From the NCBI RefSeq assembly GCF_014645655.1, contig NZ_BMMD01000003.1:1-64000 (forward strand): 64,000 bases of DNA, given 5' to 3'. The DNA is from Agromyces bauzanensis. Lineage in GTDB: Bacteria > Actinomycetota > Actinomycetes > Actinomycetales > Microbacteriaceae. How positions within the stretch are numbered: the stretch's first letter is position 1; every line of letters starts with the position of its first letter. Both the position numbers and the translations under genes were made by a program. Under the pieces are notes generated by a model, which did not search any database, was not told the origin of the DNA, and saw nothing but the letters and a program-made list of their open reading frames with translations. This document shows positions 1-64,000 of this stretch, piece by piece.

Positions 1-155
1 TCTGCCACCACCGAATCCACCGCGAGGGATGGGACATCCACGCAACCCGAACCGAAGTCTGGTTCACCCCACCACCGCACATCGATCCCGTACGAACACC
101 CCGACTCGGCGGACGGGCGCGATTCGCGCTGCCCGCATCGCGGTCAGCGGCGTGA
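1..155 (+). CDS. C-terminal end of an HNH endonuclease (DUF222-type), partial
   Basis: The reading frame is open from base 3 to a TGA at 153-155 and gives about 50 residues. It begins CHHRIHREGWDIHATRTE and continues with WFTPPP. A C-H-H-x(2)-H-x(2)-G-W-x-I core followed by a W-x-T/S-P-P-P segment is how actinobacterial DUF222/13E12-repeat HNH proteins end, so the visible part holds the last metal-binding histidines of the HNH fold. The rest of the gene lies before the window. These proteins are abundant in Microbacteriaceae; whether they cut DNA in vivo is mostly unproven. The family call rests on about 50 residues, but the CHH...GW...W.TPPP pattern is characteristic. Confidence 0.75.
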   Translation, partial: CHHRIHREGWDIHATRTEVWFTPPPHIDPVRTPRLGGRARFALPASRSAA

Positions 156-181
156 GGCCCACGATTGGGCGGGCCCCTGAA

Positions 182-241
182 CCCGGCAAGTCCGGGCAAG
201 CCAGCGAGCCCGGCGAACCCGGCGAACCCGGACTTGCCGGG
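182..241. terminator. Inverted repeat downstream of the HNH gene, likely terminator
   Basis: CCCGGCAAGTCCGGG at 182-196 is perfectly complementary to CCCGGACTTGCCGGG at 227-241 (15 bp, 30-nt loop). It starts 27 nt after the HNH stop codon. The loop and the following sequence to about 300 carry degenerate AGCCCGGCG units. No U-tract follows, which is usual in actinobacteria. Confidence 0.5.
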
Positions 242-505
242 GTAGGCCCAGCGAGCCCGGCGTAGCCCGGGTTAGCCCGGTGTGCCCCGGCGAGCTCGGC
301 GCCTGCTCACGGGATCGGTACGTCGAAGAGCTCGGGCAGCGCGGCGAACAGTAGATGTCACGACCCGCGCCCGCCCGCTTCGGAGCCGAGCGCGAGCCGC
401 GACATCCGTCACCCCGGCCGCCCGGCCGCCCCTACGACCATGAAACTTCGTGCCGCCGCGTGACCTTTGCGCATTTCCAGACATCTCTACAGTGAGGAGG
501 TGCGC
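242..505. other. Intergenic region before the sigma-factor gene
   Basis: No intact gene is visible. The minus strand at about 307-357 could encode a short tail (ending LPELFDVPIP, then a stop) that looks like the end of a lost protein, but it is too short to identify. A TGAAAC at 441-446 could be the -35 of an ECF-type promoter for the next gene; no convincing -10 was found. Confidence 0.3.
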
Positions 506-1066
506 GTGGACGAGAGCGGGAGGACCGACGCCGATCTGCTGCAACGGCTGGCCGTCGGCGATCAACGAGCGCTGTCGGTCGTGTTCGATCGGCATGCGCG
601 GGCGGTGACGAGATATGCGTGGGCGATCGCGGCGAGCCGGATGGACGTCGAGGAGCTCGTGCAGGACACGTTCGTGACGATGTGGCGCAGGTCGTCCGAG
701 ATCACGATCGCCGAGGCATCCCTCCTGCCCTGGCTGCTGGTGACCTGCCGCAACCTCGGACGCAACGCCGCACGCAAGGCGGCACGGCACCAGGCCGACG
801 AGCTCGACGAGACCTCGACGAACCGCGGCGACGCGCTGCGTGACTACCACGAGGCCGAGTCCGCATGAGACGACCTGCGCTGGGTGCTCGACGAGATCGA
901 GCGTCTCGATCCGATCGATCGACGCATCTGCGAGTTGTGTCTGGTCGACGGCGCGCCCTACGCGGAGGCGGCGAAGCAGCTCGGCCTCAGTGTCGGCGCG
1001 GTGAAGCAACGCTTGTCCCGAAGCCGGGCCCGATTGAAGAAGGCGGTGACCCTCGATGAGATCTGA
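506..1066 (+). pseudogene. ECF-type RNA polymerase sigma factor interrupted by an in-frame TGA
   Basis: The frame starts at GTG 506, 5 nt after a GAGGAGG ribosome site, and would encode about 186 residues. Residues 1-120 are sigma region 2 (LLQRLAVGDQRALSVVF, VEELVQDTFVTMWRR). A TGA at 866-868 stops the frame. The same frame then resumes without any shift as DDLRWVLDEIERLDP and continues through an intact region 4 helix-turn-helix (AEAAKQLGLSVGAVKQRLSR) to TGA 1064-1066. The simplest explanation is one substitution, for example CGA to TGA; readthrough or a sequencing error cannot be excluded. The following gene starts inside the last codons (ATG 1056) and encodes a membrane protein, the normal sigma/anti-sigma layout. 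If the stop is real the product lacks region 4 and should be inactive. Confidence 0.8.
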
Positions 1067-2363
1067 ACCTCCCACAGGAGACGAACTGACACGCATGCTC
1101 GTGTCGATGAAGCGCAGCGTGCTCGAGCAGGTCGCGAACGAGCCGGCACCTGCCAAGCGCACCTCGCGCGCCGACCGGATCGTCGGCGGCGTGCTCGCGG
1201 CAGCTCTTGCCGCCGGCGTCGCCGCCGGAGCCGCGTTCGTCTTCGGTGTCGCGCCCCTCGGGCAGTACTCGATGGATCCCGCCTCGACGACGACGCCGCA
1301 TCCGGTCACCACCCCGTCGCCGACTCCGATCCCGACGCCGACCCCGCCTCCGCCTCCGCCTCCGCCTCCGCCTCCGCCTCCGCCTCCGCCTCCGCCTCCG
1401 ACCGAGGATCCGGTGGTGCCCGGCACGCCCGAATCGCGCTACGGACTCACGTGCGAGACGCTGGTCGACCCCGCGCTGGTGTCGGACCTCTTCACCACGG
1501 ATGTCGCGCCGGCCGATCCGATCGTCACCGCATCTGGTGTGGGCATCGCGATCCCGCGGATCACCTCGATCCTCTCGGTCGGCGGCACCGTGTGCCAGTG
1601 GTCGAACGGCGAGGCGTACAACAGCCAGTATGGCCTCGCTCCGGAGTACACCGGCGTCACCATCGCGGTCGTGCCCCGGCCCTCCGCGGGATGGAGCAAG
1701 CGCGCCGTGCGCTACGGGATGCCGGGTGACTGGATCGGATGCGCCGAATCCGACATGTGCTCGAGCACCGGCGAGGTCGGCGACGCCTGGGTCGCCATCG
1801 AGGCGATCGGTGGGCCGAATGACGTGAACGTCTCCGCCTGGCAGCAGTTCCACGACGCGGTCATCGAAGCCGTGAGCGCGGCGAGCCCCGCCGCGGCCCC
1901 CACCGCCCCCGAGCAGGTGGGCACGCCGCAGGCGGAGGGGTGCGAGGACGTGCTTCCGCTCGACACCGTTCGGTCCATCACCGCCGCGCCCGGCGCTGAA
2001 CCCCGGCGCGCCGGTGGCGGCGGCTGGAGCTCATGGGCAGAGGCCAGCCAGACCGCCGGCAACGTCGGATGCGCATGGACCGCCGGGGATTCCGACAACT
2101 ACCTCGCGTGGGTGGACTGGGTGAACGACGGCCGCTGGGCATTCGAGCGGATGCGGCAGGCCGGCGCCGCATCACCGGTCGAGCTGGCCGGGCTGGATGC
2201 TGACGACGCAGCGGTCATCCGATGCAATGTGGACCCGTACGGCGACGACTGTGCGATCGACCTCGGGGTCGGCAACGACTGGTACAACGTCTCGGGCACC
2301 GACCGCGACACCGCGATCACGCTCGCCGAGGCGGTACTGGCGCAGCTCGCACGCCAGGGCTGA
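1056..2363 (+). CDS. Single-pass membrane protein with polyproline linker, putative anti-sigma partner
   Basis: A 435-residue protein overlapping the sigma-factor frame by 11 nt. A short cytoplasmic N-terminus (TGDELTRMLVSMKRSVLEQ) precedes one membrane helix at about residues 46-70, then a Thr/Pro-rich stalk with 19 consecutive prolines (97-115), then an extracellular part. The extracellular part appears duplicated: both halves begin with a Cys-containing stretch (CETLVDPALVSDLF; CEDVLPLDTVRSIT) and later carry a C-x-W motif (VCQWSNGEA; GCAWTAGDS), resembling DUF3558-like lipoprotein domains. Position and topology suggest it tethers or senses for the upstream sigma factor, but no ZAS zinc motif (HxxxCxxC) is present, so the anti-sigma role is inference. 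Confidence 0.65.
   Translation: MRSEPPTGDELTRMLVSMKRSVLEQVANEPAPAKRTSRADRIVGGVLAAALAAGVAAGAAFVFGVAPLGQYSMDPASTTTPHPVTTPSPTPIPTPTPPPPPPPPPPPPPPPPPPPTEDPVVPGTPESRYGLTCETLVDPALVSDLFTTDVAPADPIVTASGVGIAIPRITSILSVGGTVCQWSNGEAYNSQYGLAPEYTGVTIAVVPRPSAGWSKRAVRYGMPGDWIGCAESDMCSSTGEVGDAWVAIEAIGGPNDVNVSAWQQFHDAVIEAVSAASPAAAPTAPEQVGTPQAEGCEDVLPLDTVRSITAAPGAEPRRAGGGGWSSWAEASQTAGNVGCAWTAGDSDNYLAWVDWVNDGRWAFERMRQAGAASPVELAGLDADDAAVIRCNVDPYGDDCAIDLGVGNDWYNVSGTDRDTAITLAEAVLAQLARQG
1344..1400 (+). repeat. Hexanucleotide microsatellite (CCGCCT)n coding for 19 prolines
   Basis: About 9.5 tandem CCGCCT units lie in frame in the stalk of the sigma-linked membrane protein. Gain or loss of units changes linker length by two residues without shifting frame. 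Confidence 0.95.
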
Positions 2364-2417
2364 TCACGATTCGGTCAACGAGACCCGGCGGCGCGCCGGC
2401 TCTGTCACCATCGAACT

Positions 2418-3641
2418 ATGAGCGACCCGACGAGGGCGCCCGCAGGGTGGTACGAAGACGGGTCCGGCGCTCGGTGGTACTGGGACGGCGACGCCTGGAC
2501 CCAGTACGAGGCGCCCGCGTCCGAGACGATCCCCTTGACGCCGGTCGATCCCGATTCGACGGCGACCGCGGTGCTGGTGACCGGGGACGAGCATCCGACG
2601 ATTCCGTTCGTGTGGGGATCACGGGGGTCGGATGCCGCGGGCTACCGTTACGGCGGCGCGCCGAGGGCGTCGGGCTGGAACGAATCGTCTGCGGCCCACG
2701 CGCCGACGGCTCCGACGGCTCCGACCGTGCCGTACGCGGCATCCGCCCCGACCGCGCCGAAGAGGCCGTACGCGGCCGTCGGTGCGAACCCCTACGCGTC
2801 GCCTGGGAGTCACCCTGCACCCTCGACCACGGCGCTGCCGGGGCATCCGTTCACCGAGCCCTCGAACCCCGGGCCGAACGTGGTGGGCATCATCGCACTC
2901 TTGGTCGCGATCGCGGGGCTCGTGGTCGCGTTCATCCCCGCCATGAGCGGCTTCGCGTGGATCCTGGTGCCCGTCGCGTTCGTGCTCTCGCTCGTCGGCC
3001 TGTTCCTGCGCGGCGCGAAGTGGCCGGCGGTCATGGGGCTTGTGGTTTCGATCATCGCCGTGGTGGTCGGGATCGTGATGCTCGTCACGTCGCTCATCGG
3101 TTCGATCGGCACCATGGTCGACGAGATCGACGATGCGATTCCGGATGTCCCGGGGTTCCCGCTGCCGGGCGAGGATGCTCCGGGCGGCGACCCCGATGCG
3201 CAGCCCGAGGCGCCCGGGGCGCCCGAGGCCCCCGTCGCGGGCGACCTCGCCTTCGGCGAGACGACGACGTGGGGCGACGGCGTCGCGCTGACGGTGTCAG
3301 CACCCGAGCCGTACACCCCGAGCGACGTCGCGGTCGGCGCAACGCGGGCGAACCATGTCGTGTTCACGCTGACGATCACCAACAACTCAGCGGAGGACCT
3401 GCAGCCGCTCCCGCTGCCGTCGCTCTCGTCGGGCGATCAGGAGGTGAGCCAGATCTTCGACATCGGCAGCGATGTCCTCGGGGCCGGCGACGACGTCGGC
3501 TTTCCGCCGACCGCCGTGGTCGAGCCGGGTGGGTCGGTCAGCTGGAGGGCGGCCTGGTCGCTCGACGACCCGAGCGCCCTTACGCTGCAGGTGGCGCCCG
3601 GCTTCCTGTATCCGAGCGCGACCTTCACGAACGCGCCGTAG
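2418..3641 (+). CDS. DUF2510 and DUF4352-like membrane protein
   Basis: A 407-residue protein. The N-terminus has the short DUF2510 motif (PAGWYEDGSGARWYWDGDAW). A Pro/Ala/Thr-rich linker to about residue 150 follows, then three hydrophobic helices (about 154-225: VVGIIALLVAIAGLVVAF, WILVPVAFVLSLVGLFL, VVSIIAVVVGIVMLV). The extracytoplasmic C-terminus from about residue 275 looks like a DUF4352 beta-sandwich (TWGDGVALTVSAP ... VVFTLTITNNSAEDL ... GSVSWRAAWSL). Such proteins are common in actinobacterial envelopes; their function is unknown. It lies 54 nt after the polyproline protein on the same strand. CACCAT ends 6 nt before the ATG and could be a weak -10 of a leaderless transcript. Confidence 0.75.
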   Translation: MSDPTRAPAGWYEDGSGARWYWDGDAWTQYEAPASETIPLTPVDPDSTATAVLVTGDEHPTIPFVWGSRGSDAAGYRYGGAPRASGWNESSAAHAPTAPTAPTVPYAASAPTAPKRPYAAVGANPYASPGSHPAPSTTALPGHPFTEPSNPGPNVVGIIALLVAIAGLVVAFIPAMSGFAWILVPVAFVLSLVGLFLRGAKWPAVMGLVVSIIAVVVGIVMLVTSLIGSIGTMVDEIDDAIPDVPGFPLPGEDAPGGDPDAQPEAPGAPEAPVAGDLAFGETTTWGDGVALTVSAPEPYTPSDVAVGATRANHVVFTLTITNNSAEDLQPLPLPSLSSGDQEVSQIFDIGSDVLGAGDDVGFPPTAVVEPGGSVSWRAAWSLDDPSALTLQVAPGFLYPSATFTNAP

Positions 3642-3719
3642 CGGACGGCGGGCACCGATCCTGTCGCGCTCACCGACGCCGGCGCTGGCGCACACGACAG
3701 AGTCGTGATTTCCGAACGC

Positions 3720-3754
3720 CAGCGGGCGCGCTTGTCAACACAACGCGCCCGCTG
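3720..3754. terminator. Bidirectional hairpin terminator
   Basis: CAGCGGGCGCG (3720-3730) pairs perfectly with CGCGCCCGCTG (3744-3754) around a 13-nt loop. It lies between two convergent genes ending at 3641 (+) and 3779 (-). Confidence 0.7.
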
Positions 3755-3778
3755 CCGATTGCAGGTCCGAGTTCGGGA

Positions 3779-4222
3779 TCAACGGGTGTCGTCCGCTTGG
3801 GAGGAAGTGCCCTTCAGCTCGCGCATGACCTCGGCGCTGAACGGCCGCTCGAGCGTCCGGGGCACCGTGCCCTTCAGCTCGCGCATGACCTCGGCGCTGA
3901 ACGGCCGCTCGGCCGCCGTTGGAGGCCGAGCGCTGCTCAGCTCGCGCCGTGCCTCTGATGTCCAGACCGTCACCGAGGCAGGCTCGGACAACCGCTGGCC
4001 ATGGAACTCGCGGAGCGCCTCACTGCTCCATGCTCGAGCCTCTGACGGGAGACCGACCGACTGCTGCGAAGTGCGGGTCAGCTCATCCAACTCGACGACA
4101 TGTCCGCGTGCTATTCCGAGCGCCGGAGCTTCGGACGTGCCGGCCGCTGCTCCCCCGCAGCCGGTCAGTAGGACAGCGAGCGATGCGGTAAGAGCCACCC
4201 TCGCCGCCATTCGTGTGTTCAT
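3779..4222 (-). CDS. Small lipoprotein with four degenerate S-E-x-x-R-E-L repeats
   Basis: A 147-residue protein starting at ATG 4222 (GAAGGGAA precedes it). The signal peptide ends in a lipobox (ALTASLAVLLTGCGG), so it is probably anchored in the membrane by the Cys near residue 22. The mature part has about four copies of a 20-residue unit: SSEALREFHGQ, TSEARRELSSA, then twice RPFSAEVMRELKGT. The last two copies are identical at DNA level over 45 bp. No enzyme motif is visible; it may be a surface or peptide-binding protein. It is transcribed divergently from the MocR regulator and may be its target, sharing the AT-rich operator region 4260-4335. I do not recognise the family. Confidence 0.65.
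   Translation of the reverse strand: MNTRMAARVALTASLAVLLTGCGGAAAGTSEAPALGIARGHVVELDELTRTSQQSVGLPSEARAWSSEALREFHGQRLSEPASVTVWTSEARRELSSARPPTAAERPFSAEVMRELKGTVPRTLERPFSAEVMRELKGTSSQADDTR
3807..3911 (-). repeat. Direct repeat, two identical 45-bp copies with 60-bp period
   Basis: Bases 3807-3851 and 3867-3911 are identical. The 60-bp period equals 20 codons of the lipoprotein, so repeat number can change without frameshift. The identity suggests a recent duplication. Confidence 0.95.
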
Positions 4223-4282
4223 GGTGCCATTCCCTTCGTTCACGGGGTGAGTTGCAGTGGTTTCCTCACCTCCGATCGATAT

Positions 4283-4333
4283 CCAATTGGTAAATTGGTA
4301 TTGCTTCAAGAGACCATTTAGATATAGTGGTCT
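4283..4333 (+). promoter_or_regulatory. Probable MocR operator region between divergent genes
   Basis: This is the most AT-rich stretch of the area. It contains a direct repeat ATTGGTA (4286-4292 and 4294-4300), a palindrome CCAATTGG (4283-4290) and a dyad AGACCA (4311-4316) with TGGTCT (4328-4333) separated by 11 nt. MocR-type regulators usually bind short direct repeats upstream of their own gene. The dyad abuts the start codon, compatible with autorepression. Confidence 0.55.
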
Positions 4334-4335
4334 TC

Positions 4336-5772
4336 ATGGCGCCGTGGCGTGTCGGCAAGACGCATCTGCTCGAGCTGCTGGGCGGTTGGGAGCAGACCGA
4401 TGGGACGGCCTATGCAGCACTCGCGGCCCGAATCCGGCTGCTGATCATCGACGGACGGATCACCCCGGGAGCCCGTCTTCCGTCGGAACGCGACCTCGCC
4501 GCGAGTCTCGCTCTCAGTCGCACGACGGTGAACGCGGCCTACACGATGCTTCGATCCGAGGGATATCTGCAGAGCAGGCAGGGATCCGGGAGCGTCGCCC
4601 AGATTCCGGGACGCCCGCCCGAGCTCCCGCTTCCTCGCCCGGGCGACATCATCGACCTCAGCCGGGCGACCTGTACGGCTGCGCCCGGTACGCACGCGGC
4701 GGCGGTGCGGGCGCTCGACCGTCTGCCACCCCGACTGACCACTGACGGTTACGAGCTGGCCGGGTTGCCTGAGCTCCGTGTCAAGCTGGCAGAGCGTTAC
4801 TCCCGCCAAGGGTTGCCGACGAACCCCGAGGAGATCTTTGTCACGAGTGGGAGCCAGAGCGCCATCTCACTCGTCGCCCGCACGTTCGTCGCGCCGGGCG
4901 ACCGGGTCGTCGTCGAGTCGCCGGGATACCCTCACGCATTCAGCGCACTCCGTGCGGCAGGCGCGCGGCTCTTGCCCTTCCGCATGGATGCGTCAGCCGG
5001 CTGGGATGTTGATGGCTTCGACCTCGCGGTACGTAGGTCGGTTCCGACGCTCGCCTTCCTCATGCCCGACTTCCATAATCCGACCAGTCGGAGCATGACC
5101 ATCGACGAACGGCGGAGGGTGGTCGCGACTGCCGAGGCCCACGGCATGGTGGTGGTCTCCGATGAGGCGACGGCCGAGTTGGCCCTCGACGGTCAGGATG
5201 CGCTCCCGCCGATCGCCTCATTCGCGCATCGACCTGGCAGCGTGATCGTCATTGGCTCCGCGAGTAAGACGGTGTGGGGCGGCCTCCGGGTCGGTTGGGT
5301 TCGCACCAGCGTCGAGAACGTCGACCGTCTGATCGCGGCGCGGATGGCCAACGACCTCGGCGCCGCGGTCATCGACCAACTGGTCTACTCGGAAATGTTG
5401 ACCGATTTCGAGCCGGTGCTCGAGTTCCGACGCGATGCCCTGCGTGCCTCTCGGGACGCGCTGCAGTCGGCGCTGAGTACTCTGCTCCCCTCCTGGACGA
5501 TGAGCCCGACGCGTGGCGGCATCGCCTCATGGGTGAAACTCGACGAACCCGTGAGTTCGGCCATGACGATAGCAGCGCGAGCCCGTGGTCTGCTGATCGG
5601 GGCCGGCCCGTGGTTCGGCCTCGACGGAGAATTCGAGCAGTTCATCCGGGTGCCGATCACCGTCGGAACCGAGGCGATTGAACGTGCAGTCGAAATCCTC
5701 GCCGATGCCGAGGACGACGTTCATTTGGGGAGTCACGCCGGCACGTATCCGGTGGGCGCCCGGCGACTATAA
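4336..5772 (+). CDS. MocR-family (GntR/aminotransferase) transcriptional regulator, YczR-like
   Basis: A 478-residue protein from ATG 4336 (an in-frame GTG lies at 4327). Residues about 20-90 form a GntR winged helix (YAALAARIRLLIIDGRITPG, LPSERDLAASLALSRTTVNA). The rest is a fold-type I aminotransferase-like domain. The PLP-binding lysine is K311 in SASKTVWGGLRVGW, and the NPT loop is in PDFHNPTSRSM. MocR proteins use PLP or an amino ligand as effector. The LLELLGGWEQ...YAALAARIRLL start is reminiscent of the YczR subgroup, but no yczE-like membrane gene is adjacent; instead a lipoprotein gene is divergent. It probably regulates itself and that neighbour through the motifs just upstream. Confidence 0.85.
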   Translation: MAPWRVGKTHLLELLGGWEQTDGTAYAALAARIRLLIIDGRITPGARLPSERDLAASLALSRTTVNAAYTMLRSEGYLQSRQGSGSVAQIPGRPPELPLPRPGDIIDLSRATCTAAPGTHAAAVRALDRLPPRLTTDGYELAGLPELRVKLAERYSRQGLPTNPEEIFVTSGSQSAISLVARTFVAPGDRVVVESPGYPHAFSALRAAGARLLPFRMDASAGWDVDGFDLAVRRSVPTLAFLMPDFHNPTSRSMTIDERRRVVATAEAHGMVVVSDEATAELALDGQDALPPIASFAHRPGSVIVIGSASKTVWGGLRVGWVRTSVENVDRLIAARMANDLGAAVIDQLVYSEMLTDFEPVLEFRRDALRASRDALQSALSTLLPSWTMSPTRGGIASWVKLDEPVSSAMTIAARARGLLIGAGPWFGLDGEFEQFIRVPITVGTEAIERAVEILADAEDDVHLGSHAGTYPVGARRL

Positions 5773-5861
5773 GCGTCATCGCCGGATGCGGTAAGCCGCC
5801 GTCAGCGTCACGGGACTCCGAACCGGTATCGAGTTCGCCTCCCCGAGCATCGTCAACGACG

Positions 5862-5948
5862 GAGCGAGTCCTTGGTCGCATCGTGCTCACGACCGACCGG
5901 GCAGCGCGATTCTGCGACCTGCCCGGCGTCGAGTTCATCGAGTTGTGA
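5862..5948 (+). pseudogene. Possible remnant of the 3' end of a gene
   Basis: A frame ending TGA 5946-5948 reads RVLGRIVLTTDRAARFCDLP then GVEFIEL, which looks like a natural protein C-terminus but has no start or upstream body. The parent family was not identified. Weak call based only on residue composition. Confidence 0.25.
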
Positions 5949-5988
5949 GCAGCACCCGTCCGCGACATCCGCGGCCTGAGCCTGACGG

Positions 5989-6009
5989 TCCCTGAGCTTG
6001 TCGAAGGGC
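5989..6009. repeat. Dispersed intergenic repeat CCCTGAGCTTGTCGAAGGG
   Basis: A near-palindromic element at about 5990-6008, with a partial second copy at 6013-6024 (CCCTGAGCTTGC). This sequence is dispersed in many Microbacteriaceae genomes; a variant sits at 41908-41927. Confidence 0.6.
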
Positions 6010-6031
6010 GGCCCCTGAGCTTGCCTACATA

Positions 6032-7378
6032 TCAGTCGAAGATGCCGTCGAGGATGCTGCCGATGACGAGGCCGCCGAGGATGCCGCCCATGACGTCGGA
6101 CCCGCCGCCGCGACGCCCGCCGCCCCAGCCCTGGCCGCCCCACTGCCCAGGATCCTGCGGTCGCGATGCGTTGATGTCGCGCTGTGCCAGCTGCAGGGCC
6201 TCGCCCGCGAGGTACGCGGCGCGGCGGGCCATCGCCATCGCCTGTTCTCGGTGGTCCTCGTCGATGACGGTGACGGCCGCCGCGGACATGCCGAGGTAGC
6301 GGTCGAGGTCGAGCCGGATGCGCTCGGACTCGGCCAACCGGGTGCGGGCGTCGGCGCCGATCCAGCCACGGTGGCCGGCGATGACGTCGCGGGCGACGGC
6401 GAGCTGTCGGTCGGCGTCGTCGATCGCGTGGCGCACGTGCTCCAGCGGCGGGATCGGGCGGGCCGCGCGCTCGCGGGCCGCCGCGATCGCGGCATCCAGC
6501 CCCGCGTTCGCCTCGCGCAACCGGTCCAATTGCGTGAACGGGTCGGTGTTGACGCCGGCCGGCGGGAGGACGGCGAGAGCCGCCTGCAGGTCCGCGATCG
6601 CGGCCGTGACGGCGGGCGAGTGGGGCTCCCTGAGCGCGACCGCGACGTCGTCGCGGGAGTCCTCGACGATCGCCGCCAGCGTGGACTCCGCCCGCAGCGC
6701 CTCGACCTCGAAGGTCTCCACCGCATCGAGGAGCTTCGACGCTCGGCGCACCGATTCGGTGGATGCCTCGAGCGCGAGGTTGGCCTGCTCGCGCTGCCCG
6801 GCCTCGCGCCGCCGCTCGGCCACGCCGGCGCTGTGCTCGGCGAATCCGAGCAGCTGCTCGGCCTCCGCGGGGTTGGACTCCACCTGGGCGAGCGCCTCTC
6901 GCGCATAGCGGGCGGCGAGCCGTTCGACGGTGTCGTGGGCGTGAGGAATGCGGACGCGGAGGCGCGCGGCATCCGCCCTGACGCCGGCGATGATCTCGGG
7001 AGCCCGCCGCGCTCGCGCGATCTTCTCGGCGAGCGCTGACGTGCGCTCGTCCAGCACGTCTTCCGCCCAATCGCACAGCTGCACGATGCGCCCGTTGCGG
7101 GAACGCAACTCTTCGGCGGTGTCCGGAATCTCATCGTGATTGAGCTGGTTCAACCGGAACGCCTCGCCCAGGTGCTGCCGAACCGTGGCGAGCGCCACGC
7201 TCAGCTCCGCGGTCGCGTCGGACCCCAGCTCGGCCTGAGCGAAGACGAGCTCGTCGGCGGTGACACGGATGCGCTCGTCGGCGGCGACCAGGGCCGTGCC
7301 GGCCCGCTTCGCCAGGTCGGCGTCCTGGGCTTGCAGTTCGTGATCGTCGCGCTTTCGCTTGCCCCAGAACCCGGCCAT
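6032..7378 (-). CDS. Coiled-coil protein resembling the C-terminal half of TPM-domain proteins
   Basis: A 448-residue protein from ATG 7378. It is almost all alpha-helical and Ala/Glu/Arg-rich, with no signal peptide. The C-terminus is Gly/Trp-rich (GQWGGQGWGGGRRGGG) and ends in a hydrophobic segment (MGGILGGLVIGSILDGIF) that could insert in a membrane. Helical sequence such as LGEAFRLNQLNHDEIPDTAEE resembles the long helical tail of actinobacterial TPM-domain proteins, but the TPM domain itself is absent. TAGGAT at 7386-7391 (minus strand) ends 7 nt before the ATG, suggesting leaderless transcription. Function unknown. Confidence 0.65.
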   Translation of the reverse strand: MAGFWGKRKRDDHELQAQDADLAKRAGTALVAADERIRVTADELVFAQAELGSDATAELSVALATVRQHLGEAFRLNQLNHDEIPDTAEELRSRNGRIVQLCDWAEDVLDERTSALAEKIARARRAPEIIAGVRADAARLRVRIPHAHDTVERLAARYAREALAQVESNPAEAEQLLGFAEHSAGVAERRREAGQREQANLALEASTESVRRASKLLDAVETFEVEALRAESTLAAIVEDSRDDVAVALREPHSPAVTAAIADLQAALAVLPPAGVNTDPFTQLDRLREANAGLDAAIAAARERAARPIPPLEHVRHAIDDADRQLAVARDVIAGHRGWIGADARTRLAESERIRLDLDRYLGMSAAAVTVIDEDHREQAMAMARRAAYLAGEALQLAQRDINASRPQDPGQWGGQGWGGGRRGGGSDVMGGILGGLVIGSILDGIFD

Positions 7379-7735
7379 GCCTTCGATCCTATGGGTGCCG
7401 CTGGAAGGCCGCTGTGGAGTCGGCGGGACGCGGTTCCGACACTCGGCGGCCGTGGCCGCGCGTCGGCTCTCGACGACGTCGGCCGTCGGAGTCTCGGCCC
7501 GACAGGGGCGAAGCATCCCCCATCGATCACCTCGAAGACGATCGGGGCGGACCACACCGGCACGTCCGCCACCACGGCGGGCAGTGGCGACACCCGGCGA
7601 CGGCGGACTGCTCGCTGCAGCGGCTCGGCAGGTCGCGCGAAGGCATCCGTCCTCAACAGCCCGCCGACGCGGTGAACGCCGCACAGATCCGCCGAGGGCT
7701 GCGGATCGAGGACTCCCCGCGGCAAGGATGTCCCC
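7379..7735. other. Intergenic region between divergent genes
   Basis: Apart from the TAGGAT -10-like box at 7386-7391 for the minus-strand gene and a poor AAGGAT box 6 nt before the plus-strand gene at 7736, no gene, repeat or strong dyad was seen. Confidence 0.4.
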
Positions 7736-8989
7736 ATGTCCTGGCGAACGAGCGCGACGCGCGCGCACCTCACCCTCCGCATCGATCTCGACGGCATCGA
7801 TGATCCCATCTGGCGCTCGCTGATCCTCGATCCGACGCTCGGCCTGTCGGCCCTCGCCGAAGCGATCATGGTCGCCTTCGGCTGGACGGGCACCGGAACA
7901 TGGCGCTTCGGCACTTCGCACACGCCCTGGTGGGGGCGAGACGCCGACGCGTGGGGTTGCGGTGCGCTCACGCCGGCACGCTCACGGCATGACCACCGGT
8001 ACGGATACGACGACGAGTGGTTGGAGCCCGAGTCGGAGCCGGCCTGTCGTCGCGAGTGGACCATAGGCCAGGTCACCGACCGGTTCGACGGGCACCTCGA
8101 GTTCGAGTACCGGCAGCTCGGACTCGACGGCGAGCGCGGCGAGCGCGGCGAGACCGGCGAGACCGGCCCAATCTGGCGGCATCGCATCGCGGTAACCGGA
8201 CGGGATGCCGCATCGTCGCGATCATCCGTGCCGCGGGCGGCCATCCTCGGCGGTGCCGGCACCGTACCGCGCGTCGGCACAGAGGGCGCGTATGGCGAGC
8301 TGGGCGATCCGGCGTGGCACGAGGCCATGGCCCAGGAGTTCGAGTTGGCCTTCGGCGCGTCGTCGAACGGCATCCCGGGCTCGACCGACCGCCGCTGGAC
8401 AGCACTCGACGCCGCCACCACCGGTGCGAGCGACGCCGCTCGGCGCGCCCTGCGCATCGATCTCATCGAGCTTGGCGCCCTCGCACCCGCGCAGGCCGAT
8501 CCCGCGCACATGGCGACGGCGACGGCGCCCATCCGCGAGCTCCTCCGCTCCGCCGCCTCACCCGAGGGGATCGACCTGGCATCGTGCGGGCCTCTGGGCG
8601 ACGACCTCAGGGTCCTCCACCTCGCCCGCGTGCAGAAGGGCCGGCTGTACACCCTCGCAGTCGTCCGCAACCGACTGCTCGACGATCCCGCCGCCCTCTG
8701 GGCCGTTCTGGCCGAGCGCCTCATCAGCCCGGGTTACTCATCCTCCTACCATCGGCAGCCGGATGTCGCGGAGCTCGCGATCGATCTCGTGTGCGGCGAT
8801 CGCGACGTGCGCGACGTGCGACGCTTCGCGTTCGATGAGGCTCGCCACCGCGGCGGTCGGGGCCGACTCGGCGACGCCGACGTGAACCGGGTCAAGCGGA
8901 TGCTCTCGACCATGGGCCTCACCGACGACGACGGCCGCGGCATCCATCCGGCCGCCCGCGCGTTCGGCCTCGCGATGCTTCGGAGTTGA
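7736..8989 (+). CDS. Plasmid pRiA4b ORF-3 family protein
   Basis: A 417-residue protein from ATG 7736. The first about 150 residues fit the pRiA4b_Orf3 / IS1096 TnpR-like domain: a strand LTLRIDLDGIDDPIWRSLIL, then LSALAEAIMVAFGWTG with an F/H-rich loop (WRFGTSHTPWWG) and later LEFEYRQLGLDGE. The family is found on plasmids, beside IS1096 elements and as stand-alone chromosomal genes; no activity is established. The C-terminal 230 residues are helical with no motif that I recognise. No transposase flanks it here. Its end is 76 nt from the convergent oxygenase gene. Confidence 0.7.
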   Translation: MSWRTSATRAHLTLRIDLDGIDDPIWRSLILDPTLGLSALAEAIMVAFGWTGTGTWRFGTSHTPWWGRDADAWGCGALTPARSRHDHRYGYDDEWLEPESEPACRREWTIGQVTDRFDGHLEFEYRQLGLDGERGERGETGETGPIWRHRIAVTGRDAASSRSSVPRAAILGGAGTVPRVGTEGAYGELGDPAWHEAMAQEFELAFGASSNGIPGSTDRRWTALDAATTGASDAARRALRIDLIELGALAPAQADPAHMATATAPIRELLRSAASPEGIDLASCGPLGDDLRVLHLARVQKGRLYTLAVVRNRLLDDPAALWAVLAERLISPGYSSSYHRQPDVAELAIDLVCGDRDVRDVRRFAFDEARHRGGRGRLGDADVNRVKRMLSTMGLTDDDGRGIHPAARAFGLAMLRS

Positions 8990-9065
8990 CGCACTCGCGC
9001 GGCACGTGGGGCGTGACGCCCCCGGTCGCGCCGCGCCTCAGCCCCGAGCTCGATGTGGAAGTGGT

Positions 9066-10178
9066 TCACGAACGGACCGTGCCCGACGACGTTCGGATGC
9101 CCTCGCCCGCCCCGCCGACCGACCGGCTCGCGAGCACCCGCGCCGACTCGCGCACCGCAGCGTCGTTGCGCCGCCCGGCCCGCGACCCCGCGAGCTTCGC
9201 CGCGATGTGCTCGCCGATCGTCGTGGGCTCGTAGAGATCAGGATGCCGCGGATCGACACACGTCGGCAGCGTCGTGATGAGCGCGTCGACGTTGCCGTCG
9301 TGGAAGAACGCCGCCGACCGGCGTCGCTCGATCATGCCGTCGATGACGGGCGGCTTCACACGGTGCAGCGTCGACATCCAGCGCTCGTTCGTCCAGCGCG
9401 CGGTGACGTCGCCGAGATTGATCAGCAACGCGCCATCCGCCGGTTGCACGTCGTTCCACGAGCCGTCGCTGCCGAGCACCTGCAGGCCGCGCACCTGATC
9501 GGCCCACAGCACCGTGACGATGCCGTAGTCGGTGTGCTCGCCCATGCCGGTGAGGTCGCCGTCGAGCCGCACGTCGGTGCCCGGCGGAAGCGCGTAGTAG
9601 TTCATGCGCATCACGTCGAGCGAGTGGTCGGTGACGCGATCGAAGAATCCCGGCTCGAGGCCGAGCGCGTCGGCGAAGATGCGGGTCATCGTGCGGGCGA
9701 CACGGCCGGCCTCGGCGAAGTAGGCGCTCACGTGCGCCTCGAAGCCGTCGATGTCGGGCCAGACGTTGTCGGCGTAGTCGGGCTGCGGCAGGTCGGCGAC
9801 GTGCGGGTAGTCGTCCGCGCCCGCGCCCACGTTGAACGCCTCGAAGAAGTCGTTCATGCGGTTCGCCGGCTCGACCCCGAGCGACAGGCTCAGCGACTCC
9901 GACTTCGGCGGGGTGTACCCGCGGTTCACCGCAGGCGGCGTGCGGTATGCCTTCTTCGCGCGGAGGTCGAGCGCGAAGAACGCGTCCATCGCATCGGTCA
10001 GCCCTTGGATCACGGATGCCGCGATCCCGTGCCCGACGACCTGGATGAAACCGACCTCGCGACACGCCGCATCGACCTGCTGCGCCACGGCGGCACGTTC
10101 GACGGATGAACCGTCGCGCACGTACGCCGAGATGTCGACGAGCGGGACGTGGAACGAAATGGCGACTCCTTCCTTCAC
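9066..10178 (-). CDS. 2-oxoglutarate/Fe(II)-dependent dioxygenase, isopenicillin N synthase family
   Basis: About 370 residues. The N-terminal DIOX_N part begins VPLVDISAYV and includes CREVGFIQVVGHGI. The C-terminal double-stranded beta-helix has the iron triad H-x-D...H in GMGEHTDYGIV and STLHRVKPP, and the 2-oxoglutarate-binding R-x-S in RRRSAAFF. Members oxidise small molecules using 2-oxoglutarate, iron and O2; the substrate cannot be read here. Start choice is awkward: GTG 10178 has a weak ribosome site, while a good AAGGAAGGAG lies 5 nt before an in-frame ATT at 10160. The next gene upstream on the same strand is the HD protein, 135 nt away, so they may be transcribed together. Confidence 0.85.
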   Translation of the reverse strand: MKEGVAISFHVPLVDISAYVRDGSSVERAAVAQQVDAACREVGFIQVVGHGIAASVIQGLTDAMDAFFALDLRAKKAYRTPPAVNRGYTPPKSESLSLSLGVEPANRMNDFFEAFNVGAGADDYPHVADLPQPDYADNVWPDIDGFEAHVSAYFAEAGRVARTMTRIFADALGLEPGFFDRVTDHSLDVMRMNYYALPPGTDVRLDGDLTGMGEHTDYGIVTVLWADQVRGLQVLGSDGSWNDVQPADGALLINLGDVTARWTNERWMSTLHRVKPPVIDGMIERRRSAAFFHDGNVDALITTLPTCVDPRHPDLYEPTTIGEHIAAKLAGSRAGRRNDAAVRESARVLASRSVGGAGEGIRTSSGTVRS

Positions 10179-10312
10179 TCCGCGCGGGCCATCGAGCCCG
10201 GCAGATGACACGTGTGAATGCTTGTGTCGAGCATGCCGGGCGGGTGTTTCAGAAGCGTTCCGAGCGGATTTCGCGAGCACGCGCGAGTCCGCTCAGTACC
10301 CGCGATGCCGCC

Positions 10313-11638
10313 TCACGCCGAGCCGAGCGCCCGGCGCGCCAATCGGTACTTCTCGATGAGTCGCAACTGCACCTCGTAGTCGAGGCGGCGCAGGCGCCAG
10401 CGCGCGGTGTTGTCGTCGATGTCGGCGAGCTTCACGCGGCGCGCGATCGGGTTGACGCGAATCCGCGCGTAGTACTCGTCGGACGCGACATCCGGCGTGC
10501 GCGTGAGCAGCTGCACGACGTCGATGATCTCGGGGAGCACACCTGCCTCGAACAGCTCCTGCGCGGTGATCGGCGTGTCCTCCAGCACGTCGTGCAGCCA
10601 CGCGGACGCGGCTTCGATGGGCTCAGTCGCCGGATCGAATCGCTCGGCGATGCGTCCCGGATGGTCGACGTACGGCGCACCGTTCCGGTCGAGCTGGCCG
10701 CGGTGCGCGATGAACGCGATCCCCCGGGCCAGCGCCACCTGCTCGATGGCGTCGCTCGCCGGCAGCGCCGCGGGCGGCGAGGCGGGCGTGGCATCCGGCT
10801 CGGTCGCGCCGGCGACGTCTGGGGTGGATGTCGCGCCGGCGGCGTCTGGGGCGGCTGTCGCGACGCGCGGCACTTCGAAGGTCGACCGCCTCGCCGCCAG
10901 CACGATCTCCTCGAATTCCTCGGTCACCCGGTCCACCTCCTCGGCCTCGGTCGGAGCCTCCGCCGATTCGCCTGCTCCGGCATCCGTCGCCATCTGGTTC
11001 TCCTCGGAATCCGTCTCATCATCGGTCTCGGGCTGGACGGGGGCGTCCTCGGCGGTGGCATGCGCCGGAACGGGATGCGCCGCGTCATCCGGGCCCGGCT
11101 CCGCCGCAGCGTCCGCCTCCGGGCGCGGCTCCGCCTCGACCTCCTGCGCCTCGGCCCCGGCTCCCGTCGCCTCGGCCGCCGCCTCCGCGATCGGATCCCG
11201 TCCCCGCACCGGGCGCACGAACCGCAGCTCCGCCTCCAGCTCACCCAGCTCGCGTTCGTCGAGCTCGAGCAACGACCGGGCCCCGCCTTCGCTTCGCCGC
11301 TCGAAGGCGCCCTCGTCGAGCTCCACCAACCTGACGCCATCGCGCGTCGTGAAGTAGCGCCGTCGAGCGCCATCCGTGACCGCCACGATGACGGCGTCGA
11401 ACTCACCGCTCGGCTCCAGGCTGCTCAGGAAGTACTTGGGACGATCGGCGATCGGATTCCGCGGCCCCTCGACGGGCGGGATCTCGACCGGCTGGGCGTG
11501 GGCTCCGCCGTGCGTGCCCTCGTCACGGCCGTCCCCATCGTCGAGCTCATGGAGCTCGTCGATGCCTGCCACCTCGTCGGGCCAGGCCGCGGGCAGGACG
11601 AACCCGGACTCGGGCTCATCGTCGAATGGGGCGGTCAA
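10313..11638 (-). CDS. HD-domain protein, SpoT/Mesh1-like putative alarmone hydrolase
   Basis: About 441 residues from TTG 11638, chosen because GGAG lies 5 nt upstream. The N-terminal about 160 residues are acidic and contain a compact region (PKYFLSSLEPSGEFDAVIVA, RYFTTRDGVRLVELDEG). A long Ala/Glu/Pro linker follows. The last about 140 residues are an HD phosphohydrolase: AHRG, AWLHDVLEDTPIT (the HD pair) and KLADIDDNT, matching the metal-binding pattern of the hydrolase half of RelA/SpoT and small alarmone hydrolases. No synthetase or TGS domain is present. Cleavage of (p)ppGpp is a family-based inference; other nucleotides are possible. Confidence 0.7.
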   Translation of the reverse strand: MTAPFDDEPESGFVLPAAWPDEVAGIDELHELDDGDGRDEGTHGGAHAQPVEIPPVEGPRNPIADRPKYFLSSLEPSGEFDAVIVAVTDGARRRYFTTRDGVRLVELDEGAFERRSEGGARSLLELDERELGELEAELRFVRPVRGRDPIAEAAAEATGAGAEAQEVEAEPRPEADAAAEPGPDDAAHPVPAHATAEDAPVQPETDDETDSEENQMATDAGAGESAEAPTEAEEVDRVTEEFEEIVLAARRSTFEVPRVATAAPDAAGATSTPDVAGATEPDATPASPPAALPASDAIEQVALARGIAFIAHRGQLDRNGAPYVDHPGRIAERFDPATEPIEAASAWLHDVLEDTPITAQELFEAGVLPEIIDVVQLLTRTPDVASDEYYARIRVNPIARRVKLADIDDNTARWRLRRLDYEVQLRLIEKYRLARRALGSA

Positions 11639-11872
11639 CCGAACTCCAGGAGGCTGCCGGTCCGTCGTGTCGGCGGACCGGGGTCGGACGGTCGTCGGAT
11701 TCTGATTCGGATGCGGCGGGAGGGCCCCCACGCACCATCGATGGTACGGGGTGCACCCCGGCCGACAGGTCCGCCGCCGCGGCACGGCGGAACTTCGCGG
11801 GCCACCGGGCCGCGCCGCGCCGCCACCGCGCGCTGAGCGGGTACTGCTCGGGCCACGCCGCACCGCGCCGAC

Positions 11873-12298
11873 TCAGTCCGGCCGCTCCCACGTCACCCCG
11901 GGAAACCGTCCGAAGTCGCTGTGGAACGTGACCACGCTCGCCCGGTGCGCCAGCGCGAGTGCCGCGAGGTGGGCGTCGTTCACGAGGTTGCCGCCGCGAC
12001 CGGTGGCGTCCAGCAGCTCGCGCAGCCGCGCGGCATGCCGCGCGTCGGGTTCGGGAGCCACGACGGCCGCGGCTGCGAGCCATCCGTCGACCACATCGAG
12101 CGCCTGTCCGACCTGCAGTGGGTGCTCGTACACCGACGGATGCGTCACCAGCCGCACGAAGGCGAGCAGGCTCACCCACGGCATCAGCACCGTCTCGGGT
12201 CCGGCGATGGCGGCGTCGAGCCACGCCTTCGCCACCCGATGATGCTCCGCTCCGCGGTCGACCGCGTAGAGCAGCACGTTCGCGTCGACGAGCTTCAT
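11873..12298 (-). CDS. vapC: PIN-domain toxin, VapC family
   Basis: A 141-residue protein from ATG 12298. The PIN motifs are in order: MKLVDANVLLYAVD (first Asp), SLLAFVRLVTHP in the middle, and later NLVNDAHLAALALAH followed by VVTFHSDFGRFPGV, giving the conserved acidic residues that bind Mg2+ for RNA cleavage. It begins 40 nt after the antitoxin gene on the same strand. VapC toxins cut tRNA or rRNA when released from VapB. The length is normal for the family. Confidence 0.88.
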   Translation of the reverse strand: MKLVDANVLLYAVDRGAEHHRVAKAWLDAAIAGPETVLMPWVSLLAFVRLVTHPSVYEHPLQVGQALDVVDGWLAAAAVVAPEPDARHAARLRELLDATGRGGNLVNDAHLAALALAHRASVVTFHSDFGRFPGVTWERPD

Positions 12299-12338
12299 CG
12301 GGCGCCGCGCACCGGACGGAGCGGCCGAGCGCCGCGAC

Positions 12339-12593
12339 TCACTTGCCCTGCTCCCGCTTGCGCAACAGCTGCTCGTCCTCGAGCTCGGCCGCCAGCGCCG
12401 TCGCACGGTCGAGCGGCAGCCGCGCGTGGCCGAGGTCGAACGTGGGCGTCTCGACCGGTGCCCCACGCTCGGCCGGGGCGAGGCCGGCGACGATCGCGAA
12501 GTTCACCGCGTCCTTGAACGACAGCCCGCGCTCGCGCATGACCCGGCGCACGAGTGCGTCGGCGTCGGGCGTCAGCGTGATGGTCGTGCGCAC
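12339..12593 (-). CDS. vapB: VapB-type antitoxin
   Basis: An 84-residue protein from GTG 12593. The N-terminus MRTTITLTPDADALVRRVMR and RGLSFKDAVNFAIVAG fit a ribbon-helix-helix DNA-binding antitoxin; the C-terminus (LPLDRATALAAELEDEQLL) should bind the PIN toxin. TAGGAT at 12600-12605 (minus strand) ends 6 nt before the GTG, so the operon is probably leaderless and autoregulated. It is divergent from the Wadjet operon, 178 nt away start to start. Confidence 0.85.
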   Translation of the reverse strand: MRTTITLTPDADALVRRVMRERGLSFKDAVNFAIVAGLAPAERGAPVETPTFDLGHARLPLDRATALAAELEDEQLLRKREQGK

Positions 12594-12771
12594 GGATGCA
12601 TCCTAACATCACGAGCGCTGCATCACTGCATCAGGGTTGAGGCCCCGGGCGGTCGTCGGTTCGCCGCGAGGTCGGCGCGGAACCGACTCGACGATGTCGG
12701 CGGCATCCCGCAAGATGGTCTGGGGTCGTGGCCCCATCACCCTTCGAGACCGACCACACGAGGCATCCGTC
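12594..12771. promoter_or_regulatory. Shared divergent promoter region of vapBC and jetABCD
   Basis: Contains the vapB -10 (12600-12605, minus strand). A GAGG site 8 nt before the jetA ATG implies a leadered transcript in the other direction. An RHH antitoxin bound here could affect both operons; no clear operator palindrome was identified. Confidence 0.45.
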
Positions 12772-14223
12772 ATGTCCACCCTCAGCCAGGCGCTCACGCT
12801 CACGAGCCTGCTCGAGTCGGATGCCACGTGGCGCCTGCTGCGGGCCGACAACGCGCCCATCATCGTCGCGATCCTCCACACGCACCTGGGCGGTGAGGAG
12901 CGCCGACTTCCGAGCGAGGAGTTCTACGATCGCATCGAGCACGACCTCGAGGAGTTGCGCGCCCACGGCTTCGACCTGCCGCTCTCGGCGCAGGGGTACT
13001 GCGGCGAGTGGCGTCGGGCCGGCTTCCTCACCCGCCGACCCGACGAGGAGTCGCGGGGCGAGACGTTCGAGCTCTCGCCAGCCGCGCACGGCGCCCTCCG
13101 CATGCTCGACCAGTTGTCCGCCCCGCGACAGACCGTCACCGAGTCGCGGCTCGCGAGCATCGCCGGACAGCTCGCGCAGCTCGCCGTCGACTCCGATCCC
13201 GACACGGTGCGACGGCTCGAGCAGCTGTATGCGCAGCGCGATCGCCTCGACGCGCGCATCGAGGCCATCAACGCCGGCGAAGCCGACACGATCGACCCCG
13301 ACCGTGCGATCGAGCGCGTGCGCGACATCCTCTCGCAGGCGGCCGACATCCCCACCGAGTTCGCCCGGGTCCGCGCCGAGTTCGAGGCGCTGAACGCCGA
13401 CCTCCGGTCTCGCATCGTCGAGTCCGATGACTCGCAGCGCGCCGTGCTTGACGAGGTGTTCCGCGGCGTCGACCTCATCGCCGACTCCGACGCCGGCCGC
13501 AGCTTCGCGGCGTTCTCGACGCTCGTGCTCGACCCCGAGGTCGGCGAGGCGTTCGACGACGACATCCGCCACGTGCTCGACCGCGACTTCGCCGACGGGC
13601 TCTCCAGCGCGGATCGCCGATTCCTGCGTCGCTTCATCGGCACGCTGAAGGAGGGCAGCGGCGAGATCCACCAAGTGATCACGGCCTTCGCGCGAGGCCT
13701 CCGCCGGTACGTGCAGTCGCAGGACTACCAGCGCGACCGCGTGCTGCGCCGACACATCCGCGACGCGCTGGCGGCCGGCATCCCGGCCGCCGCCCGTACC
13801 AAGCCGTACCACCCGACCGAGCTCGACCTCGAGCTCTCCGCGGTCGCCCTGGGCAGCGGCGGCGCCATCCGGCTGCACGACCCGGCCGAGCTCGACGCCG
13901 CGCGCCCGATCCGCCGCCACCTCGCCGCCGTCGCAGACCTCGACCGGCTCCGCGCCCTCGCACGCGACACCGAGATCGACTTCGCGGAGCTCACCGCCAA
14001 CGTCAACGCCGCACTGGACGACCGCGGGTCGTGCACCGTCGCCGAGGTGCTCGAACGCTTCCCCGCGACCCAAGGCGTCGCGAGCGTGGTGGGCCTCATC
14101 TCGCTCGCCGCCTCGCAGGGCGTGCGCACCGACGACGTCGAGATCGTACGATGGCCCGGACCCGACGGCGCCGGCCGCCTGGCCGAGGTTCCCGCGTATC
14201 GATTCTCCGGGAGGGTCGCATGA
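12772..14223 (+). CDS. jetA: Wadjet anti-plasmid protein JetA (DUF3375)
   Basis: A 483-residue protein from ATG 12772, the kleisin-like subunit (MukF/MksF analogue) of the Wadjet SMC complex. The DUF3375 signature is visible at the start (ESDATWRLLRADNAPIIVAI LHTHL) and in the central helical part (ARVRAEFEALNADLR, SRIVESDDSQRAVLDEVF), followed by a winged-helix C-terminal part (CTVAEVLERFPATQGVASVV). Length matches known JetA proteins. First gene of a four-gene operon with 4-nt ATGA overlaps, which fixes the order jetA-jetB-jetC-jetD of type I Wadjet. Confidence 0.93.
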   Translation: MSTLSQALTLTSLLESDATWRLLRADNAPIIVAILHTHLGGEERRLPSEEFYDRIEHDLEELRAHGFDLPLSAQGYCGEWRRAGFLTRRPDEESRGETFELSPAAHGALRMLDQLSAPRQTVTESRLASIAGQLAQLAVDSDPDTVRRLEQLYAQRDRLDARIEAINAGEADTIDPDRAIERVRDILSQAADIPTEFARVRAEFEALNADLRSRIVESDDSQRAVLDEVFRGVDLIADSDAGRSFAAFSTLVLDPEVGEAFDDDIRHVLDRDFADGLSSADRRFLRRFIGTLKEGSGEIHQVITAFARGLRRYVQSQDYQRDRVLRRHIRDALAAGIPAAARTKPYHPTELDLELSAVALGSGGAIRLHDPAELDAARPIRRHLAAVADLDRLRALARDTEIDFAELTANVNAALDDRGSCTVAEVLERFPATQGVASVVGLISLAASQGVRTDDVEIVRWPGPDGAGRLAEVPAYRFSGRVA

Positions 14224-14945
14224 ACGACGAGCTCGAGTCGCCGGATGCCGCGAGCCCCGCGCCGCCCGACCGAGTGCCCGCGTCGAGCGATGCGGATGCC
14301 GCATCCGCCGCCCTGTGGCCGGGCGACGCCGGCGAGCTCCGCGAACCGTCACGCCGAGCGCTGCTCGAACTGGTCAAGGGCCCGTACCTGTCTGGCACGA
14401 AGTCGCCGGCGCTCTGGTCGGCGCTGCTCGCCGATGAACCCTCGATCCGGTCGCGACTGCACGAACTCTTCCTCGACCTCGTTGTCGACCGCATCGGCGA
14501 GTTCGCGTTCGTGCGCAACGTCGACGCGGGCGAGCTGGCGACGCCGACCACCGTCCGCACCGAGTCGCTCACCTTCCTCGACACGGCGATGCTGCTCGTG
14601 CTCCGGCAGATGCTGCTCACCGCCGAGGGCGAGGGCCGGGTCATCGTCGGGCAGGACGAGGTGTTCGAGCAGCTGCACGTCTACCGCACGGCCGACCGCG
14701 ACGAACACGACTTCGCGAAGCGCCTGAACGCCTCGTGGGGCAAGATGCAGAACAAGCTCCGGGTCATCCACAACGCCGGCGACGACCGCGTCGAGATCTC
14801 GCCGGTGCTGCGCCTCATCGTCGACGCCGAGCAGGTGAACGCGATCGCCGCCGAGTACCGGCGCATCGCCGGGCTCGCGCCTGGAGCCGAGACAGCAACG
14901 GTAGCGGATGCCACGAACGACGCCGACCGCGAGGAGATCGCATGA
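14220..14945 (+). CDS. jetB: Wadjet anti-plasmid protein JetB (DUF4194)
   Basis: A 241-residue protein whose ATG overlaps the jetA stop (ATGA). After a low-complexity N-terminus of about 40 residues, the DUF4194 body runs from LLELVKGPYLSGTKSPALW to the C-terminus, with VDRIGEFAFVRNV, LLVLRQMLLTAEGEGRVIVG and NASWGKMQNKLRVIHNAGDD. JetB is the KITE-type subunit (MukE/MksE analogue) that binds the JetA kleisin and links it to the JetC ATPase dimer. Its gene overlaps jetC by 4 nt. Confidence 0.92.
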   Translation: MNDELESPDAASPAPPDRVPASSDADAASAALWPGDAGELREPSRRALLELVKGPYLSGTKSPALWSALLADEPSIRSRLHELFLDLVVDRIGEFAFVRNVDAGELATPTTVRTESLTFLDTAMLLVLRQMLLTAEGEGRVIVGQDEVFEQLHVYRTADRDEHDFAKRLNASWGKMQNKLRVIHNAGDDRVEISPVLRLIVDAEQVNAIAAEYRRIAGLAPGAETATVADATNDADREEIA

Positions 14946-17900
14946 CGCTGCTCGAGCTGCCGCAGTGGGCGGAGGGCCCCGACGAGACCGCCGAGTCCAC
15001 CGACGCCGCGGCGGGACCGGTTGCCGTCATCCACCCCGGACAATGGCGCCTCGCGAGGATCGAGGTGCTGAACTGGGGCACGTTCGACGGACTGCACCGC
15101 ATCGACGTGGCGCGCCTGGGTCACCTCGTCACCGGCGCATCTGGGTCGGGCAAGTCGTCGCTGCTCGACGCCGTCGCCACCGTGCTCACGCCCGACCGTT
15201 GGCTTCGCTTCAACGCGGCCGCGCAGGACGCGTCGGCACGCGGCGACGACCGCACCCTCGTCAGCTACGTGCGCGGCGCCTGGAGCAAGGAGGCCGACGA
15301 GACGCTCGACCGGGCGATCAGCACCTACCTTCGCCGGGGCGCGACGTGGAGCGGCATCCTGCTTCGCTTCGAGAACCAGCGCGACGTCCCGGTCACGCTC
15401 GCGCGGCTCTTCCACCTGAAGGGCACGAGCGTCGACCGCGCCGACCTGAAGGACGCCTGCGTCGTCGATCGCGGCGACCTCGAGATCACTGACTTCGAGG
15501 AGTTCGTGGCGCACGGCATCGAGGCGCGGCGCATCAAGGCCGCCTGGCCCGACGCGGTCGTCACGACGAGCGGTTCGCACGGCGCGTTCTACGCGCGGGC
15601 GCGACGCCTGCTCGGCATCGGCAGCGAGCACGCCCTGCACCTGCTCCACAAGACCCAGTCGGCGAAGAACCTCGGCAGCCTCGACCACCTGTTCCGCACG
15701 TTCATGCTCGACCGGCCGACGACCTTCGAGCGCGCCGACAACGCGGTCGAGCAGTTCGGCGAGCTGAACGAGGCGCACCGGCACGTCGTCGACCTGCGGC
15801 ACCAGGCCGAGCACCTCCGCGGGGTCGCCGCATCGATCTCGGAGTACGATCGCGAGGCCCGCACGGTCACCGAGCTCGAGCGACTCACCGCCCTCATCGA
15901 CGTGTTCCAGCGCAGGTTCGCGCTTCGCCTCGCCGAGGACGCCCGCGGCGAACTGGTCGCCGAGCACGCGCGTGCCGACGATGCGGCCCGGCGCGCCGAG
16001 GCCGAACGCGACGCCGCCGACGAAGCCAGGCGCGAGGCCGAGCGCCGCGAACTCCAGCTCGGGGGCTCCGACGCGCACCTGCTGCAGGCGCGCGTCGAAG
16101 ACGCGGCGGCCGCTGCCGCCGCGACGGCGTCCCGGTGGGCCGGCTTCGCCGAGGAGCTCGCCTCGGTCGGCATCGACACTCCGCCGACGGATGCCACGGA
16201 GTTCGCCGAGTTGGGCGACACCGCGCGCCGCGCGCTCGCCGAAGCCGGCCCCGCCTCGGTGCACGAACGTCCCGAGCTCACCCCCTACTTCGAGGCGAAG
16301 CAGGAACTCCGCCGGATCGACGCCGAACTCGAAGCGCTCAAGCAGCGCAAGAGCAACCTGCCGGCGCCGCTCCTGCTCGCCCGGCGCGAGCTCGCGAACG
16401 CGCTCGGGCTCCCCGAGTCGGCGCTCCCCTTCGGCGGCGAGCTCATCGAGGTGCTGCCCGAGTTCGCGGGTTGGACCGGCGCGATCGAACGCGTGCTGCA
16501 CCCGATCGCGACGGCGCTCCTCGTGCGCGACGAGCACCTGCCCGAGGTGCGCCGCCGGGTGGAGTCGCGGAATCTCGGCGCGCGCCTGGTGTTCGAGGCG
16601 GTGCCGCCCACCGCCGATCGGCCGCGTCCGACGCGCACGCCGAAGCCGCTGTTGCACCGCATCAGGGTCTCAGACGGACCGTTCGGCGACTGGCTGCGCT
16701 GGCGGCTGTCGAGCGAGTTCGACGTGTCCTGCGTCGACCACCCCGACGAGTTCGACTCGGTAGAACGGGGTGTGACGATCGGCGGCCAGCTCAAGCGTTC
16801 GGCGCGCCGATACGTCAAGGATGACCGCCACGCCGTCGACGACCGCCGGCACTGGGTGCTCGGCGCCGACAACTCCGCGAAGGTCGAGCTGCTGATCGCC
16901 CAGCGCCGCGACGCCGAGCGCCGGCACGGTGCGGCCGAGGCCCGGCTCGAGCACGCCCAGCGCGAGGCGAATGCCGCCGCCGCACGACGCGGGGTCTTCG
17001 AGCGCGTGCTGCGCCAGGCGTGGCCCGAACTCGATCGTGCGGCCGCCGACGCGCTCCTCGCCGAGCGGCGGCGGCAACTCGAGGCGTTCACCGCCCGCAG
17101 TGTGGAGCTGCAAGACGCCGTCGCCGCCGCCGACGCCGCGCGATCCGAGCTCCGTCGACGCGCCGGCGAAGCACAGTCGACCGGCGCTCGGCTGCAGATC
17201 GCCGCGGAACGGTTGCGCGAGGTCGAGTCGCAGATCGCCGAGCTCACCGACCTCGTCGCGGCATCCGCGCTCGATGATACGGATGCCGCGGACCTCGAGG
17301 CCCGCTACCGCTCCGTGCAGCGCAAGATCGACCGCGCGAATGTGGGCGATGTCGGACGGAAGGTGTCGAACGCTCTCCACCAGGAGGTGTCCGCGGCATC
17401 CAGCCGCCGGGCACGCGCGCAGGCCGCGTTCACCGAGGGCGCCGTCGCGTTCGCGACCCGGTGGCCCGCCGCCGCCGCCGACCTGACGACCTCGATCGAC
17501 GACCGCGCCGGCTACCGGGCGGTGCTCGACGGCATCGAGTCCCGCGGGCTGCCCGAGCACGAGGAGAACTTCCTGCGGCTGCTGCGCGAGAAGTCCCGCG
17601 ACCTGATCGGCTACCTGCTCGCCGACATCCGCGATGCTCCCAAGCAGATCGCCGAGCGCATCGTGCCCGTGAACGCCTCGCTCGGTCGTTCGCAGTTCGA
17701 CGTCGACCGGTACCTGCGCATCGACGCGAAGACGAGGCGCACGCCCGAGGTCGACGCGTTCATCGCCGATCTCAAGGCCGTCGTCGACGGCAACTGGTCG
17801 GATGACGACGTGTCGAATGCCGAGCGACGATTCGCGGTGCTCGAGCGGATCATGCGCCGGCTCGGCTCGAGCGAGCACGCCGACCGGCTCTGGCGCCAAC

Positions 17901-18307
17901 GATGCCTCGACACGCGCGAACACGTGACGTTCATGGCCAAGGAGGTCGACCGCGGCGGACGCGTCGTGAACGTGCACGACTCCAGCGCCGGTCTCTCGGG
18001 CGGCCAGCGCCAGAAGCTCGTCATCTTCTGCCTGGCGGCGGCGCTGCGCTACCAGCTCACCATCGACGAGGAGGCGTTGCCGACCTACGCCACCATCGTG
18101 CTCGACGAGGCGTTCGACAAGGCCGACAGCCGGTACACGCGCATGGCCATGGACGTGTTCACCGAGTTCGGGTTCCACATGATCCTCGCCACCCCCGAGA
18201 AGCTCCTCCAGACGATCGAGCCGTACGTCGGCGCGGTCACGTCGATCACCAACCCGTCGCGCAAGGACTCCCAGATCGCCAACCTCGTGTTCCACCGGGA
18301 GAACTGA
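14942..18307 (+). CDS. jetC: Wadjet SMC-like ATPase JetC
   Basis: A 1121-residue SMC/MukB-type ATPase. Walker A is at residues 65-73 (GASGSGKSS); the ABC signature LSGGQRQK begins at residue 1018; Walker B is at about 1051-1056 (TIVLDE), followed by AFDKADSRYTRMAMDVF. Between them lie long Ala/Arg/Glu-rich coiled coils interrupted near the middle by a globular hinge-like part (about 420-640, including LPFGGELIEVLPEFAGWTGA and RHWVLGADN). All ATPase motifs look intact. JetC dimers extrude DNA loops and recognise small circular DNA so that JetD can cleave it. ATGA overlap with jetB; jetD follows 3 nt after the stop codon. Confidence 0.94.
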   Translation: MTLLELPQWAEGPDETAESTDAAAGPVAVIHPGQWRLARIEVLNWGTFDGLHRIDVARLGHLVTGASGSGKSSLLDAVATVLTPDRWLRFNAAAQDASARGDDRTLVSYVRGAWSKEADETLDRAISTYLRRGATWSGILLRFENQRDVPVTLARLFHLKGTSVDRADLKDACVVDRGDLEITDFEEFVAHGIEARRIKAAWPDAVVTTSGSHGAFYARARRLLGIGSEHALHLLHKTQSAKNLGSLDHLFRTFMLDRPTTFERADNAVEQFGELNEAHRHVVDLRHQAEHLRGVAASISEYDREARTVTELERLTALIDVFQRRFALRLAEDARGELVAEHARADDAARRAEAERDAADEARREAERRELQLGGSDAHLLQARVEDAAAAAAATASRWAGFAEELASVGIDTPPTDATEFAELGDTARRALAEAGPASVHERPELTPYFEAKQELRRIDAELEALKQRKSNLPAPLLLARRELANALGLPESALPFGGELIEVLPEFAGWTGAIERVLHPIATALLVRDEHLPEVRRRVESRNLGARLVFEAVPPTADRPRPTRTPKPLLHRIRVSDGPFGDWLRWRLSSEFDVSCVDHPDEFDSVERGVTIGGQLKRSARRYVKDDRHAVDDRRHWVLGADNSAKVELLIAQRRDAERRHGAAEARLEHAQREANAAAARRGVFERVLRQAWPELDRAAADALLAERRRQLEAFTARSVELQDAVAAADAARSELRRRAGEAQSTGARLQIAAERLREVESQIAELTDLVAASALDDTDAADLEARYRSVQRKIDRANVGDVGRKVSNALHQEVSAASSRRARAQAAFTEGAVAFATRWPAAAADLTTSIDDRAGYRAVLDGIESRGLPEHEENFLRLLREKSRDLIGYLLADIRDAPKQIAERIVPVNASLGRSQFDVDRYLRIDAKTRRTPEVDAFIADLKAVVDGNWSDDDVSNAERRFAVLERIMRRLGSSEHADRLWRQRCLDTREHVTFMAKEVDRGGRVVNVHDSSAGLSGGQRQKLVIFCLAAALRYQLTIDEEALPTYATIVLDEAFDKADSRYTRMAMDVFTEFGFHMILATPEKLLQTIEPYVGAVTSITNPSRKDSQIANLVFHREN

Positions 18308-18310
18308 TCG

Positions 18311-19489
18311 ATGGCGGCTTCCGCCGGACCGGTGCTCGTCGCCGAAGCCCGCGCTCGTGCGGCGCGTCGCGTCGAGCGCGATCAGCGCGGCTGGGCGGCG
18401 ATCGGCGACGACGGCGCGACGCTCGACATCGCGCTGCACCCGCCGACCGAACGAGACGCCCTCGCCGATCAGGCCGCAGCCATCGCGTGGGTCGAGACCT
18501 GGCGCGACGTGCACGACGCGGCGTTCGACGGCATCACGATCACGTGGGCTGAGCGCGCCTGGGCGAGCCTCGGCCGGCAGCGCGTTCCCGTGCGCTGCAC
18601 GGTCGTGGGCGCCGACGCGATCGCCGCGTTCGCGGGCCCGCGCGTCGCCCGCGAGTGGCGCCGCCTCCGCGACCGAGCGTCGCTCATCGTCGAACGATTC
18701 GCACCATCGCCGCCGCTCAGCCTCGCCCTCCGCGCCCACGGCGGCACGCTGCAACGCCTCGATGAGACGGACTTCGACATCCTGATCGGCGTGCTCGAGT
18801 GGCTCGTGCAACACCCGGCATCCGGCTACCGCGTGCGGCAGCTGCCCATCGAGGGTGTGCACTCCAAATGGCTGGGCGCCCATCGGAGCCTCATCGAATC
18901 GCTGCACGCGGCGATCACCGGCCGCGGATCGCTCGGCCTGTTGCCGCCGCCGGGGCTCATGCGCATGCGCGTGCTCGACCCGACGCTCCGGCCCGGAGGC
19001 CTGTGCGACATCACCGCGCCGATCGAGGAGCTCGCGCGGCTCCCCCTGCGGCCGCGTATCGTCTACGTCTTCGAGAACCTCGAATCCGTGGTGGCCATGC
19101 CCGAGATCGTCGGCGCCGTGGTGGTGCACGGCAGCGGGTACGCGGTGGGGCGGCTTCGCGAGATCCCGTGGCTACGCACCGCCGCGGTCGTCTACTGGGG
19201 CGACCTCGATGCCGACGGCTTCGCCATCCTCAACGCGCTGCGATCCCACGTCGACGGAGTCGTCAGCGTGCTCATGGACGAGGCGACCCTGCTCGCGTAT
19301 CGGCGCCTCTGGGTCGCGGACCCGGGGAGCGCCGCGGGAATCTCGGCGACGCGCGAGCTCCCGCATCTCACGGCGAGCGAACGAGCGGCGCTCACGCGTA
19401 TCGCCGCCGAGGGCGGCGTGCGGCTCGAACAGGAGCGCATCCCATGGCCGGCCGCGCTGGTGGCGCTGCTCGCGACTGTTCCAGCCTGA
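18311..19489 (+). CDS. jetD: Wadjet Toprim nuclease JetD (DUF3322/DUF2220)
   Basis: A 392-residue protein. The N-terminal half (ITWAERAWASLGRQRVPVRC, VREWRRLRDRA-like helices) is DUF3322. The C-terminal half is a Toprim domain related to topoisomerase VI A and carries its metal residues: E255 in YVFENLESV, and D298/D300 in YWGDLDADGF. A nicking/cleaving role on plasmid DNA is established for JetD homologues. Nothing suggests inactivation. A DUF4442 gene follows after 51 nt with its own apparent -10, so the Wadjet operon probably ends here. Confidence 0.93.
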   Translation: MAASAGPVLVAEARARAARRVERDQRGWAAIGDDGATLDIALHPPTERDALADQAAAIAWVETWRDVHDAAFDGITITWAERAWASLGRQRVPVRCTVVGADAIAAFAGPRVAREWRRLRDRASLIVERFAPSPPLSLALRAHGGTLQRLDETDFDILIGVLEWLVQHPASGYRVRQLPIEGVHSKWLGAHRSLIESLHAAITGRGSLGLLPPPGLMRMRVLDPTLRPGGLCDITAPIEELARLPLRPRIVYVFENLESVVAMPEIVGAVVVHGSGYAVGRLREIPWLRTAAVVYWGDLDADGFAILNALRSHVDGVVSVLMDEATLLAYRRLWVADPGSAAGISATRELPHLTASERAALTRIAAEGGVRLEQERIPWPAALVALLATVPA

Positions 19490-19540
19490 TCAGCACAACG
19501 GACTCGCCTTCCGGCGAGGCATCCGGCCACAATCGAACAC

Positions 19541-20026
19541 ATGCGCATGACACCCCGCCGACTCGCGATCGGCATGAGCCTGTGGATCCCGAACCTGTTC
19601 AGCGGCATCCGAGTCAAGGAGTTCTCCGACGACTGGACGCGCGCGACCGTCGAGCTTCACGTCAACGTCTTCACCCGCAACTACGTGAAGACCGCGTTCG
19701 GCGGATCGATGTCGGCCATGACCGACCCCTACTTCTTCATGCTCGTGAGGCACCAGTTGGGGCGCGACCACGTGGTGTGGGACACCCGCGGCGAGATCGA
19801 GTTCCTCAAGCCCGGCCGCGGCATCCTCACGGCCCACTTCGAGGTGCCGTCTGCGAAGGTCGCCGAACTGCGCGAGCGCGCCCGCGGCGGCGCGAAGGTG
19901 CTCGAGTGGTTCGAGACCGAGATCACCGACCGCCGCGGCGACGTCGTCGCGCGGGTTCGGCGCGAAGTGTACGTGCGCGAGAAGAAGCACGTCACCGAGG
20001 CTGGGTCGACACGCGCGACGAGCTGA
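19541..20026 (+). CDS. DUF4442 hotdog-fold protein
   Basis: A 161-residue protein from ATG 19541, with CACAAT ending 7 nt upstream. It matches DUF4442, a hotdog-fold family related to acyl-CoA thioesterases: FSGIRVKEFSDDWTRATVEL, then NYVKTAFGGSMSAMTDPYFF in the helix that usually lines the active site, and WDTRGEIEFLKPGRGILTAHF. Substrate unknown. It follows the Wadjet operon but is a housekeeping-type gene and is probably unrelated to defence. Confidence 0.8.
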   Translation: MRMTPRRLAIGMSLWIPNLFSGIRVKEFSDDWTRATVELHVNVFTRNYVKTAFGGSMSAMTDPYFFMLVRHQLGRDHVVWDTRGEIEFLKPGRGILTAHFEVPSAKVAELRERARGGAKVLEWFETEITDRRGDVVARVRREVYVREKKHVTEAGSTRATS

Positions 20027-20086
20027 GCGGATGCCGCGTCGCCGCGAATCGACGCAGGTCGCGCCCTGTCGAGGCGGGCCGCGCCG

Positions 20087-20330
20087 TCACCAGATGGTGC
20101 CGGCTCCCAGGAAGATCGAGAAGAACGCCAGGCCACCGAGCACGAGGCCGACGACCGACATGGCGAGCCCGCGCGCTCGTGCTCGGTGTCTGGGGCTTCC
20201 TGACCACGTGGATCCCGCTGTTCATCGGGCTGGTCGTCGGCGGGATCCCCGGCATCCTCGCCATCGTGTTCGGCATCCTCGGCATCGTCCGGGCGAATGC
20301 GACCGGCGGCCGGCGGGCACGGCGGGGTGG
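20087..20330. pseudogene. DUF4190-like membrane protein gene broken by an inversion
   Basis: Two pieces of what looks like one small membrane protein lie head to head. The minus strand (20161 to TGA at 20087-20089) encodes MSVVGLVLGGLAFFSIFLGA then GTIW and a stop, a typical DUF4190-type C-terminus. The plus strand from about 20167 encodes ALVLGVWGFLTTWIPLFIGL followed by VVGGIPGILAIVFGILGIVR, the typical preceding part. In an intact gene both would be on one strand in the order plus-piece then minus-piece, so a local inversion with a break near 20162-20170 is the simplest reading. No start codon or N-terminal part is found. Confidence 0.65.
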
Positions 20331-20576
20331 TAGAGGGGTTCGACCGATAGGTCATGGAAGCCTCTCGGGGAGAGCGGTGCGCGAGGGATGGCGAGGGATG
20401 GCAGCGGCGGCACGTGACGGGAGGAGAAGCCAGGACGCGCACAGGCTATCGCTGTGGATGCCGCGGCCGCAGGTCCATCCGCTCGGCCACCACTGCCGCC
20501 GAACACGCGTTCGAGCTGGCCTGCTTCATGATCGCCGCCCGCACCGGTAGCGTTCTTGATCGCGGGAGGAGCAACG
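20331..20576. other. Intergenic region
   Basis: Holds a short tandem repeat (GCGAGGGATG twice at about 20382-20402) and no recognisable gene. A GGGAGGAG ribosome site at its end serves the small gene at 20577. Confidence 0.35.
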
Positions 20577-20855
20577 ATGTGGACCGATGAAGACGGCGAG
20601 CTGCACGAGGGGCCTGTCGCCTGGCGCGAGACCGTCGTCGCCGATCACGTGCAGGCGATGTTCGAGCGGCTCGCGAAGGACTCCCGCGACCGGTACTCCG
20701 ACTGGATGGACGAAGAACTGACGGTGCTCGCCTACGCGCGCGAGCTCGTCGCCGGCGGACTCTTCGAGGAGGCCGCGTACCGCCATCGCGCGGCACCGTC
20801 GGTCGAGCTGCAGCGCGTGTCGTGGGCGTCGACTCGACCGACGCCCACGAGATGA
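20577..20855 (+). CDS. Small hypothetical protein
   Basis: A 92-residue acidic protein from ATG 20577, supported by a strong GGGAGGAG 5-6 nt upstream. Sequence: MWTDEDGELHEGPVAWRET then VVADHVQAMFERLAKDSRD and ELTVLAYARELVAGGLFEEA, suggesting two or three amphipathic helices and no membrane segment. I do not recognise a family. The C-terminal 20 residues look non-conserved in composition. Real coding is supported by the ribosome site and residue content. Confidence 0.5.
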   Translation: MWTDEDGELHEGPVAWRETVVADHVQAMFERLAKDSRDRYSDWMDEELTVLAYARELVAGGLFEEAAYRHRAAPSVELQRVSWASTRPTPTR

Positions 20856-21110
20856 CGATCACGAGGTCGCCGGCGGCGGCCAGTCGTGCATCGTGCGGTG
20901 GAAGTTGACCATCCTTCGATCGTCGCGGATCCGGTCGCTGCGATCGCGGTCACGCCGTAACACACTGGCGATCAGGGTGACGCACCGGCGGTGGGGCGCG
21001 TCCCGCGCGACATCCATCGCCCTTGTGGGATGACACAACCGACGCCGCGGGAGGGCGGATCACGTCGTGGAACCCGCACAGTTCCCCGCTGTCCGGGAGG
21101 TGCCCGGAGT

Positions 21111-21116
21111 TACGCT
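21111..21116 (+). promoter_or_regulatory. -10 box (TACGCT) of a probable leaderless promoter
   Basis: TACGCT ends 6 nt before the acyl-CoA dehydrogenase ATG at 21123, so transcription should start at or next to the start codon; there is no ribosome site. Confidence 0.6.
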
Positions 21117-21122
21117 ACGGAC

Positions 21123-22919
21123 ATGAGCGAATTCCGTCCGCCTGTTGCTGACCTCACCTACGCGCTGAAGCACGTCGTGGGCTACGACGATGTCGCCCAG
21201 CTTCCGGGCTTCGAGCATGCCGACTTCGACACGGTCGCCGAGATCCTCGACGAGGTCGGCACGTTCATGGCCGAACTGGTGGCGCCGACGAACCGCGCCG
21301 GCGACCTCGAGGGTGCGCGCCTCAACCCCGATGGAACCGTGACCACGCCCACGGGCTTCAAGGAGGCGTACGCCGCCTACGTCGACGCGGGCTGGGGCTC
21401 GGTTCCGCTGCCCGAAGAATACGGCGGCGGCGGGTTCCCGCGCTCGATCGGCCTCGCCATCCAGGAGCTCACCACGACCGCCAACATGGCGTTCGCGCTC
21501 GCTCCCCTGCTCACGCAGGGCGCGATCGAGGCGCTCCTCAACTACGGCAGCGACGAGCAGAAGCAGGCCTGGCTGCCGAAGATGGTGACCGGCGAGTGGG
21601 CCGGCACGATGAACCTCACCGAGCCGCACGCCGGCTCCGACGTGGGCGCGCTCACCACGAAGGCCGTGAAGCGCGCCGACGGCACCTACGGCATCACCGG
21701 CCAGAAGATCTTCATCACCTTCGGCGACCACGACCTGAGCGAGCAGATCGTGCACCTCGTGCTCGCCCGCACCCCCGATGCGCCGGCCGGCACGAAGGGC
21801 ATCTCGTGCTTCATCGTGCCGAAGTACCTCGTGAACGAGGACGGCTCGCTCGGCGAGCGCAACGGCGTGCACACCGTCGGCGTCGAGCACAAGATGGGCA
21901 TCCACGGGTCGCCCACGTGCGTGCTGTCGTACGAGGACGCCACCGGATACCTCATCGGCGACGAGAACATCGGCATGCGCATCATGTTCGTCATGATGAA
22001 CAGCGCCCGGCTCTCGGTCGGGATGCAGGGCCTCGCAGTTTCCGAGCGTGCCTACCAGCAGTCGCTCGACTACGCGCGCGAGCGCATCCAGGGCCGCACG
22101 ATCGGCGCGACCGAGGACTCGCCCATCATCGACTTCCCCGACGTGCGGCGCATGCTCATGACGCAGAAGTCGTACATCGCCGCGCTGCGCCGCATGATGC
22201 TGCTGAACGCGGCGCATGTCGACCGCTCGACTCATCACCCGGATGCCGCGACCCGCGCGCGCGCGGACGAGATCGTCGGCCTGCTCACTCCCATCTGCAA
22301 GGCCTTCGGCACCGACCTCGGCAACGAGCTCACGTCGCTCGCGCTGCAGATCCACGGCGGCATGGGCTTCATCGAGGAGACCGGTGCGGCGCAGCACTAC
22401 CGCGACGTGCGCATCGCCGCAATCTACGAGGGCACCAACGGCATTCAGGCCGCCGACCTCGTGGGCCGCAAGCTGCCGGTGCGCGACGGGGCGTCGGCCC
22501 TCGAGTTCATCGCGTCGATGCGGGAACTCGACGGCGAGCTGGCTGCCGCCGGCGAGGAGTTCGCGTCGATCCGGGCGCAGCTGAGGGCGCAGCTCGACAC
22601 GCTCGAGCAGACCACGGCATGGATGCTCCGCACGGGCGCTTCCGACCCGAACGCGGTGCTCGCGGGGTCGTCCCCGTACCTGCGCATCTGGGGCCTCGTG
22701 GTCGGCGGCTGGCTGATGGCGAAGTCGGCGCTCGCCGCGCGCGGACTCGAGGACGACGGCATCGCTGAGGCGCAGCTGCCGCTGGCCCGGTTCTACGCCG
22801 AGCAGCTGCTGCCGCAGGCCGCCGGACTGATCGGTGCCGCGACGGCCGGATCGCGAGACCTGTTCGCGCTCGACGCCGACGCGCTCGCCGACGCCGCGCG
22901 CCGCGAGGCCCGCGTCTGA
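21123..22919 (+). CDS. fadE: Acyl-CoA dehydrogenase with C-terminal extension
   Basis: A 598-residue flavoenzyme. Domain order: N-terminal helical domain (DEVGTFMAELVAPTNRAGDL, LPEEYGGGGFPRSIG), middle beta domain (MNLTEPHAGSDVGALTTKAV, ITGQKIFITFGDHD), C-terminal helical domain with IHGGMGFIEE and the catalytic Glu in YEGTNGIQA, then an extra helical region of about 150 residues. The size and extension fit the 600-residue subgroup that acts on fatty acyl-CoAs or similar substrates, introducing a trans double bond with FAD. Chain-length specificity cannot be read. A strong hairpin follows the stop. Confidence 0.92.
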   Translation: MSEFRPPVADLTYALKHVVGYDDVAQLPGFEHADFDTVAEILDEVGTFMAELVAPTNRAGDLEGARLNPDGTVTTPTGFKEAYAAYVDAGWGSVPLPEEYGGGGFPRSIGLAIQELTTTANMAFALAPLLTQGAIEALLNYGSDEQKQAWLPKMVTGEWAGTMNLTEPHAGSDVGALTTKAVKRADGTYGITGQKIFITFGDHDLSEQIVHLVLARTPDAPAGTKGISCFIVPKYLVNEDGSLGERNGVHTVGVEHKMGIHGSPTCVLSYEDATGYLIGDENIGMRIMFVMMNSARLSVGMQGLAVSERAYQQSLDYARERIQGRTIGATEDSPIIDFPDVRRMLMTQKSYIAALRRMMLLNAAHVDRSTHHPDAATRARADEIVGLLTPICKAFGTDLGNELTSLALQIHGGMGFIEETGAAQHYRDVRIAAIYEGTNGIQAADLVGRKLPVRDGASALEFIASMRELDGELAAAGEEFASIRAQLRAQLDTLEQTTAWMLRTGASDPNAVLAGSSPYLRIWGLVVGGWLMAKSALAARGLEDDGIAEAQLPLARFYAEQLLPQAAGLIGAATAGSRDLFALDADALADAARREARV

Positions 22920-22941
22920 CGCCCGACCGCCCACTGTTTCC

Positions 22942-22987
22942 GTTCCCGCGCGAGGTGCCCGTTCCACCGGGCGCCTCGCGCGGGAAC
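22942..22987. terminator. 20-bp palindrome, terminator and copy 1 of a dispersed palindrome
   Basis: A 20-nt arm (22942-22961) pairs with 22968-22987 with a single G-T wobble around a 6-nt loop. It lies 23 nt after the acyl-CoA dehydrogenase stop. The outer arm (TTTCCGTTCCCGCG) is shared with a second palindrome at 24895-24958. Confidence 0.7.
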
Positions 22988-23020
22988 GGCGACAACGAAT
23001 GAAGTGGCCCCGACACTCGT

Positions 23021-23122
23021 TCAGCGAACCACGTCGTAGACCTGCTTCATGACGCCATTCGAGTACGTCTCGTGCTCGACGAGCTGAAGCCTGCCGGCCT
23101 CGCGCCCATTGAAGATCGACAT
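23021..23122 (-). pseudogene. C-terminal remnant of a dihydrofolate-reductase-family protein
   Basis: A 33-codon frame ending at TGA 23021-23023 reads LQLVEHETYSNGVMKQVYDV then VR. This resembles the end of actinobacterial RibD_C/DHFR-family proteins (L-x-L-V-x(6)-G-V-x-x-x-Y). There is no body of the gene upstream; only non-coding sequence to 23250. Tentative. Confidence 0.4.
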
Positions 23123-23251
23123 CGGTCGGGGAGATTCCTCGGGAGATTCCGCCCGCGGCCGACGCATCGGCGCACGGATGCCGCAATCGCCGGGTGAACC
23201 GTCCGGTGCAGCGGGCAGCCCGTGTCAGTCCCGCTTCGGCGGGCCTGTCGA

Positions 23252-24175
23252 CTACCGGCGCTGCCCGATCGGCGCCTCATCGGGCGTCGGCGGCGCGATC
23301 GCCTCGACCGGCTCCCGCGACCTCCGTCGGGTGACGAGGTAGGAGCCCAGGAGCACCAGCACGAACCCGACGACGGTCCACACGGTGAGCCGCTCGCCGA
23401 GCACCACGACACCGGCGACCACGGCGACGGCGGGATTGACATAGGTGATCGTCGTCGCCTTCACGGGGCCGATCTCGCCGATGAGGCCCACCATGAACAG
23501 GAACGCGAGCGCGCTGCAGACCACTCCGAGCACGATGATCGACCAGATGACCGCCGCCGACGGCCACGCGGCGGGCCAGGCGCCGGTCAGCAGCACGAAT
23601 GGCACGTAGATGACGGCGGTGGCCGCCAGCGACACGGCGACCACGCCGACACCCGGCAGGTCGGACATCCAGCGCGAGAGGATCGCCGGACCCAGCGCGT
23701 ACCCGACGACCACGATCGCGACCTCGCCGACCGCCACGAGATCGGACCCCGCGACATCCAGGCCCACGAGCGCGGCGACGCCGAGCATGCCGGCGGCGAT
23801 GCCGAGCCAGTTCACGCCCGTGAGCCGTTCGGGCCGACCCATCGCGAACGCGATGGCGACACCCGCAAGCGGCACGGTGGCCAGCAGCAGCCCCGCGGTC
23901 GAGCTGGGCAGGCGCTACTCCGCCGAGCTCAGGAAGTACCACGGGATGACGATCTCGACGATCGTGTAGGCGAGCATCGGCCGCCACCGGCGCACGACCT
24001 GCACCACCTCGCGCCGGAAGAACGCGAGGGGCAACAGCAGGATCGCCGCGAGTGCCGAGCGGCCGAGCACCACCATGGCGGGCTCCAGCTCGCTCACAGC
24101 GACTTTGATGAACAGATATGGGATGCCCCATGCGATGCCCAGTGCGATGAAGAGGAACAGTCCACGACGAGTCAC
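23252..24175 (-). pseudogene. EamA/DMT-family transporter interrupted by an in-frame TAG
   Basis: From GTG 24175 the frame encodes the first helices of a 10-TM drug/metabolite transporter (LFLFIALGIAWGIPYLFIKV, VVLGRSALAAILLLPLAFF, YTIVEIVIPWYFLSSAE) and hits TAG at 23915-23917, codon 87. The same frame then runs on as RLPSSTAGLLLATVPLAGVA and covers the remaining helices to a normal end near codon 307 (VTYVNP-like YVNPAVAVVAGVVVLGERLT, characteristic of EamA repeat 2). In this family the interrupted position is usually Gln (SSAEQ), so CAG to TAG is likely. No other lesion is visible, so the mutation is probably recent, or a sequencing error. Confidence 0.85.
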
Positions 24176-24450
24176 CGACCCATTCTCGCGGGACCGGCCG
24201 ACATCGGCACGGCACGGACCTGCCGACGCCCGGCGATTTCCTGCCGAAGGCGGACGCCGGCCCGCGTCATCCACCGGCTCGCGACATCCACCGCCTCGAG
24301 GGCGTCGAGGGTCGCCACGTCGGTCCAGTCGCCCGCGTGGATCACGACGTCGGCCTCGTCGACGGCGCGCCACACCGCATCGAGGAGCCGCATCGCCCGC
24401 GCGGGGATGTGCGTGTCGGAGATGAGGAGAAGACGCGTGCCCGTGGTCCA
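24172..24450 (-). pseudogene. N-terminal fragment of a YfcE-type metallophosphoesterase
   Basis: The minus strand encodes RLLLISDTHIPARAMRLLDA followed by VWRAVDEADVVIHAGDW, the metal-binding D-x-H and G-D motifs of calcineurin-like phosphodiesterases. After ATLDALEA the homology stops and about 35 unrelated residues run to a stop at 24172-24174. The downstream HGNND and later His motifs are missing, so catalysis is impossible. No in-frame ATG/GTG is near the expected start, and the region overlaps the divergent gene at 24475 closely. The stop overlaps the GTG of the EamA gene (GTGA). Confidence 0.65.
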
Positions 24451-24474
24451 TCGATGCTCCGGCAGAATCGGGGC

Positions 24475-24864
24475 ATGATTCCGTTCGAGCACACCCGCGG
24501 CCTCGGCTGGGCGCGGTTCTTCGCGTGGACGTCGGTGGGCCTCGGCCTCACCGCTCTCGTCGTGTCGGTGACCGTGCCGCTCGCCCTGCAGCTGGGCCGC
24601 GTCGTGTGGGTCGTGCTCTTCGCGACGTTCGCCATCTGGGCGGCGTTCATGGCGGTGCCGCGCTATCGCGAGGCTCGCCGCCGGGGGTCGTGGCTGGTCG
24701 TCGTCGGTGCGGCGCTCGGCATCGCCACGTTCGGGCTCATGGTGTATGCGGCGGTCGCGTTCATCCTCGCGGGATACTACGACACGGTCATCCCGATGCT
24801 GCCGAACTGGGCCGCGGGCGGCGGCCCGGGCCCGGCCCCCGCCGTGGGCGTATTCGCCCGCTGA
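24475..24864 (+). CDS. Small integral membrane protein
   Basis: A 129-residue protein from ATG 24475, with CAGAAT ending 6 nt upstream (leaderless promoter). It has three or four membrane helices: FFAWTSVGLGLTALVVSVTV, VVWVVLFATFAIWAAFMAV, and a long hydrophobic stretch LVVVGAALGIATFGLMVYAA continuing to a YYDTV turn. The tail is Gly/Pro-rich. No family was recognised. It is divergent from the decayed metallophosphoesterase fragment. Confidence 0.6.
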   Translation: MIPFEHTRGLGWARFFAWTSVGLGLTALVVSVTVPLALQLGRVVWVVLFATFAIWAAFMAVPRYREARRRGSWLVVVGAALGIATFGLMVYAAVAFILAGYYDTVIPMLPNWAAGGGPGPAPAVGVFAR

Positions 24865-24894
24865 GCGGCATCCGCTCCCCGCTTTCTCCTCCCG

Positions 24895-24958
24895 CATGTT
24901 TCCATTCCCACGGAATGTCGCCGCTACAGCGGGCACGCTGCGCGGGAACGGGAACATG
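24895..24958. repeat. Palindromic element, copy 2, possible terminator
   Basis: CATGTT...AACATG arms extend to about 18 bp with three G-T wobbles. The outer sequence (TGTTTCCATTCCCACG / CGCGGGAACGGGAACA) is clearly related to the palindrome at 22942-22987. It follows the small membrane protein gene by 30 nt. Confidence 0.6.
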
Positions 24959-25028
24959 AGAGGCAGATGACGCGACGGGGTTCGCGAAGGCCGACGCGCG
25001 GGGTAGCATCCGTCACGGGGAGACGCTC

Positions 25029-26051
25029 GTGAACGATGAACTGGTGCTCGTCACCGGCGGCACGGGTTTCGTGGGGTCGCACTGCATCGTGCGGCTGCTC
25101 GACGCGGGCTACCAGGTGCGCACGACGCTGCGCTCGCTCGCCCGAGCCGACGACGTGCGAGCCCTCGTGCGCGCCGGCGGTGCCGACCCCGCGGGGCTCG
25201 AGTACGCCCAGGCGGACCTGCTGCACGACGACGGATGGCACGCGGCCGCCGCGGGCGCCATATACGTGTTGCACGTGGCCTCCCCGTTCCCGGTGCGCCA
25301 GCCGAAGGACGCGAGCGAACTCATCGCGCCAGCTCGCGACGGCTCGCTGCGGGTGCTGCGGGCGGCGCGCGACGCGCGCGTGCGACGCGTCGTGCTCACC
25401 TCGTCGTTCGCCGCGGTCGGTTACTCGAGCCGGCCCGATCGACCCTTCACCGAGGAGGACTGGACCGACCCCGACGACCCCGGCCTGTCGCCGTATGTGC
25501 GGTCGAAGGCGATCGCCGAGCGCGCCGCGTGGGACTTCGTCGATTATGAAGGGGGCGACCTCGAGCTCTCGGTGGTGAACCCGGTCGGCATCTTCGGGCC
25601 GGCCCTCGGCGCCGACCTCTCGAGCTCGGTCGCGCTGCTGCGCGCGCTGCTCACGGGACGGGTGCCGGCCGTGCCGCACGGCCAGACCTCGGGCGTCGAC
25701 GTGCGCGACGTCGCCGACCTGCACGTGCGGGCGATGATGCATCCGGATGCCTCGGGCGAGCGCTTCCTCGCGGTGTCGGGCGAGCCGATCACCTACCCCG
25801 ACCTCGCGAGGCTCCTGCGCGAGCGGCTCGGTGACGACGCGCGCCGTGTGCCGAGGATCGTGATACCCGACTGGGTCGTTCGCATCGGGGCGAACCTCGA
25901 CGCCGACCTACGCGCCATGCTCCCCGAGCTGAACCGCTCCCGGCGCGCGTCGAGCGAGAAGGCGCAGAGCGTGCTCGGATGGCGGCCGCGACCGCGCGAC
26001 GAGGCCATCATCGCGTCGGCCGAGAGCCTGCTCCGGCTCGGACTCGTGTAG
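25029..26051 (+). CDS. NAD(P)-dependent epimerase/reductase, extended SDR (DFR-like)
   Basis: A 340-residue protein from GTG 25029 (GGGGAGA 7 nt upstream). The Rossmann motif is VTGGTGFVGSH at residues 8-18; the active-site Y-x-x-x-K is in LSPYVRSKAIAE after LTSSFAAVGYS. Later VVNPVGIFGPAL and VDVRDVADLHVRAM are typical of dihydroflavonol-4-reductase-like SDRs, including bacterial aldehyde and ketone reductases. Substrate not predictable. The copper operon starts 55 nt downstream behind its own operator. Confidence 0.85.
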   Translation: MNDELVLVTGGTGFVGSHCIVRLLDAGYQVRTTLRSLARADDVRALVRAGGADPAGLEYAQADLLHDDGWHAAAAGAIYVLHVASPFPVRQPKDASELIAPARDGSLRVLRAARDARVRRVVLTSSFAAVGYSSRPDRPFTEEDWTDPDDPGLSPYVRSKAIAERAAWDFVDYEGGDLELSVVNPVGIFGPALGADLSSSVALLRALLTGRVPAVPHGQTSGVDVRDVADLHVRAMMHPDASGERFLAVSGEPITYPDLARLLRERLGDDARRVPRIVIPDWVVRIGANLDADLRAMLPELNRSRRASSEKAQSVLGWRPRPRDEAIIASAESLLRLGLV

Positions 26052-26053
26052 CG

Positions 26054-26078
26054 TGACAGTACCCCTTAGGGGTATCAT
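26054..26078 (+). promoter_or_regulatory. CsoR-type copper operator overlapping the promoter
   Basis: TACCCCTTAGGGGTA (26060-26074) is a perfect 7-1-7 palindrome of the form recognised by CsoR repressors (TACCCC...GGGGTA). It sits just before TATCAT (26073-26078), a probable -10, and after TGACAG, so a bound repressor would block the promoter until Cu(I) releases it. No csoR gene lies in the window. Confidence 0.7.
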
Positions 26079-26106
26079 TGGATCTCATCGTCACGAAAGG
26101 ACGGCC

Positions 26107-26478
26107 ATGACCGGCTTCCAGCGCATCGACCTCGGACTCACCGACGCGAACGCAGCGTGCAGCTGTTGCGCGACCGGTGACGCGCACGCGTCGGCCGCCA
26201 CCGAGGCTGCCGCCACCGGGGCTGCCGCCACCGGGGCTGCCGCCACCGAGGGCGCACTCAGTGCCGACTTCCTCGTCGAGGGCATGACGTGCTCGCACTG
26301 CGTGTCGAGCGTGACCGAGGAGCTCACCGCCGTCGACGGCGTGCAGCAGGTGGCCGTCGACCTGCGGCCGGGCGCGGCATCCGTCGTCACCGTGACGAGC
26401 TCGGGGCCGATCAGCGACGACGCCGTGCGCGCCGCGGTCGAGGAGGCCGGCTACACGCTGACCGCGCCGGGCGCGTGA
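26107..26478 (+). CDS. CopZ-like heavy-metal-associated protein with Cys/Ala-rich N-terminus
   Basis: A 123-residue protein from ATG 26107. The C-terminal about 70 residues are an HMA ferredoxin-like fold with the Cu(I)-binding motif GMTCSHC. The N-terminal extension has a CSCC cluster at about residue 16 that could add metal sites, followed by four 15-bp tandem units (26194-26253) encoding [10 protein letters not shown] repeats. It should pass copper to the ATPase encoded by the next gene, whose GTG overlaps its stop (GTGA). Expression should be copper-induced through the CsoR-like site. Confidence 0.85.
26194..26253 (+). repeat. Four tandem 15-bp units in the copZ-like gene
   Basis: GCCGCCACCGAGGCT followed by two GCCGCCACCGGGGCT units and a diverged fourth. 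In frame, giving a five-residue Ala/Thr repeat. Confidence 0.9.
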
Positions 26479-28793
26479 GCACCGAAGCCCTGGGCGCCGG
26501 GATCGTGGGCACCGCAGCGCCGGTCGAGCTCGAGATCGAGGGCATGACATGCGCGTCGTGCGCCACGCGCATCGAGCGCAAGCTCAACAAGCTGCCGGGC
26601 GTCGAGGCATCCGTCAACTACGCCACCGAGAAGGCGCACGTGCGCGCGGCGTCGGCCGAGGCGCTCGACCCGGCCGAGCTCATCGCCGCGGTCGAGGCGG
26701 CCGGCTACCGGGCGGCGCTCCCCCCGCCGCCCACGCCGTCAGCGGGTCGCGATGCCGCGACCACGACCGCGCCCGAGCGCGACGAGGTGCGGGAGCTCCG
26801 TCGCCGCGTGCTCGTCTCGACGGCGCTCACCGTGCCGGTGCTCCTCATGTCGATGATCCCGGCGCTGCAGTTCACGAACTGGCAGTGGCTCGCGCTCACC
26901 CTCGCCGCCCCCGTCGCGGTGTGGGGCGCATATCCGTTCCACCGGGCTGCGGCGATCAACGCCCGGCACGGCGCCGCGACCATGGACACGCTCATCAGCG
27001 TGGGCGTCGCCGCCGCGTTCGGCTGGTCGCTCTACGCGCTCTTCTTCGGCATGGCGGGCATGCCCGGTATGACCATGACGCTCACCCTCTTCGGCTCCCC
27101 CGAGGCCGGTACGGGCGAGATCTACCTCGAGGTCGCTGCCGCGGTCACGGTCTTCGTGCTCGCGGGGCGGTACGCCGAGGCGCGCGCCAAGCAGGAGTCG
27201 GGCGCCGCGCTGCGCGCCCTCCTCGCGCTCGGAGCGAAGGATGCCGCGCTCCTCCGTGACGGCCGCGAGACGCGCGTGCCCGTCGACTCGCTGGTGCCCG
27301 GCGACCACGTGGTCGTGCGGCCGGGCGAGACGATTCCCTCCGACGGACTCGTCGTCGACGGGGCCTCCGCCGTGGATGCGAGCATGCTCACGGGAGAGTC
27401 GGTGCCCGTCGAGGTCGCCGCGGGCTCGCGCGTCGCGGGCGCGACCGTGAACGTCGGCGGACGGCTCATCGTGGAGATCACCCGCGTCGGCGCCGACACC
27501 GAGCTCGCGCGGCTGGGCCGGCTCGTCGAGGAGGCCCAGACCGGCAAGGCGCCCGTGCAGCGGCTCGCCGATCGCGTCTCGGCGGTCTTCGTGCCGATCG
27601 TGATCGGGCTGTCGATCGTCGCGTTCGCCGGATGGCTGTTGACGGGCGCGTCGCTCGAGGTCGCCTTCACCGCCGCGGTCGCGACGCTCATCATCGCGTG
27701 CCCGTGCGCGCTCGGCCTCGCGACGCCGACCGCCCTGCTCGTCGGCACGGGTCGCGGCTCGCAACTCGGCATCCTCATCCGCGGGCCGCAGGTGCTCGAG
27801 CAGACGCGTCGCATCGACACGGTCGTGCTCGACAAGACGGGCACGGTCACGACGGGCCGCATGCGCGTGGCGCTGGTCCATGCGGTCGACGGATGCCCCG
27901 AGCCCGAGCTGCTCCGCGTCGCCGCCGCCGCCGAGGATGGCTCGGAGCATCCCGTGGCCCGGGCGATCGTGGCCGCGGCCGTGACGGCGACGGCGACCGC
28001 GACCGCGTCTGCTGCGCCCGGCGATACGGTGCTTCCGGCCGCGGAGCAGTTCGCGGCGCACGCCGGGCTCGGCGTGCAGGCCGTCGTCGACGGGCGCCTG
28101 GTCGTCGCGGGCAAGCCCGAGTGGCTCGCGTCCGCGTGGTCGCTCGAGTTGCCGGGCGAGTTGCGCGCCGCACGCGACGATGCCGAGGCGCGCGGCATCA
28201 CCACGGTCGTCGTGGCGTGGGATGGCGCCGTGCGCGGGCTCATCGGCGTCGCCGATACGGTGAAGCCCACGAGCGCCGAGGCCGTCGCGCGGCTGCGCCG
28301 GCTGGGCCTTCGGCCCGTGCTCCTCACTGGCGACCACGACGGCGCCGCACGCGCGGTCGCCGCGGCGGTCGGCATCGACGACGTGCGCTCGGGCGTCACG
28401 CCCGCGGGCAAGCTCGAGGCGATCCGTGAGCTGCAGGCGGGCGGGCACGTCGTCGCGATGGTCGGCGACGGCGTCAACGACTCGGCGGCCCTCGCGGCAT
28501 CCGACCTCGGCATCGCCATGGGCGGCGGCACCGACGCGGCCATCGCGGCCAGCGACCTCACGGTCGTGTCGGGCGACCTGCTGCTCGTGCCCGACGCGAT
28601 CCGCTTGGCGCGGCACACGCTCGGTACCATCAAGGTCAACCTGTTCTGGGCGTTCGCCTACAACGTGGCCGCGATCCCCGTCGCGATGCTCGGGCTGTTG
28701 AATCCGCTCGTCGCGGGAGCGGCCATGGCGTTCTCGTCGGTCTTCGTGGTGACGAACAGCCTGCGGCTGAGGGGCTTCCGACCCGAGCGGTGA
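26475..28793 (+). CDS. copA: Copper-exporting P1B-type ATPase
   Basis: A 772-residue P-type ATPase from GTG 26475. In order: HMA domain with GMTCASC; eight membrane helices; actuator motif LTGESVP; the ion-binding CPC in [12 protein letters not shown]; the phosphorylation loop DKTGTVTTG; the nucleotide-binding SEHPVARAI and GLGVQAVV; and the hinge [12 protein letters not shown]. All P1B-1 (Cu+) hallmarks are present, including the N/YN and M-x-x-S-S region near the C-terminus ([29 protein letters not shown]). It exports Cu(I) from the cytoplasm, with the co-transcribed CopZ-like chaperone. A strong hairpin follows. Confidence 0.95.
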
Positions 28794-28830
28794 CGCACGG
28801 ACCCACGCAAGGTCGTGCGGGTTCGGAGTC

Positions 28831-28876
28831 CGAGAGTGCACTCCCCGCCCATCGCAGGGCGGGGAGTGCGCTCTCG
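28831..28876. terminator. 20-bp bidirectional terminator hairpin
   Basis: CGAGAGTGCACTCCCCGCCC (28831-28850) pairs with 28857-28876 with one mismatch, 6-nt loop. Located between copA (+) and the ABC permease gene (-), which converge. Confidence 0.8.
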
Positions 28877-28914
28877 GCGTCGTCGTGCCGCACGCACCGG
28901 GGGCGCGCGCCGCG

Positions 28915-30216
28915 TCACTCGTAGCGCAGCGACTCCACCGGATCGGCCCGCGCGGCCCGCACGGCAGGGAGCGTGCCGGCGAGGAACGCCACGCCCATGA
29001 CCACGATGATGATCGCGGCGATGGACACCGGGTCGAAGGCGATGAGGGTCAGCCCCGGCAGATCGGCGAGCAGCGCTCCCCCGAGCGCCGAGCTGATCGC
29101 ACTTCCCGCGATCATGCCGAGGCCCGCGCCGATCGCGCTGCCGAGGAATCCGATGAACACGGCCTCCAGGCTGAACAGCCCGAACACCTTGCCACTGCCC
29201 ATGCCCATCGCCTTCATGAGGCCGATCTCACGCGTACGCTCCTGCACCGACATGAGCAGCGTGTTCACGATGCCGAAGCTCGCGGCGAGCAGGGCGATGA
29301 TCGCGAAGGCGTTGAGCACGAGCACGATGCCGTCGATGACGCTCTTGAAGGCCCCGAGCTGCTGGGCGACGGTGGTCGAGTCGTAGCCGGCGTCGGCGAG
29401 GTCGGCCTCGAGGGCGGCCACCTCGTCGGCGGACGACGCCGGATCGAACCAGACGGTCGCCTGGCTGTAGGCGTCGAGCTCGCTCGCATCGAGCCCCGTG
29501 GACTGGGCGGCGAAGAGCGCGTCGTTCAACGCGTCGTTCGGCACCGCGGAGCTGGTCGTGCCGAGGCTCGCCTCGGCGACGCCGACGACCGTGGCCTCGA
29601 CCTCGTGCCGCGTGCGCTCCGCGTCGGTCACGGCGAGCGTGACCGGTTCGCCGATCGCGGCATCGGCATCGTCGAAGCCGAGCACGTCGAGATAGGAATC
29701 GGGGATGACGACCTGGAAATCGGATGCCTCGATGTCGGGCTGCTCGCCCGCGGCGAGCTGGAGGCGCATCCCGCTCACGAAGCCACCGACGCCGATCTCG
29801 TACTCGGTGCCGCCGTCATGGGCGATGGAGTCGACGTCGACGCGCTTCGCGGGCTGCACCCGCACCACGCCGTCGATCCCGGCGAGCTCGTCGAGCTCCG
29901 CCGATCCGATCGGCGCGACGACGTTCGTGGTGCCCGGAGGGCCGTTCTGCTCGCCGACGATCGCGTCGGGGTCGTACTCACGCGGGCCGTCGGAGGCATC
30001 CGTCGCGTTCTCGGCGACCTTGGTGACCGTCATGACGTCTTCGGCGCCCATGGCGGCGACCGTGTCGTCGATGTACCGGTTGATGCCCGTGCCGAGCCCG
30101 TTCGTGATGGTGAGGGTGAACGCGCCGACGAAGATCGCGAGGATCGTGAGGATGGTCCGCGTCTTGGAGCGGAACGTGTTGCCGACGGCCGAGCCGACGA
30201 GGTCGACGGGGTTCAT
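28915..30216 (-). CDS. FtsX/MacB-type ABC transporter permease
   Basis: A 433-residue permease from ATG 30216. One N-terminal helix (TILTILAIFVGAFTLTITNG), a large extracytoplasmic MacB_PCD domain (about 45-285), then three C-terminal helices typical of FtsX (IIALLAASFGIVNTLLMSVQ followed by ERTREIGLMKAMGM; FSLEAVFIGFLGSAIGAGLG; AAIIIVVMGVAFLAGTLPAV). Such permeases pair with a single ATPase to drive export of peptides, antibiotics or lipoproteins by mechanotransmission. The gene overlaps its ATPase partner by 4 nt. No accessory periplasmic subunit gene is present. Confidence 0.9.
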   Translation of the reverse strand: MNPVDLVGSAVGNTFRSKTRTILTILAIFVGAFTLTITNGLGTGINRYIDDTVAAMGAEDVMTVTKVAENATDASDGPREYDPDAIVGEQNGPPGTTNVVAPIGSAELDELAGIDGVVRVQPAKRVDVDSIAHDGGTEYEIGVGGFVSGMRLQLAAGEQPDIEASDFQVVIPDSYLDVLGFDDADAAIGEPVTLAVTDAERTRHEVEATVVGVAEASLGTTSSAVPNDALNDALFAAQSTGLDASELDAYSQATVWFDPASSADEVAALEADLADAGYDSTTVAQQLGAFKSVIDGIVLVLNAFAIIALLAASFGIVNTLLMSVQERTREIGLMKAMGMGSGKVFGLFSLEAVFIGFLGSAIGAGLGMIAGSAISSALGGALLADLPGLTLIAFDPVSIAAIIIVVMGVAFLAGTLPAVRAARADPVESLRYE

Positions 30217-30968
30217 GCGGCACGCTCCTCGGCTGTCGCCGCGCGCTCGGCGTCTGGTGCGCGCTCCACGATGTCGACGATGAGCCCGTCGCGGATGTGG
30301 ACGCGGCGATCGCAACGGGACGCGAGCTCCTCGTCGTGGGTGACGATGATGAGGGTGATGCCGTGCTCGCGGTTCAGGTCGAAGAGGATGTCCTCGACGA
30401 CCGCGCCCGTGGCGGTGTCGAGGTTGCCGGTGGGCTCGTCGGCGAAGATCACGCGCGGCCGGTTCACGAGCGCGCGGGCGATGACCGAGCGCTGCTTCTG
30501 CCCTCCCGAGAGGCTCACGGCCTTGTTCTTCGCCTTGTCGGCGAGCTCGAGCTGCTCGAGCACCGCGAGGGCGCGCCGCCTGCGCTCGGCCCGGCCGACC
30601 CCGGCGATCTTCAGCGGCAGCATGACGTTCTCGAGCACGGACGCGTTCGGCGTGAGGAAGAACTGCTGGAAGACGAACCCGAAGGTCTGGTTGCGGGCGC
30701 GGTTCAACGCCGCGCCGCTGAGCGATCGCGTGTCTTCGCCGGCGAGCTCGATCGTGCCGTCGGTGGGCTGGTCGAGCAGGGCCAGCACGTGCATGAGCGT
30801 CGACTTGCCCGAGCCGCTCTTTCCGATGATGGCGATGCTCTCGCCCTCGAGGACGTCGAGGCTCACCCCCTTCAGCGCGTCGAATCGGTTGGCGCCGCGG
30901 CCGTACGACTTGCGTACGTCTCGCGCCGAGAGGATCGGGGTGGTCATCGCGTGGTGTGCTCCTGTCAT
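30213..30968 (-). CDS. ABC transporter ATP-binding protein, MacB/LolD type
   Basis: About 251 residues from ATG 30968 (GGAAGGA 9 nt upstream); an internal ATG at 30947 is an alternative. Walker A GKSGSGKSTLMH, Q-loop FVFQQFFLTPNASVLENV, signature SLSGGQKQRSVIARA, Walker B RVIFADEPTGNLD and switch His IVTHDEEL are all intact. The TLMHVLALLDQPTDG stretch is typical of the MacB/LolD subfamily that works with FtsX-type permeases, which matches the overlapping downstream gene. Confidence 0.92.
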   Translation of the reverse strand: MTGAHHAMTTPILSARDVRKSYGRGANRFDALKGVSLDVLEGESIAIIGKSGSGKSTLMHVLALLDQPTDGTIELAGEDTRSLSGAALNRARNQTFGFVFQQFFLTPNASVLENVMLPLKIAGVGRAERRRRALAVLEQLELADKAKNKAVSLSGGQKQRSVIARALVNRPRVIFADEPTGNLDTATGAVVEDILFDLNREHGITLIIVTHDEELASRCDRRVHIRDGLIVDIVERAPDAERAATAEERAA

Positions 30969-31190
30969 GGCGGGGTATCCTTCCAGCCTCGCGGGGAGCC
31001 ACGCCCGGCACATCCATCCAACGGAGGCACCTCGGCTACTGCGGTCGAGGTACGCGGCAGTGCGGACGGGGCGACCCGACGCCCACCGACGGAGCACGAA
31101 CGGGCCCACCGACGGACGCCCCGACAGGAGCGCCGACAGACGACGGATGCCGCGGGCCCCCGCCCGCGGCATCCGCTCACCGCCGTCTGG

Positions 31191-31670
31191 TCAGCTCGAC
31201 GCGGTCGAACTGCTCGACGCGGTCGAACTGCTCGACGCGGGCGCCCCCGCCGTCACTTCCTTCTCGACGTTCGGCGCACTCTGCACCGCGACCTTCCGTG
31301 GCTTCGCCCGCTCGCTCACCGGGATCACGACGCTCAGCACGCCGTTGTCGTAGTGCGCGCTGATCGCGGCGGTGTCGAGGCCGTCGCCCAGGGTGAGCTG
31401 GCGCAGGAACGAGCCGCTCGGACGCTCGTGCGCGAGCCACTTCACCTCGGCGTCTGAGCGCAGCGTGCGCTCGGCGCGGATCGTGAGCAGCTGGCCATCG
31501 ACGTCCACGTCGATCGAGCCGGGGTCCACGCCCGGCAGGTCGGCCGAGAGCACGTAGTGGTCGCCGTCGCGATGCAGGTCGATCGGCATCATGCGCGGCG
31601 ACTGTCGGCTGTCGAGCACGCCCGCGGCGAAGCGGTCGAGGTCCCGGAACGGATCCCAGTACATGGCCAT
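31191..31670 (-). CDS. Hsp20/alpha-crystallin small heat-shock protein
   Basis: A 159-residue protein from ATG 31670 (GAAGGAGGAGAAGCC precedes). It starts MAMYWDPFRDLDRFAAGVLD, the usual sHSP N-terminus, followed by an alpha-crystallin domain (HYVLSADLPGVDPGSIDVDV, LTIRAERT, GSFLRQLTLGDGLDTAAISA, YDNGVLSVVIPV). It binds unfolding proteins without ATP. The C-terminal tail is a Ser/Thr-rich repeat ending SSSSTASSSSTASS, encoded by an 18-bp tandem repeat, instead of the common I-x-I tail. Upstream it carries both an HspR-type and an HrcA-type operator. Confidence 0.92.
   Translation of the reverse strand: MAMYWDPFRDLDRFAAGVLDSRQSPRMMPIDLHRDGDHYVLSADLPGVDPGSIDVDVDGQLLTIRAERTLRSDAEVKWLAHERPSGSFLRQLTLGDGLDTAAISAHYDNGVLSVVIPVSERAKPRKVAVQSAPNVEKEVTAGAPASSSSTASSSSTASS
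31195..31240 (-). repeat. 18-bp tandem repeat at the 3' end of the hsp20 gene
   Basis: The 18-bp unit CTCGACGCGGTCGAACTG occurs at 31195-31212 and 31213-31230, with a 10-bp partial copy to 31240. It encodes the Ser-rich tail in steps of six codons. Confidence 0.9.
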
Positions 31671-31716
31671 GGCTTCTCCTCCTTCATCTGCCGCCCTCGC
31701 GGCATGTGTCAAAGAG

Positions 31717-31773
31717 TTGAGTCCAATCGACTCAAGTACCCTCAGGTTAGCACTCCCGCATGGAGAGTGCCAA
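31717..31773 (-). promoter_or_regulatory. HAIR (HspR) and CIRCE (HrcA) operators upstream of hsp20
   Basis: TTGAGT-N7-ACTCAA at 31717-31735 matches the HAIR consensus CTTGAGT-N7-ACTCAAG in 12 of 12 core positions. TTAGCACTC-N9-GAGTGCCAA at 31747-31773 matches CIRCE (TTAGCACTC-N9-GAGTGCTAA) with one mismatch. On the minus strand TTGGCA in the CIRCE arm could be a -35, with TAACCT about 18 nt downstream as -10. HspR and HrcA should repress jointly and release on heat shock. Neither regulator gene is in the window. Confidence 0.88.
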
Positions 31774-31838
31774 GTCCCTCGCCCCGGATTCCGCGGCCGA
31801 ACCTTGCGTCCGCCTTCCGGGCCGCGTTGACTGGGGCG

Positions 31839-32489
31839 ATGCGCGTCGTCATCGCCGGAGGCCACGGCCAGATCGCCCTCATCCTCGAGCGCCTGCTCGC
31901 CGACGCCGGGCACGACCCGATCGCCGTCATCCGCAATCCGGACCACCGCGCCGACGTCGACGCCACCGGCGCCGCCGCCGTCGTGCTCGATCTGGAGGCG
32001 GCATCCGTCGAGGAGGTCGCCCAGGTGCTGAAGAATGCGGATGCCGCGGTGTTCGCGGCGGGCGCGGGCCCCGGGAGCACGGCCGAACGCAAGTTCACGG
32101 TCGACCGCGACGCCGCGATCCTCCTCGCCGACGCCGCCGAGGCCGCCGGGGTGCCCCGCTTCGTGGTGATCTCGGCCATGAGCGCCGACCGGTTCGACCC
32201 GGTGTCCGACGACGTCTTCCAGCTCTACCTGCGAGCCAAGAGCGAGGCGGATGCCTCGGTGCGCTCGCGCGACCTCGACTGGACGATCGTCCGTCCCGGC
32301 GGACTCACGAGCGATGCCGGCACCGGCCTGGTGCGGGCGGGCTCCGCCCTCGAGCCCGGCAGGATCCCCCGAGCGGATGTCGCGGAGACGATCGCGACCC
32401 TGCTCGAGACCGGCGCGGCATCCCGCACCCAGTTCGACCTCGTCTCGGGCGACGACCCGATCGCGGACGCGCTCGCCGCGCTCGCCTGA
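31839..32489 (+). CDS. NAD(P)H-binding atypical SDR protein
   Basis: A 216-residue protein from ATG 31839. MRVVIAGGHGQIALILERLL is a Rossmann N-terminus with G-x-x-G-x-x-A, followed by AVFAAGAGPGSTAERKFTVD and FVVISAMSADRF, then DLDWTIVRPGGLTSDAGTGL: the pattern of the SDR_a5/NmrA-like NAD(P)-binding family (YwnB/YhfK type). No catalytic Tyr-x-x-x-Lys in the usual place (YLRAKSEAD is the equivalent and does contain Y and K). Role unknown, possibly redox sensing or reduction. Confidence 0.8.
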   Translation: MRVVIAGGHGQIALILERLLADAGHDPIAVIRNPDHRADVDATGAAAVVLDLEAASVEEVAQVLKNADAAVFAAGAGPGSTAERKFTVDRDAAILLADAAEAAGVPRFVVISAMSADRFDPVSDDVFQLYLRAKSEADASVRSRDLDWTIVRPGGLTSDAGTGLVRAGSALEPGRIPRADVAETIATLLETGAASRTQFDLVSGDDPIADALAALA

Positions 32490-32566
32490 CGCGATGTCCG
32501 GCCGTCGCGCGAGGCCGGCGGGATCCCGCGGCACTCGGGGTCGCTCCCGTCGGTGAGAATCGAGGG

Positions 32567-33492
32567 ATGACCACGAGCACGCCGCGGCACACGAGCCCCC
32601 TGCACCCGGCTTGGATCGTCGCCGCGGTCGCGTTCCTCGCCCTCGTCGAGCAGCAGGGCTGGCGCCAGGCGTCGCTCCTCGTCGCCGTCGGGGCGTTCGC
32701 GGTCGTGCCGCTCGTGGCCCTGTTCCTCCGCAATCGCCCGCAGACCTCGGCACGACGCCGTTCGGCGCCCCCGACGGCTGGGAGCAGCCCGCGCCCGTGC
32801 GCGGCAACGCCGCGCGCCTCGCGCTCGCGACCCTGGTGCGCGCGAGCGGGAAGCGCACGTTCTGGGCGCTCGTGGCCGGCTTCGCGATCTGCGGCGCCAC
32901 GACGAACGGCCTCGTCGGCACCCACTTCATCCCCAGCGCGCACGACCACGGCATGCAGGAGACGACCGCTGCGGGCCTGCTCGCACTCGTCGGCATCTTC
33001 GACATCGTCGGCACCGTGGCATCCAGCTGGCTCACCGACCGGGTGAACCCGCGCATCCTGCTCGCGGTCTACTACGCCGGCCGCAGCATCGGGCTCGCCG
33101 GCCTGCCGTTCCTCCTCGACGCGACGGTACAGCCGCCGATCATCGTCTTCGTCGTCATCTACGGCCTCGACTGGGTGGCGACCGTGCCGCCGACCGTCGC
33201 GCTCTGCCGTGAGGTGTTCGGTGCCGACGGCCCCATCGTCTTCGGCTGGGTGTTCGCGTCGCACCAGGTGGGCGCCGCGTTGGCGGCCACCGCCGCGGGT
33301 CTCGTGCGCGACCAGACCGGCGAGTACACGATCGCCTGGTTCGGCGCGGCCGGCCTGTGCGTCGTGGCCGCCGTCGTCAGCGGCTCGGTCCGGCGGGGCA
33401 AGTCGGACGGGGGGCCGCCCGCGGCCGGGCCGCCTGCCGGCACGTCGGGCGACGCGCAGGCCGCGGAGGCCGCGGAGACCGCACGCGGCTAG
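32567..33492 (+). pseudogene. MFS transporter with internal deletion and a 1-nt frameshift
   Basis: ATG 32567 (GAGAAT 6 nt upstream) begins an MFS protein (HPAWIVAAVAFLALV), which then jumps directly to EQQGWRQASLLVAVGAFAVV, normally the sixth helix; about 130-150 residues appear to be missing at about 32646. At about 32735 the frame shifts: RNRPQ should read RNRPADLGTTPFGAPDGW, which is recovered one base over, so one base has been lost. The rest (WALVAGFAICGATTNGLVGT, LLALVGIFDIVGTVASSWLT) encodes the second six helices to TAG 33490-33492. The protein cannot be functional. Confidence 0.82.
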
Positions 33493-33495
33493 CCT
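33490..33495 (+). promoter_or_regulatory. -10 box (TAGCCT) of a probable leaderless promoter
   Basis: TAGCCT ends 6 nt before the FUSC gene ATG at 33502 and overlaps the stop codon of the MFS pseudogene. No ribosome site is present. Confidence 0.55.
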
Positions 33496-33501
33496 TGGCG
33501 C

Positions 33502-34530
33502 ATGCGCTTCACGGCCACGTTCCGGGCGACCAGGCGGATGCCGCTGCTGCAGGTGCTGAAGTCAGCGGTCGCGACCGTCGCCGCGTGGCTCGTGGCGGGC
33601 TGGCTGGTGCAGGGCGAGCTGCCGGTGTTCGCCGCCATCGCGGCGCTGCTCGTGGTGCAGCCGAGCGTGAACCAGTCGTTCGGCAAGGCCGTCGAACGCT
33701 CGATCGGCGTAATCCTCGGCGTGATCGTGGCGAGCGGGCTCTCGCTGGCGTTCGGGCAGAGCACGTGGATCATCCTCGTCGCCATCGTGGTGGCGATGCT
33801 CGTGGCGTGGGCGCTGAAGATGACGCCCGCCACGTCGAACCAGGTCGCGATCAGCGCCATGCTCGTGCTCGCGCTCGGCGCGTCCTCCCCCGAGTACGCG
33901 CTCGACCGGGTGCTCGAGACGCTCATCGGCGCGGCGATCGGCATCATCGTGAACGCGCTCATCGTGCCGCCCGTGGCGGTGACCCCGGCCCGGGAGCAGC
34001 TCGCCCGGCTCGGCGGCGAGCTCGCGGCATCCGTCGACCGTCTCGCCGACGCGCTCGGTCGGTCGCGGTCGCGGGCCGACCTCGACGCGCTCATGATCGA
34101 GGCGCGGCTGATGCGCCCGATGCGGGATGGCGCGGACGCCGCGATCGTCGCGGGCGAGGAGTCGCTCACGCTCAACCCCCGCCGGTCGGCGCACCGCGAC
34201 GAGCTCGTGCAGTTGCGCGAGCTCCTCACCCGATTGAGCCCCATCGTCACGCAGGTGATCGGGATGACGCGGGCGTTCGCCGACCACTACGACGAGACGT
34301 TGCACGACGAGGCCACCGTGCGGGCGATCGCCGAACAGCTTCGCCGCGTCGCGCACGACGTGCGGCTCGCCGCTCGCGTCGCCGAACCCGAGCACGAGCC
34401 GCGCACGTCGGAGACCCCGGCCCTCACGTCGGCGCTCGTCGTCTCGCCACCGAGGTCTGGGCACTGGATCCTCGTGGGGTCGCTGATGGAGGATCTGCGG
34501 CGCATCCGCGAGGAGCTCGGCGCGGAGTGA
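33502..34530 (+). CDS. FUSC-family (aromatic acid exporter-like) membrane protein
   Basis: A 342-residue protein with six N-terminal helices within residues 15-160 (VLKSAVATVAAWLVAGWLV, VFAAIAALLVVQPSVNQSFG, SIGVILGVIVASGLSLAFG, IILVAIVVAMLVAWAL, AISAMLVLALGA, LETLIGAAIGIIVNALIVPP) and a helical cytoplasmic tail. The V-Q-P-S-V...G...R..G...G pattern and the closing N-A-L-I-x-P-P match the FUSC/ArAE domain (YqjA/AaeB-like). Members are thought to export aromatic acids or similar; substrate here unknown. Confidence 0.82.
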   Translation: MRFTATFRATRRMPLLQVLKSAVATVAAWLVAGWLVQGELPVFAAIAALLVVQPSVNQSFGKAVERSIGVILGVIVASGLSLAFGQSTWIILVAIVVAMLVAWALKMTPATSNQVAISAMLVLALGASSPEYALDRVLETLIGAAIGIIVNALIVPPVAVTPAREQLARLGGELAASVDRLADALGRSRSRADLDALMIEARLMRPMRDGADAAIVAGEESLTLNPRRSAHRDELVQLRELLTRLSPIVTQVIGMTRAFADHYDETLHDEATVRAIAEQLRRVAHDVRLAARVAEPEHEPRTSETPALTSALVVSPPRSGHWILVGSLMEDLRRIREELGAE

Positions 34531-34603
34531 CCGGCGCGGGGCATCCGTTCCCTAGGCTGGCACTGCGACGAGACCGGGATCCACGAGACGACGGCAGGAG
34601 CGG

Positions 34604-35431
34604 ATGATGACGACGACGTCGGCGGCAGGACCCACGACGGGCAGCGACCTCGCCCGGCAGCTCACGGTGGCCGCGAGCGCCGTGGTGGCGGTGGTCGGCG
34701 CGTTCATCGGGTCGGGCGCTGCCGGCGGCACGCCGATCCAGGATGCCGCGGGCGGCGCGCTCGCCGCCGATGCGACGCTCATCGCGCCCGGGGGGAGCGC
34801 ATTCGGCATCTGGTCGGTCATCTACGCCGGGTTGCTGGCCTACGCGGTGTGGCAGTTCCTGCCCGCGCAGCGCTCGGAGCTGCGGCACCGCCGGGTCGGC
34901 TACCCGATCGCCGCGTCGCTCGTGCTCAACGCGGCGTGGATCCTCAGCATCCAGTTCGACCTGCTGTGGCTCAGCGTCCCCGTCATCATCGTGCTGCTCC
35001 TCGTCCTCGTGTACGCCTTCGGCCAGTGCCTCGGACACCCGCCTCCCAAGGTCGTCGACGCGCTCGTGACCGACGGCACCGTGGGGCTGTACCTGGGCTG
35101 GGTGATCGTCGCGACGGCCGCGAACGTGACGGCGGCGCTCGTCGCGGCGGGGTTCGACGGGTGGGGGATCCCGCCCGAGACGTGGGCGGTCGGCGTCGTC
35201 TCCGTGGCGGGTCTCGTAGGCGTGGCGCTCGCCGTCTGGGATCGCGGCCGGGTCGCGCCGACGCTGTCGCTCTGCTGGGGACTCGCATGGATCGCGAGCG
35301 CGCGGCTGACGGATGCCCCGGGGTCGGCCGTCACGGGCGTCGCCGCGATCATCGCCGTGGTTGCCGTGGTCGTGGCGACGGTCACCGCACGCGTGGCGGC
35401 CGAGTTGCGGCTTCGGCGCCGACCAGCCTGA
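34604..35431 (+). CDS. TspO/MBR-like tryptophan-rich membrane protein
   Basis: A 275-residue protein with seven or eight predicted helices; the start could be ATG 34604 or 34607, the latter spaced better from AGGAG. It contains FGIWSVIYAGLLAYAVWQFL, LVLNAAWILSIQFDLLWLSV and LYLGWVIVATAANVTAALVA, which resemble the W-rich helices of TspO/MBR proteins, but it is longer than the 160-residue classic five-helix TspO. Members of this long actinobacterial group have no established ligand. A 73-nt gap separates it from the FUSC gene, so co-transcription is possible. Confidence 0.7.
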   Translation: MMTTTSAAGPTTGSDLARQLTVAASAVVAVVGAFIGSGAAGGTPIQDAAGGALAADATLIAPGGSAFGIWSVIYAGLLAYAVWQFLPAQRSELRHRRVGYPIAASLVLNAAWILSIQFDLLWLSVPVIIVLLLVLVYAFGQCLGHPPPKVVDALVTDGTVGLYLGWVIVATAANVTAALVAAGFDGWGIPPETWAVGVVSVAGLVGVALAVWDRGRVAPTLSLCWGLAWIASARLTDAPGSAVTGVAAIIAVVAVVVATVTARVAAELRLRRRPA

Positions 35432-35652
35432 CACTGAGATCGCGTGCCGCCGCGATGCTGTCGGCGTCGCCCGCTGTCTTCGCGGCCACCATCGCCCACG
35501 GCGCCGCAGACTCCACCGAACGCGCTGCAGCGACACCCGGCTCCCTCGAAGCCGCACGGCTGCTGGCCGCCGCGGCCGGCGACGTAGCCTCATTGCCGTA
35601 GCCCGCGTCGGCGAATCAGCCGAACGATGGAGGCAGGAGCACTACCCGCCGG
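35432..35652. other. Intergenic region upstream of the candidate small RNA
   Basis: A 48-codon frame from ATG about 35455 (MLSASPAVFAATIAHGAADS onward) has a plausible protein-like composition but no ribosome site or recognisable family. Nothing else is visible. Confidence 0.3.
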
Positions 35653-35850
35653 TTATGCTGAGCCAACGATCCTGACGGATCCTCGAGGATCTGCGGGTCC
35701 GTGGAGGGTGAGCCCACAGCCTCCACGGACCCGCTCCGACACCGTCGCGCGCCGGGGGGCGTGACGGGAACCCGTCGCCGAGTTCTGGGCGGCGGATGCT
35801 GCGTGGGGGCGCAGCGAGCGGGGCCGGGCACCTTCGGGCGCCCGGCCCCG
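35653..35850 (+). ncRNA. Candidate structured small RNA with its own promoter and terminator
   Basis: TATGCT (35653-35658) is a good -10. Downstream lie four stem-loops: GATCCTCGAGGATC (35678-35691), a perfect 13-bp stem (35695-35707 with 35720-35732), GACGGG-AA-CCCGTC (35763-35776) and a 10-bp GC hairpin GGGGCCGGGC/GCCCGGCCCC (35820-35849). No open frame spans it. It did not match the conserved cores that I can recall for RNase P, tmRNA, SRP or T-box RNAs. The last hairpin could be the terminator. Confidence 0.4.
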
Positions 35851-35903
35851 TCTTCGGGACGCGTCCCGCAGCCTGGGAGCGCCACCCCGAACCCTGCCGC
35901 TCC

Positions 35904-35909
35904 TAGACT
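35904..35909 (+). promoter_or_regulatory. -10 box (TAGACT) of a probable leaderless promoter
   Basis: TAGACT ends 6 nt before the GTG at 35916, with no ribosome site between. Confidence 0.55.
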
Positions 35910-35915
35910 GGGCCC

Positions 35916-36992
35916 GTGCTCACCGCCGTCATCCTGGTCGCGATCGTCCCGGCGTTCCTCATCCTCGGGCTCGGGATCGTGGCGCGTGCCGTCGCCGGCC
36001 AACGCGTGACCGGGCTCGTCGTGCAATACGCACCCGAGCGCGGATCCACGGTGCTGCGCGACGCGCTGCTCGCGAATGCCGACCGGCGGGCGGCATCCGC
36101 TGCGCTCATCGATCTCGCGGTGAAGCGCAAGATCCGGCTCCTCGCAGGCGGCAGATCGAAGCGCGAGCCCATCGTCGTCGAACTCGTGCACGGCGCGACG
36201 TTCAGCCCCGAGGAGCTCGACCTGCTCGATGCCCTCTTCGGGCCCGAGCACACGCACGGCCGGGTGCGGCGGTTCACGTCCGACCGGCGCGCGCTCGCGG
36301 GGCGGCTGCGCAGCGTGGTCGCCGACGCCGAGCACGCGCTCGCGCGCGACGGCCTCATCGACGAGCGCCGCACCACCTGGCCCGGCATGACGCTCACGGT
36401 GCTCGCCTACCTCGGCATCCTCGTCGAGGCCCTCCTCACCGTCCTGGCCCTCGTCAACGCCGACCGGCCAGCGCTCAGCGCCACGACCCTCGCCCTGGCC
36501 GCGACGGTCGCGACGATCATCGTCACGCCGTCGTCGTGGCGACGCTTCCTGCCCGCCGCCCGCCCGAGGCGCGAGCACCTCGACGGACTGCGCCAGTACC
36601 TCGCACTGGCCGAGGCCGACCGGATGCGCGTGCTCCAGTCGCCGAGCGGCGCCGACCTGCGCGAGCCGGATGCCTCTATCGGGCGCCAGGGCGCCGACCT
36701 CGCGTCGGAGCGGCTCGCCCGATTCCACCTGCACGAACGACTCCTGCCGTACGCGGTGCTCTTCCGGCTCGAACGCGAGTGGATGACACGGCTCCGACTC
36801 GAGCACGACGCACTCGACCGCAACAACCTCGACACGCTCGCCGACGCCATCGACGTCGCGGCCGACGTCGCGCTCGCCCTCAAGGCCGCGGGCAGTGCGG
36901 TCGAGCTCGTCGCAGCGGTCGGCGACCTGGTCGACGCGCGTGGCACCGTGCTCGAGGGCGTCGGCAACCTGTTCGAGGCGCTCAGCCCATGA
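35916..36992 (+). CDS. Membrane protein resembling the C-terminal half of DUF2207 proteins
   Basis: A 358-residue protein from GTG 35916 with one N-terminal helix (AVILVAIVPAFLILGLGIVA), a cytoplasmic part of about 120 residues (ALIDLAVKRKIRLLAGG, FSPEELDLLDALFG), two central helices (TLTVLAYLGILVEALLTVLA, LALAATVATIIVTP) and a C-terminal part with GLRQYLALAEADRMRVLQSP and HERLLPYAVLFRLEREW. These last motifs are typical of DUF2207, but the large N-terminal extracellular domain is lacking. The downstream hydrolase gene overlaps by 4 nt, so the two are co-transcribed. Function unknown. Confidence 0.7.
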   Translation: MLTAVILVAIVPAFLILGLGIVARAVAGQRVTGLVVQYAPERGSTVLRDALLANADRRAASAALIDLAVKRKIRLLAGGRSKREPIVVELVHGATFSPEELDLLDALFGPEHTHGRVRRFTSDRRALAGRLRSVVADAEHALARDGLIDERRTTWPGMTLTVLAYLGILVEALLTVLALVNADRPALSATTLALAATVATIIVTPSSWRRFLPAARPRREHLDGLRQYLALAEADRMRVLQSPSGADLREPDASIGRQGADLASERLARFHLHERLLPYAVLFRLEREWMTRLRLEHDALDRNNLDTLADAIDVAADVALALKAAGSAVELVAAVGDLVDARGTVLEGVGNLFEALSP

Positions 36993-37678
36993 CCGACGAG
37001 CAGCGCATCACGATCGACGTCGACGGCACGCCCGTCTCGGGCGTCGCCACGAGGCCGACGGATGCCCCTGCCACGATCGTCGTCGCGCACGGCGCGGGCG
37101 CCGGCATGGAGCATCCGTTCATCTCGGGATTCACCCGCGCGATGGACGCGCTCGGGTTCGCGACGCTGCGCTTCAACTTCCCATACCGCGAGGCCGGGCG
37201 CCGGTTCCCCGACCGCCCGCCCGTCGCCATCGCGACCTGGCGTGCCGTGGTGGATGCCGCCCGAGCCCGCGCGGTCGCGGCCGGCTCCCCCGGCGAGCCC
37301 ATCTGGGCGTCGGGCAAGTCCTTCGGTGGACGCATGGCGTCGATGGCGGTGGCCGATGGGATGCCGGCGGCGGGTCTCGTCTACCTCGGGTATCCGCTGC
37401 ACCCGCCCGGCCGGCCCGAGAAGACTCGCGACGAGCACCTCGTGGGGCTCACCGTGCCGATGCTGTTCCTGCAGGGACGGAACGACCCGTTCGCAACGCC
37501 CAACGAGCAGCTTGACGAGCTCGTGGCGCGCATCGGGCCGACGGCGACGCTCCACTGGGTCGAGAACGCGAACCACTCGTTCGAGGTGAAGGGCACGAAG
37601 CGTCCGGCCGCCGAGATCGGCGCGTCGCTCGCCGACTCCGTCGCCGCGTTCCTCCCGGCGCACACGCCCGCGGGCTGA
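36989..37678 (+). CDS. Alpha/beta-fold hydrolase, KANL3/Tex30-like
   Basis: A 229-residue protein from ATG 36989 (ATGA overlap with the previous stop). Residues 27-40 (ATIVVAHGAGAGMEHP) hold the oxyanion His-Gly; the nucleophile is Ser in ASGKSFGGRMAS; the acid is Asp in LQGRNDPFATP; the His is in ENANHSFEV. The sequence AHGAG...GF.TLRFNFPYRE...GKSFGGRMA matches the bacterial alpha/beta family related to KANL3/Tex30 and dienelactone-hydrolase-like proteins. Substrate unknown; cytoplasmic. Confidence 0.85.
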   Translation: MTDEQRITIDVDGTPVSGVATRPTDAPATIVVAHGAGAGMEHPFISGFTRAMDALGFATLRFNFPYREAGRRFPDRPPVAIATWRAVVDAARARAVAAGSPGEPIWASGKSFGGRMASMAVADGMPAAGLVYLGYPLHPPGRPEKTRDEHLVGLTVPMLFLQGRNDPFATPNEQLDELVARIGPTATLHWVENANHSFEVKGTKRPAAEIGASLADSVAAFLPAHTPAG

Positions 37679-37728
37679 GAGGGCCGTGGGCGCGTCGCCA
37701 GGAACGATCGCACCCTGCGGCGGCTTGT

Positions 37729-37762
37729 CGCGGCGGCGGCTCGAACTCGCGCCGCCGCCGCG
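37729..37762. terminator. 12-bp GC hairpin terminator
   Basis: CGCGGCGGCGGC (37729-37740) pairs perfectly with GCCGCCGCCGCG (37751-37762), 10-nt loop, 50 nt after the hydrolase stop. Confidence 0.65.
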
Positions 37763-37852
37763 AGGAACGGCGACCGACGGCGGGCCTCGGGGCGAAGATT
37801 ACGGTCCGAGGAACTCCACGGCGTCAGCCCGTGCGCGCGTGGAGCCGGCGCG

Positions 37853-37858
37853 TAGCCT
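37853..37858 (+). promoter_or_regulatory. -10 box (TAGCCT) of a probable leaderless promoter
   Basis: TAGCCT ends 6 nt before the ATG at 37865, with no ribosome site. Confidence 0.55.
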
Positions 37859-37864
37859 GAACAC

Positions 37865-39535
37865 ATGACCAGCGGGAACGAGCGCGCGCAACATTGGCTG
37901 CTGCCCGCCGCGGCGGGCGTGGCATCCGTCGCCTTGGGAACCGGCGTCGGCGAACTCACGGCCGCCATGCTGGCGCCCGCGTCGAGTCCGTTCGTCGTCG
38001 TCGGGTCGCTGCTCATCGACCTCGCGCCGCCGTGGGCGAAGGATGCCGCGATCGCCCTGTTCGGCACCGCCGACAAGGCCGCCCTGCTCGTGGGCATCGG
38101 CATCGTGCTCCTCGCGGTCGCGGGTGCCGCGGGGGTGCTCGAGGTGCCTCGCCCGCCGTTGGGACGCCTACTCATCGGGCTCCTCGGCGTGGTCGGCGTG
38201 GTCGCCGCCGCGACGCGCGCGAACGCGACCATGCTCGCGTTCGCCCCGTCGGCGGTCGCGGCGATCTCGGCCGTGCTGGCCCTGCAGTTCCTCGTGCGTC
38301 GGCTGCCCGTCGCGCCCGCGACGAGTCCGGCGCCCGCCAGGAGTCTCGCGCCCGCGACGAGTCGAAGGACGGATGCCGCGACACGCGGGGCGGGCGCCGG
38401 CGCGTCGCCCGAAGCATCCTTCGACCCGGGAAGCGGAGCCGCGGACGCAGCCACGGTTTCGCCCGCGACCGTCGACCGGCGCCGCTTCCTCGGCTGGGCG
38501 GGCGGAGCCGTCGCGGTCGGCGCCGTCGCCGCCCTGGGTGGGTACCTGCTGCAGGCGGGCTCCCGCGCCGTCACCGCGATTCGCGACACGATCACCCTCC
38601 CCCGTCCGACGGCCACCGCGCCCGTGCCCGCCGCGGCCGAACTCGGCATCGACGGCCTCGCCCCGGTGATCACGCCCAACGCGCAGTTCTACCGCATCGA
38701 CACGGCGCTGGCCGTGCCCGCCGTCGACCCCTCGGACTGGAGCCTCCGCATCCACGGCATGGTCGAGCGCGAGGTCACCCTCACGTGGGACGAGCTCCTC
38801 GCCCTCCCCCTCGATGAGAGCGTCACGACGCTCGCGTGCGTCTCGAACGAGGTCGGCGGCGGCCTCATCGGCAACGCGGTGTGGCTCGGATATCCCATCC
38901 GCGAACTCATCGCCCGCGCGGCGCCGAGTGCCGACGCCGACATGGTGCTCTCGCGGAGCGTCGACGGCTTCACGGCGTCGACGCCGCTCGCCGTGCTCGA
39001 GGACGACCGCGACGCGATCCTCGCGGTCGGCATGAACGGCGAGCCGCTGCCCCCCGAGCACGGATTCCCGGTGCGGATGGTGGTGCCCGGGCTGTACGGG
39101 TACGTCTCGGCGACGAAGTGGGTGGTCGACCTCGAGGTCACGCGCTTCGACCGGGCGACGGCCTACTGGACCGATCGCGGCTGGAGCGAGCGCGGGCCGA
39201 TCAAGCTGTCGTCGCGCATCGACGTGCCCCGCGGCGGCCAGTCGCTCACGGCGGGCCCGGTCACGGTGGCGGGCGTGGCATGGCGCCAGCACGTCGGAAT
39301 CGACCGCGTCGAGGTGCAGGTCGACGACGGCGCGTGGCAGCCGGCCACGCTCGCCACGGCGATCTCGATCGACACCTGGGTGCAGTGGCACTACGAGTGG
39401 GACGCGCCCGCCGGCACCCACACCCTGCGGGTACGCGCCACGGGCGCCGACGGCGAGGTGCAGACCTCCCGGGTGCAGGGCGTCGTCCCCGACGGCGCCA
39501 CGGGCCTGCACGAGCGCTCCGTCGAGGTGCGCTGA
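37865..39535 (+). CDS. Membrane-anchored molybdopterin-dependent oxidoreductase (sulfite oxidase family)
   Basis: A 556-residue protein. Residues 1-145 hold four or five helices (HWLLPAAAGVASVALGTGVG, AALLVGIGIVLLAVAGAAGV, LLIGLLGVVGVVAAATRAN, VAAISAVLALQFLVRRLPV). After an Ala/Pro/Thr linker a further helix (FLGWAGGAVAVGAVAALGGY) leads to an extracytoplasmic sulfite-oxidase-type Moco domain; the Mo ligand is the Cys in TTLACVSNEVGGGLIGN. HGFPVRMVVPGLYGYVSATK and the C-terminal Ig-like dimerisation domain (VTVAGVAWRQHVGIDRVEVQ) complete it. No heme-binding partner gene is adjacent. Natural substrate unknown. Confidence 0.9.
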   Translation: MTSGNERAQHWLLPAAAGVASVALGTGVGELTAAMLAPASSPFVVVGSLLIDLAPPWAKDAAIALFGTADKAALLVGIGIVLLAVAGAAGVLEVPRPPLGRLLIGLLGVVGVVAAATRANATMLAFAPSAVAAISAVLALQFLVRRLPVAPATSPAPARSLAPATSRRTDAATRGAGAGASPEASFDPGSGAADAATVSPATVDRRRFLGWAGGAVAVGAVAALGGYLLQAGSRAVTAIRDTITLPRPTATAPVPAAAELGIDGLAPVITPNAQFYRIDTALAVPAVDPSDWSLRIHGMVEREVTLTWDELLALPLDESVTTLACVSNEVGGGLIGNAVWLGYPIRELIARAAPSADADMVLSRSVDGFTASTPLAVLEDDRDAILAVGMNGEPLPPEHGFPVRMVVPGLYGYVSATKWVVDLEVTRFDRATAYWTDRGWSERGPIKLSSRIDVPRGGQSLTAGPVTVAGVAWRQHVGIDRVEVQVDDGAWQPATLATAISIDTWVQWHYEWDAPAGTHTLRVRATGADGEVQTSRVQGVVPDGATGLHERSVEVR

Positions 39536-39628
39536 ACCTGCGCTGAACGGATGCCCCGGCGGGACCTTCGACCCACCGCCCCCGATCGCCCGACGAGCAC
39601 ACTGGGGCGGATCGAGGAGGTAACCGTC

Positions 39629-40090
39629 ATGACCGCATACCCACCTTCAGACCCGAACCAGCCGCCGCCCGCCTACCAACCGCCCGCCGCCCCACCCGGC
39701 TCGGCGGCGCCGTCCACAGCCCCGTCGCCCCGGTCCTTCATCGCCACGTGGATGTTCGCGTGGCTCCTGGGATTCCTCGGCGTCGACCGCTTCTACCTGG
39801 GCAAGATCGGCACCGGCATCCTGAAGCTCATCACGATCGGCGGCTTCGGCATCTGGTGGCTGATCGACCTCATCCTCACGCTCGCCGGCGTGCAGCGCGA
39901 CAAGGAGGGCCGCCTGCTGCCCGACTACGAGCAGCACAAGATGATCGCCTGGATCATCACGGCGGCCATCTTCGGGCTCTCGCTCATCACCTCCGCGATC
40001 TCGAACGCCTTCGCCGGCCTCTGGGACGGCGTCGGGCCCATGATGCCCTGGTGGGACTTGCAGGACTGGCAGGACTGGCGGACCGACTGA
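39629..40090 (+). CDS. TM2 domain membrane protein
   Basis: A 153-residue protein from ATG 39629 behind a strong GAGGAGG. A Pro-rich N-terminus of about 35 residues precedes the TM2 domain: two helices joined by the conserved GxxGxDRFYLGK turn (FAWLLGFLGVDRFYLGKIG) and ending IGGFGIWWLIDLILTL. A third helix follows (IAWIITAAIFGLSLITSA). The tail is Trp/Asp-rich (WWDLQDWQDWRTD). Molecular role of TM2 proteins in bacteria is not known. Confidence 0.88.
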   Translation: MTAYPPSDPNQPPPAYQPPAAPPGSAAPSTAPSPRSFIATWMFAWLLGFLGVDRFYLGKIGTGILKLITIGGFGIWWLIDLILTLAGVQRDKEGRLLPDYEQHKMIAWIITAAIFGLSLITSAISNAFAGLWDGVGPMMPWWDLQDWQDWRTD

Positions 40091-40097
40091 CCCGGCG

Positions 40098-41900
40098 TCA
40101 GCCGAGCCGCGGCGTGCGCGGCGGCTCCGTCCGGCGCGCGCCGGTCGCCTCGAAGGCGGCCGCGAGCGTCAGCAGGGCCGTGTCGTCGTAGGCGCGTCCG
40201 GCGAACGTGAGGCCCACGGGCATCCCGATGTCCTGCATGGTGCCCATGGGCACCGTCACCGTCGGGATGCCGAGATGGCGCGGCACGAGGTTGCCGTTCG
40301 CGACCCAGACGCCGTTGCGCCAGCCGAGCTCGGCGGATGCCGGGTTCACGTCCATGTCGGCCGGCCCGACATCCGCGACCGCGGGGAAGACGACCGCGTC
40401 GAGGCCGAGCGCGTCCATCCACTCCTCGAGGTCGAGTCGGCGGGTCTCCTCCAGCCCCCGTAGCCCCGACTCGAGCTCGGGCATGCCGGCCCACGTCGCG
40501 CCGGGGTGCGACCGCACCCACTCCGGGTACCTCGCGATATCGTCGTCGAAGCCCGTGTACCGGTCGGGCAGCGCGCCCTCCGGTTGCTGGAAGATGCGCG
40601 ACCCGTCGACGCCGGCGAGCGTCGACAGGACCGGGTCGTCGTTCGCCTGGAGGAAGTCCTCCCAGGCCCACGCCGAGAGGTCGATGATCTCGCGCTTCAG
40701 GTACTCGGGGCTCACGAGCCCGCGCGTCGCGATCGTGGGCGCGCCGGGCCGGTCGCCCTCGTAGTTCGTCACGGCCGGGAAGTCGACCTCGATCACCTCG
40801 GCGCCCGCGGCCTCGAGGTCGCGCCGCGCGGCCTCCCAGAGCTCGATGACGGATGCCCGTGTGTCGATGCGCTGCCCGGTCGATCCGCCGATGCCCCCGC
40901 TGCGTCCGGGCTGGGCGGTGCCCGCGTCGGGATCCGCGTTGACGTACATGCGCGGGACGCCGAACCGCCGGCCCGCGAGGGTGGCCCGGGCGGCCCGGGC
41001 GGCCCTGGCGCCGCCCGTCGCGCTCGCGGGGTCGGATCCGCCGGGGAGCAGTGCGACGTACGACGGCGGGCGCACGGCCGACGCGGCCGGAATCTCGACC
41101 CACGGTTGCACGCGCCAGAAGTCGCCGCGGGTGTCTGCGTCGTCGGCGACGATGACGTCGAGCACCTCGAGGAGGTCGGCCATGGTGCGGGTCTGCGGCA
41201 CGACCACGTCCATGGTCGGCACGAGCGGCCAGTTGCCGCGCACCGAGATGACACCCCTCGAGGGGGTGTACGCGCAGAGCGCGTTGTTCGAGGCGGGCGC
41301 CCGGCCGCTCGACCAGGTCTCCTCGCCGAGTCCGAAGGCGGCGAACGACGCGGCGGTCGCCGTGCCCGAGCCGTTCGACGAGCCGGAGCCGAAGGCGGCG
41401 GTGAGGAAGTCGGCGTCGTACGGGCTCTCGGCGCGGCCGTAGACGCCGCGCTGCATGCCGCCGTTCGCCATGGGCGGCATGTTCGTGAGGCCGATGAGCA
41501 CTGCGCCGGCGCCGCGGAGTCGCTCGATCGTGAACGCGTCCTGCTGGGCGACGAGGTGCTCGAATGCGGGGGAGCCCGCCGCCGCGGTCAGCCCGCGAGC
41601 AAGGTAACTGTCCTTGGCGGTGTACGGGATCCCGTCGAGCGGGCCGAGGGCCTCGCCGCGGGCGCGGCGCTCGTCGGAGGCTCGCGCGTCGGCGAGCGCG
41701 CCGGGGTTGCGCACGACCACGGCGTTGAGCGCGGTGGGCGTTCCAGGCGCATCGTACGCGTCGATCCGCGCGAGGTACGCCTCGAGCAGTCCGACCGCGG
41801 TGGCACGGCCGTCCTCGAGCGCCGCGCGCAGGTCGCCGATGGATGCCTCGACGACGTCGAACGCCTCGCTCGCCGAGCCCGTCGAAGCGAACCCGCTCAT
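40098..41900 (-). CDS. Amidase-signature-family hydrolase
   Basis: A 600-residue protein from ATG 41900. Amidase-signature residues: catalytic Lys in PYTAKDSYLARG, the cis-Ser in FGSGSSNGSGTATA, and the nucleophile region GEETWSSGRAPASNNALCAY with TPSRGVIS. Downstream SPEYLKREIIDLSAWAWEDF and LGIPTVTVPMG are typical of the family. It hydrolyses an amide, but the substrate is unknown. The ATG overlaps the stop of the agmatine deiminase gene (ATGA), so the two form one operon; after AguA makes N-carbamoylputrescine, an amidohydrolase step would be the next reaction, but normal AguB is a nitrilase-fold enzyme, so this is only a possibility. Confidence 0.85.
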   Translation of the reverse strand: MSGFASTGSASEAFDVVEASIGDLRAALEDGRATAVGLLEAYLARIDAYDAPGTPTALNAVVVRNPGALADARASDERRARGEALGPLDGIPYTAKDSYLARGLTAAAGSPAFEHLVAQQDAFTIERLRGAGAVLIGLTNMPPMANGGMQRGVYGRAESPYDADFLTAAFGSGSSNGSGTATAASFAAFGLGEETWSSGRAPASNNALCAYTPSRGVISVRGNWPLVPTMDVVVPQTRTMADLLEVLDVIVADDADTRGDFWRVQPWVEIPAASAVRPPSYVALLPGGSDPASATGGARAARAARATLAGRRFGVPRMYVNADPDAGTAQPGRSGGIGGSTGQRIDTRASVIELWEAARRDLEAAGAEVIEVDFPAVTNYEGDRPGAPTIATRGLVSPEYLKREIIDLSAWAWEDFLQANDDPVLSTLAGVDGSRIFQQPEGALPDRYTGFDDDIARYPEWVRSHPGATWAGMPELESGLRGLEETRRLDLEEWMDALGLDAVVFPAVADVGPADMDVNPASAELGWRNGVWVANGNLVPRHLGIPTVTVPMGTMQDIGMPVGLTFAGRAYDDTALLTLAAAFEATGARRTEPPRTPRLG

Positions 41901-41923
41901 GCCCTGCTCCCTTCGACAAGCTC
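41875..41923. repeat. Inverted copies of the GAGCTTGTCGAAG repeat spanning the aguA-amidase junction
   Basis: GAGCCCGTCGAAG at 41875-41887 and CTTCGACAAGCTC at 41911-41923 are inverted copies with 11 of 13 matches. On the coding strand the first-read copy supplies the C-terminus of AguA (VPELVEG) and the GAAGGGAG ribosome site of the amidase; the second encodes part of the amidase N-terminus (GFASTGSASE). Confidence 0.75.
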
Positions 41924-42952
41924 CGGGACCTCCGGCTGCTGCTGCGTGATGCAGTGGATGCCGCCGCCCCGCGCGAGGATCGGCCGGGCGTCGACGGTCA
42001 CGACCTCGCGCCCGGGATAGGCGGCCGCGAGCAGCTCGCGCGCCGCGGCATCCGCTCGCTCGTCGCCGTAGCCGCACGCGATGACGCCGCCGTTCACGAC
42101 GAGGTGGTTCACGTAGTTCCAGTCGACGAAGCCCTCGTCGTCGCGCAGCTGCGACGGGGCGGGCAGGTCGACGATCTCGAAGCGGCGGCCCGCAGCATCC
42201 GTCGCCTCCGAGAGGAACGCACGCAGCTCACGCATGACGTCGTGGTCGGGGTGCTCGGGACTCGGCTGCTCGTGCAGGAGCAGCGTGCCGGGCGACGCGA
42301 TCGTCGCGACCATGTCGACGTGTCCGCGCGTTCCGAAGTCCTCGTAGTCGCGGGTGAGGCCGCGCGGCAGCCAGATCACCGTCGTCGCGCCGATCGTGCG
42401 CGCGAGCTCGGCCTCTACGCGGGCCTTGTCGGCGTACGGGTTGCGTCCCGGGTCGAGCTGCACCGTCTCGGTGACCAGCGCGGTGCCCTCGCCGTCGACG
42501 TGGATCGCGCCGCCCTCGTTCACGAGCATCGAGGAGACGAGCTCGGCGCCCGCGGCATCCGTCACGAACCGTCCGATCTCGCGGTCCTCGGCCCACGTCG
42601 CCCACTTCGGCGCACCCCAGCCGTTGAAGACCCAGTCGACGCCGGCGAGCACGCCCGGGCGATCGTCGTCGACGACGAACGTGGGGCCCATGTCGCGCAT
42701 CCAGCAGTCGTCGAGCGGTGCCTCGAGCTGCGCGATGTCGGCCGAGAGCATGCGGCGCGCGCGGTCGCGCTCGACCGGGTCGACGACCATCGTCACGGGC
42801 TCGAATGCGGCGACGGCGTGCGCCACCGCCGTCCACGCGGCGTAGGCCTCCTCCGCCGACGCGGCATCATCGCCGAGCGTGAGTCCCGGGCGCGGGAACG
42901 CCAGCCACGTGCGCTCGTGCGGCGCGGTCTCTGCGGGCATGCGCCACGACAT
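41897..42952 (-). CDS. aguA: Agmatine deiminase
   Basis: A 351-residue PAD_porph/agmatine deiminase-family enzyme from ATG 42952 (AGAGGAGG 6 nt upstream). The catalytic Cys is in GGGIHCITQQQP near the C-terminus; other conserved elements are DCWMRDMGPTFVV, LVNEGGAIHVDGEGT and FGTRGHVDMVA with the catalytic His and Asp. It converts agmatine to N-carbamoylputrescine plus ammonia. The last eight residues (VPELVEGSRA end) come from a dispersed repeat. First gene of an operon with the amidase, divergent from a TetR regulator. Confidence 0.88.
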   Translation of the reverse strand: MSWRMPAETAPHERTWLAFPRPGLTLGDDAASAEEAYAAWTAVAHAVAAFEPVTMVVDPVERDRARRMLSADIAQLEAPLDDCWMRDMGPTFVVDDDRPGVLAGVDWVFNGWGAPKWATWAEDREIGRFVTDAAGAELVSSMLVNEGGAIHVDGEGTALVTETVQLDPGRNPYADKARVEAELARTIGATTVIWLPRGLTRDYEDFGTRGHVDMVATIASPGTLLLHEQPSPEHPDHDVMRELRAFLSEATDAAGRRFEIVDLPAPSQLRDDEGFVDWNYVNHLVVNGGVIACGYGDERADAAARELLAAAYPGREVVTVDARPILARGGGIHCITQQQPEVPELVEGSRA

Positions 42953-43003
42953 GGGCGACCTCCTCTGCGGGCTACGGATGCCGCGGCATCCGCTCGACTA
43001 TTA

Positions 43004-43019
43004 TTGATCATACGATCAA
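43004..43019. promoter_or_regulatory. 16-bp palindromic operator between aguA and tetR
   Basis: TTGATCATACGATCAA has 6-bp perfect arms around ATAC, inside the only AT-rich stretch of the divergent region. It is a likely binding site of the adjacent TetR protein. Confidence 0.65.
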
Positions 43020-43031
43020 CAAGAGGTGTCG

Positions 43032-43661
43032 ATGTCAGGAGCCCCCCGCCGGTCGTCGGCCCGCAAGTCGCCGGCCGAACGAGCCGCCGAGATCGCGGAG
43101 GCCGCTCGCGACCTCGCCCTCGAGCAGGGACTCACCGCCGTGACGCTGCGCGGCGTCGCCGCCCGCACCGGCGTGACCCCGGCGCTCGTCGCCCACTACG
43201 AGCCGAGCATGGACGCGCTGGCGGCGACGACGTTCGCGTCGATCGTCTCGGCCGAGATCAGCGAGGTCGAGCGGCTGATCGCCGGGCTGCCGACCCCGAC
43301 GGCCCGCCTCGCCGCGCTCATCGACACGCTCCTCGACGGCACGCGCGACGACGTCACCGTCGTCTGGGTCGAGGCGTGGGCGCTCGGGCGCAGCAATGAG
43401 CAGCTCGCGGCATCCGTGCGCGCACGGATGGACGCCTGGCAGGCGGTGGTGCAGGGCGTCGTGGAGGCGGGAATCGCGAGCGGCGAGTTCCAGGCGACGG
43501 ATGCCGCATCCATCGCCTGGCAGCTCCTCGGCATGATCGACGGGCTCAACGCGCAGGCCCTCGTGCGCTGGGGCGACGCCGGGGCGCGCGGCTCGCTCAC
43601 CGGGCACGCGGTCGAGGGGATGCTCGGGCTCGCGCGCGGCGCGCTCGGCGGAGCAGGGTGA
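43032..43661 (+). CDS. TetR-family regulator, probable controller of the aguA-amidase operon
   Basis: A 209-residue protein from ATG 43032 (AGAGG 6 nt upstream; an in-frame GTG is at 43026). The TetR helix-turn-helix is at residues about 18-60 (AAEIAEAARDLALEQGLTAV, TLRGVAARTGVTPALVAHY). The C-terminal domain (FASIVSAEISEVERLIAGL, VTVVWVEAWALGRSNEQLAA) is like BetI/YcdC-type regulators. The divergent layout and the 16-bp palindrome just upstream suggest it represses both directions; the ligand may be a polyamine-related compound (inference). Confidence 0.82.
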   Translation: MSGAPRRSSARKSPAERAAEIAEAARDLALEQGLTAVTLRGVAARTGVTPALVAHYEPSMDALAATTFASIVSAEISEVERLIAGLPTPTARLAALIDTLLDGTRDDVTVVWVEAWALGRSNEQLAASVRARMDAWQAVVQGVVEAGIASGEFQATDAASIAWQLLGMIDGLNAQALVRWGDAGARGSLTGHAVEGMLGLARGALGGAG

Positions 43662-43737
43662 GCCGCGGCATCCGACGGGTCCCTCGATGTCGGACGCTCG
43701 GGCTACGGTGAAGACCTGAGACGATGGGAGGAAGCCG

Positions 43738-46700
43738 ATGTACCTGGTCGACGGCACCGTCGTCACGAGCGCGAGCGACCTGAAGAAGGCCGCCGAATGC
43801 GAGTTCGCGTTCCTGCGCGAGCTCGACGTGAAGCTCGGGCGCGACACGCTGTTCGAGCCCGTCGCCGATCCGATGCTCGAACGCGCGGGCCGCCTCGGCG
43901 ACGCGCACGAGCGGCGCGTGCTCGAGTCGTACCGCGAGCGGTTCGGCGCGGGCGTGGTCGAGATCGACCGGCCCGACCTGCGCGACGCCGACCAGGTCGC
44001 CGCGGCCGTCGCCGCGACCCTCGCGGCGTTCGAGTCGGGCGCGCCCGTCGTGTTCCAGGCGACGTTCGTCGACGACGGGTTCGTCGGCTTCGCCGACTTC
44101 ATCGTGCGCGAGCCCGACGGCCGCTACCTCGTGCAGGACTCGAAGCTCGCCCGCCGCGCCCGCGTCACGGCGCTGCTGCAGCTCGCCGCCTACGCGACGC
44201 AGCTCGCACGGCTGGGCATCCCCCGTGCGGACACCGTCGAACTCCTCCTCGGCGACGGCACCACGAGCTCGCACCGGCTCGACGACATCGAGCCCGTCTA
44301 CCTGCTGCGCCGTGCCCGGCTCGAGCAGATCGTGGCCGACCGCATCGCCGACGACGGCCCCGCGGCGTGGGGCGACCCGCGCTACACGCTCGACGGCCGG
44401 TGCCCGACGTGCGACCTCGAGGTGCAGGCGCATCGCGACCCACTGCTCGTGGCCGGGCTCCGCACCACGCAACGCGCGCACCTCTTCGAGGCGGGCATCA
44501 CCACGATCGACGCCTTCGCCGCATCGCAGGGGCCGATCGACGGCATCCTCGAGGCCACGCTCGAGGGCCTGCGACTGCAGGCGAAGCTGCAACTGGCGGC
44601 CGAGGCGGCCACGGCCGCAGCGGAAGCCGCCGGTCAGCGCGGCCCCGACGACCCGCCGCTGCCGCCGCCCGTCGTCGTGCGCGAGCCGGGGGCGCTCGCC
44701 GCGATTCCCACGCCCGACCCCGGCGATCTCTTCTTCGACTTCGAGGGCGATCCGCTCTACACCGAGGGGTCGGCCACCGAGTGGGGCCTCGACTACCTGT
44801 TCGGCATGATCGACAACGACGAGCAGTTCACCCCCCTCTGGGCGCACAGCTTCGCCGAGGAGCGCGAGGCGCTCGTGAAGTTCCTCGAGCTCGTGAAGCT
44901 GCGCCAGGCGGCCCATCCCGGCCTGCACATCTACCACTATGCGAGCTACGAGCGCACGCACCTCACCTCGATCGCGGCCCGCCACGGCGTGGGCGAAGCC
45001 GATGTCGACCAACTGCTCGCCGACGGAGTACTCGTCGACCTCTACCCCATCGTGAAGCGCGCGGTGCGGGTCGGCAGCCGCTCGTACTCGATCAAGAAGC
45101 TCGAGCCGCTCTACATGGGCGACCAGCTGCGTGAGGCCGACGTGAAGTCGGGCGGCGACTCGATCCTCGAGTACGTGCGCGCCCGCGAGCTCCTCGCCAC
45201 CGGCGACGTGGATCCGGCGACCGGCTTGGCGGGTGCCGCCGCCGCGCAGCACGTGCTCGACGACCTCGCCGAGTACAACCGCTACGACTGCGTCTCCACG
45301 CTGCGGCTGCGCGATTGGCTCCTCGACCTCGCCCGGCGCGAGCACGTCGAGCCGGTGCCCGCGCTGCTCATCGCGGAGCCGACCGGCAAGTCCTACGAGG
45401 CGAGTCCACTCGCGGTACAGCTGCAGCGGCTCGCGGGCCCCGCCGACGACCCCGAGCGCGATGCCGACCACACGGCGCTCGCCCTCGCGGCGGCCGCGAT
45501 CGACTACCACGACCGTGAACTGAAGACGTTCTGGTGGGGTCATTTCTTCCGCGTCGAACAGCCGCTCGAGGCCTGGGAGGACCACCGCGACGTGCTCGTC
45601 GTCGACCCTGCACGCACCGTCGTGCTGCACGACTGGTACCGCGAGGGGCGGCAGCAGCACGATCGCCGTGAGCTCCTGCTGCGCGGGCGCATCGCCCCCG
45701 GCTCCCGGTTCAGCCAGGGCGCCGACCTCTACGTGCTGTACGAGTGGCCGGCTCCGTTCCCGTCGACCTCGCGTCGGCCGGGCTCACGCGCGTGGACGAG
45801 CGCGACGGTCATCGAGGCGACCGCCGACGGCGTCCGCGTGGAAGAGCGCGGCGTCGCCGGCGAGACCTGGCGCGCGCTTCCCATGGCCCTGGTGCCGGGC
45901 AATCCCCCGCCGGCCGGGCGCCAGCGCGACGCGATCGCCGAATGGGCTGCGCCGATCGTCTCCCGTCACCCCGTGTGGCCGCGCGACCCCGCCGTCGACC
46001 TCTTGCGGCGCATCCCGCCGCGCACGCGCTCGGGGGCGCTCGCCGCGCTTCCCGACCACGAGTACGTCGGGGTGGTCGTGCGTTCCCTCGGCGACCTCGA
46101 CGACTCGTACCTCGCAGTGCAGGGGCCGCCCGGCACCGGCAAGACGTACGTCGCCTCGCGCGTGATCGCGCGGCTCGTCGGCCACCACGGCTGGAAGGTC
46201 GGCGTGGTCGCGCAGTCGCACGCCGTGGTCGAACACCTGCTCGACGCCGTCCTCGCGGCAGGCCTCGACCCCCGTCTCGTCGCGAAGGCACCGAAGGACC
46301 GCGACGACGACACCGAACGCGGATGGACCGTCATCGAGAAGAACGGCGCCTCGTCGTTCATCGCCGCGAACCAGGCGACCGGATTCGTCTACGGCGGCAC
46401 CGCCTGGGACTTCGCGAACGCAGACCGCGTGGGCCGCCGCGCGCTCGACCTGCTCGTCGTCGACGAGGCCGGCCAGTTCTCGCTCGCGTCGACCATCGCG
46501 GCGTCGGTCGCGGCACGGCGCCTCCTGCTCCTCGGCGACCCGCAGCAGCTCCCACAGGTGAGCCAGGGCACCCACCCCGAACCCGTCGACACCTCGGCGC
46601 TCGGCTGGATCGCCGACGGCCACGACGTGCTGCCCGCCGAATACGGATACTTCCTCGCGGAGAGCCGGCGGATGCATCCGGCCCTCGCCGCCCCCGTCTC

Positions 46701-47391
46701 GCGGCTCTCCTACGAAGGCGAACTCAGGTCGCACGACTGCGCCTCGCTGCGCGGCATCGACGGGATCCCGCCCGGCCTCACGCCCGTTGCCGTCGAGCAC
46801 GACGGCAACACCACGGAGTCGGCCGAGGAGGCCGACGAGGTGGTGCGCATCGTCGGCGACCTGCTCGGTCGCGCGTACACCGGCACCCGTGACACGGCCG
46901 ACGGCCCCGAGCAGGCCGACCCGCGTCCCCTGCAGCAGACCGACCTCATCGTGGTGACGCCGTACAACGCGCAGCTCGCCCTCGTTCGCGATCGGCTCGA
47001 CCGCGCGGGATACACCGCGGTGCCCGTCGGCACGGTCGACAAGTTCCAGGGCCAGGAGGCGGCGGTCGCCATCGTCTCCCTCGCCGCGTCGTCGGCCACG
47101 GTCGCACCGCGCGGGGTCGAGTTCCTATTGCTGAAGAACCGGCTCAACGTCGCGATCTCCCGTGCGAAGGTCGCCGCCTACCTCGTCTACTCGCCGGGCC
47201 TGCTCGACGCGCTTCCCCGCACGCCGCTGGGCGTGGCGCAGCTCAGCGCGTTCGCCCGGCTCGTGGGAGTCGAGCTCCCGCGGGTCGGCGGGGCTGCGGC
47301 CGCGACGGATGCCCCGACGGCGACGGATGCCCCGAACTCCGGCTCCGCCGCGACGGACGTCTCGAACGCGCCCGTCGTCGCTACCCCGTGA
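43738..47391 (+). CDS. TM0106-family RecB-like nuclease fused to an SF1 helicase
   Basis: A 1217-residue protein from ATG 43738 (GGGAGGAAG upstream). The N-terminal about 230 residues are a PD-(D/E)XK RecB-like nuclease (FVGFADFIVREPDG then YLVQDSKLARRARVTALLQL; a CPTCDLEVQAH motif may hold a metal). Residues about 330-510 are an RNase H-like exonuclease part with FFDFEGDPLY and HIYHYASYERTHL. From about 770 comes a superfamily 1 helicase: Walker A GPPGTGKTYVAS (K802), VVDEAGQFSLAS, LLLGDPQQLPQVS, VDKFQGQEAAVAIVSLAA, NRLNVAISRAK. All motifs look intact. The role is unproven; DNA or RNA repair and defence have both been considered for such fusions. Confidence 0.85.
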   Translation: MYLVDGTVVTSASDLKKAAECEFAFLRELDVKLGRDTLFEPVADPMLERAGRLGDAHERRVLESYRERFGAGVVEIDRPDLRDADQVAAAVAATLAAFESGAPVVFQATFVDDGFVGFADFIVREPDGRYLVQDSKLARRARVTALLQLAAYATQLARLGIPRADTVELLLGDGTTSSHRLDDIEPVYLLRRARLEQIVADRIADDGPAAWGDPRYTLDGRCPTCDLEVQAHRDPLLVAGLRTTQRAHLFEAGITTIDAFAASQGPIDGILEATLEGLRLQAKLQLAAEAATAAAEAAGQRGPDDPPLPPPVVVREPGALAAIPTPDPGDLFFDFEGDPLYTEGSATEWGLDYLFGMIDNDEQFTPLWAHSFAEEREALVKFLELVKLRQAAHPGLHIYHYASYERTHLTSIAARHGVGEADVDQLLADGVLVDLYPIVKRAVRVGSRSYSIKKLEPLYMGDQLREADVKSGGDSILEYVRARELLATGDVDPATGLAGAAAAQHVLDDLAEYNRYDCVSTLRLRDWLLDLARREHVEPVPALLIAEPTGKSYEASPLAVQLQRLAGPADDPERDADHTALALAAAAIDYHDRELKTFWWGHFFRVEQPLEAWEDHRDVLVVDPARTVVLHDWYREGRQQHDRRELLLRGRIAPGSRFSQGADLYVLYEWPAPFPSTSRRPGSRAWTSATVIEATADGVRVEERGVAGETWRALPMALVPGNPPPAGRQRDAIAEWAAPIVSRHPVWPRDPAVDLLRRIPPRTRSGALAALPDHEYVGVVVRSLGDLDDSYLAVQGPPGTGKTYVASRVIARLVGHHGWKVGVVAQSHAVVEHLLDAVLAAGLDPRLVAKAPKDRDDDTERGWTVIEKNGASSFIAANQATGFVYGGTAWDFANADRVGRRALDLLVVDEAGQFSLASTIAASVAARRLLLLGDPQQLPQVSQGTHPEPVDTSALGWIADGHDVLPAEYGYFLAESRRMHPALAAPVSRLSYEGELRSHDCASLRGIDGIPPGLTPVAVEHDGNTTESAEEADEVVRIVGDLLGRAYTGTRDTADGPEQADPRPLQQTDLIVVTPYNAQLALVRDRLDRAGYTAVPVGTVDKFQGQEAAVAIVSLAASSATVAPRGVEFLLLKNRLNVAISRAKVAAYLVYSPGLLDALPRTPLGVAQLSAFARLVGVELPRVGGAAAATDAPTATDAPNSGSAATDVSNAPVVATP

Positions 47392-47815
47392 GCTTGGCGA
47401 TCGCCGCGGCGATGCGGCGCTGCCGGGTCTCCTCAGTCTTCGCCCCTTCGACGGCTGTCACGTGCGCCTTGCGGTGGCTCGGCGCGAGCCGGTCCCAGGC
47501 CTCACGGGCGCCGGGGGTCGCGTCGAGCGCGGCCGCGAGGTCGTCGGGAGCCTCGACGGTGCGCGGTGCCGTGTCGACGTCGAGGTCGACCACGATGCCG
47601 TCACCGCCCTGGATGCCCGTGGCCGCACGCTTGTCGGAGCTGAACGGAATCAGGTAGCGCCCACCCATCACGGCCACCGTGCTCCGGTACTCGAACCCGT
47701 TGACCGTGACGAGCACCGGCGGCCTGCGGCCGGCACCGAGACCCTCGATCACCTCGGGAGGCACCTCGATGCCGGTGTTGTTGCCCGACAGGAACATCGT
47801 CGTCTCGAACCGCAT
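47381..47815 (-). CDS. YdeI/OmdA-like DUF1905 protein
   Basis: A 144-residue protein that overlaps the convergent nuclease-helicase gene by 11 nt. Residues 1-85 fit DUF1905 (MRFETTMFLSGNNTGIEVPP, RYLIPFSSDKRAATGIQGGD). The C-terminal part fits the bacteriocin-protection YdeI/OmdA tail (AWDRLAPSHRKAHVTAVEGA, KTEETRQRRIAAAIAKL). Function is not well established. Confidence 0.8.
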   Translation of the reverse strand: MRFETTMFLSGNNTGIEVPPEVIEGLGAGRRPPVLVTVNGFEYRSTVAVMGGRYLIPFSSDKRAATGIQGGDGIVVDLDVDTAPRTVEAPDDLAAALDATPGAREAWDRLAPSHRKAHVTAVEGAKTEETRQRRIAAAIAKLTG

Positions 47816-47871
47816 GCGCCCGAGTCTGCCACTGCCGCATGAAGCTGGGAATACCGCACAGGCTCGATGCG

Positions 47872-47877
47872 TAGGTT
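47872..47877 (+). promoter_or_regulatory. -10 box (TAGGTT) of a probable leaderless promoter
   Basis: TAGGTT ends 6 nt before the GTG at 47884, with no ribosome site. Confidence 0.55.
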
Positions 47878-47883
47878 ATCTAC

Positions 47884-48159
47884 GTGACTTCCCCCACGAC
47901 CGAACTCAGCCCTGACCGCATCACGATGTACGGCGCCGCCTGGTGCGGCGACTGCCGCCGATCGAAGGCGTTGCTCGACCGACGCGGCGTCGACTACGAG
48001 TACATCGACCTCGAGAAGGTCGTCGACGCCGCCGCACGCGCTCAGGCGATCTCGGGCCGCACGAACATCCCCGTGATCGTGTTCCCCGACGGCACGCACG
48101 TCACCGAGCCCACCGACGCCGAACTCGGCGCGAAGCTCGACGAGGCCGGGGCGGCGTAG
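47884..48159 (+). CDS. Mycoredoxin/glutaredoxin-like protein with CGDC active site
   Basis: A 91-residue thioredoxin-fold protein from GTG 47884. ITMYGAAWCGDCRRSKALLD places a CGDC active site after the first strand; NIPVIVFPDGTHVTEPTDAE has the cis-Pro loop. Mycoredoxins reduce mycothiol-mixed disulfides in actinobacteria and usually carry CGYC, CVPC or CGDC-like motifs. It fits the mycoredoxin size and the actinobacterial setting. An IR at 48260-48307 may terminate the transcript. Confidence 0.85.
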   Translation: MTSPTTELSPDRITMYGAAWCGDCRRSKALLDRRGVDYEYIDLEKVVDAAARAQAISGRTNIPVIVFPDGTHVTEPTDAELGAKLDEAGAA

Positions 48160-48259
48160 CGTCCGGCCCTCCGACCCCGCGGCCACCCGACCCGTGCGCT
48201 TCGGGGCCCGAGCCCGCCTGACGGCGAGTCGCGGTGCCCTCGACATCCCTGTGACAGAA

Positions 48260-48307
48260 GTCGCAGTCGTGCGCGCGCCCGCGCCCGAAACCCGGCACGA
48301 CTGCGAC
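48260..48307. terminator. 13-bp inverted repeat downstream of the mycoredoxin gene
   Basis: GTCGCAGTCGTGC (48260-48272) and GCACGACTGCGAC (48295-48307) are perfect complements with a 22-nt loop, 100 nt after the stop. Confidence 0.45.
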
Positions 48308-48399
48308 CTCGATCGGCGGCCAGGCCTCGAGTCAGGCGCTCTGCGCGCCCTCCGCGACCCGCGCATGCTCCTCGGTCCGCGATGGGGTCGCTCGTCGCA

Positions 48400-48438
48400 G
48401 CGGGTTTCGAGACGCTCCTGCGTCGCTCCTCAACCCGC
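48400..48438. repeat. Dispersed repeat GTTTCGAGACGCTC...GTCGCTCCTCAACC
   Basis: GCGGGTT (48400-48406) and AACCCGC (48432-48438) close a dyad around TCGAGACGCTCCTGCGTCGC. The sequence is a known type of dispersed repeat in Microbacteriaceae. It sits just after the stop of the LLM gene and may act as its terminator. Confidence 0.55.
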
Positions 48439-48443
48439 GAGGG

Positions 48444-49442
48444 TCACGCGAGTGCCGGCATGACCTCCGCGGCGAAGAGGTCGATGCTCGACCGGTCGTA
48501 CGCCGCCTCCGGGAAGTAGTGGATCGCGTACCCGAGCCCGAGCTCCCGACGCTCCGCGAGCTTCGCCGCCACCTGGGTCGGCGTGCCGACCATGCCGAGC
48601 GGCCCGCGGAGCTCCGCCATGTAGCCGGCGGTCTTCTCCGGGCCGAGGAACGGCGCGAGGCGCGCCTCGATCGCGTCGAGGCGGCGCGCGACATCCGCGT
48701 CATCCGAGCCGATCACGGTGTTGAAGTTCGACGAGCGCGTGATGGCGTCGAAATGGGTCCCGAGCCGCTCGCAGTGCCCGCGCAGCACCGCACTCTTGTG
48801 CGCGAACACGTCGAGGGTGCCCGAGAAGTTGGTGTACGACGCGTACTTCGCGGCGATCCGCAACGTCACCTTCTCGCCACCGCCGGCGACCCACATCGGG
48901 ATCCCGCCCTCCTGCAACGGCAGTGGCCGAATGATCGCCCCGTCGACCTGATAGTGCTTCCCGTCGAGCGCGGCCGAACCCGTGGTCCACGCCTGCCGCA
49001 TGATCTCGACGCCCTCGCGGAGCATCGCGAGCCGGTCGGGCACGGGCGGGAAGCCGTAGCCGTACGCCCGCCACTCGTGCTCGTACCATCCGCCGCCGAT
49101 GCCCATCTCGACGCGTCCGCCCGAGATGACGTCGGCGGTCGCGGCGACCTTGGCGAGGTACGCCGGGTTGCGATAGCCCATGCACGTGCACATCTGGCCG
49201 AGGCGCACGCGCGAGGTCGACGCCGCGAAGGCCGACACGAGCGTCCACGCCTCGTGCGTCGCCTCGGTCTCGCTGGGCACCGGAGTGGTGTGGAAGTGGT
49301 CGTAGACCCAGATCGACTCCCATCCCGAGTCGGGCGCGTCGGCGTACTCGGCGAGCCCGCGCATGACCTCCCAGTGCCGGGCCGGCTCGATGCCGACGAG
49401 ATCGTGACGCCAACCCTGGGGAACGAACATTCCGAATCGCAT
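48444..49442 (-). CDS. LLM-class F420-dependent oxidoreductase
   Basis: About 332 residues from ATG 49442 (an alternative ATG is at 49451). A luciferase-like TIM barrel: MRFGMFVPQGWRHDLVGI, SIWVYDHFHTTPVPSETEAT, VRLGQMCTCMGYRNPAYLAK, GRVEMGIGGGWYEHEWRAYG, MWVAGGGEKVTLRIAAKYAS, TPTQVAAKLAERRELGLGYA. The GGGWYE-x-E-x-x-A-Y-G and YRNPAYLAK motifs are those of the mycobacterial/actinobacterial F420 group (TIGR03560-like). It would transfer hydride between F420H2 and an unknown substrate. Confidence 0.85.
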   Translation of the reverse strand: MRFGMFVPQGWRHDLVGIEPARHWEVMRGLAEYADAPDSGWESIWVYDHFHTTPVPSETEATHEAWTLVSAFAASTSRVRLGQMCTCMGYRNPAYLAKVAATADVISGGRVEMGIGGGWYEHEWRAYGYGFPPVPDRLAMLREGVEIMRQAWTTGSAALDGKHYQVDGAIIRPLPLQEGGIPMWVAGGGEKVTLRIAAKYASYTNFSGTLDVFAHKSAVLRGHCERLGTHFDAITRSSNFNTVIGSDDADVARRLDAIEARLAPFLGPEKTAGYMAELRGPLGMVGTPTQVAAKLAERRELGLGYAIHYFPEAAYDRSSIDLFAAEVMPALA

Positions 49443-49463
49443 GGGCTCCATCCTAGGCCCGTG

Positions 49464-49496
49464 CCGCGATGCGGGAAAGCGCTTCCCGCGTCGCGG
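49464..49496. promoter_or_regulatory. 14-bp dyad between divergent genes, possible operator
   Basis: CCGCGATGCGGGAA (49464-49477) and TTCCCGCGTCGCGG (49483-49496) are complementary with one G-T pair, 5-nt spacer. The location between divergent starts (49442 minus, 49574 plus) argues for regulation, not termination. Confidence 0.4.
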
Positions 49497-49573
49497 TGGA
49501 GACTCGCCGATCGGCGGGGAAATCAGCGCCTGCACTGAGGACGCGTCAGCAGCGCCTCCGTAGCGTCGGTTGA

Positions 49574-49978
49574 ATGACGACCCCCATGCACTGCGATTTC
49601 TCGCCGCACGACTTTGCCGCGGTCGCGATCCGGACGTCCGACGGCCGACTCGTGCAGGTCACCGGTGCCGGCCTGTGCCCCACCGCCGGGTGGGAGCTCC
49701 GCCTGGTCGCAGGCGGGCCCGGATTCCGCTCCCAGCCCGAACGCCTGCTGCTCGAACTGCGCGAGTCGCCGCCGCGTCCCGCACCTCGCGTGCTCACCGA
49801 GACGACGGTGGACGTGACCGTCGAGGACACGCGTGCCGAGGAGGTCGAGATCCGGTTCGGCTGGCGCGAGGGCTTCGTCATCCCTGTGCGCGAGGCGGCG
49901 CTCCGGCGCGGGCCGCGGGGCGCCATGCGCCGACGAACGGATGCCGCACCCGACCGCATCGCGGCATCCGCCGTCTGA
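49574..49978 (+). CDS. Hypothetical protein
   Basis: A 134-residue protein from ATG 49574; TAGCGT (49561-49566) ends 7 nt before the ATG, suggesting a leaderless promoter. The sequence (HDFAAVAIRTSDGRLVQVTG, GWELRLVAGGPGFRSQPERL, VDVTVEDTRAEEVEIRFGWR) suggests mixed beta strands, no signal peptide and no membrane helix. The Arg/Ala-rich last 25 residues are low in complexity. No family recognised. Confidence 0.5.
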   Translation: MTTPMHCDFSPHDFAAVAIRTSDGRLVQVTGAGLCPTAGWELRLVAGGPGFRSQPERLLLELRESPPRPAPRVLTETTVDVTVEDTRAEEVEIRFGWREGFVIPVREAALRRGPRGAMRRRTDAAPDRIAASAV

Positions 49979-50027
49979 TCTGGGCCGGTCGCGTCGCCGA
50001 CGATCCGGCGGTCAGCCGCACCGGCCG

Positions 50028-51236
50028 TCACGCGAGCGCGAAACGCAACTCGGCCATCGCCGGGCCCGACCAGACCGACGCGTCGAGGTCCTCGCCGCGC
50101 ACCGTGACGACCCTGCCGCCCTTCGCGATGACGAGGAGTGCCAGCTGCGGCAGCAGGTCGCCCGCGAGCGTACCGTCGGAGAGGTGCTCGCCGCTGCCGT
50201 TGCCGGTGGCGAACTCGACGGCTCCGGATTCGCGGTCGAGCATGCCGTTCACGCTCGTCGTGAAGTCGAACCAGAACGTCTCGACCGCACCGTCGGCCGC
50301 CTCACGCGCGATGGCGGCGAGGTCGCGTTCGACCCGGCCGGCCACGCCGTTCACGAGCCCCCGGAGGTCGCGTTTCGCCTCGGAGATGTTGAGCCTGGCC
50401 AGATGCTGGCGCAACGCCTCGTCGATCTCGGAGGCGCCGAGCCGGTCGGGCGCCCCCGATACGCCGACGACGCGCCGCGTGTTCCTCGACCGCTCCAGGT
50501 ACAGGCTGAGCAGCGGCTCGGCGGCGAAGGCGAAGAGCGGCACGCGGTCATCGGGGTCGCGCTGCCCCAGTTCACGGCGAACGACGTCGCCGACGCGCTT
50601 CGCGTAGAGGTCGAGCAGGGTCTTGCGCCCCTCTCCGCCCATGAGTCGGCTCGCGCCGCCCTGACTCGCCACGCCGCCGATGCCGCGGTTGTACCCGCGC
50701 GGCCGATCCTCGCCCGGTTCGCGGTTCGTCGCCTCGTCGAGGTTCGCGGTGCCGGCCTTGTCGACGTCGAGCTGCGCGGCACGGTCGGTCGGTGTCGCGT
50801 GCCAGAGCGCCCACTCGTTGGCCGAGAGCGTGATCGCGTACGCCTCCTGGTCCTGGCTCGGTGCCCGCAGCAGCTGACCGAGCGTGAAGTGCGAGCCCAC
50901 GTGCAACGCGTCGTCGAGCCGATTCGGCAACACGAACACCTCGTTGAATCCCGGTGCCACGAAGATCGCCAGCGAACGGGACAACCTGCCCCACAGCCGC
51001 TGCTCGGCGAGGATGCCGTCGCGCGCGCTTCGCAGTTCCTCGACGACCGGCCCCGGGGCATCCGTCGCCCGCACCTGCTCGATCGCCTCGTCGAACGCGC
51101 TCTTCACGGCGACCTCGGCGCGTTCGCGCTCGCTCACCACGGGCGATGTCGAGGCGTAGATCGTGATGGCCGGTTGATGCGGTCCCGCCAGTGCCGAGAA
51201 GTCGGCGGTCGTGGGCAGTTCGTAGTGGAGCGTCAT
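50028..51236 (-). CDS. BaeRF-type (bacterial archaeo-eukaryotic release factor-like) protein
   Basis: A 402-residue protein from ATG 51236 (GGGAGAGGG upstream). It resembles the baeRF group related to eRF1 domains: ITIYASTSPVVSERERAEVA, SLAIFVAPGFNEVFVLPN, HFTLGQLLRAPSQDQEAYAI, TLSANEWALWHATPTDRAAQ, and LFAFAAEPLLSLYLERSRNT. The middle holds a Gly/Arg-rich loop (RGYNRGIGGVASQGGASRLM). Such proteins may act on stalled ribosomes or under stress; no role is proven. It is a single gene facing the hypothetical gene to the left and the FAD oxidase to the right. Confidence 0.7.
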   Translation of the reverse strand: MTLHYELPTTADFSALAGPHQPAITIYASTSPVVSERERAEVAVKSAFDEAIEQVRATDAPGPVVEELRSARDGILAEQRLWGRLSRSLAIFVAPGFNEVFVLPNRLDDALHVGSHFTLGQLLRAPSQDQEAYAITLSANEWALWHATPTDRAAQLDVDKAGTANLDEATNREPGEDRPRGYNRGIGGVASQGGASRLMGGEGRKTLLDLYAKRVGDVVRRELGQRDPDDRVPLFAFAAEPLLSLYLERSRNTRRVVGVSGAPDRLGASEIDEALRQHLARLNISEAKRDLRGLVNGVAGRVERDLAAIAREAADGAVETFWFDFTTSVNGMLDRESGAVEFATGNGSGEHLSDGTLAGDLLPQLALLVIAKGGRVVTVRGEDLDASVWSGPAMAELRFALA

Positions 51237-51318
51237 TCAGTCCCTCTCCCTGGATCAGGCGACAGCGATGTCGCTCGCCCCCAGCCTATGAAGGCCGGAG
51301 CGCGAGCGACACCCCCAG

Positions 51319-52851
51319 TCAGCGAGCCACGGGATGGTTCGACCGGATGACGCCCGTCGGGTCGTACCGGCGCTTGACGCCGCGCAGCCGCTCGACCTGG
51401 TCACCAAACAGCCGCGCGGCGGGCCGGGCCTGCTCAGCGAAGTTCAGGTAGTCGAGCTCGGCCCGCCACGGCTCGATACGGGAGAGCAGCCGGCCCAGGG
51501 AGGTCACGAGCGAGTCGCCGACGCCGGGCATCGGGACGCCGCCGCCGAACACGACGTACTCCGCCTCGAGGCCGGTGACCGCGCCCGGCTCGGGGGTGCC
51601 GCGACCGATGGCCGACACGCGTGCGACCTCGGGCCGGAAGCCGCCGCCGACGTGGCGGATCTCGGCCGAGAGCAGCGCACAGCCTGAGTCGGGTCCTACG
51701 GCGTCGACGAAGGCGCGCACGGCTGCGGGCGGCAGCTCGGCGAGCATCATGCCGTCGCCGTACCCCGGGGTCGGGGCGGGCGGGTCCATGTGCAGCTGCA
51801 GCAGCTCGGCGATGGGCTGGGGATGCACCGAGTCCATCTCGGGGCCGAGCGCGCGCAGCGGCGCGAGCAACTCGTCGGCGCGCTCGGGCGATTCCTGGAT
51901 CGCGGCCTCGACGACCACGAAGGACCGACCGGCGAGGAACGGCGGAAGCTCGGGCATCGGCGGGAAGCGCAGCACGCGACCGACGGAGGTGACGCTGTCG
52001 GGCACGGTCGCGGTCCACGCGGCCCACGTCTGCAGGACCTCCTCGACGCGCTCGAGCGGGAAGAACAGCGTGCCCGCCACGATCTCGGAGATCGGGTAGA
52101 GGCGGAACTCGAGCGCGGTGACCACGCCGAAATCGCCGCCGCCGCCGCGGATCGCCCAGAACAGGTCGGCGTCGTGCTCCACGTCGACGCGACGACGGAC
52201 GCCGTCGGCCGTCACGAGTTCGGCGGCGAGCACCTGGTTGGCGGCGAGGCCGTGCGAACGGCCGAGCCAGCTCATGCCGCCGCCGAGCGTGTAGCCGACG
52301 ACTCCGACGTCGTGCGACGAGCCGGCGAGCGCGGCGAGGCCGTGCGGCGCGACCGCGGCGACGACGTCGCCCCACTGCGCGCCCGCCTCAACCCGGGCGA
52401 CGCGCTGCTCCACGTCGACCTCCACGCCGCGCAGTTCCGAGGTGCGCAGGAGCAGCGCGTCGGCCAGGCCGTCGCCCGCGGCGAGCGGGCCGGCGTTGTG
52501 GCCCGTCGCCTGCGGGGCGACCGCGAGGCCGAGTCGCCTCGCCGCACGCACGGTCTCGTCGATGTCCTCGACGCGCCATGCGACCACGACGGCCACGGGC
52601 TGCTGGTCGACGGCGAGGTTCCAGGCGGTCCGGGCGTCGTCCCAGCCGGGTTCGCCCGGAATGTGGACGCGGCCGGCGATGCGGTCGTCGAGAACGGCGA
52701 GTGCCTCACGCAGCGACAGGGCTTCGGCCTCGTCCTGGTGGATGCGGGCCGCTCCGGCGAGGTCGGTGACGGGGGCGAGGTCTCGGGTGGACGGGTGGGC
52801 AGCGTGGGCGGCGTCACGCGCGGCGGCGGCACCGGACACAGGAGTGTTCAC
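51319..52851 (-). CDS. FAD-linked oxidase with BBE domain
   Basis: A 510-residue protein from GTG 52851. The PCMH-type FAD domain runs from about residue 80 (VVVAWRVEDIDETVRAARRL); His in APQATGHNAGP is the covalent FAD site. GSSHDVGVVGYTLGGGMSWL shows the second FAD segment, which lacks the Cys used by bicovalent berberine-bridge enzymes, so only one covalent link is expected. The BBE C-terminus is LDYLNFAEQARPAARLFGDQ...YDPTGVIRSNHPV. Oxidises an unknown alcohol, sugar or amine with O2 or another acceptor. Divergent from the MsnO8-like LLM gene. Confidence 0.88.
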   Translation of the reverse strand: MNTPVSGAAAARDAAHAAHPSTRDLAPVTDLAGAARIHQDEAEALSLREALAVLDDRIAGRVHIPGEPGWDDARTAWNLAVDQQPVAVVVAWRVEDIDETVRAARRLGLAVAPQATGHNAGPLAAGDGLADALLLRTSELRGVEVDVEQRVARVEAGAQWGDVVAAVAPHGLAALAGSSHDVGVVGYTLGGGMSWLGRSHGLAANQVLAAELVTADGVRRRVDVEHDADLFWAIRGGGGDFGVVTALEFRLYPISEIVAGTLFFPLERVEEVLQTWAAWTATVPDSVTSVGRVLRFPPMPELPPFLAGRSFVVVEAAIQESPERADELLAPLRALGPEMDSVHPQPIAELLQLHMDPPAPTPGYGDGMMLAELPPAAVRAFVDAVGPDSGCALLSAEIRHVGGGFRPEVARVSAIGRGTPEPGAVTGLEAEYVVFGGGVPMPGVGDSLVTSLGRLLSRIEPWRAELDYLNFAEQARPAARLFGDQVERLRGVKRRYDPTGVIRSNHPVAR

Positions 52852-53089
52852 GGATGGATCCTTTCGGGGTGTCGCGTCGTGGGCCCGGACCTTCGAACAT
52901 GAGGCGGACGGCCGCGGGTGATCCGGCGGCGCACACGGACGCGATCTCCATCCAACGGCGCGGCGGACTCCGGGACGTCAGTGCGCACCCTGCGATCACG
53001 TCAGGGTTACCCCGCGCCGTCGTCGCCCCGCCGCGCACCCGGCGCCCGCGCGCGGAATGCCGCCGGCGGCGTGCCGGTTGCCATTGGGG

Positions 53090-54148
53090 ATGGCCTCCTC
53101 ACTCCGACTCTCCGTGCTCGACCTTGTTCCCGTGCGCAGCGCCCAGCCCAGCGCGGGCGCCGTCGCGGCATCCGTGCGCCTCGCGCAGCTCGCCGACCGG
53201 CTCGGGTACACGCGCTACTGGTTCGCCGAGCACCACAACATGCCGGCCGTCGCCTCGACGACCCCGCCGGTGCTCATCGCCGCGGCGGTCTCGCGGACGG
53301 AGCGGATCCGCGTCGGCTCCGGAGGCGTGATGCTGCCGAATCACGCACCGCTCGTGGTCGCCGAGCAGTTCGCCGCGCTCGAGGCGATCGCGCCGGGCCG
53401 CATCGACCTCGGCATCGGCCGGGCGCCGGGCAGCGACCCCGTGATCACCCAGCTCCTGCGGATCTCCGGGCCCACCGCCGACGTCGACCGGTTCCCCGAC
53501 CATGTCGCCGACGTCCTGAGCCTGCTCTCACCCGCCGGCGCGACGCTGCGGCTCACGAGCGGGCGCGAGTACGCGATCACCGCCACGCCGGCGGCGACGG
53601 ATGTCCCCACGCTGTGGCTCCTCGGTTCGAGCGACTACTCGGCGAAGCTCGCCGCCGAGCTCGGGCTGCCGTACGTGTTCGCGAACCACTTCTCGGGCGA
53701 GGGGCTCGAGCGGGCGCTCGAGCTGTACCGCACCGGATACCGGCCGAGTGAGCGGCACCCGACACCCGAGACGTTCCTGACGGTGAACGCGTCGGTGGCG
53801 CCCACCGTGGAGGAGGCTCGTGCTCGCGCGCTGCCGCAGCTGCGGTCGATGGCCCACCTGCGCACCAACCAGCCGATGCGGCCCCTCGAGACCGTCGAGG
53901 AAGCGCAGGCGGCGCCCGCCGACTCGATGGTCGACGAGCTCATCGCCGGCATGGAGCGGCGCTGGATCATCGCCGACGCCGCCGGTGCCTCATTCGAACT
54001 GCGGCGCCTCGCCGAACACCACGGCATCGACGAGGTGATGGTGTCGCCGATCGCGGGGTCGTTCGAGGGTGAGCCGACGGATGCCGCTCCCGGCCGTGAG
54101 CGGACGCTCGAGTTGCTGGCCGAGGAGCTGCTTCCGCCGGTCAGGTAG
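53090..54148 (+). CDS. LLM-class flavin-dependent oxidoreductase, MsnO8 type
   Basis: A 352-residue TIM-barrel flavoprotein from ATG 53090. The N-terminus LSVLDLVPVRSAQPSAGAVA, then YWFAEHHNMPAVASTTPPVL, RIRVGSGGVMLPNHAPLVVA and GRIDLGIGRAPGSDPV define the MsnO8/YhbW subgroup of luciferase-like monooxygenases. FMN-dependent; the substrate is unknown. Its end overlaps the convergent TetR gene by 8 nt. Confidence 0.9.
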   Translation: MASSLRLSVLDLVPVRSAQPSAGAVAASVRLAQLADRLGYTRYWFAEHHNMPAVASTTPPVLIAAAVSRTERIRVGSGGVMLPNHAPLVVAEQFAALEAIAPGRIDLGIGRAPGSDPVITQLLRISGPTADVDRFPDHVADVLSLLSPAGATLRLTSGREYAITATPAATDVPTLWLLGSSDYSAKLAAELGLPYVFANHFSGEGLERALELYRTGYRPSERHPTPETFLTVNASVAPTVEEARARALPQLRSMAHLRTNQPMRPLETVEEAQAAPADSMVDELIAGMERRWIIADAAGASFELRRLAEHHGIDEVMVSPIAGSFEGEPTDAAPGRERTLELLAEELLPPVR

Positions 54149-54776
54149 CTGTCGCCCCGGCACCCGCGCGTGGTGACCCGTCGGGCGTCGCCGACGCCGA
54201 CAGCGCGCCGAGGAGCGACCGTCCGAGCCGCGCAGACACCTCGTCGAGATCCCACTCCAAGACCGCGGTGAGGTCGACGATCACACGCTCGTCGAAGAGC
54301 GTGATCCAGAGCAGCGTCGCGTACTCGTGATTCTGCTCAGGAATCACGCCGTCCGCGGCGAGCTGGTCGAGCACGCGCCCGAGCAGGCCGCGCAGTCGCA
54401 GGATGAGCTCGTTCCCGGCGCGCGCACGTTCGAGGAAGCCCTCCGAACTGCGGATGAGCGTGCCCGTGCGCGCCCACGGGGCCACGGCGTTCACCCAGCG
54501 ACGGCACACCTCGACGTAGAGATCGAGTCCGTGAAGGTCGGCGCCGGCCCCTTCGAGTTGGACCATGAGCTGGTTGACGCTCCGCAGGTAGTACTCGTCG
54601 CGAAGCTCCCGCGCATCGTCGAAGTGGCGGTATACCGTGGCCGTCGCGACGCCGGATTCGCGAGCGAGGTCGGGCAGCGAGAAATCCACTCCCTCCCGCC
54701 TGATGAGATCGCCCAGCGCATCGAGGATGCGATTCCTGGTGCGCTGCGTGTCCTTCCGCAGCTTCCTGTCGACCAC
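54141..54776 (-). CDS. TetR-family regulator of the ABC-oxidase-RidA operon
   Basis: A 211-residue protein from GTG 54776 (GGAGGGAACC before it). The HTH is at about residues 12-52 (RNRILDALGDLIRREGVDFS, LPDLARESGVATATVYRHF). The C-terminal domain (GLDLYVEVCRRWVNAVAPWA, ELILRLRGLLGRVLDQLAAD) is the ligand-binding part. It is divergent from the transport operon across 202 nt, the usual setting for a TetR repressor; its ligand would be the operon's substrate (inference). Confidence 0.85.
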   Translation of the reverse strand: MVDRKLRKDTQRTRNRILDALGDLIRREGVDFSLPDLARESGVATATVYRHFDDARELRDEYYLRSVNQLMVQLEGAGADLHGLDLYVEVCRRWVNAVAPWARTGTLIRSSEGFLERARAGNELILRLRGLLGRVLDQLAADGVIPEQNHEYATLLWITLFDERVIVDLTAVLEWDLDEVSARLGRSLLGALSASATPDGSPRAGAGATAT

Positions 54777-54978
54777 GGTTCCCTCCGTTCGCGCGGCGTT
54801 ACCGTCATGTTAACCCAGGAAGAAGTTCTCTTTTCGCGCTGCTTCAAACGGTATGCGGAGCCGCACAATGGCTGCAACACAAGAAGAAATTCCCAACTCG
54901 ATGAAGCCCGCGTGCCTGCGCACGTCGGCTTCACCGGTTTCGGGATGCCTTCCCGCCACGAGGACACCGGAGCAGCAC
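54777..54978. promoter_or_regulatory. Divergent regulatory region of the TetR gene and transport operon
   Basis: AT-richer than its surroundings. It holds GTTAC-N6-GTTAAC at about 54800-54818, where GTTAAC is itself palindromic, a candidate TetR half-site pair. An upstream in-frame extension of the lipoprotein gene (to 54853) lacks a plausible signal peptide and is probably leader sequence. Confidence 0.45.
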
Positions 54979-55986
54979 ATGACCACACACCAGATCGGGC
55001 GGCGCAGCCGGCTCCTTCTCATGGCCGCGGGAGCGACGCTCACGCTCGGACTCGCCGCCTGCAGCGCCAATTCGGGCGCGGCAGACAGCGAGTCCGAGGC
55101 GACGAAGGACAGCTACAGCATCGGCGTCCTCTCCCTCGCCCAGGCCAGCCTGCTCGACGACATCATCGAGGCCTTCGAGGCGGCGGTGGTCGAAGGCGTC
55201 GGCGACGCCGAGGTCTCGTTCGACGTGCAGAACGCGAACGGTGATCAGTCGCTCGTCAACAGCATCAGCCGCGACTTCGCCGGAAGCGACCACGACGCCT
55301 TCGCGGTGATCGGAACGCCCGCCGTCATCGCATTGGCGCAGCAGATCACCGACCGGCCGGTCTTCGCGCTTGCAATGGGCGACCCGGTGGGCGCCGGTGT
55401 GGCGGAGAGCCTCGAGGAGCCGGGAGGCAACGTCACCGGCAGCATCGACTACGTGGATCCGGCGAGCCTCGTCGACGACATCCTCGAGATCCACCCCGAC
55501 GCCGCGTCGATCGGCACCGTCTACGACCCGTCGAACCAGAACCTGCAGGTCTGGGTCGCCGACTTGAAGAAGGCACTGGAGGGCACGGACGTCGAGCTCG
55601 TGGAATCCACGGTGGCGAGCACAGCCGAGGTGGCCCAGGCGTCCCGCAGCCTCGTCGGGCGTTCCGACGTTGTGCTCGTCGGGCCTGATGCCAACGTCAT
55701 CGCAGGCCTCGATGCGCTTGGCGCGGCGATGGCGGGAGACGGCATCCCCACCTACCTGGCAGGGGGCGACCCGATGTTCCCCGGGATCCTCGCGAGCATC
55801 GGCCCCGACTACCCGTCGTTGGGAACCTCCGCCGGTGAGAACGCCGCGCTCGTCCTCCTGGGGCAGGATCCGGCGGTCACGCCGTTCACGACGCCCGACG
55901 CACTCGAGTTCGTCGTGAACCCCGAGACGGAGGAAGCGCTCGGGATCGAGTTCCCCGCCTCGATCGAAGAGCGGATCGTGCGCTGA
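54979..55986 (+). CDS. ABC transporter substrate-binding lipoprotein (TrpX-type, PF04392-like)
   Basis: A 335-residue protein from ATG 54979. The signal peptide ends in a lipobox (GATLTLGLAACSA), so it is an extracytoplasmic lipoprotein. The mature part is a type I periplasmic-binding fold: YSIGVLSLAQASLLDDIIEA, SLVNSISRDFAGSDHDAFAV, GNVTGSIDYVDPASLVDDIL, SIGTVYDPSNQNLQVWVADL, ending FVVNPETEEALGIEFPASI. This ending and the G-x-V-T-G segment are typical of the ABC_sub_bind family (TrpX and relatives), which bind aromatic amino acids or similar small ligands. First gene of a five-gene operon. Confidence 0.9.
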   Translation: MTTHQIGRRSRLLLMAAGATLTLGLAACSANSGAADSESEATKDSYSIGVLSLAQASLLDDIIEAFEAAVVEGVGDAEVSFDVQNANGDQSLVNSISRDFAGSDHDAFAVIGTPAVIALAQQITDRPVFALAMGDPVGAGVAESLEEPGGNVTGSIDYVDPASLVDDILEIHPDAASIGTVYDPSNQNLQVWVADLKKALEGTDVELVESTVASTAEVAQASRSLVGRSDVVLVGPDANVIAGLDALGAAMAGDGIPTYLAGGDPMFPGILASIGPDYPSLGTSAGENAALVLLGQDPAVTPFTTPDALEFVVNPETEEALGIEFPASIEERIVR

Positions 55987-56017
55987 GTTCGAATCCGATT
56001 CACCGAAGGGACCACTC

Positions 56018-56986
56018 ATGATCGACAACGTCCTGATCGACACCCTGGTGACGGGCCTGCCACTGGTACCGCTCGTGCTGGGCATCTACCTGGTGCTGAA
56101 CATCCGCGAGGACTTCGACATGACGGTGGAGGGCTCCTTCGCGCTCGGTGGCGCTGCCACCGCCGTCGGCCTCACGGGCGGGCTCAACCCATGGATGGCG
56201 CTGGCCATCGGTGCCGCGGCCGGCAGCATCGCGGGACTGGTCACGTCGCAACTCAACCTCATCCTGCGCATCCCACTGCTCATGGCGGGGCTCGTGATGA
56301 ACATGGCGCTCTTCACCGTCACCCTGCGGATCATGGGCATGCCGACGATGAGCACGGCGGGGATGGAGACGATCTTCAGCCCCTTCGTGTCCAGCCCCGG
56401 GCGTGAGGCCGACGTGGCGATGTCGATCGTGCTGGCCGCCATCGTGTCGGTCGTGCTCATCGTGTTCGCCCTGTTCCTGCGCACCGAGATCGGCCTCTCG
56501 CTCCGAGCGAGCGGCAGGAATTCGCGAATGGTGCGGAGCAACGGCGTCAACGACAACGGCCTGCTGATCCTCTCGCTCATGGTCTCGAACGGCCTTTCGG
56601 CGTTCGGCGGCGGCCTGATGATCCAGATGCAGGGCTTCGCCGACGTCAACATGGGCACCGGCATGTTCATCGCCGGCGTCGGGGCCGTCCTGCTCGGCGT
56701 GCTGCTCCTCCGGCCCACCGGGTCCCGCGTCATCCGCATCGTGCTCGCCGTCGTAGTGGGCGCGCTCATCTACCGCCTGATCCTCGTGTCGGCGCTGCGG
56801 TTCGGGCTTCCCGCAGGTGACCTCAAGGGCATCACCGCACTCACGCTGGTGCTCGCTGTGGCGGCCCAGGGCTACCTCGCTCCCGCGCTCGCGCGCTACC
56901 GGGTCCGCCTCAGCAGGAAGCGCGAACCGGCACCTGCGCCCCCCACTCCCATTCCGACTCCCAGCAAGGAGACCGTCGATGCATGA
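56018..56986 (+). CDS. ABC transporter permease (TrpY-type, BPD_transp_2)
   Basis: A 322-residue permease from ATG 56018 (GAAGGG upstream) with eight or nine helices. The family hallmark is YLVLNIREDFDMTVEGSFAL with GGAATAVGLTGG, followed by RIPLLMAGLVMNMALFTVTL and the conserved loop GLSLRASGRNSRMVRSNGVN. It matches the permease that pairs with TrpX-like binding proteins. The Pro-rich C-terminus overlaps the ATPase start by 8 nt. Confidence 0.9.
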   Translation: MIDNVLIDTLVTGLPLVPLVLGIYLVLNIREDFDMTVEGSFALGGAATAVGLTGGLNPWMALAIGAAAGSIAGLVTSQLNLILRIPLLMAGLVMNMALFTVTLRIMGMPTMSTAGMETIFSPFVSSPGREADVAMSIVLAAIVSVVLIVFALFLRTEIGLSLRASGRNSRMVRSNGVNDNGLLILSLMVSNGLSAFGGGLMIQMQGFADVNMGTGMFIAGVGAVLLGVLLLRPTGSRVIRIVLAVVVGALIYRLILVSALRFGLPAGDLKGITALTLVLAVAAQGYLAPALARYRVRLSRKREPAPAPPTPIPTPSKETVDA

Positions 56987-57803
56987 ACCGATGCTCGCAC
57001 TCGAGAACATCCGACTCGTCTACAATCGCGGCCGCGCCGACGAGGTGACGGCGCTCGACCACCTCGATCTGGCGCTCGACCCCGGCGAGTTCGTCACCGT
57101 GGTCGGCTCGAACGGGGCCGGCAAGTCGAGCACGGTGCAGATCATCTCGGGCGCCCAGCGGCCCACGAAGGGCCGTGTCAGGGTCAAGGGCCGGGATGTG
57201 ACCGCGTGGCCGGATTACCGGCGGGCCTCGATGGTGGCGCGTGTGTTCGACGACCCCAGGGTGGGCAGCGCGCCCGACCTCAGCATCGAAGACAACCTCG
57301 CCCTCGCGATGAGCCGAGGGCGGCGCCGCACGCTCCGCTTCTCGACCAACGCCACCCGGAGGAACCGCATGCGCGACGAGTTGTCGAGGCTGGGACTCGG
57401 GCTCGAGGATCGACTCCACGATCCCATGGGCCTGCTCTCGGCCGGCCAGCGCCAGAGCATCACCATGATCATGGCCGGCCTCGCAACGCCCGATGTGCTG
57501 CTGCTCGACGAGCACCTCGCGGCACTCGACCCGGCGACGGCTGCTCGCGTGCTGGAGCTCACCGCTGACCTCGTCGCCGAGATGGGCTGCACGACCCTCA
57601 TGATCACCCACAACATGGAGCACGCCCTGAGGTTGGGCAGCCGGATGCTCGTGATGAGCCGGGGCCGCGTGATCGCAGACGTGCCGCAGGCACGAAAGCA
57701 GCACATGGAAGCGGCTCATGTGGTCGACCTCATGGTCGGCGCCGGCGATGAGCTCACCGACCGGATCCTCATCCCCGAACTGCAGACAGAAGGAGCAATG
57801 TGA
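56979..57803 (+). CDS. ABC transporter ATP-binding protein (TrpZ-type)
   Basis: A 274-residue ATPase from ATG 56979. Walker A GSNGAGKSSTVQ, Q-loop region ARVFDDPRVGSAPDLSIEDN, signature LLSAGQRQSITMIMA (LSAGQ in place of LSGGQ), Walker B VLLLDEHLAALDP and switch His MITHNMEHAL. The DEHLAALDP form is seen in ATPases of this sub-group. Energises the permease encoded upstream. The next gene starts at its stop codon (TGATG), showing tight coupling of transport and oxidation. Confidence 0.92.
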   Translation: MHEPMLALENIRLVYNRGRADEVTALDHLDLALDPGEFVTVVGSNGAGKSSTVQIISGAQRPTKGRVRVKGRDVTAWPDYRRASMVARVFDDPRVGSAPDLSIEDNLALAMSRGRRRTLRFSTNATRRNRMRDELSRLGLGLEDRLHDPMGLLSAGQRQSITMIMAGLATPDVLLLDEHLAALDPATAARVLELTADLVAEMGCTTLMITHNMEHALRLGSRMLVMSRGRVIADVPQARKQHMEAAHVVDLMVGAGDELTDRILIPELQTEGAM

Positions 57804-58900
57804 TGAACCCCGCCCTGAACGACGTGACGCTTGATTTCGCCACCCTCGACGAGATTCGAGAGGCGGCTGTAGCCAGCCTTGCACCTGAGGTCACCGACTT
57901 CCTCGAAGGGGGCGCCGGTGACGAGACCACCCTTCGCCGCAATCGAGCAGCATTTGCGAAGTGGGCGCTCAGACCGCGCGTCATGAACGGCCTCGTGGCA
58001 CCGAGCACGACGACGACGTTCATGGGCTTGGAACTCGGTCTGCCGGTTCTGACCGCTCCCTTCGGGGTGGACAACCTCTTCGACGCCGAGGGCCACCTGG
58101 CCGTGGCGCGCGCAAATGAGCGGGCCGGCACGCTGAGCATCGTCCCGGAAGCAGGCTCGTTCTCGTTCGAGGCGGTGCGCGCCGCCTCCCCGGCAGCGGC
58201 GAAGATCGCCCAGTTCCACCCACTCGCGTCCGATGACAACTTCCTGCGCATCCTCAGTCGCGTGGAAGCGGCCGACTACGAGGCCATCTGCATCACCTGC
58301 GACTGCCCGACGGCGGGATGGCGGCAACGCAACCTCCGCAACCGCTACGTCCCGCCGCTCTCAGCAGCATCGGGCAACTATCCGCCGACACCCGACAGCG
58401 AGATCAACGACGTCTTCGGACAGCTCTTCGAACTCGACGCGCCGGTATGGTCGTGGGAGAAGCTCGGACGCCTCCTGTCGGGCACCAGCCTTCCCTGGAT
58501 GGCAAAGGGCATCCTGACACCCGAGGACGGCGTCGCCGCGGTCAAAGCGGGTGCGAGTGCGCTCCTCGTCTCGAACCACGGCGGGCGGCAGCTCGACGGA
58601 GTGATCAGCTCGCTGGAAGCACTGCCGGCCATCCGTGCCGCAGTGGGCCCCTCGGTCGAAATCGCCCTCGACAGCGGAGTGCGGACCGGTAGCGATATCG
58701 TCAAGGCGCTCGCCCTGGGCGCCGACGTCGTGGTGCTCGGCCGGCTGGCCGCCTACGGGCTGGCGGCAGGTGGAGAAGCGGGCGTGGCACGGGTGCTCGA
58801 GTTGCTGAAGCAGGAGTTGCACTCGGTGCTCACGTTGCTCGGACGGGGCTCGATCGCCGACCTCGACGAGTCGGCCGTCATGCCGATCGAGGCGCCCTGA
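57803..58900 (+). CDS. FMN-dependent alpha-hydroxy-acid oxidase family enzyme
   Basis: A 365-residue TIM-barrel FMN enzyme from ATG 57803 (AAGGAG 7 nt upstream). FMN/catalytic residues: K235 in PWMAKGILTPEDG, H259 and R262 in SNHGGRQLDG, LDSGVRTGSDIVKALALGAD for phosphate binding, and CITCDCPTAGWRQRNLRNRY. The Tyr that usually contacts the substrate carboxylate near the N-terminus (Tyr24 of glycolate oxidase, F-x-Y-Y) is replaced: the segment reads TDFLEGGAGDETTLRRN. It may act on an atypical substrate, possibly a 2-amino or bulky 2-hydroxy acid. Coupled to the ATPase gene and to RidA. Confidence 0.85.
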   Translation: MNPALNDVTLDFATLDEIREAAVASLAPEVTDFLEGGAGDETTLRRNRAAFAKWALRPRVMNGLVAPSTTTTFMGLELGLPVLTAPFGVDNLFDAEGHLAVARANERAGTLSIVPEAGSFSFEAVRAASPAAAKIAQFHPLASDDNFLRILSRVEAADYEAICITCDCPTAGWRQRNLRNRYVPPLSAASGNYPPTPDSEINDVFGQLFELDAPVWSWEKLGRLLSGTSLPWMAKGILTPEDGVAAVKAGASALLVSNHGGRQLDGVISSLEALPAIRAAVGPSVEIALDSGVRTGSDIVKALALGADVVVLGRLAAYGLAAGGEAGVARVLELLKQELHSVLTLLGRGSIADLDESAVMPIEAP

Positions 58901-59274
58901 TGGCGCTCGTGCGAACGCCCGGCCAATCGCCGATGCTCCCCGGCGCCGTCCGCTTCGGCGACCTCATCTTCACGTCGGGGTTGGTGGCGTCATCGGTGTT
59001 CGCGGGAATGGCGTCGGGGGCGAAGGTGCCCTTCGAGGAACAGGCCGCAGGTGCGCTCTCGGCGCTGCTCGCGGCCGTCGAGGAGGCGGGGGGCACCAAG
59101 GAGACCGTGGTCAAGCTCGAGGTCTTCCTCGCGAGCGCCGAGCACTTCGACGCATGGAACACGGAGTTCCTGAAGGCATGGCCGCACCCCGGGCCCGCCC
59201 GCACGACGGTCATCGTGGGATTCGCTGCCCCGAGCATCCTGATCGAACTCCAGGCGGTCGCCACCGCCGCTTGA
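58900..59274 (+). CDS. RidA-family protein (imine/enamine deaminase-like)
   Basis: A 124-residue YjgF/YER057c/UK114 fold protein whose ATG shares one base with the preceding stop. Motifs: GAVRFGDLIFTSGLVAS, FEEQAAGALSALLAAVEEAG, TVVKLEVFLASAEHFDAWN, GPARTTVIVGFAAPSILIEL. The catalytic Arg region is PARTTV (R of the usual P-x-R-x-x), and the terminal acidic residue is E in LIELQAVA, as in active RidA. It hydrolyses reactive 2-imino or enamine intermediates; here it probably cleans up a product of the preceding oxidase. Confidence 0.88.
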   Translation: MALVRTPGQSPMLPGAVRFGDLIFTSGLVASSVFAGMASGAKVPFEEQAAGALSALLAAVEEAGGTKETVVKLEVFLASAEHFDAWNTEFLKAWPHPGPARTTVIVGFAAPSILIELQAVATAA

Positions 59275-59375
59275 GCCGGCCCACTCCGGCGATCACCGCG
59301 GTCTGCGGCGCCCACCTCGTCGTCCTGCCCATCGCCCTCGCAGGCGGTCGGGGTATGAGCGGAGCGCGCTGGGCA

Positions 59376-59459
59376 TGGTCACGGGCTTCGCGGTGATCGC
59401 CGTCGGCGTCATGCTGCTGCTCGTCGTGACGGTGAGCGCGATGCGCCGGGCGACGTAGA
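59376..59459 (+). pseudogene. Possible membrane-protein remnant
   Basis: A 27-residue frame ending TAG 59457-59459 reads MVTGFAVIAVGVMLLLVVTV then SAMRRAT, one membrane helix with a basic tail. The frame is open a little further upstream (SGYERSALG) with no start. It may be the end of a lost transporter gene or a small membrane peptide. Confidence 0.3.
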
Positions 59460-59503
59460 CAGGGCGACGCCCGCCCATCCGGCCGCCCTCCGCGGCTCGT
59501 CGC

Positions 59504-59920
59504 TCAGGCGGCGAGGCCGAGCCGGCGCAGGTCCTCGCTCGACGCACGGTACTCGTCGCCGTCGGCGACGGTGGTCTCCCGCGGCACGCGTGCGCCGTTC
59601 TGCACGCGCGCGTCGGTGCCGACGGTCGCGTAGGGGCCGATGACGGCGTTGCGGCCGACGACCGCGTGGCGGCCGACATGGGCGTTCACGCCGATGACGG
59701 CGCGCTCCGCGACGATGGCGTCGCGGTCGACCCACGCACGCGGGCCGATCTGGGCCCCGCGCTGCACTTCGGCGCCGGGGTCGACGTAGGCCGTCGGGTC
59801 GACGAAGGCGGTCGGGTCGACCTTGGCGGTCGTGGCGACGAGGCCTCGACCGTTCACGTGCTTGCGGTAGCGACGCAGGACTCCGGCTTCGTCTTCGAAC
59901 TCGACGTAACTGATGCCCAC
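59504..59920 (-). CDS. Left-handed beta-helix (hexapeptide-repeat) protein
   Basis: A 138-residue protein from GTG 59920 (GGAGGAG upstream). After a 35-residue N-terminus (ISYVEFEDEAGVLRRYRKHV) the sequence is a run of hexapeptide repeats: TAKVDPTAFVDPTAYVDPGA, EVQRGAQIGPRAWVDRDAIV, AERAVIGVNAHVGRHAVVG, NAVIGPYATVGTDARVQNGA. This forms one or two dozen coils of a left-handed beta helix as in acyl- or nucleotidyl-transferases and gamma-carbonic-anhydrase-like proteins. No His triad or acetyl-CoA loop is apparent, so the enzyme activity is doubtful. Confidence 0.75.
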   Translation of the reverse strand: MGISYVEFEDEAGVLRRYRKHVNGRGLVATTAKVDPTAFVDPTAYVDPGAEVQRGAQIGPRAWVDRDAIVAERAVIGVNAHVGRHAVVGRNAVIGPYATVGTDARVQNGARVPRETTVADGDEYRASSEDLRRLGLAA

Positions 59921-60045
59921 GTTCTCCTCCTTCCGACGTGGTGGCTCCACGTCCGAACACTGATACAACACCCGGCGTGACCGGGGCATTCCCGCCGGCC
60001 GTGCCCGTCACGGACACCCAGCGGACACTCAGTTCGGGGGTGACC

Positions 60046-60785
60046 CTGAAACTCCGCGGCCACGACGTCACCGTGCTCACCGGGTCGCGCTCGGTCGAGG
60101 CCGCCATCGCCGACCTCGCACCGACGCCATCCTCGTCGACGCGGCCTTCGCGGGCATCCTCCCGACGCTCCTCGACGACCCCGCGAGCCGTCCGCCGGTG
60201 CTCGCCGCCGGTGTCATCCCGCTGAGCCAGTCGAGCACGGATGCCGCCCCGTACGGCCTCGGGCTCGCGCCGAGCGCCTCGGCGCTCGGGGCGCCTGCGG
60301 AACCGCGCGCTGAACTCGCTCGTGCAGAAGGTGCTGTTCGGCCGGACCCAGGAGCTAGCGAACCGCACCATGGTCGCGGGTGCGCTGCCCGAGTGGTGGC
60401 CGGAGCTCGACGGTGAACGCCCGGTCGTGCACGTCACCAGCTGCTGCCGAAGACCGACGTGTTCGTCACCAACGCGGGCTACGGCGGCACGCAATGCGCG
60501 CTGAGCCACGGCGTGCCGCTCGTGGCGGCGGGCGACACCGAGGACAAGCCGGAGGTGTCGATGCGCGCCGCGCGGGCGGGCGTCGGCGTGAACCTCAGGA
60601 CGGGCACCCCGACCGCGGACGCCGTGCGCCGTGCCATCGACGCAGTGCTCGCCGACCGCGCCTACCGCAGCCGGGCGCAGGTGCTCGCGGCGCGGATCCG
60701 CCAGTACGACACGTTCGCCGACATCGAGGCGGAACTCGAGGCGGAGCTCGAGGCGGCGGCGGGCGCGAGAGTGCACGTCGCGTGA
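60046..60785 (+). pseudogene. MGT-family glycosyltransferase, broken into several frames
   Basis: Four pieces of one macrolide-type (GT1) glycosyltransferase lie in order but in different frames and with deletions: LRGHDVTVLTGSRSVEAAIA (about 60046-60120); TDAILVDAAFAGILPTLLDD...PPVLAAGVIPLSQSS (about 60121-60290); RNRALNSLVQKVLFGRTQEL...WWPELDGERPVVHVTS (about 60297-60440); KTDVFVTNAGYGGTQCALSH...GVPLVAAGDTEDKPEVS to the stop at 60783-60785. The donor-binding G-Y-G-G-T-Q is preserved, but the N-terminus and about 80-90 residues before KTDVF are gone. Clearly non-functional. Confidence 0.85.
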
Positions 60786-60899
60786 CGCCGCACCCACGCC
60801 CCGCGACCGGACGGCGGTGCGGGTTAGGCTGGCCTGAGCCGGCTTCGCCGGCCTCGCTCCGTCGCCGGCTCCCGCGCCGGCCCGATCCGGGATCCGCCC

Positions 60900-62663
60900 A
60901 TGCCAGCCGCCCCGCTGCTCGAGCTCGATGCCGTGCGCATCCGCCACGAGGGCGCGTCGCGTGCGACGCCCGACGGCGTCTCCCTCGACGTCCGCGCCGG
61001 CGAAGTGGTGCTGCTGCTCGGCCCGTCGGGCTGCGGCAAGTCGACCCTGACGCTCGCGCTCGACGGCCTCGTGCCGCACGCCGTCGCCGCCGAGCTGGCC
61101 GGCACGGTGCGCGTCGCCGGGCTCGACACGCGCGAGCACCCGGTCGCCGAGCTCAGCGAGCACGTGGCCATGGTGTTCCAGGATCCCGACGCGCAGGTCG
61201 TCACGGGAACCGTGCTCGACGAGGTCGCCTTCGGTCCCGAGAACCTGCTCCTCCCCGTCGAATGGGTGCTCGAACGGGCCGAACGGGCGCTGAAGCTCGT
61301 CGGCCTCTGGGATCGCCGGGGCGACAATCCCGACGTCCTCTCGGGCGGCGGGCGCCAGCGGCTCGCGATCGCGTGCGCACTCGCCCTCGCCTCCCCCGTG
61401 CTCGTGCTCGACGAGCCCACCGCCAACCTCGACCCGGCCGGCATCGACGAGGTGTACGCCGTGCTCCGCGAGCTCGCCAGCGAGCGCGACCACGCGATCG
61501 TGCTCGTCGAGCACAACCTCGACGCCGCCGTCGACATCGTCGATCGCGTGGTCGTGCTCGACGCGGCAGGTCGCGTGCTGGCCGACGGCCCGGTGGGGGA
61601 GGTGCTGCGGCGGCGCGCCGCCGAGCTCGCCGAGCTCGGCGTGTGGCTTCCCGTCTCGACGCTCGCCGGCATGCGGCTACGCGCCGCGGGCGCGCCGATC
61701 GACCCCTTGCCGCTCACGCCGTCGGAGCTCGCCGCCGCGCTCGAAGCGGTCGACGCGCTGCCGGCGCCGGTTCCCGAGGTCGTGGAGCGTGTCGACGGGA
61801 CACCGGCCTCGAAGAGCCCAGCGAGCGAGGGCGCCGCGCCCCGGCCGGCCGCGATCACCGTGCGTGACTGCTCGGTGCGGCGCGGCGGGCGGCGCGGGCC
61901 GGTCGTCGTCGACGGGGTCGACCTCGACGTGGCATCCGGAGACTTCCTCGCCATCGTCGGCACCAACGGCGCCGGCAAGACCACGCTGGTGCAGGCCATC
62001 GCGGGCGTGATCCCGGCCCCGCGCGGCACGGTCGACGTGCTCGGCATGGACCCCTCGCGCGCCTCCGCCCGCGACCGGGCGCGCCGCATCGGCTTCGTCT
62101 TCCAGAATCCCGAGCACCAGTTCATCGCGCACACCGTCGCCGACGAACTCGACCTCGGGTTCCGGCTGCAGGGCGTTCCCGACGACGAGCGCCCGGCCGA
62201 GATCGAGCGGATGCTGCGTCGCTTCGGCCTCGAGCAGCTGCGCGGCCAGCACCCCTTCCTGCTCTCGGGCGGGCAGAAGCGACGGCTCTCGGTGGGCACC
62301 GCGCTCGTCGCCGGGGCTCCCGTGCTCGTGCTCGACGAGCCGACGTTCGGTCAGGACCGCGCCCGCGCGTCCGAGCTCCTCGGCATCCTCGGGCGACTCA
62401 ACGCCGAGGGCACCACGGTCATCATCGTGAGCCACGACCTGCAGCTCGTCGCCGACCACGCGAATCGCGTCGCCGTGATGCAGGGCGGGCGGATCATCGG
62501 GGCCGGCCCGACCGGCGAGGTGCTCGAGGGCCCGCTCATCGAGGCGGCCGGCCTGCGCCATCCGCCGCTCGCGCGCGCGACCCGCAGCCTGGTGCGGCAT
62601 CCGGAATGGCAGCATGTGACCCGGATGTCGCAGCTGCCGCGCCCCGGCCGGGCCGCCGCATGA
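60900..62663 (+). CDS. Energy-coupling factor (ECF) transporter ATPase, fused double ABC domain
   Basis: A 587-residue protein from ATG 60900 containing two ABC domains. First: Walker A GPSGCGKST (41-49), VFQDPDAQVVTGTVLDEVAF, LSGGGRQRLAIACALALA, VLVLDEPTANLDP, EHNLD. Second: Walker A GTNGAGKTT (354-362), VFQNPEHQFIAHTVADELDL, LSGGQKRRLSVGTALV, DEPTFGQD, SHDLQLVADH. The F-Q-x-P-x-x-Q motif and the fusion are typical of EcfA/YkoD-type ATPases for vitamin or metal uptake. It pairs with the EcfT gene 24 nt downstream. No S component gene is adjacent. Confidence 0.92.
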   Translation: MPAAPLLELDAVRIRHEGASRATPDGVSLDVRAGEVVLLLGPSGCGKSTLTLALDGLVPHAVAAELAGTVRVAGLDTREHPVAELSEHVAMVFQDPDAQVVTGTVLDEVAFGPENLLLPVEWVLERAERALKLVGLWDRRGDNPDVLSGGGRQRLAIACALALASPVLVLDEPTANLDPAGIDEVYAVLRELASERDHAIVLVEHNLDAAVDIVDRVVVLDAAGRVLADGPVGEVLRRRAAELAELGVWLPVSTLAGMRLRAAGAPIDPLPLTPSELAAALEAVDALPAPVPEVVERVDGTPASKSPASEGAAPRPAAITVRDCSVRRGGRRGPVVVDGVDLDVASGDFLAIVGTNGAGKTTLVQAIAGVIPAPRGTVDVLGMDPSRASARDRARRIGFVFQNPEHQFIAHTVADELDLGFRLQGVPDDERPAEIERMLRRFGLEQLRGQHPFLLSGGQKRRLSVGTALVAGAPVLVLDEPTFGQDRARASELLGILGRLNAEGTTVIIVSHDLQLVADHANRVAVMQGGRIIGAGPTGEVLEGPLIEAAGLRHPPLARATRSLVRHPEWQHVTRMSQLPRPGRAAA

Positions 62664-62687
62664 GGGACACCGCATGAGAGCCGCCGC

Positions 62688-63533
62688 ATGACCACCGCCG
62701 GGTCGACCGTGGCGGCGTCCCGCAACCCGTACGCGGAGCAGGCACCCGTGCCCACCGCACGGTTCCTGCACGGACTCAACCCGCTCGCGAAGCTCGCCGC
62801 GCCGCTGCCCGCGATGATCCTCATCCTCTTCACCCGCGACCTCGCCACGCCGCTCGGGTTCGTGGTGCTGGCGCTCGCGCTGCTGCTCGTCGGTGCGCGG
62901 CTGCGGGCGCCGGCGGTCGTGGCGCTCCTCATCGGCACGCCCCTGGGCGTGGCGGTTCTCGGGGTGACCTTCGGCGTGTGGGTCGACCCGGCGCGCCTCG
63001 ACGACGCGTCGACCGCGGCATCCATCGTGCTCCTCGAGGTCGGCGAATGGCGGTTCACGCTCGCCGCCTACCTCGTCGGCCTCGCGACCGCGCTGCGCGT
63101 CGCGTCGATCGTGCTGCTCTCGCTCATCGCCGGGCTCACGACGACCGGCCCCGAGCTCGTGCGCGCGCTCGTGCAGAACCTGCGCGTGCCGTACCGGCTC
63201 GGCTATACGGCCCTCGCCGCCCTCCGGTTCGTGCCGCGGTTCCGGCACGAGCTCGACGTCATCCGCGCCGCGCACCGGGTGCGCGGCATCGACACCGGGC
63301 GCGGGCCGGTCGCGGCCGTGCGCCGCTCGATCTCGTACGCGATCCCGCTGCTCGCGAGCGCGATCCGCCACGCCGAGCGCGTCGCGCTCGCCATGGAGGC
63401 CCGCGCGTTCGGTGCGCATCACACCCGCACCGAGCGCACCGTCAGCGGCTGGCGCCTGCCCGACACGGTGTTCGTGGCCGCGTTCTGGCTCGTCACGGCC
63501 GCGATCGTCTGGTGGGGGCTGCTCGCCGCCTGA
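62688..63533 (+). CDS. ecfT: ECF transporter transmembrane component EcfT
   Basis: A 281-residue membrane protein from ATG 62688 with five or six helices (PLPAMILILFTRDLATPLGF, VALLIGTPLGVAVLGVTFGV, AAYLVGLATALRVASIVLLS, AFWLVTAAIVWWGLLAA). The two cytoplasmic coupling-helix motifs with A-R-G are RAAHRVRGID and AMEARAFGAH, which dock on the two ATPase halves. HGLNPLAKLAAPLPAM is the usual N-terminal motif. It connects the ATPase to one or more S components encoded elsewhere. Confidence 0.92.
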   Translation: MTTAGSTVAASRNPYAEQAPVPTARFLHGLNPLAKLAAPLPAMILILFTRDLATPLGFVVLALALLLVGARLRAPAVVALLIGTPLGVAVLGVTFGVWVDPARLDDASTAASIVLLEVGEWRFTLAAYLVGLATALRVASIVLLSLIAGLTTTGPELVRALVQNLRVPYRLGYTALAALRFVPRFRHELDVIRAAHRVRGIDTGRGPVAAVRRSISYAIPLLASAIRHAERVALAMEARAFGAHHTRTERTVSGWRLPDTVFVAAFWLVTAAIVWWGLLAA

Positions 63534-63615
63534 CGTGCGGACGCACGGGCGCCCGCAAGCACGCCCGTACAACCGAGCACGCCGGCCGAGCCGTCGCGGT
63601 CGCTCCGGATGCCGA

Positions 63616-64000
63616 CTATCCGGCGGCCGGTGCGGTGTCCTCGATCTCGACGAGGAAGACCAGCGTCTGGCCGCCGAGCGGGTTCTGCTCGCTCTGCTCC
63701 GTGCCGTACGCGTACTGCGGCGGGATGGACACGATCAGCTTCGTACCGACCTTCTGCCCGATGAGCGCCGACCCGAAGCCCTGGATCACCTGGTCGGTGG
63801 AGAACTGGGCGGGCTCGCCGCCGTAGGACTGGTCGAAGACCTCGCCGGTGTCCCAGCTCGTGCCCTGGTAGTGCAGGGTGACATTGTCGCCCTGCGCCAC
63901 CTCGTCGCCGTCACCCTCCTCGAGCACCTTCAGCAGGTACTCGGCGGGCGGCGGTGTGGCGGGCAGCGTCACGGTGGGCGCCTCGCCGTCGGCGCCGAAC
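63616..64000 (-). CDS. FKBP-type peptidyl-prolyl isomerase, 5' part beyond the window
   Basis: The minus-strand frame runs open to the window edge; at least 128 residues are visible. The C-terminal FKBP domain is complete: GDNVTLHYQGTSWDTGEVFD, QFSTDQVIQGFGSALIGQKV, LIVSIPPQYAYGTE, LVFLVEIEDTAP. A GTG at 63972 might be taken as a start, but the upstream codons (FGADGEAPTV) resemble the linker between a signal/first FKBP domain and this one, as in actinobacterial tandem FKBP lipoproteins. Catalyses cis-trans isomerisation of X-Pro bonds, probably outside the cell. Confidence 0.88.
   Translation of the reverse strand, partial: FGADGEAPTVTLPATPPPAEYLLKVLEEGDGDEVAQGDNVTLHYQGTSWDTGEVFDQSYGGEPAQFSTDQVIQGFGSALIGQKVGTKLIVSIPPQYAYGTEQSEQNPLGGQTLVFLVEIEDTAPAAG

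What the first reader, a model, noticed from the sequence alone, without database searches (positions are those of the whole stretch)
12772..19489. Complete, apparently intact Wadjet (JetABCD, type I) anti-plasmid operon
Four genes in the canonical order with 4-nt overlaps, each with its diagnostic family features: DUF3375, DUF4194, SMC-like ATPase with Walker A (65-73), signature (1018) and Walker B (1051-1056), and a Toprim protein with E255 and D298/D300. Known biology: such systems extrude and cleave small circular DNA. In a window with many broken genes, all four are uninterrupted, which suggests selection to keep them.
Basis: partly seen in the sequence, partly recalled or inferred. Interest (0 to 1): 0.75.

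Follow-up and report, generated by a model that had tools for sequence, protein, structure and literature searches.

The report
Ordinary intact type I Wadjet operon
An actinobacterium, probably of the genus Agromyces, carries a complete four-gene Wadjet defence system, a DNA-looping machine with a nuclease whose studied relatives destroy small circular DNA; it is an ordinary member of a common family, and the same genome also holds the decayed remains of a second one.

Summary
Window 12772-19489 (+) carries uninterrupted jetA, jetB, jetC, jetD; all four hit their families and PADLOC's type I models, and the stated motif residues are present. One detail is wrong: two junctions overlap by 4 nt, jetC/jetD has a 3-nt gap. 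Fold comparison agrees for JetD and JetB. It is a type I Wadjet (MksBEFG) by every family test run; such systems are common in Actinobacteria. Plasmid restriction here is inferred.

Its jetC pieces are 94-95% identical to the intact operon of Agromyces sp. H66, beside the same two genes. The window operon is of another branch (JetC 64% to H66, 69% to Glaciibacter; AU p = 0.027 against one Agromyces clade). So one intact Wadjet remains while the orthologue of a relative's has rotted.

Verdict: real, correctly named, ordinary; modest interest from the turnover.

The parts
12772..14223 (+). jetA (kleisin, MukF/MksF-like, DUF3375), 483 aa
   Evidence: Pfam DUF3375 E 3.9e-140; PADLOC JetA1 625.8 bits, residues 1-480; PDB JetA chains, best E 4.2e-13, residues 17-315 only
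14220..14945 (+). jetB (KITE subunit, MukE/MksE-like, DUF4194), 241 aa; 4-nt overlap with jetA
   Evidence: Pfam DUF4194 E 3.2e-41; PADLOC JetB1 257.4 bits; model (pLDDT 78.4) matches 8as8_C and 8dk1 JetB, E about 1e-10
14942..18307 (+). jetC (SMC-like ATPase, MukB/MksB-like), 1121 aa; Walker A 65-73, signature 1018-1022, Walker B 1051-1056; 4-nt overlap with jetB
   Evidence: PADLOC JetC1 1289.5 bits; PDB JetC E 4.1e-79 over residues 35-1100; motifs
18311..19489 (+). jetD (Toprim nuclease, MksG-like), 392 aa; E255, D298, D300, also Y277, E373, E375; 3-nt gap after jetC
   Evidence: Pfam JetD_C and DUF3322; PADLOC JetD1 390.7 bits; MksG 8b7f E 5.3e-47; model pLDDT 94.2, Foldseek 8b7f E 1.5e-30
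11873..12298 (-). VapC-family PIN toxin, divergent neighbour; judged not part of the system
   Evidence: PIN E 6.4e-17; TIGR00028 133.8 bits, cut-off 73.6; 81% homologue in G036, where no JetD_C was found
12339..12593 (-). small partner of the PIN gene (antitoxin role inferred from position); judged not part of the system
   Evidence: no Pfam or NCBIfam hit at the limits used; 89% homologue beside the PIN gene in G036
19541..20026 (+). DUF4442 protein, right edge of the variable spot
   Evidence: Pfam DUF4442 E 1.4e-15; found in 24 of 60 genus genomes, own included; next to the 10313-gene homologue in G077 with no Wadjet between

Best explanation
A complete type I Wadjet (JetABCD = MksBEFG). 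JetC dimers with JetA and JetB form an ATP-driven loop extruder; on a small circle extrusion runs round the whole molecule, and JetD, a Toprim homodimer, then cuts it. Shown here: composition, subtype, residues and two predicted folds. Inferred from characterised type I systems (E. coli, P. aeruginosa, C. glutamicum): extrusion, cutting and plasmid restriction. The operon is most likely a horizontal acquisition, set in a variable spot between two genes that adjoin in a related species. It is the only intact Wadjet found in this genome; another, orthologous to that of Agromyces sp. H66, has decayed on another contig.
For: Profiles and subtype; solved relatives; E255/D298/D300 invariant in 26 of 26 JetDs and the ATPase motifs kept in 23 of 23 JetCs aligned; folds of JetD (pLDDT 94.2) and JetB (78.4); JetD_C in only 12 of 60 Agromyces genomes, own included; the outer flank genes adjacent without an insert in G077; relic jetC/jetD on G000:C25 syntenic with H66, one DUF3375 gene in the genome; JetC tree with the window outside the group of the two other Agromyces JetCs in it, AU p 0.027.
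Against: No experiment. JetB and JetA match solved chains only weakly by single-sequence search (E 1e-4 and 4e-13). The IFDR motif at the JetB N-terminus that contacts JetD in one studied system (PMC10586767, passage) is absent; a conserved LWxxDxG stands near the N-terminus instead, and it is also in relatives without a JetD beside them. The AU test is not strong and its group was named after the first tree was seen. No promoter-like site (0.1 expected in shuffles) or terminator-like site (1.8 expected) was found.
Confidence: 0.93

Rival explanations
1. The genes are a chromosome-organising MksBEF-type condensin, and JetD is carried along or serves copy-number control rather than defence.
For: JetB's model also matches MukE; JetABC without JetD exist in relatives, in Promicromonosporaceae beside the same downstream gene in the five loci that could be read.
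Against: JetD is present with all tested metal-binding residues; JetD_C is sporadic in the genus (12 of 60) and the operon is in a variable spot, unlike a housekeeping condensin.
Confidence: 0.08
2. The operon is intact by chance and already useless, on its way to the state of the C25 relic.
For: The relic shows that such operons do decay in this genome; its pieces still give dN/dS 0.12-0.16, so a low ratio does not prove present use.
Against: About 6.7 kb of four open frames with every tested catalytic motif kept; dN/dS 0.25-0.26 to the nearest relatives and 0.07-0.12 within close pairs of the clade (0.43 to H66).
Confidence: 0.1
3. The adjacent VapBC-like pair and JetABCD form one composite defence unit.
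For: Divergent neighbours 178 bp apart.
Against: The same pair (81-89% identical) sits in G036, a genome with no JetD_C match; neither gene matches a PADLOC model. Neighbours of the other jet loci were not searched for VapBC.
Confidence: 0.04

Closest known systems
C. glutamicum MksBEFG (type I Wadjet; MksG structure 8b7f)
   Same: JetD closest to MksG among solved chains (E 5.3e-47; Foldseek E 1.5e-30); E236, D279, Y258, E349 and E351 of MksG (PMC10123090, passages) fall on E255, D298, Y277, E373 and E375 in the alignment
   Different: 32% identical in the fold alignment; JetA, JetB and JetC were not compared with MksF, MksE and MksB
E. coli GF4-3 and P. aeruginosa PA14 JetABCD (8as8, 8q72, 8dk1, 7til)
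   Same: JetC E 4.1e-79 over nearly the whole length; JetB fold match E about 1e-10; the metal-site residues align
   Different: Distant in JetA, JetB and JetD by sequence (E 4e-13, 1e-4, 8e-7); no IFDR motif in JetB; Leu at the position of Y277 in both JetDs
Wadjet operons of Glaciibacter, Cryobacterium, Homoserinimonas, Microbacterium barkeri, Agromyces sp. H66
   Same: JetC 63-69% identical; same gene order where all four genes were found
   Different: H66 has it at another site; sites of the others were not compared. The window's JetC groups with M. barkeri, not with the two other Agromyces JetCs in the tree

Membership tests
Wadjet type I (JetABCD / MksBEFG) | Four genes jetA-jetB-jetC-jetD together in one direction | tested here: met
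Wadjet type I (JetABCD / MksBEFG) | Proteins match type I rather than type II or III profiles | tested here: met
   best PADLOC models are JetA1, B1, C1, D1; JetC2 12.3 bits, JetD3 18.2 bits
Wadjet type I (JetABCD / MksBEFG) | JetC with Walker A, signature and Walker B | tested here: met
   GASGSGKSS 65-73, LSGGQ 1018-1022, TIVLDE 1051-1056
Wadjet type I (JetABCD / MksBEFG) | JetD Toprim with metal-binding acidic residues and topoisomerase VI-like fold | tested here: met
   E255, D298, D300 in 26 of 26; Foldseek 8b7f, 7til, then topoisomerase VI 9o8p
Wadjet type I (JetABCD / MksBEFG) | JetB is a KITE protein of the MukE kind | tested here: met
   model matches JetB and MukE chains; pLDDT 78.4 only
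Wadjet type I (JetABCD / MksBEFG) | JetB N-terminal IFDR motif contacting JetD (reported for one type I system) | tested here: not met
   absent from P0002; conserved LWxxDxG instead. Known to me only from a review passage; I do not take it as defining the family
Wadjet type I (JetABCD / MksBEFG) | Cleaves small circular DNA and lowers plasmid maintenance | not testable with these tools
   needs an experiment

The most novel reading that the evidence does not exclude
Wadjet is replaced, not just gained or lost: this genome lost its resident operon (orthologous to that of Agromyces sp. H66) and kept or gained a cousin from another branch at a new site, so plasmid defence as a function was conserved across a change of genes.
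Probability: 0.45. Interest if true: 0.35.

Novelty: new member of a known kind. Interest (0 to 1): 0.22.

Why it matters
The operon itself adds one more member to a common family. The useful part is comparative: a dead and an intact type I Wadjet of one clade in a single genome give an example of defence turnover, and the relatives gathered here bear on two open points. Which residue attacks DNA in JetD: the tyrosine proposed for MksG is missing in 24 of 79 JetD rows, while two glutamates are kept in 78 of 79, all but the relic. And how a Wadjet may turn into a condensin: two separate actinobacterial groups have JetABC without JetD.

Tried and rejected
Rejected: VapBC as part of the system. 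A mobile element around the operon: one search found only short imperfect repeats and none was taken as bracketing it; the right edge alone was aligned with the G077 spot, the left edge was not, so a target-site duplication was not tested. An RNA element: no Rfam hit in 11500-21000. Led nowhere: promoter/terminator scan; first in-frame-stop scan, too strict (0 in the window), redone with looser settings: 4 candidates in the window, two supported by homologues. Mutual exclusion of two Wadjets as a rule: not supported, G041 and G059 have two jetC matches each.

Not done: neighbours of the other jet loci were gene-called but not clustered; JetC and JetA were not folded; the donor of the window operon was not identified; jetC was searched in 36 of the 59 other held Agromyces genomes only, the other 23 being covered through JetD_C; a second jetB in the own genome was sought only on contig C25 (none).

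Papers: passages of PMC10586767, PMC10123090 and PMC10482375; all others only in search listings.

Full report
What is there. Window 12772-19489 (+) holds four uninterrupted genes. Pfam, PADLOC and the PDB identify them as jetA (DUF3375), jetB (DUF4194), jetC (SMC-like ATPase) and jetD (DUF3322 + JetD_C); NCBIfam has no hit over a cut-off. PADLOC's type I models win clearly in all four. JetA/JetB and JetB/JetC overlap by 4 nt; jetC and jetD are 3 nt apart in the same frame, a small correction to the finding. The stated residues are right: Walker A 65-73, signature at 1018, Walker B 1051-1056, E255, D298, D300.

Fold. The JetD model (26 sequences, pLDDT 94.2) matches C. glutamicum MksG (Foldseek E 1.5e-30), P. 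aeruginosa JetD (7.8e-17) and, more weakly, topoisomerase VI (1.5e-4). The best TM-score by query length is 0.60, which a change in domain angle could explain; I did not test that. The JetB model (pLDDT 78.4) matches JetB of E. coli and P. aeruginosa, then MukE. A second look with VIA-align was not available.

Where it lies. The genome G000 has 93 contigs and 3.72 Mb; the window is the start of contig C3. The genus is inferred to be Agromyces: G035, of the same genus, has its jetC on a contig of the same length and at the same place as Agromyces sp. H66. To the left are a gene with a weak RelA/SpoT match (10313-11638, -; below the cut-off) and a VapBC-like pair; to the right a DUF4442 gene. 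One search mapped 12 relatives' stretches; 9 held the DUF4442 gene, and in 6 of those 9 (G073, G077, G020, G066, G033, G036) the 10313-gene homologue and the DUF4442 gene lie in this order and orientation. In G077 they are neighbours, 226 bp apart; in the other five one or more other genes lie between them, and no jet gene was among the matches. So the operon sits in a variable spot.

How common. JetD_C is found in 12 of 60 Agromyces genomes, own included. jetC matches occur in 17 of 60 genomes of the wider search, own included; of the 36 other Agromyces in it 7 match, two at 62-64% identity and the rest near 30%. In plasmids, 16 of 72,556 records match JetC (2 with one place covering 80% of the query); in phages, 1 of 50,697. 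PMC10482375 (passages) reports Wadjet in 42% of Actinobacteria. A search for papers naming both Wadjet and Agromyces found 0; that speaks for this library only.

A second, dead copy. Contig C25 holds about the last quarter of a jetC, in two frames, and a jetD with a frame break and a changed acidic site; the genome has one DUF3375 gene, the window's, and JetD_C rings twice. The jetC pieces are 94-95% identical to Agromyces sp. H66; an ATPase-like gene beside it (DUF4143 type by recall, not tested) is 95% and a 650-aa gene 78% identical, and these two stand in the same order beside the intact H66 operon. The missing 5' part can hardly be a sequencing error. The window JetC is 64% identical to H66 and 69% to Glaciibacter. 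In the 20-row JetC tree the window pairs with Microbacterium barkeri (98/99) and the two other Agromyces form their own group (100/100); forcing the three Agromyces together is rejected at p = 0.027. In the larger trees the pairing with M. barkeri and the fork above it have lower support (91/98 and 89/96; 92/97 and 92/95). The simplest history is horizontal gain of the window copy and recent loss of the other; the order is not known.

Selection. Nei-Gojobori dN/dS (own script): 0.26 for JetC and JetA against Glaciibacter, 0.25 for JetD against Cryobacterium BB307, 0.43 for JetC against H66, 0.36 for JetC of H66 against G011; close pairs within Cryobacterium 0.07-0.12 (5 comparisons). dS is high (0.66-1.38) in the comparisons with the window. 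The dead jetC pieces give 0.16 and 0.12 against H66, so a low ratio does not prove that a copy works today.

Mechanism. From PMC10586767 and PMC10123090 (passages): type I Wadjet is thought to extrude DNA loops, and JetD/MksG cuts; in MksG, E236A and D279A drastically impair the nuclease, and Y258A drastically reduces it with some activity left. By alignment these are E255, D298 and Y277 here. That the window system does the same is inference.

Two side results. First, from 93 JetD hits, 85 unique, 79 with the Toprim region covered (the window and the relic among them; close relatives count apart): E255 in 79, D300 in 79, D298, E373 and E375 in 78 each, the exception being the relic; Tyr at 277 in 55, otherwise H, F, R, T, S, N or K; 23 of the 24 without it are from Actinomycetota by record title or kinship, one (L099) is not. 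PMC10123090 says this tyrosine seems conserved in actinobacterial homologues; in this set it is not, so the glutamates look the better candidates for a universal role. Against that stands the measured effect of Y258A in MksG. I did not check that the 24 operons are otherwise whole. Second, nine loci have JetABC but no JetD seen beside them (in L077 the contig ends at jetC, and in Oerskovia jetB is named by position). JetD_C is absent from 8 of those 9 genomes; the ninth, that of L077, has one on another contig; it was found in 2 of 2 genomes chosen as positives. In the genus of G084 3 of 13 genomes have one; I did not count JetA in those 13. The tree puts the two groups apart, each at 100/100 (7 of the 9 loci in it). 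PMC10586767 already suggests that P. [quoted passage not shown]

Verdict. The finding is real and correctly named; it is a new member of a known kind and in itself ordinary.

Noticed in passing
G000:C25 (L023) 6316-8356: Decayed second type I Wadjet: 3' quarter of jetC in two frames and a broken jetD, at the site where Agromyces sp. H66 has an intact operon.
   Followed up: yes
L077, L079, L083, L086, L089, L093 (Promicromonosporaceae) and L100, L106, L107 (Oerskovia): JetABC without a JetD seen beside them; 8 of 9 genomes have no JetD_C match. The five Promicromonospora JetCs have a long Pro/Ala/Gly-rich tail, and an F420-ligase-like gene (name recalled) follows in the five Promicromonosporaceae loci whose contig goes on.
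   Followed up: partly
window 19139-19141 (JetD Y277) and 79 JetD rows: The tyrosine proposed as nucleophile in MksG is replaced in 24 of 79 JetD rows, while E373 and E375 are kept in all but the relic.
   Followed up: partly
window 14313-14333 (JetB residues 32-38): Conserved LWxxDxG motif near the JetB N-terminus in the actinobacterial clade, also in JetB of loci without a JetD beside them.
   Followed up: no
window 500-1063 and 23228-24175: Sigma-factor-like and EamA-like genes (names recalled) with one in-frame stop each (TGA 866, TAG 23915), open in the relatives compared.
   Followed up: partly
L027 3793-8178 (G028): A distant jetC of another Agromyces is split by about 4.4 kb carrying two genes that look like an IS21-type istA/istB pair (recalled, not tested).
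   Followed up: no
window 43738-47388: Large TM0106-family RecB-like nuclease with a helicase part; partial matches to several defence models.
   Followed up: no
L031 (G047) 156-791 and 7266-10613: jetB-like and jetC-like genes about 6.5 kb apart, with no jetA or jetD match to the window's proteins in the stretch; the stretch begins just before the jetB-like gene, so a jetA further left is not excluded.
   Followed up: no
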